Below are positions 1 to 18,762 of a DNA stretch of 18,762 nt, one piece after another. Position 1 is the first letter of the stretch, and the number at the start of each line of letters is the position of its first letter. The DNA comes from Desulfatitalea sp. (GTDB lineage: Bacteria > Desulfobacterota > Desulfobacteria > Desulfobacterales > Desulfosarcinaceae). The stretch lies in contig JABDRH010000399.1 of assembly GCA_013041835.1 (NCBI GenBank), positions 1-18,762 of the forward strand. Reading direction: 5' to 3'. Both the position numbers and the translations under genes were made by a program. Below the pieces are notes generated by a model. It was not told the origin of the DNA. It saw only the letters and a program-made list of their open reading frames with translations, and ran no database searches.

Positions 1-111
1 GCCCGCGAATATAAACGGAACCATGAAGACCTCTACGCCGACGGTGTCGTTCCGCGAACATCCAAGGCTCATCTCCAGTCCAATCGTGACCATCTGAAAG
101 TAATAAAGTAG
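1..111 (+). CDS. C-terminal fragment of an unrecognised protein
   Basis: Frame 1 is open from the first base of the window and ends at a TAG at 109-111, giving 36 residues rich in Arg, Lys, His and Asp (it ends DHLKVIK). The 5' part lies outside the window, so no start or ribosome site can be judged. I do not recognise the family. The charged, soluble composition is compatible with a real protein tail, but 36 codons is short enough for an open frame to arise by chance. Confidence 0.35.
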   Translation, partial: AREYKRNHEDLYADGVVPRTSKAHLQSNRDHLKVIK

Positions 112-547
112 TATTATCCGGTAGATAGTATGGCAATATGGATTACTTCAACCCTAATTCTGGCGCGCCGCAAAAGAGCCGCACCCAATTAATGTTTATG
201 TAACCAACTGTATTTGATAAATAGAATTATGATTGTATGTAGCGTATACTTGGGAGGGGCGTTGTTGACAAAAAGATAAAAAAGGAAAAGAAAAGATAAA
301 AGATAGAACCTTGCTTGTTTTGAAAGCGACGATGTCAAAGGCGCGATTGTATATCAATGCCCCCCATATAGCAAGCTGTATGGGGGGCATTGACTGGTGA
401 CGTTTATCGAAGCTGACGGCAAATACCTGCCGAGCTTCACTGCAACAAGGGCATAGTGGTGATTTTGAGCCGAATCCGGGCGCACTACACCTATATGATA
501 GTATCGCGTAAAGCCGGTATCGTCATTATTAGTCCCAATAGTCGGTC
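112..547. other. Spacer with no convincing gene
   Basis: This stretch holds no gene I can support. It contains an A/G-rich tract at about 271-308 in which AAGATAAA recurs, and a long hairpin at 354-393 listed separately. A short plus-strand open stretch at about 398-456 (ending in a TAG, with residues EADGKYLPSF) reads like coding sequence, but it is too short to assign and could be a gene remnant. Confidence 0.4.
354..393. repeat. Long near-perfect palindrome (hairpin)
   Basis: Arms 354-368 (TCAATGCCCCCCATA) and 379-393 are perfect 15-base reverse complements. The 10 bases between them can pair for three more positions (one G-T), leaving a four-base loop. No T-run follows on either strand, so it does not look like a standard Rho-independent terminator. 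It could be a REP-type element, a protected transcript end or an insertion scar. Confidence 0.6.
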
Positions 548-690
548 AGCGGCAATCGCGAATAAGTGGTATCTTATGGTGAACTCGGATTCAAACACGG
601 GTATGGGATCGGCACGGGCCTTGGGTGGATCGTTATTTCGTATTTCCCATAGCCCCACCAAGTGCGACAGGATCTTTCGGATCAGCAGTC
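548..690. repeat. Diverged dispersed repeat, copy 1
   Basis: This segment aligns by eye with 8850-8999 in the same orientation. Shared blocks include AAACACGG, ATCGGCAC, CCATAGCCC, GTGCGAC and GGATCTTTC, in the same order and at similar spacing. Copy 1 ends a few bases beyond the 3' end of the acyl-CoA dehydrogenase remnant, and copy 2 ends about 22 bases before the ALDH-tail remnant. Both thus border rearranged genes. Minus-strand reading gives similar peptides in both copies (IRKI.SH and GLW), but neither looks like a real gene. Confidence 0.5.
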
Positions 691-696
691 TGAGCA

Positions 697-2112
697 TCAC
701 AAATATCCTGTGCCTTTTTTTATCAGTTCATCCGCCACAACCAGCCGCCGGATATCCGAAGTTCCGGCGCCGATCTCATACAGTTTGGCATCCCTGTAAA
801 ACCGGTTGATGGGGTATTCCGTGGCGTATCCGTATCCGCCGTGAAGCTGTAGGCAGATATCCGTTGCCCGGCTCACGGCTTCGCCGGTAAACAAAATGGC
901 TGCCGCAGCCAGCTTGTGAATCTGGGTTCCCTTTCCGCCACGCTCGGATACGCCCGCCAATCGCGCTGCCCGGTAAACAAGGCCGCGTGCGGCTTCAATC
1001 TCCGTATATATATTGGCCAACTTGGCTTTCACCATCTGGAACTCACTGATGGGACGGTTAAATTGTTTTCTGGATTTGGTATACTTCAGGGCGATCTCCA
1101 GGGTGGTTTCCCCGATTCCCGGGGCCAGTCCGGCAACCGCGACCCTTTCCGTATCGAGTCCGGTCATCATGACATTGATGCCCCCGTTTATCTGCCCGAC
1201 CTTCCAGCCATACAGGAAGGCAAACCCGCAGACCAGGGTGCTGCCATAGGCGGATTTGAATTCATGGAATCGGCTGCCGTACACAATTCGGGCAATCACT
1301 TCCCGTATATCAAATTGCTTTTTCACATCATCTGGGATAATTCCGTAAAGTTCCTTTGGATCATAATAGGGTTCTTCGATTTCCCTTTGCTCGATGGCCA
1401 CCTTTGGCTCCCTGGGAAAGGCGCCCACAATTTCACGAAGAAGCGCAATGCCTTCTGGCTCGGAATCCACGGCATAATCGGCGGTTCCACTGACACTGCT
1501 GTGGACATCGGCGCCGCCCAGTTCATCCGCCGTCACTTCTTCTCCGGTGGCGGCCTTGACCAGCGGCGGGCCGCCTAAAAACACGCCGCCGGTTTTTCGG
1601 ACCGTGATTGAGTAATCGCACAGGGTGGGGATATAAGCCCCACCGGCGGTGCTGTGTCCCAGAACCAGGGCCACCTGCTTGACGCCCATGGCGCTGAGCA
1701 CGCATTGATTGCGGAACATCCGGCCCGCCATGTGCCGGTCCGCGAACAACCCGGACTGCAGATGGATCACATTGCCGTAATGATCCGCCAGAACCTGGAC
1801 TTCAATATGCCGGGATTTTTCGATGTAGCGCTCGGCATATACCTCACTGTTTTTAAAAGACCGCAATGCCTCGCCTTTGGCCAGTTGGACCGCCTGTTCC
1901 AGGCCGGACATGTCTTTAATAATCTGCATCCCTTTGCCCCCGCCGCCGGCTGCGGCTTTGATGAGCACGGGCAGGCCGATTTGCCCGATCGATTCAATAA
2001 AACTGTGTTCATCCTTTGCACTGGCCACGGAAGGGGCCAGCGGGAAATGATGCGCAATGCACAAATCCCTTGCCGCCACTTTATTGCCCATCATATCAAT
2101 CACATCCGGCAA
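697..2112 (-). pseudogene. In-frame fusion of biotin carboxylase, carboxyltransferase and acyl-CoA dehydrogenase pieces
   Basis: One open frame of 471 codons joins three unrelated enzyme fragments. Residues 1 to about 118 are biotin carboxylase ATP-grasp sequence (AAAGGGGKGM, HIEVQVLADHYGNVIHL). About 119-310 is the middle of a methylcrotonyl-CoA-type carboxyltransferase beta subunit (TAGGAYIP, GGPPLVKAATGEEV, ELGGADVH, GSRFHEFK). About 311-471 is the C-terminal third of an isovaleryl-CoA-dehydrogenase-like protein (GLDTERVAVAG, LHGGYGYA, LYEIGAGTS), retaining the Glu of LDxER, the catalytic base in isovaleryl-CoA dehydrogenase. The junctions lie near 1757-1762 and 1186-1196. Each enzyme lacks large essential parts: biotin carboxylase its C-terminal half, the carboxyltransferase both ends, the dehydrogenase its flavin-binding N-terminal region. 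I read it as the remnant of a leucine-type degradation operon collapsed by internal deletions. The same strand continues upstream into a disrupted 5' end. Confidence 0.8.
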
Positions 2113-2432
2113 CGGACCGATGAAAATGATATTCTCCTGTTCAAGCCGCCGGGCAAACGCTGCATTTTCCGCAAGGAATCCAAATCCCGGATGGACCGCA
2201 TCAGCCCCGTCTTTTTGCAGGCATTGATGATTTGCTCAATATCAAGGGAGGCGGACACCGGGGTTAATCCCTTGATTTCAATTTTTTCGGCAGCCATCTG
2301 CACGGCAGGCGTTTGTTCATCCACAGCATGATATGCGACAACGCCGGGAAGGTTCATGCGGTCCAGTCACCGTAGGATCCTGCAGGCGATTTCGCCCCGG
2401 TTGGGGATGAATACTTTTGTAACAGGTTTCAT
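2113..2432 (-). pseudogene. Biotin carboxylase N-terminus, disrupted
   Basis: Starting at the ATG at 2430-2432 the minus strand encodes MKPVTKVFIPNRGEIACR, the classic start of a biotin carboxylase (acetyl/propionyl/methylcrotonyl-CoA carboxylase alpha type). Codon 22 is TGA (2367-2369). Sequence continues in frame (VVAYHAVDEQTP) until a run of four G on the coding strand (2205-2208), where one base appears to be missing. After that shift the expected ADAVHPGFGFLAENAAFARR and IIFIGPLPDVIDMMG appear in the frame that runs on into the fused open frame. The two lesions together make the gene non-functional from its natural start. The start lies 26 bases from the stop of a possible regulator remnant on the same strand. 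Confidence 0.8.
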
Positions 2433-2458
2433 GGTTGGAAATATCGTTATGCATAACC

Positions 2459-2560
2459 TTATGCCATTATGGCGTTAATAAACAGGTCTGCCACCTCGGA
2501 ACCGAGTGCGTGCATGTCATAGTCCCGGTCAAACATAATCCAGGGAATCAGGATATATGT
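2459..2560 (-). pseudogene. Possible C-terminal scrap of a TetR-type regulator
   Basis: The minus strand ending at the TAA at 2459-2461 reads IMFDRDYDMHALGSEVADLF then INAIMA, which resembles the tail of TetR-family regulators (acidic, then xVADLFxxxI). Farther upstream the coding look continues in another frame (KLDIEQCAGFPGP), so the gene appears broken. The segment ATTCCCTGGA occurs twice here, which may mark a small duplication. No helix-turn-helix part remains. The position directly upstream of the biotin carboxylase remnant suits the regulator of that lost operon. The call rests on weak similarity. Confidence 0.3.
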
Positions 2561-2659
2561 TTTCAGACTGGTCCAGGGAATCCGGCGCATTGTTCAATGT
2601 CCAGTTTATGGCGATATGGTCCAAAGAACCTTATCGTTCTGTTTTTATTTCACTTATCT

Positions 2660-2786
2660 ATAGATTTGAATCTATGTATCTGGAAAATGTAAATCTATTA
2701 GATTTGAGTGTTGTTCACATTTTTTGAAAAACCAGGTCATTTTTTATTGATCTCGAATCTAAACCGCATTTTTTATGCCAAATCTA
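2660..2786. promoter_or_regulatory. Cluster of AATCTA/TAGATT operator-like palindromes
   Basis: Two near-adjacent palindromes share the half-site TAGATT/AATCTA: 2660-2675 (ATAGATT-TG-AATCTAT, 7-base arms) and 2691-2705 (AAATCTA-T-TAGATTT, 7-base arms). Single half-sites recur at 2756-2761 and 2780-2786. All lie in an AT-rich stretch between the decayed minus-strand operon and the promoter at 2821. Repeated dyads with a shared half-site upstream of a promoter suggest a dimeric regulator that controls the aminotransferase operon. The regulator itself is not identifiable. Confidence 0.5.
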
Positions 2787-2820
2787 CATACGATTGCCCT
2801 GAATCAACATCCTAGAATTC

Positions 2821-2850
2821 TTGACATATTCGACTTCATGCACGTATAGT
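2821..2850 (+). promoter_or_regulatory. Sigma-70-type promoter of the aminotransferase operon
   Basis: TTGACA at 2821-2826 and TATAGT at 2845-2850 are separated by 18 bases, a strong match to the housekeeping consensus. Transcription would start near 2857, about 50 bases before the aminotransferase ATG at 2907, which has AAGGA at 2895-2899. Confidence 0.6.
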
Positions 2851-2906
2851 TTTTCATATGCCAAGCAAGGTTTCCAAAATCTTCAAACCATATCAAGGAT
2901 GGCCAT

Positions 2907-4232
2907 ATGGAATACCCCAAAATCCAGACGGCCCTTCCGGGGCCCCGGGCAAAAAAGCTGATCGACATCGACGGGCACTATGTTTCCCCCTCCTACACAA
3001 GAGCCTACCCACTCGTCGTCGAATCCGCCAAGGGATTATGGATTCGCGACCCGGACGGCAATGTCTTTCTTGATTTTACCGCAGGCATCGCGGTTTGCGC
3101 GACCGGCCACTGCCATCCCAAGGTGGTGGAAGCGATTAAACAGCAGGCAGATCAACTGCTGCACATGTCCGGTACGGATTTTTATTATACCCCGCAAATT
3201 TTTCTCGCGCAAAAGCTGGCGGCACTGATGTCCGCGGACAGCGGCTATCAAATTTACTTTGGAAACTCAGGCGCGGAAGCCATCGAAGCGGCCTTCAAGC
3301 TGGCCAGGTGGCATACCCGGCGGGAATTGAACATCGCCTTTTTCGGTTCATTTCACGGCCGCACCATGGGAGCGCTTTCGCTCACGGCCAGCAAGGTGGT
3401 TCAAAAAAAACATTACAACCCACTGGTGCCGGGCATCACGCATATTCCATACGCCTACTGCTACCGATGCCCCTATCACCTTTGCTATCCCACCTGCGGG
3501 ATTGCCTGCGTCCAGTGGCTGGAAGAGACCCTGTTTCGGACCAGCATCCCTGCCGAAGAGGTGGCCGCCATCTTCGTGGAACCGATTCAGGGCGAAGGCG
3601 GCTATATCGTTCCGCCGGTGGAATTTCATGCAAAATTACACAAAATCGCCCGCGAGTACGGCATTCTCTACGTGGCGGACGAGGTGCAATCCGGCATGGG
3701 CAGAACCGGCGAAATGCTGGCCATGAAACACTTCGGCGTCCAGCCGGAGATCATCACCCTGGCCAAGGGCATTGCATCCGGACTGCCGCTGGGGGCCATG
3801 GCCGCCCGTTCGGAAATCATGAATTGGGAGGCCGGATCGCATGCCTCCACCTTCGGCGGCAATCCCCTATCCTGCCAGGCCGCCCTTGCCACCATCGAAC
3901 TTCTCGAAAAGGAACTGATGCAAAATGCCCGAAAACGCGGCGAACAACTCATGGCCGGCTTGCACAAAATCCAGAAAACCGTGGAATGTATTGGGGACGT
4001 CCGCGGCAAAGGACTGATGATCGGGGTTGAGCTGGTCAAAGACCGGGAGACCAAGGAACGTGCACCGGATTGGCGCAACCAGCTCATTCAGAATGCTTTT
4101 CAAAAAGGATTGCTGCTGCTGGGCTGCGGGGAGAACACCATACGGCTGAGTCCGGCCCTTACGATCAGTCGAAAAGAAGTCGACGTCTTTTTGAATATTT
4201 TTCAGGAAAGCTTGCTGGAAATTTTCAAATAG
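2907..4232 (+). CDS. Class III PLP-dependent aminotransferase
   Basis: This cytoplasmic enzyme of 441 residues, normal for the 4-aminobutyrate/acetylornithine/lysine aminotransferase family, moves an amino group from an omega-amino acid to a 2-oxoacid. Visible family motifs are GNSGAEAIEAA (phosphate binding), SFHGRT, EPIQGEGG, ADEVQSGMGRTG with Asp258, and LAKGIASGLPLGAM with the Schiff-base Lys287. A Cys-rich loop at about 185-201 (C-x2-C-x4-C-x3-C-x3-C) recalls archaeal 4-aminobutyrate-aminotransferase-like proteins, some of which are amino-acid racemases. The start is the ATG at 2907, with AAGGA seven bases upstream. The dehydrogenase gene follows 20 bases later, so the two are co-transcribed. 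The ALDH7 partner suggests lysine 6-amino transfer, but 4-aminobutyrate or another omega-amino acid is equally possible from sequence alone. Confidence 0.85.
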   Translation: MEYPKIQTALPGPRAKKLIDIDGHYVSPSYTRAYPLVVESAKGLWIRDPDGNVFLDFTAGIAVCATGHCHPKVVEAIKQQADQLLHMSGTDFYYTPQIFLAQKLAALMSADSGYQIYFGNSGAEAIEAAFKLARWHTRRELNIAFFGSFHGRTMGALSLTASKVVQKKHYNPLVPGITHIPYAYCYRCPYHLCYPTCGIACVQWLEETLFRTSIPAEEVAAIFVEPIQGEGGYIVPPVEFHAKLHKIAREYGILYVADEVQSGMGRTGEMLAMKHFGVQPEIITLAKGIASGLPLGAMAARSEIMNWEAGSHASTFGGNPLSCQAALATIELLEKELMQNARKRGEQLMAGLHKIQKTVECIGDVRGKGLMIGVELVKDRETKERAPDWRNQLIQNAFQKGLLLLGCGENTIRLSPALTISRKEVDVFLNIFQESLLEIFK

Positions 4233-4252
4233 AAATAAACATGGAGGAAACC

Positions 4253-5797
4253 ATGGACGTTCAGACATCTTTACTGGATCCCAAGAAAGTCCACCCGGGT
4301 GTGGGGACCGGTACACTCTGGCACCCATGCCGGGGAGAAAAGCTCGTTTCTTTATCTCCCATTGACAGTCAGCCGTTAGGAACCGTGCAGAAAGCATTGG
4401 CCGCGGATTATGAGGGTGCGGCCCATAAGGCTCAAGAAGCATTTCACCAGTGGCGAAAAGTGCCGGCGCCCAATCGGGGAGAAATTGTCCGCCAAATCGG
4501 CAATGCCATCCGGGATCGCAAACAGGAGCTGGCGCGATGGATCAGCCTGGAGGTCGGAAAAATCACCTCAGAAGCCGAGGGCGAAGTTCAGGAGATGATC
4601 GACATCTGCGATTTCGCCGTGGGCCAATCCCGCATGCTCTACGGCCTGAGCATGCACAGCGAACGTCCCGGTCATCGCATGTATGAGCAATGGCACCCTC
4701 TGGGACCGATAGGCGTCATCACGGCCTTCAACTTCCCGGTGGCGGTCTGGTCCTGGAATGCCATGATCGCCCTGATTGCCGGAGATACGGTGATCTGGAA
4801 ACCATCGAGCAAAGCCGCTTTGACGGCCCTGGCCGTCATGAAAGCCATCGCGCCGGTATTGAAGGCCAACACAGTGCCTGAAGGGGTTCTCAACCTGGTC
4901 ATCGGCGACCGGGATGCGGTGGGAGAGCGGCTGCTCGGCGATACCCGGCTACCGCTGATCTCGGCCACCGGCAGCGTGGCCATGGGCCGGCATGTGGGCC
5001 AGGTCGTGTCGACCCGGCTGGGCCGGACGCTACTGGAATTGGGCGGCAACAACGCGGTAATCGTCACCCCCAGCGCCGATCTTCACCTTTCGGTCAGGGC
5101 CATCTTGTTCGGCGCGGTGGGAACCGCCGGACAGCGCTGCACCACCCTTCGGCGGGTCATCGTGCACCAGGATATCCGCGACGCGCTGACAGACGCCTTG
5201 ATCCGCGCCTATCGCCAGGTGGTCGTGGGAAATCCCATGGAACCCGGCGTTCTGATGGGGCCGCTGATCGACCGCCAGGCGGTCCACCAGATGCAAGCGG
5301 CCCTGACCGCCTTGAAAGCGCAGGGCGGCCGGATTCTTTACGGCGGCGAAGTACTCTCCGACGGTTCGTATGCGGCCGGCACCTATGTCCGGCCCTGCAT
5401 CGCCGAAGCGACCCATCAATGCCCCGTTGTCCACCAGGAGACCTTTGCGCCCATTGTCTACCTTGAGACCTATCAAACCATCGAGGAGGCGATCGCACTT
5501 CAAAACAGCGTGCCCCAGGGGCTGAGTTCGGCCATCTTCACCAATGACCTGACGGAGAGCGAATTGTTTTTAAGCGCCATGGGCAGCGATTGCGGCATCG
5601 CCAATGTCAACATCGGCACATCGGGCGCGGAGATCGGCGGCGCCTTCGGCGGTGAAAAAGAGACCGGCGGCGGCCGCGAATCCGGATCCGACGCCTGGAA
5701 AGCCTACATGCGCCGGCAGACCACCACCATCAATTGGTCGAAAGGATTGCCGCTGGCCCAAGACATCCGCTTTGCGCTTGACGATTCAGAAGGGTAG
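4253..5797 (+). CDS. ALDH7-type (aminoadipate-semialdehyde-like) aldehyde dehydrogenase
   Basis: A 514-residue NAD(P)-dependent aldehyde dehydrogenase of the ALDH7 (antiquitin, AmaB) group, which oxidises alpha-aminoadipate semialdehyde to 2-aminoadipate. Motifs in order: AFNFPVAVWSWNAMIAL, GDTVIWKPSSKAALTALA (NAD binding), LLELGGNN with the general base Glu262, GTAGQRCTTLRR with the nucleophile Cys296, and the ALDH7 C-terminal signature GEKETGGGRESGSDAWK then YMRRQTTTINW. I chose the ATG at 4253 because GGAGG (4243-4247) sits five bases upstream. The in-frame ATG at 4241 lacks a comparable site. It follows the aminotransferase in the same operon, fitting sequential deamination and oxidation. 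Its last 79 codons are repeated in decayed form at 9023-9231. Confidence 0.85.
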   Translation: MDVQTSLLDPKKVHPGVGTGTLWHPCRGEKLVSLSPIDSQPLGTVQKALAADYEGAAHKAQEAFHQWRKVPAPNRGEIVRQIGNAIRDRKQELARWISLEVGKITSEAEGEVQEMIDICDFAVGQSRMLYGLSMHSERPGHRMYEQWHPLGPIGVITAFNFPVAVWSWNAMIALIAGDTVIWKPSSKAALTALAVMKAIAPVLKANTVPEGVLNLVIGDRDAVGERLLGDTRLPLISATGSVAMGRHVGQVVSTRLGRTLLELGGNNAVIVTPSADLHLSVRAILFGAVGTAGQRCTTLRRVIVHQDIRDALTDALIRAYRQVVVGNPMEPGVLMGPLIDRQAVHQMQAALTALKAQGGRILYGGEVLSDGSYAAGTYVRPCIAEATHQCPVVHQETFAPIVYLETYQTIEEAIALQNSVPQGLSSAIFTNDLTESELFLSAMGSDCGIANVNIGTSGAEIGGAFGGEKETGGGRESGSDAWKAYMRRQTTTINWSKGLPLAQDIRFALDDSEG

Positions 5798-5845
5798 CAT
5801 AGCGGGACGGGTACTGCCCCATGGGAACGAAGCTATCGCCATGGG
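5561..5845 (+). repeat. ALDH-korA junction repeat, left copy
   Basis: Direct repeat partner of 9023-9279. It covers the ALDH C-terminus from GAATTGTTTTTAAGCGCC, the TAG stop, a four-base spacer and the first codons of a korA homologue. By my count the first 69 bases differ from the right copy at 11 positions. The right copy also lacks some 30 bases (the GGAFGGEKE region). Here the ALDH part is intact and the korA part is dead. Confidence 0.8.
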
Positions 5846-5873
5846 TCAGTTAAACAATATGCTTTTTCAATGA
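5802..5873 (+). pseudogene. Dead 5' end of a second korA copy
   Basis: Four bases after the ALDH stop, the same spacing as the functional korA shows from its dead ALDH tail, the sequence reads GRVLPHGNEAIAMG, matching QLVLTDGNEAIAMG at the start of the intact alpha subunit. The start codon position is GCG instead of GTG. Homology stops abruptly after 5845 and the frame ends at a TGA by 5873. About 15 codons remain. It cannot encode a functional protein and marks the left breakpoint of the inserted block. Confidence 0.75.
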
Positions 5874-5900
5874 ACACACCACCATCGGTTTGACACTGTC

Positions 5901-5919
5901 CCGCCAAGATAGCTGGCGG
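5901..5919. repeat. Hairpin CCGCCA/TGGCGG
   Basis: Six-base perfect arms (5901-5906 and 5914-5919) with a seven-base loop sit just before the MITE-like element. No T-run follows. It could protect the 3' end of the operon transcript, but that is a guess. Confidence 0.35.
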
Positions 5920-5921
5920 TT

Positions 5922-6026
5922 AGGGTTCGCGCAAAATTATATTTTTACTTTTCAGGTAGTTTTGTAACGCAGCCGGGTGAGATGGATCGGCGCATAAAAA
6001 TATGAAGTCATTTTTGCGCGAGCCCT
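5922..6026. mobile_element. MITE-like element with inverted ends (about 105 bp)
   Basis: The ends AGGGTTCGCGCAAAA (5922-5936) and TTTTGCGCGAGCCCT (6012-6026) are reverse complements at 14 of 15 positions. The mismatch would be a G-U pair in RNA. Inside them ATATTTTTA (5939-5947) also finds a partner, TAAAAATAT (5994-6002), so the arms are nearly 30 bases long. There is no coding capacity. A clean target-site duplication is not visible. It may be a non-autonomous transposable element or a dispersed structured repeat. It lies inside the block that splits the operon. Confidence 0.5.
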
Positions 6027-6052
6027 TAGCCCAAGGAATCCGGCTTGGATCT

Positions 6053-6127
6053 GCCGCGAAGCGGCTTACTTGAACCAGTGCATGCACCAGATCCCAAAAG
6101 CCTTCGGCTTTCGGTCCTGGTGATGCC
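6053..6127 (+). other. Structured leader before the histidine kinase
   Basis: Several small dyads crowd this leader: GCCGC-GAA-GCGGC (6053-6065), the 10-base palindrome GTGCATGCAC, and AAAGCC-TTC-GGCTTT near 6098-6112, itself enclosed by CACCAG and CTGGTG. The last could fold as a stem ending just before the kinase ribosome-binding region. No known riboswitch is recognised, and no T-run follows to make it a terminator. Confidence 0.3.
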
Positions 6128-6144
6128 CGGCGTTGGGAATTGAT

Positions 6145-8427
6145 ATGACAGAAGATTTAAAAGTAAAAGTACAGAAGCTATCCGAAATCATTTCAGTATC
6201 TCCTGTTGGAATCGCCATCTACGATCGGTTCGGGCAGTGTATTTCGGCCAACGATTCCCTGGCTCGAATAATCGGCGCCACGAAACAGCAGATGCTTCAG
6301 CAGAACTATAACCGTATCGAATCCTGGAAACAATCCGGCTTGTTGGATATGGCCATGAAGGCAGTCGGATCAAAATCAGCCATGCACCATGAAGTTGTAT
6401 CTGTATCAAGTTTTGGCAAAGAGGTGTTCCTTGATTGCCACATAGTTCCGCTTGGCGACACTGATTTGCTTTTCATGGCGCAAGATATCACCGATCGAAA
6501 GCAAGCGGATATAAACTTTAAAGCATCTCTTCAGATGGCAGATGATATTGTTCGGCATATTCCATTTGGCATACTGATTTACCAGTTTGTTGCGCCAGAT
6601 AAACTGTACCTAAAATCCGGCAATTCCGAAGCAGAAAAGATGACCGGAAGAAAACTTGCCGACATGGTGGGAATGGAGCTAAAAGACAGTTGGGAGGGGG
6701 CGGAGGAAATCGGTCTGGCAAAATCCTATTTAGATGTCATGTTAACTGGTAAAAATTATGAAACTGACGAAATATTCTACAAGGATAAAAAGCTTGCAGC
6801 CTTTTTCCGTGTCTGTGCCTTTCCACTGCCGAACGATTTACTGGCAATAACGTTTGAGAATATTACAGAGAAAAAATTGGCGGAAAAAGAGCTGCATCGC
6901 GCTAAAGCGTATTCAGAAAAACTCATAGAATCCGCCAATGCGATGATCGTGGTTCTGGACAACAAAGGCAGAGTTCAAAGGTTCAACAAGGCGGCAGAGG
7001 AAATTACCGGTTATCAGTGTCAAGAACTTTTGGGCCGCAATTGGTTCAAAATATTGGTGCCGAAGGATGCATATCCAGACGCCTGGGAGGCCTTCACGCA
7101 ACCCACACACGAGAAGTTTCCTCGTGTATTTGAAAACCCCATTATGACAAAAGCGGGCAGAGAACGGTTTATATCATGGCGGAATACGGCCTTATTTGAA
7201 GACGGTCTTTTTGTCGGTTCCATTTCTTACGGCATCGATGTCACCGAACGCAAACAACTGGAAAGTCAACTGCTGCAAACACAAAAGATGGAAGCTATCG
7301 GACAACTGACCGGGGGCATAGCGCATGACTTCAACAATATGCTCAGCGTCATTTTGGGGCATGCCGAGTTGTTAAAATCCAGTTTGCCTCCGGGAGATCC
7401 TTTGTTGAAAAGTGTTTTGGAAATTGAAAATGCGGGACTTCACTCAAGAGATATCACCCGTCAACTGTTGGCTTTTTCCAGAAAACAGATCATTGCCCCA
7501 AAGACTACGAATCTAAATAAATCGATTGCCATTATAAAAAAGACGCTTACAAACCTCATTGGTGAAAATATTGACTTGCGGTTTTTACTGCAAAAGAATC
7601 TTTGGACCGTCAGGATTGATCCTTCGCAAGTCGATCAGATTCTTTTCAATTTATCTGCGAATGCGCGTGATGCTATGCCTGACGGTGGTACCCTGGCAAT
7701 CGAAACATCCAACATTGATATTGATGAGGCCTTTTGCGCTTTACAAGCGGAGTGCCTGCCTGGCCAATACGTATTGTTATCGGTGACCGATGATGGCGTT
7801 GGAATGGATAAGGAGATGCTTTTGCATGTTTTTGAACCGTTTTATACAACTAAAGGATTAGAAAAAGGCACAGGTCTCGGATTGGCAACCGTTTATGGAA
7901 TTACCCGGCAAAACGGTGGTTTTATCACTATTCACAGTGATCCTGGAAAAGGCACCACATTCAATGTATATATCCCTAAACTAATGGATGAAGTTCAAGA
8001 AGATACCGTAGAAGAAAAATCCCCGATAGAGTTTCACCCGGCAACTGTACTATTGGTCGAAGACGATGATATGGTACGCAGGATGACGGCTGAAATCTTA
8101 AAAGAAATCGGATACTCGGTTTTGATAGTAGATACCCCCACAGAAGCATTGGCACTGTTTGAAAAAAATGATACGCCCATTGATCTTTTGATTACCGATG
8201 TGATTATGCCGCAGATGAGTGGTACGGAATTAGTCTCAAAAATAAACAAATTAAAACCGGAAGTGAAAGTCCTGTATATGTCCGGGCATACGGAAAATAT
8301 TATTGTCCGTCAGGGTATTTTAAAGGAAGGTATCCATTTTGTTCAAAAACCTTTCAGTATGAGCGATTTGGCAAAAAAGGTCCGCGAAACAATAGAAGAC
8401 CAGTATGATCAGAGAAAGCTCTTTTAA
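6145..8427 (+). CDS. Hybrid sensor histidine kinase with three PAS domains and a receiver
   Basis: A 760-residue, apparently soluble hybrid kinase with no membrane segment. Three PAS domains occupy about 10-115, 120-240 and 245-365, the first and third ending in D[IV]T[DE]RK linkers and the second in a similar NITEKK. The HisKA dimer domain carries the phosphate-accepting His394 (GGIAHDFNN). The ATPase follows, with N box Asn506 (NARDAMPDGG), DDGVGMD, FEPFYTTKG and GTGLGLATVYG. A receiver at about 634-755 has acidic residues EDDD, the acceptor Asp685 (ITDVIMP) and the KPF lysine. All catalytic residues are present. The ATG at 6145 is preferred (GGGA six bases upstream) to an in-frame TTG at 6133. 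No response regulator lies beside it, so the output partner is unknown. The gene sits inside the block that separates ALDH from korA and has lower GC than its neighbours. Confidence 0.9.
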   Translation: MTEDLKVKVQKLSEIISVSPVGIAIYDRFGQCISANDSLARIIGATKQQMLQQNYNRIESWKQSGLLDMAMKAVGSKSAMHHEVVSVSSFGKEVFLDCHIVPLGDTDLLFMAQDITDRKQADINFKASLQMADDIVRHIPFGILIYQFVAPDKLYLKSGNSEAEKMTGRKLADMVGMELKDSWEGAEEIGLAKSYLDVMLTGKNYETDEIFYKDKKLAAFFRVCAFPLPNDLLAITFENITEKKLAEKELHRAKAYSEKLIESANAMIVVLDNKGRVQRFNKAAEEITGYQCQELLGRNWFKILVPKDAYPDAWEAFTQPTHEKFPRVFENPIMTKAGRERFISWRNTALFEDGLFVGSISYGIDVTERKQLESQLLQTQKMEAIGQLTGGIAHDFNNMLSVILGHAELLKSSLPPGDPLLKSVLEIENAGLHSRDITRQLLAFSRKQIIAPKTTNLNKSIAIIKKTLTNLIGENIDLRFLLQKNLWTVRIDPSQVDQILFNLSANARDAMPDGGTLAIETSNIDIDEAFCALQAECLPGQYVLLSVTDDGVGMDKEMLLHVFEPFYTTKGLEKGTGLGLATVYGITRQNGGFITIHSDPGKGTTFNVYIPKLMDEVQEDTVEEKSPIEFHPATVLLVEDDDMVRRMTAEILKEIGYSVLIVDTPTEALALFEKNDTPIDLLITDVIMPQMSGTELVSKINKLKPEVKVLYMSGHTENIIVRQGILKEGIHFVQKPFSMSDLAKKVRETIEDQYDQRKLF

Positions 8428-8849
8428 GCTTTTCAACGGCCAAAACAGGAGTCTATGAGGACCACGAACCCAGGAACCTTATTTGTGGGGGGGGTGTAGC
8501 TGCAAATACTGTGTTGGAAGGTATCGATGCACGATAGGGCTTGACTGCAAACTGATAATAACCATTGAAAATTACGCAACCACGATACCAAAAGTCCAGA
8601 TTATCACGGATTTTAGGGAGGGCTGCCCCCCAATGCTGTTGACTTCAAAATAGCTGTGCGTCACTTGCGGGCGGCCATAAAGCCCGCCCCTACAAAATTT
8701 GGACGGCGAGCCGCTCTGATGCATGACACCATTGGCTTTCAATGCCCCTAATATTACAAATCTTTGTGGGTTATGACAACCGCTGACAAATGGCAGCAAC
8801 AACGCACCCGTCGTTGAACGTGGAGACACCCCACATCGGTATTGAAGGC
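8428..8849. other. Spacer with no gene, low-complexity and repeat sequence
   Basis: No coding region is supported. Contents are a run of eight G (8487-8494), a short region with GGGAGGGCTGCCCCCC near 8617-8632, and a GC-rich hairpin at 8667-8690 listed separately. Minus-strand open frames across this stretch have no recognisable domain. Confidence 0.4.
8667..8690. repeat. GC-rich intergenic hairpin repeat
   Basis: GCGGGC (8667-8672) pairs with GCCCGC (8682-8687). An alternative register pairs GGGCGG with CCGCCC. Followed by CCCCTACAAAATTT, it resembles the GTAGGGGCGG...CCGCCC type of intergenic repeat that is common in some deltaproteobacterial-type genomes (from memory, not searched). Confidence 0.4.
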
Positions 8850-8999
8850 AGCCGTCCAGCGACAGTTGCGAATTTGTGGTGCCGATGGTAAGCTCGGTTA
8901 GAAACACGGACACGGACAGGTAATCGGCACAGGATTGCAGCGAGTCTCGATTTCCGGTCTTCCATAGCCCACAGTGCGACTGGATCTTTCTGATCATCG
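8850..8999. repeat. Diverged dispersed repeat, copy 2
   Basis: Partner of 548-690. Shared ordered blocks include CAGCG, GCGAAT, AAACACGG, ATCGGCAC, CCATAGCCCA, GTGCGAC and GGATCTTTC. It ends about 22 bases before the right-hand ALDH-tail remnant. No terminal inverted repeats or reading frame are apparent. Confidence 0.5.
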
Positions 9000-9022
9000 G
9001 CTATGCTTTGGATTCCATCATC

Positions 9023-9231
9023 GAATTGTTTTTAAGCGCCAAGGGCTGCAACTGCGGCATCGCCGATGTCCCTACCGGCACATGCGGCGCGAAATCCGTC
9101 GGCAGCCGCGAATCCGACGCCGAAGCGCGGAAACCGGCAAGCGGCGACAGACTACCACCAACAACGGATCGGGGAAATTGCCGCTGCCCCAAGGCATCCG
9201 CTTTGACGTCAACGACGACCCAAAAGGATAG
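9023..9231 (+). pseudogene. Decayed C-terminus of a second ALDH7 dehydrogenase
   Basis: ELFLSAKGCNCGIADVPTGT matches ELFLSAMGSDCGIANVNIGT of the intact dehydrogenase. About ten residues (GGAFGGEKE region) are then deleted, remnants of the RESGSDAWK motif follow, and the match moves to another frame: RRQTTTNNGSGKLPLPQG and IRFDVNDDPKG up to the TAG at 9229-9231, against RRQTTTINWSKGLPLAQD and IRFALDDSEG. The remnant starts sharply at GAATTG (9023), with repeat sequence just upstream. It records an earlier ALDH gene directly upstream of this korA, with the stop-to-start spacing preserved at four bases. Confidence 0.8.
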
Positions 9232-9235
9232 CTCA

Positions 9236-10357
9236 GTGCAGTTGGTGCTGACCGATGGAAACGAAGCCATCGCCATGGGGGCCGCCTACGCGGGCTGCCG
9301 CTTTTTCGCCGCTTATCCCATCACACCGGCCAGTACCCTGTTTTCATCCATGCTTAGGCTGCTGCCTCCCAAAGACGGGATCGTCATTCAGGGAGAAGAT
9401 GAAATCGCCTCCATCGGCTTCTGCCTCGGGGCGTCCATGACAGGCCTGAAGGCCATGACCGCCACCTCCGGTCCCGGCTTGAGCCTTTACAGTGAAAACA
9501 TCTCTTTTGCCATTGCCGGAGAAATTCCCATCGTCATCGTCAATGTGATGCGCCAGGGGCCGTCCACCGGCTCGGCCACACGGGGAGCCGATGGGGACGT
9601 GCAATTCATGCGTTGGGGCAACAGCGGCGGTCTTCCCGTCATCGTCCTGGCACCGGTGGATGTCCGCGATTGCTTTGCATTGACGGTTCACGCCTTCAAT
9701 CTGGCCGAACGGTTCCGCTGCCCGGTCTTTATCGCCTCCAACAAAGAGATTGCCATGACCCGGGAAACCCTGAACATGGCATCCCTTGAGAAGTCCGCTG
9801 TGATCGAAAGAACCGGCCATGCCGGGGGCCCCTTTCACCCCTTCGGTGTCGATGCCGGCAATGACGTCCCGGCCTTTCTTCCCATCGGTGGATCGACGCT
9901 GGTCCGGCAAACCTCGTCCACCCACGGTAAAGATGGGTATATCACCACCGACCCCGATTTTATTCAAGCCGGCGTGGCGCGCTTGAAGCGAAAAATCGAT
10001 GCCCATGCCGACCCGATTCACCGATTTGACCAAACGATTGAAAAAGAGGCCCGGTGGCTCATTGTCACCTACGGGGTAACGGCCCGGGCCGTCCGGGAAG
10101 CCGTGCGTATGCTACGCGAGACGTACCAAACGCCGGTGTCCACCCTGGTCATCAAAAGCCTCTGGCCGGTCCCAGAGGCCGCCATCGCGGCGGCCGCGGA
10201 AAACGTCGACCATGTCCTGGTGGTGGAAATGAATCTGGGGCAGTATGTCCATGAGATCCGCCGGGTCTTGTGCGGTCGAAAAGTGGACTTTTTCGGAAAA
10301 ATGTCTGGACAGTTGATCACGCCGAAGCAGATCAGCCAACAGGTGATTGATGGATAG
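9236..10357 (+). CDS. korA: 2-oxoacid:ferredoxin oxidoreductase, alpha subunit
   Basis: A 373-residue alpha subunit of the KorA/VorA type. With the beta-gamma protein it decarboxylates a 2-oxoacid to its acyl-CoA and reduces ferredoxin. Visible are the substrate-loop motif YPITPAS, GEDEIASIG (the Glu that activates thiamine diphosphate), TATSGPGLSL and the second-domain motif VVEMNLGQ near the C-terminus. I start it at the GTG at 9236 because homology begins there, AAAGGA (9222-9227) lies eight bases upstream, and codons farther upstream in the same frame belong to the ALDH remnant. The next gene overlaps its end by eight bases. The substrate cannot be read from sequence: 2-oxoadipate, 2-oxoglutarate or a branched-chain oxoacid are all possible. 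The symbol is a family label only. Confidence 0.8.
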   Translation: MQLVLTDGNEAIAMGAAYAGCRFFAAYPITPASTLFSSMLRLLPPKDGIVIQGEDEIASIGFCLGASMTGLKAMTATSGPGLSLYSENISFAIAGEIPIVIVNVMRQGPSTGSATRGADGDVQFMRWGNSGGLPVIVLAPVDVRDCFALTVHAFNLAERFRCPVFIASNKEIAMTRETLNMASLEKSAVIERTGHAGGPFHPFGVDAGNDVPAFLPIGGSTLVRQTSSTHGKDGYITTDPDFIQAGVARLKRKIDAHADPIHRFDQTIEKEARWLIVTYGVTARAVREAVRMLRETYQTPVSTLVIKSLWPVPEAAIAAAAENVDHVLVVEMNLGQYVHEIRRVLCGRKVDFFGKMSGQLITPKQISQQVIDG

Positions 10358-11648
10358 CCTTTTAAATCCCGATCGACCGCCGGTGTTTTGCCCCGGCTGC
10401 TCCCATGAACGAAGCCTGAAGGCCTTGGATCAGGCATTCCGGCACATGCGGCTGGCCAGAGATAAGATCGTCATGGTCAGCGATATCGGCTGTTCGGGCC
10501 TATTCGACACATTTTTCAACACCCATGCCTTCCACGGCCTGCACGGCAGGGCCCTGACCTATGCAACGGGCATCAAGCTGTCCCGTCCCGATCTCAAAGT
10601 GGTGGTGACCATGGGAGACGGCGGATTGGGCATCGGCGGCGCCCACCTGCTGGCCGCCTGCCGGAGAAACCTGGACTTGACCCTTCTGGTGTTGAACAAC
10701 TTTAATTTCGGCATGACCGGCGGACAATACTCTTGCACCACACCGGCCGACGCATCCACGCCCTCGGCCTTTCTTTCCCAAATCGAAAAGCCAATGGATA
10801 TTTGCACCGTGGCCGCCGCCGCCGGAGCTCCCTTTGTGGCCCGGGCATCCGCCCATCGGCAAGGCCTGGTGGATCTTGTGGAACGGGCCATCACCTTTGA
10901 AGGCTTTTCCATCGTGGACATCTGGGGCATTTGCACGGGGCGCTATCTGAAAAACAATCCCTTAAATCCCGCTGGCATTGACGCCGTGCTTCACTCCCTG
11001 CCGCCCTGTTCAGGATTGGTGACCGCCAACGAACGTCCGGAATATGGAAAACAGCATCGGCAAAAACGAGGCCTTCCCGCCACCGGTGAATCATGGACAC
11101 CCGTCAAATCGGCCTTTTCCCCATCCATTGACGCGCAAAGGCAAGTTGTCCTATTGGGCAGCGCCGGCCAAAAGATCATCTCCGCCGGATTCATATTGGC
11201 AACGGCGGCGCTATCGGCAGGCCTTCAGGTCACCCAGAAAAACGAGTACAATATCACGGTGATGAGGGGACCCTCCGTGACCGAGCTAATTATTTCACCC
11301 GATCTCATTGACTACACGGGCATCGAGCAACCGGCGGCGCTGGTCTGCCTGTCACAGGAAGGGGTCGGCAAGCGACTCGATCTTTTCAGAAAAACATCCA
11401 CCCATTGCCGGGTGATCAAAGCTGCGGATGTCCGTATCCCCCCAAGCCACGGAGCGATTCTCGAAATAGACTTTAAGGCTCTAGGCATTAAGCCAAACGA
11501 ACGCGCCCTGGCAGCCATAGCCCTGTTGGCCAAGGCCAATGACCCAATTACCCTTGCCATGCTTGAAACCGCCCTGAAAAATTCCCTTAAAGCCGCACAG
11601 TTCCAAGACACCATGGGCTTGATCGCAAGGGGCCTTGCTTTAAAATAG
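10350..11648 (+). CDS. korB: 2-oxoacid:ferredoxin oxidoreductase, fused beta and gamma subunits
   Basis: A 432-residue protein. Residues 1 to about 210 are the thiamine-diphosphate-binding beta subunit: Cys14 and Cys17 (FCPGCSHE), Cys48 (DIGCSG) and Cys195 (GICTGRY) are the four expected ligands of the proximal [4Fe-4S] cluster, and MGDGGLGIGG followed by NNFNFGMTGGQ is the diphosphate/Mg site. After a linker of about 50 residues, positions 264 to about 430 are the gamma domain (VVLLGSAGQKIISAGFILA, MRGPSVTELIISP, CLSQEG). Beta and gamma are often separate genes, so this is a fused form. No ferredoxin-like delta subunit is encoded nearby. The ATG at 10350 overlaps the korA stop and has AGGTG just upstream, so it is probably translationally coupled. 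Confidence 0.85.
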   Translation: MDSLLNPDRPPVFCPGCSHERSLKALDQAFRHMRLARDKIVMVSDIGCSGLFDTFFNTHAFHGLHGRALTYATGIKLSRPDLKVVVTMGDGGLGIGGAHLLAACRRNLDLTLLVLNNFNFGMTGGQYSCTTPADASTPSAFLSQIEKPMDICTVAAAAGAPFVARASAHRQGLVDLVERAITFEGFSIVDIWGICTGRYLKNNPLNPAGIDAVLHSLPPCSGLVTANERPEYGKQHRQKRGLPATGESWTPVKSAFSPSIDAQRQVVLLGSAGQKIISAGFILATAALSAGLQVTQKNEYNITVMRGPSVTELIISPDLIDYTGIEQPAALVCLSQEGVGKRLDLFRKTSTHCRVIKAADVRIPPSHGAILEIDFKALGIKPNERALAAIALLAKANDPITLAMLETALKNSLKAAQFQDTMGLIARGLALK

Positions 11649-11673
11649 TGCATTGTACGTCAGTCGCCCCACA

Positions 11674-12105
11674 TCAGCGAAGCACACGCTTGAGTCGCAT
11701 CCAGTGCGTATAGACAACCATTGCGATCAAAATGGACCAGTTCATGACCTTGAGCGAAAATATGCCTGTCGACCTCATGGTGCCCGGCAATCCCACCCAC
11801 TGCTCGCCCAGCGTCCCGATGACCAACGCGGCCAGCACGATCACGAACGCCAGAAACGCATGGCGCGAGCGCAGGAACAACAGGATCACGGCGATCGGCC
11901 CAACCCAGATACCGCACGTCCGTGCGGCCAGGGCCCATGGCGGCATACTATCGAGCAGATGCATCAAGTCGGGAGGAAAACGCGCGATAAAGGCGGGGTG
12001 CGCTATCGCCGTCATGACATAGCCGAAAGCCGCAAAAGAAGTAAATGCGGCGCTAAAGCCGACGGCGAGCCAGAGATGCCAAGGTGCTTTATCGGTCGTT
12101 TCCAT
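11674..12105 (-). CDS. Small four-helix membrane protein of unknown function
   Basis: A 143-residue inner-membrane protein with about four hydrophobic helices: near 10-30 (LWLAVGFSAAFTSFAAFGYV), 55-75, 80-100 (FLAFVIVLAALVIG) and 120-138. The start at 12105 is firm: AAGGAGGA on the coding strand (12115-12122) sits about ten bases upstream. The pattern (W-H-LW start, GYVMT after helix 1, then a Pro/Met-rich loop before helix 2) resembles small uncharacterised proteins sometimes mislabelled sugar transporters in alphaproteobacteria. No catalytic motif is seen. It follows the broken short-chain dehydrogenase on the same strand and converges on the korB end. Confidence 0.65.
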   Translation of the reverse strand: METTDKAPWHLWLAVGFSAAFTSFAAFGYVMTAIAHPAFIARFPPDLMHLLDSMPPWALAARTCGIWVGPIAVILLFLRSRHAFLAFVIVLAALVIGTLGEQWVGLPGTMRSTGIFSLKVMNWSILIAMVVYTHWMRLKRVLR

Positions 12106-12158
12106 AGGTTTCGATCCTCCTTGCAAGGCATACGCTGCCGATATCACAACATTGCCAT

Positions 12159-12242
12159 TTGGACCTTTTGAGCATTTTCGTCTATCCTGGCGACCGTCGC
12201 ATCTACTACTTCAAGCGTATCGCGACTCTGCCTGGCGAGCGC
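12159..12242 (+). pseudogene. Fragment resembling signal peptidase I
   Basis: The plus strand between two minus-strand genes reads FVYPGDRR then YYFKRIATLPGERV, very close to the conserved box of type I signal peptidases (YPxDxxxDYxKRxxGLPGD), which carries the catalytic Lys region. About 28 codons match. There is no membrane anchor, catalytic Ser box or C-terminal part, and sequence on both sides belongs to other genes. If real, it is a leftover of a lepB-like gene removed by deletion. The match is short, so chance cannot be excluded. Confidence 0.4.
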
Positions 12243-12251
12243 GTTTGGGGA

Positions 12252-13055
12252 TTATTGTCTCGCCTGGCCTTTAGCAGCCGCCTGGGCACTTTTCCAAATC
12301 GATCGATAGGCCGTCAATTCCGAAAATCCACCGTCAACAGCCAGGTCCTGACCCGTGATGAAGCTGGATTCGTCACTGGCAAAGAATAGAACAGCGGCGG
12401 CCATCTCCTCTGCCTCGCCCGCCCGTTCCATCGGCGTGCTCCCGGACATGGTCTTGAATAAAATGCCGTTCGGATCAATGATAGGCGTGCGAATAAGGCC
12501 CGGATGGACCGTATTGACGCGTATTTTCCAGTCCACCAACTCCATTGCCGCCGATTTTGAAAGACCGCGAAGCCCCCACTTGGAGGCGGCATAGGCAGTG
12601 GTCGGATGCCCCATCTTCCCGGCCCGTGAGCCGATATTGATGATTGAACCACCTCCGCTGGCCCGGATCAGCGGTGCGCATTAACGGATACCACGCATCG
12701 GGCCGGTCAGATTGATGGCCAGGATTCGATCCCAGTCTCCAAGATCCATATCCGTAACCTGATACCGTACGTTGATTCCCGCGTTGTTGACAAGAATATG
12801 CAGCGCAGAAAACTCTTCTTCGACACTTTTGATTACCCGTTTCCAGGCCTCTTGCGAGGCAACGTCCAGTGAATGATAGACCGCTTTCCCGCCATCGTCC
12901 CGGATCGCTTTGGCAACGGACGCCCCTTGCTCGTCCAGCACATCACCAATGATGACTGCGGCGCCTTCTCTGGCGAAAATCCTTGCTTCCGTGGCGCCCA
13001 TGCCGCGCGCGCCACCAGTGATCAATGCAACTTTACCATCTAACTTTCCAGGCAT
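12252..13055 (-). pseudogene. Short-chain dehydrogenase/reductase broken by an in-frame stop
   Basis: A classical SDR of about 267 codons, the full family length. From the start: GKVALITGGARGMGATEA (NAD(P) binding, TGxxxGxG), Asp of the GDVLD segment, LVNNAGIN, NLTG, then SIINIGS with the catalytic Ser, and YAASK with the catalytic Tyr and Lys. The C-terminus has VHPGLIRTP and the usual FITGQDLAVDGGF. A TAA at 12681-12683 interrupts it between MRGIR and CAPLIRASGGG. The frame is the same on both sides, so a single nonsense change is enough to explain it. The ATG at 13055 (GAGGA about five bases upstream) is the natural start. The specific substrate is unknown; the sequence is similar to 3-oxoacyl or hydroxysteroid reductases. 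Read-through, a sequencing error or two-part translation are alternatives. Confidence 0.8.
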
Positions 13056-13341
13056 AATCGTCCTCGCTTCTTGGATGGTTATCGACAGGTAACTATAAAT
13101 GCCTCTGGCCAAGTAGAAAACGGATGATCACAACCAAACTTTTGCTGCAGCAGCGCTTTCCCCAGTGCTGCAAAAGCCTGAGAAGGTTGCAGCCCTGATC
13201 CCATGCGAATCGAACTGACCGTTATTACACGCGCGGGAAAGTGTCAACCTCTTTTTTTTCAACAAAAGTAGTCGTATAGCCTTTAAAAAAGTCGTGAGTA
13301 TCGAACCGCTGACCTGTGAGGGAGTTATCGGGCCTCGTCGC
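13056..13341. other. Spacer between the lipoprotein and short-chain dehydrogenase genes
   Basis: About 290 bases without a supported gene. A TTGACA on the minus strand near 13245 has no convincing -10 partner. A hairpin at 13139-13176 is listed separately. Confidence 0.4.
13139..13176 (-). other. Hairpin between lipoprotein and dehydrogenase genes
   Basis: CTTTTGC (13139-13145) pairs with GCAAAAG (13170-13176), and inside it GCAGC (13150-13154) pairs with GCTGC (13167-13171); with a small bulge the stem can continue. On the minus strand it is followed by TTTGGTT, a poor T-run. It might end or attenuate the transcript from the lipoprotein gene. Confidence 0.3.
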
Positions 13342-14445
13342 CTATCGGCCCAGAATCGCACGCTGCAAATTCCCGGTTTTCTGGGCATACAGTTCCGGAA
13401 GGAACCGCTTTAAATCCTGCATTTCATAATTGATATGCGCTTCGAGCGCATCGACAAACGACTGAGGCGTCATTGCCGGAAGTACAGCGACGGAATGTAT
13501 TTTTATGCCGCCGGGTGTTTCTTTAAGGGTGTGGGTAAGCTGCCCCATCACCTCATTATCCGGGCTCATGAAACCCGCCCCGCCTTCGATTATGCTCAGA
13601 CAAAATTCAGTGTAATATGGCCAAATCATTTCCTTGATGGTAATGCGTGGACCGTAAGGCGTCATAGACATTTCATTCACGAAGTGCATCTCCGGCCACC
13701 ACAACCTGTAATTTTCCACCCCATTGATGGCCCACCAGTCCCACATCTCCATGGTAATACCCGCTATTTCCTGGTCGACGATCAGCTCAACCACATCACC
13801 CTCAGACGCTTTGTAAGCCTCATGCAAAACGTCATGTCCCGTTGGCGGTTGCTCATACAGTTCTGGATTCTCATACAGTTCCGGAAGAAATCTTGGCAGA
13901 TCCTGCACCTCATCATGAAAATGGTCTTCGAGTGCATCAATAAATGACTGGGGTGTCTTTGCCGGTAATGTATGCACCGCTTTTATAAGAACACCTTTGG
14001 ATGTCGGTGTAACTGATCCGTATACAGCGCCCATTACTTCGCCATCAGGGGATAAAAATTCCATGACGCCATCATGATCTATAAGAATTATAAATTCAGT
14101 ATAATATGGCCAAATCATTTCCTTGATGATTCCTCGAATTTCACCCTCCGGCGTCATATGCCTTTCCTCGACAAAGTGCATCTCGGGCCACCATAACCTG
14201 TAATAATCAGGAATATTTTGCCCCCACCACACAAACATCTCTAGTGAAATACCAACGACTTCCCTTTCACACACGGCATCCACCGTCTCACCCCCAGATT
14301 CTTCAAAAGCCTTTAGCAAGAGCTCATGTCCAGTGGGCGGAGGCGTTAGATTGACATTTTTTTCTTTTCTACACCCCAAAAACCCAAACAATAAGGAGAA
14401 AACTGCCATTATGCTTACGATGCGCCATAATCCCTTTGCCTTCAT
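13342..14445 (-). CDS. Lipoprotein with two tandem DAPG-hydrolase (PhlG)-like domains
   Basis: A 367-residue protein whose signal peptide (MKAKGLWRIV start) ends in the lipobox FGFLGC, with Cys25 for lipidation, so it is membrane-anchored and exported. The rest is two copies of a domain of about 157 residues (35-191 and 199-353), each starting PPTGH and sharing YRLWWPEMHF, IKEMIWPYYTEF, TPQSF and RFLPELY. The order W-W, RLWxPxxH, a middle Glu and HxxxE...FLPELY matches the 2,4-diacetylphloroglucinol hydrolase family, where two His and two Glu bind zinc. Candidates here are His90, Glu109 or Glu117, His175 and Glu179 in repeat one, and His254, Glu272 or Glu280, His337 and Glu341 in repeat two. 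Both repeats are shorter than PhlG. The substrate is unknown. The start at 14445 follows a GGGAGA site on the coding strand. Confidence 0.7.
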   Translation of the reverse strand: MKAKGLWRIVSIMAVFSLLFGFLGCRKEKNVNLTPPPTGHELLLKAFEESGGETVDAVCEREVVGISLEMFVWWGQNIPDYYRLWWPEMHFVEERHMTPEGEIRGIIKEMIWPYYTEFIILIDHDGVMEFLSPDGEVMGAVYGSVTPTSKGVLIKAVHTLPAKTPQSFIDALEDHFHDEVQDLPRFLPELYENPELYEQPPTGHDVLHEAYKASEGDVVELIVDQEIAGITMEMWDWWAINGVENYRLWWPEMHFVNEMSMTPYGPRITIKEMIWPYYTEFCLSIIEGGAGFMSPDNEVMGQLTHTLKETPGGIKIHSVAVLPAMTPQSFVDALEAHINYEMQDLKRFLPELYAQKTGNLQRAILGR

Positions 14446-14490
14446 CTTATTCTCCCTCTCCTTTCTTTTAATGTTAAAATGACTCAACAA

Positions 14491-14528
14491 GTTCAATTAC
14501 TGCTATACTTATTCAGCAATTATTGAAC
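14491..14528. promoter_or_regulatory. Inverted repeat upstream of the lipoprotein gene
   Basis: GTTCAATTACTGCT (14491-14504) and its imperfect partner ending ATTGAAC (14522-14528) match at 12 of 14 positions with about ten bases between. It lies 46 bases upstream of the minus-strand ATG at 14445, where a regulator site or a leader hairpin would be expected. No convincing -35/-10 pair could be assigned. Confidence 0.4.
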
Positions 14529-15054
14529 TGGTCAAAAGTCCGTTTACGAAAAAATATCACGCAACAAGCAAGAACCATCTAAAACTTTGATCTTATGAGA
14601 CTTCATATAATTTCGGCAGTAAAATTGCAGAATGCCGAAGGTTGGGAATGCGCATTATTCCTGACAGTTGCAGTCGCAAAGCTCTTTATCGAAACTTACC
14701 ACAGTTCAATGAGATGATGATCAGTATATTTGGAATAATGTCTAAAGCCTGGTCGTTCGTCTCACAAGAAAGCTTTTGTTGTCAAGAAATATTTTAATCC
14801 CATATCGAAAGACAACTCAAATTTCGGCAGTCCCGGCACGAAACCTCCTATGCCACACATGGTCCGTAACGATTGTACACCAATGTAGCACAAGAATTAA
14901 CCTACTCACCTGACTTCATCTCCCGCCCCCAAAATAATTGGGAAGACTTTACCCGCAATATAAAACGGCCGTTTCAGAACTTGAGCTGGCATAAAGATCG
15001 AAACTTAGTTTTTTAGCGGGAACAGGCGAATTGCATGCAGATACAATATATATG
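14529..15054. other. AT-rich spacer between divergent operons, no gene
   Basis: I see no coding region. ATTTCGGCAGT occurs twice in the same orientation (near 14610 and 14820), and AAACGGCCGTTT at 14963-14974 is a perfect 12-base palindrome. These may be regulatory or decayed sequence. No sigma-54-type GG/GC pair with correct spacing was found, although psp operons often use that factor. Confidence 0.4.
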
Positions 15055-15083
15055 TTGACAAATGTCATGCGTTTGTTTACACA
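15055..15083 (+). promoter_or_regulatory. Promoter of the psp/flotillin operon with overlapping dyad
   Basis: TTGACA (15055-15060) and TACACA (15078-15083) are separated by 17 bases; the -10 is weak. TGACA-AA-TGTCA at 15056-15067 is an inverted repeat that overlaps the -35, a typical place for a repressor to bind. The first gene of the operon begins about 45 bases downstream of the expected start point. Confidence 0.5.
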
Positions 15084-15094
15084 ATTTCTTAAAA

Positions 15095-15109
15095 ACCGTA
15101 CTGCACGGT
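15095..15109. promoter_or_regulatory. Second dyad in the psp/flotillin leader
   Basis: ACCGT-ACTGC-ACGGT has five-base perfect arms and sits just after the expected transcription start and before the AAGGAG site at 15121. It could be an operator or a small leader hairpin. Confidence 0.35.
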
Positions 15110-15132
15110 AAAGCTTTGAAAAGGAGTGCCCC

Positions 15133-15645
15133 ATGCCATCGAAACAAGTGACCATCAGCGCCCGAATTTCCCATGAAGATGCTGAATTTTTAAGTCAAAT
15201 GAAAATAAACGGCGCCGAAACGCCTAGCGATAAGTTGCGCGGACTGATCGCTGAAGCCAGACGCCGGCATAACACAAGCCTGGATTATGCCGGCAGCCTG
15301 CAGATGCTCCATGAGCTTATTTTTCCAATTATTCAACAGGTTCGCCAAAAGGAGGTTGATCATCAGGTCCATTCGGAGGTCATATCCCGTCTATCGGAAT
15401 GGGTGCCTGATACATTGGCATTTCTTATTTCATTTTTTCCTCAAACCAAAAGCCAAGACGATCTGCAAAATCTGCTCCAGTTGGAGCAAGGCTTGGTGAA
15501 GCGTTTGTTTCTGTTATTGGAGGCATTTTTGCAGTTGGCCATTTCAAGCCACTGCCCGTGTTATGAGCCGGATACGATTCAAAAAAGGATAAGGCCTGTG
15601 TTGGATTTATGTGGTATTATTGCAAATCGTCAACAAGCCCAATAA
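15133..15645 (+). CDS. Possible ribbon-helix-helix protein leading the psp operon
   Basis: A 170-residue protein I do not recognise as a named family. The first 45 residues (KQVTISARISHEDAEFL, then a Lys/Arg-rich helix ending EARRRH) have the beta-strand-plus-two-helix look of a ribbon-helix-helix DNA-binding domain. The remainder is helical and rich in Leu and Gln (HELIFPIIQQV, LLQLEQGLVKRLFLLLEAFL), with a Cys pair near SSHCPCYEP. AAGGAG at 15121-15126 is six bases before the ATG. The stop overlaps the ribosome site of pspA, so it is in the same operon. A role as autoregulator or as a PspA partner is inference from position and the two dyads upstream. Confidence 0.6.
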   Translation: MPSKQVTISARISHEDAEFLSQMKINGAETPSDKLRGLIAEARRRHNTSLDYAGSLQMLHELIFPIIQQVRQKEVDHQVHSEVISRLSEWVPDTLAFLISFFPQTKSQDDLQNLLQLEQGLVKRLFLLLEAFLQLAISSHCPCYEPDTIQKRIRPVLDLCGIIANRQQAQ

Positions 15646-15655
15646 GGAGCTTACT

Positions 15656-16348
15656 ATGAAAGAAAGAATCATCAAGCGCGTCGGACGAATTGTTAGCGGC
15701 AGCTTTAATTCCATAGTAGACGCCATAGAAAATGCCGCTCCCGAGACGGTGATGGCGGAAGCTGTTCGAGAGGTGGATGGGGCCATTGATGAACTAAGGG
15801 CCGAGTTGGGCAAAGTTGTGGCCAATAAGCATCTATCCAACATGCGATTAATGGAAGCCAATAAAAAACACGAGGACTTGACCGAAAAAATAGAACTTGC
15901 TCTCAAAGCCAAAAGGGAAGACCTGGCCGAAACGGCTGTCTCCCAACAACTTGATATTGAAGCACAGATACCGGTTTTGGAAGCCACCATCAAAGATTGC
16001 AGTGACCAGGAAAAGGAAATGGAAGGTTATGTCAACGCGCTGCTGGCAAAAAAAAGAGAAATGCAGGAAGAATTGCGCCAGTATCGGCAAAGCCGGGTGG
16101 AATCGCAAGCAGCGGATGAAACAGTTGATACTTCGACGAGCGGTAGTGGCGCCGGTATTGAAAGCCGTGTATCACAAGCGGAATCTGCCTTTGACCGCGT
16201 GATTGAAAAGGCCACCGGACTGCCGGGGACCGTCGGCAGCGGTGATCGCAAATCGGCTGCACAACTGGCTGAACTCGAATCCATGGCTCACAAGAACCGT
16301 ATCCAAGAACGCCTGGCCGCCATTAAGGGCAAAATGGAAAGTCGTTGA
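15656..16348 (+). CDS. pspA: PspA/IM30-family membrane-stress protein
   Basis: A 230-residue protein, the usual PspA length. PspA-family (ESCRT-III-like) proteins bind and stabilise damaged inner membrane as large helical oligomers. The N-terminal amphipathic helix (MKERIIKRVGRIVSGSFNSI) is followed by a long, almost uninterrupted coiled coil rich in Glu, Lys, Ala and Gln, with the typical AVREVDGAIDELRAEL segment. Near 160-190 a Gly/Ser/Thr-rich break precedes a final helix ending AAIKGKMESR. The ATG at 15656 has AAGGAG six bases upstream (15644-15649). Its TGA overlaps the start of the next gene (TGATG). Association with YqiJ and a flotillin suggests control of membrane domains, as in PspA-flotillin pairs elsewhere. 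Confidence 0.85.
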   Translation: MKERIIKRVGRIVSGSFNSIVDAIENAAPETVMAEAVREVDGAIDELRAELGKVVANKHLSNMRLMEANKKHEDLTEKIELALKAKREDLAETAVSQQLDIEAQIPVLEATIKDCSDQEKEMEGYVNALLAKKREMQEELRQYRQSRVESQAADETVDTSTSGSGAGIESRVSQAESAFDRVIEKATGLPGTVGSGDRKSAAQLAELESMAHKNRIQERLAAIKGKMESR

Positions 16349-17010
16349 TGGAATTTTTGTTTGCACAACAGAATATGCCGTTTGCCGTGGCTTTGGCCCT
16401 TATGTTTCTAATCGCCGTTTTGGAGGGCGTTACTACCGTTCTAGGCGCTGGGATTTCCGGCTTCTTGGATTCCTTGCTGCCGGAAATGAACTTTGACCTG
16501 GATATGGATGCGCCGGACATCCATACGAACACCCCCCTGACGCGCGTGTTGGGCTGGCTAAGATTCGGGCAGGTTCCCGCGCTCGTCATCATGGTCATCT
16601 TTTTAACTGCATTCGGCTTGCTCGGTTATGTGATACAGGCGGTTTCAGAAAACTTGACCGGTCACATGATGCCCGGCTTGCCTGCAAGCTGCTTTGCCCT
16701 GGTTTGTTCCTCGCCATTTGTCCGTGTGGGCGGCGGCATCCTGGCCAAAATTATGCCCAAAGATGAAACCGAAGCTGTTTCCGAACAGAGCTTTATCGGA
16801 CTCATAGCGGTCATCACATTGGGGACGGCCAAACCCGGCAAGGCTGCTCAGGGAAAACTAAAAGATCGTCATGGGCAAACGCATTATGTGATGATTGAAC
16901 CCGATGGGCATGAAGAGCAGTTCACGCAGGGAACGGAAGTATTGCTGGTAAAGCAACAAGGGGCGCTGTTTAAAGCCATTCTAAACACCAGTTCAGCGTT
17001 GATAGATTAA
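16348..17010 (+). CDS. yqiJ: YqiJ-like inner-membrane protein with OB-fold tail
   Basis: A 220-residue protein like E. coli YqiJ, an NfeD-related partner of flotillin-type proteins. Three hydrophobic segments are visible: about 8-35 (FAVALALMFLIAVLEGVTTV), 75-97 (VPALVIMVIFLTAFGLLGYV) and 110-130. The cytoplasmic tail from about 150 (FIGLIAVITLGTAKPGKAA, then GTEVLLVKQQG) fits the NfeD/OB-fold domain. The ATG at 16348 overlaps the pspA stop by one base and has no good ribosome site of its own, so translation is probably coupled. The flotillin gene follows 35 bases later, the same pairing as yqiJ-yqiK in E. coli. Confidence 0.75.
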   Translation: MEFLFAQQNMPFAVALALMFLIAVLEGVTTVLGAGISGFLDSLLPEMNFDLDMDAPDIHTNTPLTRVLGWLRFGQVPALVIMVIFLTAFGLLGYVIQAVSENLTGHMMPGLPASCFALVCSSPFVRVGGGILAKIMPKDETEAVSEQSFIGLIAVITLGTAKPGKAAQGKLKDRHGQTHYVMIEPDGHEEQFTQGTEVLLVKQQGALFKAILNTSSALID

Positions 17011-17045
17011 GTTGAATCAATACGATACGGAAAGGTGTGCGTAAA

Positions 17046-18762
17046 ATGGAAATGTTCAATATTGTCAATGCAACGATAATCGCCGCGGTACTGCTGATCG
17101 CCATGATTGCCATCGGTTTGATTTTATCCAGGCTGTATAAGCGTGCATCGAAAGAAGTCTCATTTGTGAGGACCGGGTTTGGCGGACAGAAGGTGATCAT
17201 GAACGGTGGCGCACTGCTGTTTCCTGTATTGCACGATTCCATCCCGGTCAATATGAACACATTGCGTTTGGAGGTCCAACGCGCAAATCAGCAGGCCCTG
17301 ATCACCCGTGACCGGATGCGTGTCGATGTTACAGCGGAGTTTTACGTGCGGGTTAAGCCAACCAAGGACGCCATTGCCAATGCCGCTCAAACACTCGGTT
17401 TAAAAACCATGCATCCGGATGAACTCAAGGCGCTGATTGAAGGCAAGTTTGTTGATGCGTTAAGAGCAGTTGCGGCTGAAATGGCCATGGAGGAGCTTCA
17501 CGAACAGCGGGTCGATTTTGTACAAAAAGTACAACAAGTCGTTTCTGAGGATCTTTTAAAGAATGGTCTGGAATTGGAATCCGTATCACTTACCGGGCTG
17601 GACCAAACGAGCAAGGAGTTTTTCAATCCGGACAATGCATTTGATGCCGAAGGTCTGACCAAGTTAACGGAGGCAATTGAGGAACGCCGTAAAAAGCGCA
17701 ATGATATTGAGCAGGATACCGAAGTGGCCATCGGCAACAAGAACCTGCAAGCCGAAAAGCAGAAGCTGGATATTGCCAGGGAAACAGAGTACGCCCGCAT
17801 GGAACAACAGCGTGAAGTTGAAATCCGCAGAGCAGCCCAGGATGCTGAAATCAAAAGTGAGCAGGCCAACAAGCAACGAGAAGCCCAACAGGCGGAAATC
17901 GAAGCGAAAAGGCAGGTGGACACATCCAATATTTCCGCTGAACGTTCCGTGGAAGAGGAACGGATTGAAAAAGATGTACAGTTGAAGGAGAAAGAAATTT
18001 CAGGTACCAAAGCCATTGAAACCGCTGAAATCGAACGCCGCAAGGCGGTGGAATTGACCGAACAAGACCGGGCCATTGCGATCGCCCAAAAATCAAAGGC
18101 GCAATCCGAGGCACAGGCCGAGGCCGATCGCGCCAGAGCGGCAGCAGTGAAGGCGGAGGAAGCCGTTTTAACGACACGTGAAACAGAAAAGGCGGAACGA
18201 GAAAAATCGGTGGAGCTTGTCGAAGCCCGCAAAGGGGCGGAACGTGAGGCAATCAAAATCAAGGTGGCGGCCGAGGCGGACAAATTCGCAGCCATCGATA
18301 AAGCCGAGGCGGTTCGCACGCTGGCCAATGCGGAAGCTGAAAGAATGCGTATTCAGGCCACTGGTGAAGCGGAATCCGAGAAGCTCAGGGCTGAAGCCGC
18401 AGCAAAAAAATATGCCGTGGAAGCCGAAGGCAAGCACGCCATTAACGAGGCCAGCAACATTCTTTCCGCCGAGCAGATCGCCATGCAGGTTAGATTGGCT
18501 TTAATCCGGCACTTGCCTGATATCATCAAGGAAAGCGTAAAGCCGATGGAACAGATCGACGGCATCAAAATATTCCAGATCGACGGTATCAATAGCAGCG
18601 CATCGGCAAACAGCGACGGCAAGGAAACGGCCGGCACCAATCTTGCCGATCAGGTCGTCAGCAGCGCCTTGCGCTATCGCGGACAAGCCCCTTTGGTCGA
18701 TATGCTGATGTCCGAAATCGGCCTAAGCGCCGGAGATGTTAATGGATTGACCCAGGTATTGA
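17046..18762 (+). CDS. yqiK: Flotillin-like SPFH protein (YqiK type), 3' end outside the window
   Basis: At least 572 codons are open and the frame runs off the end of the window, so the stop is not seen. E. coli YqiK is of similar length, so little is missing. An N-terminal membrane anchor (about 5-30, IIAAVLLIAMIAIGLIL) precedes the SPFH/band-7 domain, about 35-200 (VSFVRTGFGGQKVIMNGGAL, VTAEFYVRV, SVSLTGLDQT). Next is a very long Ala/Glu/Lys-rich flotillin coiled coil, about 215-480 (AERMRIQATGEAESEKLRAE), and a C-terminal region with DGIKIFQIDGI. Flotillins form scaffolds in ordered membrane patches. A GGAAAGG near 17029-17035 lies about ten bases before the ATG. The strong coding bias also creates long false open frames on the opposite strand. 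Confidence 0.9.
   Translation, partial: MEMFNIVNATIIAAVLLIAMIAIGLILSRLYKRASKEVSFVRTGFGGQKVIMNGGALLFPVLHDSIPVNMNTLRLEVQRANQQALITRDRMRVDVTAEFYVRVKPTKDAIANAAQTLGLKTMHPDELKALIEGKFVDALRAVAAEMAMEELHEQRVDFVQKVQQVVSEDLLKNGLELESVSLTGLDQTSKEFFNPDNAFDAEGLTKLTEAIEERRKKRNDIEQDTEVAIGNKNLQAEKQKLDIARETEYARMEQQREVEIRRAAQDAEIKSEQANKQREAQQAEIEAKRQVDTSNISAERSVEEERIEKDVQLKEKEISGTKAIETAEIERRKAVELTEQDRAIAIAQKSKAQSEAQAEADRARAAAVKAEEAVLTTRETEKAEREKSVELVEARKGAEREAIKIKVAAEADKFAAIDKAEAVRTLANAEAERMRIQATGEAESEKLRAEAAAKKYAVEAEGKHAINEASNILSAEQIAMQVRLALIRHLPDIIKESVKPMEQIDGIKIFQIDGINSSASANSDGKETAGTNLADQVVSSALRYRGQAPLVDMLMSEIGLSAGDVNGLTQVL

Follow-up and report, generated by a model that had tools for sequence, protein, structure and literature searches.

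A duplicated gene junction on either side of a histidine kinase block in a putative lysine-breakdown operon of Desulfatitalea sp.

How can a block of other DNA come to lie between two adjacent genes of a tight operon, and leave both of them whole? The question is raised by a locus of Desulfatitalea sp., an uncultured sulfate-reducer relative known from a 693-contig MAG (86.9% complete), where the junction between an aldehyde dehydrogenase gene (ALDH) and korA is present twice, with a histidine kinase gene and mobile-element debris in between. The locus may be read as a fossil of internal gene gain, in which the seam is duplicated and each gene keeps one whole end. The window, i.e. the whole stretch of DNA analyzed, is 18,762 nucleotides long.

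The operon and its two junction copies

The genes and the junction copies are the following:

2907..4232, + strand: class-III aminotransferase, operon gene 1 (Pfam Aminotran_3, 1.4e-117; NCBIfam NF004426, 617 bits, cut-off 552)
4247..5797, + strand: ALDH, living; L-piperidine-6-carboxylate dehydrogenase family (NCBIfam NF050084; Pfam Aldedh)
5561..5845, + strand: left junction copy, with living ALDH tail (5561-5797), CATA spacer and dead korA head (5802-5845), from alignment
9023..9279, + strand: right junction copy, with decayed ALDH tail (9023-9231), CTCA spacer and living korA head (9236-9279), from alignment
9224..9228, + strand: AAGGA, probable korA ribosome-binding site within the final codons of the right ALDH tail, read from the sequence
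9236..10357, + strand: korA, 2-oxoacid:ferredoxin oxidoreductase alpha subunit, living (Pfam POR_N, PFOR_II)
10347..11648, + strand: korB, living; beta subunit that includes a POR (gamma-type) domain (Pfam TPP_enzyme_C, POR)

The tight aminotransferase-ALDH-korA-korB operon is probably devoted to lysine breakdown, with a putative route via 2-oxoadipate to glutaryl-CoA; its first gene is a candidate lysine aminotransferase. The ALDH passes the curated NF050084 cut-off (786.2 bits, 786 when rounded, vs 730). KorA, whose best match is 66% in 145 relatives and 67% in genome_contigs, remains below the curated cut-off of NF006412, 2-oxoacid:acceptor oxidoreductase subunit alpha (389.3 vs 411 bits), while its Pfam domains score above their own: the superfamily is therefore safe, and the substrate putative. 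Among the literature matches listed for lysine catabolism, no paper deals with this operon; the 61 plasmid records examined for KorA, every one below 60% identity, gave no lead, and Rfam has no match within the window.

The junction, consisting of ALDH tail, TAG, four nucleotides and korA head, is found at 5561-5845 and again at 9023-9279, as originally noted: the local alignment of the two copies scores 244, whereas 200 mononucleotide shuffles do not exceed 96, and blast reports 69% identity with an E-value of 1.1e-28. At left, the ALDH stop TAG (5795-5797) is followed by CATA and, where korA would start (5802), by GCG; at right, TAG (9229-9231) and CTCA precede the GTG at 9236, where korA starts. 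The right ALDH tail, compared to the left one by MAFFT, is short of 30 nt and of 1 nt and carries 3 additional nt (gap placement differs in the alignment used below for polarization), so that its frame is broken. Similarity ends at 5845 at left and begins at 9023 at right, edges which later deletions could both have placed. The MAG matches of the junction are these two places only, and no third copy was found by searching the 693 contigs.

Not all of the right ALDH tail, originally described as dead, is likely to fit that description. AAGGA, at 9224-9228, sits 7 nt before the korA GTG, and the final codons that carry it are probably still kept as the korA ribosome-binding site. Both ALDH copies feature an odd C-terminal ending, DDSEG or DDPKG, which is weak as evidence, since relatives differ in how long their endings are, and ...SEGR is the ending of one among 28.

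Direction of the differences between the copies

The copies differ at 34 of 201 aligned positions in the ALDH half (polarization alignment) and, within the korA head, at 11 of 44. The tails of 29 relatives (L057-L085) served to polarize the ALDH half, over 179 aligned sites; polarization stops at the IRF motif, and the last codons were left out because the alignment is unsure there. Of the 30 polarized differences, 26 are new in the right, dead copy and 4 in the left one. The 26 changes are distributed over the three codon positions as 11/8/7, and 21 of them are nonsynonymous; with five alignment settings, right-derived changes range from 26 to 31, left-derived ones from 4 to 7.

Living sequences behave differently. 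In the 29 relatives, 58-74% of the differences from the left copy fall at codon position 3, vs 10 of 30 between the two copies. Putting a living relative in place of the right copy, at the same 179 sites, yields 10-18 left-derived changes (vs 4), and 71% of those new in the relative are at position 3; with all 213 sites included, the figures are 14-23 and 74%. Compared to single relatives, the codon-position contrast gives P = 0.005 for L057, the nearest ALDH, 0.006 for L061, from the order-level relative G070, and 0.051 for the relative with the least position-3 bias.

For the korA head, polarization was initially based on only 7 of the 62 distinct relatives, those with the same DGN motif, and both sets are reported here: with the 7, six differences are left-derived and three right-derived, with two ties; with all 62, seven of 11 are left-derived and four right-derived. 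The two halves may have decayed alike, 6 of 44 sites in the korA head being close to 26 of 179 in the ALDH, as expected if both died together, within a sample as small as 179 + 44 sites.

The scarcity of left-derived changes, together with right-derived ones lacking a position-3 excess, indicates that the copies were, as far as polarized sites can tell, near-identical when they separated, and that the dead halves drifted afterwards, the right ALDH tail apparently without codon constraint. The high divergence, originally taken as a sign of paralogous operons or of diverged DNA, is thus to be read otherwise, most of it being new in the dead copy. The redundant halves act in this respect as an internal clock, their decay pointing to near-sameness at the split; polarization by codon position can tell old paralogues from duplication with decay, where raw divergence misleads.

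The DNA between the copies

The block lying between the copies is a mosaic of the following parts:

5920..6029, no strand assigned: MITE-like element with terminal inverted repeats, approximate boundaries (own-MAG copies; alignment with 15 loci)
6133..8427, + strand: hybrid histidine kinase with PAS, HisKA, HATPase_c and receiver domains (Pfam)
8595..8795, no strand assigned: interspersed repeat (own-MAG matches)
8857..9002, - strand: C-terminal remnant of a transposase gene of the ISCR/IS91 type (similarity to L150:330-469)

The element at 5920..6029, which starts about 74 bp inside the block, is short, features terminal inverted repeats and has many copies, as MITEs do; its interior is reduced relative to longer copies that the MAG has at other places. 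Scoring 40 of 134 candidates placed its conserved arm (5956-6030) at 39 or more further positions of the MAG. The interspersed repeat is matched 11 more times, over 7 contigs of the MAG, always in part, with 80-98% identity.

Of a recombinase, originally believed to have left nothing, a trace remains. The stretch 8857-9002 (-), ending 20 nt before the right junction copy, is 67% identical in DNA to L150:330-469 over 146 nt. It has no Pfam match itself, and is recognized via this relative, whose frame matches Pfam Zn_Tnp_IS91 (27.8 bits, cut-off 26.3) and positions 454-506 of the 509 of the NCBIfam ISCR clade Ia model (E 4e-8, 32 bits, the whole-protein cut-off being 925). A full transposase of this type, with zinc-binding and Y2 (HUH) domains, was not seen at the locus: the remnant is terminal only.

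The kinase, placed in the same direction as the operon, is intact as a frame: 764 codons without a stop, with an alternative ATG at 6145. In simulated copies, no stop-free frame was left in 300 at 13% neutral substitution, and 2 in 300 at 5%; the frame has stayed open, and the kinase is probably in use. Its nearest homologue (943 aa) is 70% identical over 749 aa, without gaps; residue 7 aligns to residue 194, the N-terminus being shorter than in the nearest homologues. The N-terminal 260 residues of 14 homologues, searched for in 5798-6200, gave nothing below E 0.05. In 30 relatives no kinase orthologue was found at 1e-150, scoring being limited in each genome to the top first-look candidates (34 or fewer). 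Outside the copies, the block contains no ALDH, korA or aminotransferase pieces at E 1e-5.

Two explanations based on mobile elements were rejected. An integrase-driven integrative element is not supported, as no replication, mobilization or integrase gene was found by Pfam in the two block frames scanned, the kinase and 8572-8997 (-), the latter without any match. A transposon target-site duplication is not compatible with a duplicated stretch of about 285 bp, far too long, nor with a MITE that begins inside the block; known target duplications range from a few to about fourteen bp.

Origin of the arrangement

The split operon, its duplicated edges, the dead half on each side, the kinase, the MITE and the repeats are all seen, as originally described. 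They are best explained, with a probability of roughly 0.6, by an in-lineage duplication. The ALDH/korA junction would have been duplicated in tandem within the lineage; the kinase cassette and mobile-element debris would then have come to occupy the space after the ALDH stop, up to the second korA start; the left korA head and the right ALDH tail, except for its final codons, would have drifted without selection. The duplication left a stretch which neither gene needed, so that DNA could sit there harmlessly. The original size of the duplication, the order of duplication and insertion, and their being two events rather than one, are inferred from these remains. Several points speak against this account: the sample is small, no close relative shows the duplicated or the unsplit state, 3-4 korA-head differences polarize as right-derived, and the inserted DNA abuts the edges of both copies, as a random later insertion would not usually do.

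The latter point favors a one-step event, in which a circle, or a ligated and circularized fragment, carrying the kinase block and about 285 bp of junction, entered by a single homologous crossover. It would account at once for direct copies of the same stretch lying on either side of the block, each gene staying whole because the homology spans the junction; near-identity at the split, found here on a small sample, needs only a donor fragment of the same lineage. Linear DNA circularized by ligation and then integrated by single crossover is stated for E. coli in an excerpt of PMC3240628, and one of PMC3784515 describes in S. pneumoniae the duplication of a small cassette without flanking repeats, called additive insertion. 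Yet a molecule joining foreign DNA to a short piece of the operon is required, no such donor was found in the MAG, and the two scanned frames lack genes for replication, mobilization or integration; a single step is, on balance, rather unlikely. Quite improbable is the duplication of the whole operon, after which all the DNA reaching from the first korA head as far as the second ALDH tail would have been lost and replaced. With near-identical copies the same substitution pattern is compatible with it, and the mobile-element ends near both edges are plausible deletion agents; however, it requires a larger duplication and a large replacement, nothing left over from another aminotransferase gene, from the ALDH 5' part or from the korA 3' part was found in the block, and the 5300-5850 stretch has no further copy elsewhere in the MAG.

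Tandem operons with the middle replaced and a single crossover were both proposed originally; both are compatible with near-identical copies, less so with old or diverged ones. Near-identity at the split disfavors old paralogous operons that recombined, as well as single-crossover integration of clearly diverged related DNA, and fits either a duplication within the lineage that received DNA in its middle, or the uptake, by single crossover, of junction DNA almost identical to the resident one. The many differences and the indels between the copies, and the few ancestral-looking states retained by the right tail and lost in the left (e.g. Q-G-I-R-F), agree with a diverged origin, which predicts, however, mainly position-3 differences, while only one third of those observed are such and the dead side holds 26 of the 30 changes: this origin is very unlikely. 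The same holds, to a similar extent, for an assembly artefact joining unrelated pieces at interspersed repeats. Repeats found elsewhere in the MAG do adjoin both kinase edges, but their longest exact matches, 42 nt at left (15 loci) and 38 nt at right (9 loci) in the subset of copies compared, are short compared to usual read lengths; the copies themselves, whose longest common identical run is 19 bases, are not an assembly duplication.

Relatives were also compared, as suggested originally. In G070 ALDH and korA are unsplit, with a 12-nt spacer, and an unsplit ancestral state is compatible with the arrangement in this order-level relative. No close relative features the duplicated or the unsplit state: ten same-genus genomes are unusable here, having no ALDH at 1e-170 (up to 3 candidates were scored in each) and a KorA that is never close (best 3e-72, whereas other genera have whole orthologues at 2e-139 to 1e-159).

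The locus is a tidy fossil of a harmless insertion, well resolved, ordinary in kind and made of known ingredients. As a tentative and doubtful suggestion, a natural insertion-duplication may have let a foreign sensor kinase enter a catabolic operon through homology spanning the seam, with both genes unbroken, the kinase being kept perhaps as a co-transcribed regulator of lysine breakdown. If true and recurrent, this would make duplication of a junction a general way for tight operons to acquire an internal gene.

In Campbell-type single crossover, a fragment spanning gene ends leaves both neighbours whole. As in the insertion-duplication of laboratory mutagenesis, direct homologous copies flank inserted DNA; here, in contrast, neither a vector nor genes for replication or integration were found, and the copies have decayed. 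Integrative elements can re-supply the 3' end of their target gene, as phages do in icd: a displaced dead gene tail likewise adjoins a living one here, but no integrase was found, and the duplication covers the ends of two genes, on both sides. Tandem duplication and merodiploidy, as presented in the PMC3784515 excerpt, also combine a direct duplication, foreign DNA at or near it, and a redundant part free to decay; those described there are fresh laboratory events, from 3,276 bp to about 900 kb, while this one is natural, not recent and at least 285 bp long. As for ISCR and IS91-type rolling-circle elements, the final residues of their transposase gene can be recognized in the window at 8857-9002 and also at 298-703; terminal remnants only are present, with no sign that one moved the block. 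Two Y2_Tnp matches above cut-off are found elsewhere in the MAG.

The duplicated ALDH/korA junction

The organization of the operon and of the DNA that splits it is as follows; the start of korA was picked from homologues.

2907-4232, +, class-III aminotransferase
4247-5797, +, aldehyde dehydrogenase (ALDH)
5920-6029, shortened copy of a MITE-like element, whose conserved arm recurs at 39 or more further sites in the MAG
6133-8427, +, hybrid histidine kinase
8595-8795, interspersed repeat, matched 11 more times, on 7 contigs
8857-9002, -, end of an ISCR/IS91-type transposase gene, recognised via the same-genus locus L150 (genome G004)
9236-10357, +, korA, 2-oxoacid:ferredoxin oxidoreductase subunit
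10347-11648, +, korB, 2-oxoacid:ferredoxin oxidoreductase subunit

The source MAG (4.3 Mb, 693 contigs, 86.9% complete) contributes its entire contig C130. Two stretches of it, 5561-5845 and 9023-9279, each run from the ALDH end through its stop codon and 4 spacer bases into korA, of which they include the first 44 bases: the two copies align locally with a score of 244, against 96 at most in 200 shuffles. The original prediction of a junction present twice, with one dead half on each side, is thus confirmed: in the left copy ALDH is whole, while GCG occupies the korA start position; in the right one korA is whole, while the ALDH tail, shortened by about 30 nt, no longer keeps its frame. A second copy of the operon, also envisaged, was looked for, and junction matches in the MAG are confined to these two places; the block between them yields no additional fragment of ALDH, korA or the aminotransferase gene at E 1e-5. 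The decayed tail is open in the korA frame (9008-9235, +), so that KorA could in principle be extended N-terminally by as many as 76 codons.

ALDH scores 786 bits with the L-piperidine-6-carboxylate dehydrogenase model (cut-off 730), and KorA, with 389 bits, stays slightly under the 411 required by its best NCBIfam model. The operon may serve lysine breakdown via 2-oxoadipate and glutaryl-CoA, a pathway fitted by the neighbours in two relatives: in G070 thiolase and 3-hydroxyacyl-CoA dehydrogenase precede ALDH-korA-korB, and in G073 a Glu/Leu/Phe/Val-type dehydrogenase sits between ALDH and korA. Comparison with an unsplit arrangement was achieved for one relative only: ALDH lies directly beside korA in 1 of 29 relatives' ALDH loci and 1 of 29 KorA loci, both from G070, an order-level relative, where the spacer is 12 bases. 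The 10 same-genus genomes searched were of no help: up to 3 ALDH candidates scored per genome included none at 1e-170, and no close KorA was found. In a further genome, G039, the order is reversed, korA lying 2.7 kb ahead of ALDH on the same strand; direct adjacency was not seen in 48 genome_contigs loci, whose flanking sequence is short, many contigs ending nearby. KorA coordinates that coincide suggest that G029, a genome of the same family, is Desulfosarcina alkanivorans PL12.

Age and decay of the two copies

The readings compared were duplication with insertion within the lineage, one-step integration by a single crossover, and old paralogous operons or a diverged donor. Differences between the copies were polarised by asking, at each site, which copy departs from the relatives. 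The reference was a set of 29 relatives' ALDH ends (L057-L085), the best of 97 genomes with a match among the 389 of the order, and the sample comprises 179 + 44 sites in all. At the 179 aligned sites of the ALDH half, 26 changes are right-derived and 4 left-derived (26-31 and 4-7 across five alignment settings). The 26 are spread over codon positions 1, 2 and 3 (11, 8 and 7), and 21 of them would change the residue. When each living relative replaces the right copy at the same sites, 10-18 changes are assigned to the left copy, and of those assigned to the relatives 71% lie at codon position 3; for the 10 of 30 differences at position 3, Fisher tests against single relatives give p values of 0.005 with L057, 0.006 with L061 and 0.051 with the relative of least bias. 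The few left-derived changes, the codon positions and this control therefore indicate that the copies split after the lineage had left all 29 relatives, that they were then nearly identical, and that the right ALDH tail has since drifted free of codon constraint.

For the korA head, 7 of 11 differences are left-derived, including the lost start, and 4 right-derived, when compared with all 62 distinct relatives; with the 7 relatives sharing the motif, the counts are 6 and 3, with 2 ties. Polarisation is less sure here, because the 3-4 right-derived changes fall in a living gene. The dead halves have changed at similar rates (26/179 for the ALDH tail vs 6/44 to 7/44, a small number, for the korA head), as expected if both died together.

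The block between the copies and its possible origin

The first 74 bases or so of the block were assigned to no repeat family. The statement that no recombinase is left holds nearly, not wholly: the transposase gene end at 8857-9002 (-) persists. It was recognised through the L150 frame, which scores slightly above cut-off with Pfam Zn_Tnp_IS91 and also matches the C-terminal end of the NCBIfam ISCR clade Ia model. Two Y2_Tnp hits above the cut-off lie at other places in the MAG. G+C is 40-46% in windows within the kinase, vs 52-66% in the genes on both sides. Breakpoints rest on the assembly; a false join at the repeats is unlikely, since the longest identical runs shared with the other repeat copies compared are 42 and 38 bases.

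A second, longer ISCR/IS91-type terminal remnant lies at 298-703 (-), with 78% DNA identity to L150 over 408 nt. Five such remnants from three genomes (the present one, G004 and G006), namely L151, L152, L153 and those at window positions 8994 and 682 (-), cease to resemble the longer L150, and one another, within about 15 nt of one point, which hints that they form a defined non-autonomous unit and were not truncated at random.

The nearest kinase homologue has 943 aa and shares 70% identity over 749 ungapped aa, starting at its residue 194. Alignments start at residues 187-220 in the homologues P0123, P0125, P0126 and P0130, at 55 in P0146 and at 72 in P0156; because N-terminal lengths vary in this way, the kinase is a short form that need not be broken. 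Nothing resembling the absent N-terminus was found upstream. Had the kinase drifted like the dead ALDH tail (13-17%), about 11-15 stop codons would be expected, and none of 300 copies simulated with uniform substitution stayed stop-free; since its frame is stop-free, it was either held by selection or arrived after the duplication. No orthologue was found at 1e-150 in 30 relatives, among the best 34 or fewer first-look candidates per genome.

The junction is compact (stop, 4 bases, start), and AAGGA at 9224-9228, within the last ALDH codons, is probably the korA ribosome-binding site: an insertion here would be expected to damage either ALDH or korA. Duplication of the junction would provide each gene with its own whole end, leaving about 285 spare bases between them, where other DNA could sit harmlessly. 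Duplication may have come first, or together with the insertion in a single crossover. That the block fits exactly between the copies would favour a single step, although these edges may owe their place to later deletions; the piled-up repeats, and the lack of a recognised integration gene in the two block frames scanned, fit a slower history. The ingredients are all known: besides MITEs, transposase remnants and the decay of redundant halves, they include duplication with additive DNA insertion, reported in PMC3784515, and circularisation with single-crossover integration, reported in PMC3240628; strict term sets retrieved no literature on natural duplication-buffered insertion, which is no proof of absence.

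A pattern scan of 5798-9236 gave no terminator-like site on the + strand. A promoter-like match (11/12 bases) precedes the aminotransferase (2821-2850), and a weaker one (9/12) lies within the kinase (7571-7599). A single five-gene transcript is possible but weakly indicated, terminator-like sites being no commoner in the scan than in shuffled sequence (12 vs 12.6).

Other features of the window

One open frame at 697-2112 (-), whose stop is followed after about 12-14 nt by the remnant at 298-703, joins fragments of three genes, for a biotin carboxylase, a carboxyl transferase and an acyl-CoA dehydrogenase, the last represented by its C-terminal part; upstream of it, 2100-2357 (-) is a further biotin-carboxylase piece with a weak match. 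The whole (697-2357, -) looks like a collapsed acyl-CoA carboxylase/dehydrogenase cluster. The short-chain dehydrogenase gene at 12252-13112 (-) is broken, likely by a frameshift, into an N-terminal frame (12681-13112) and a C-terminal one (12252-12614). The protein encoded at 13342-14496 (-) consists of two similar tandem halves, with DNA repeats about 490 nt apart and a weak DAPG_hydrolase match. A PspA/IM30, YqiJ and flotillin gene cluster occupies 15611-18762 (+).
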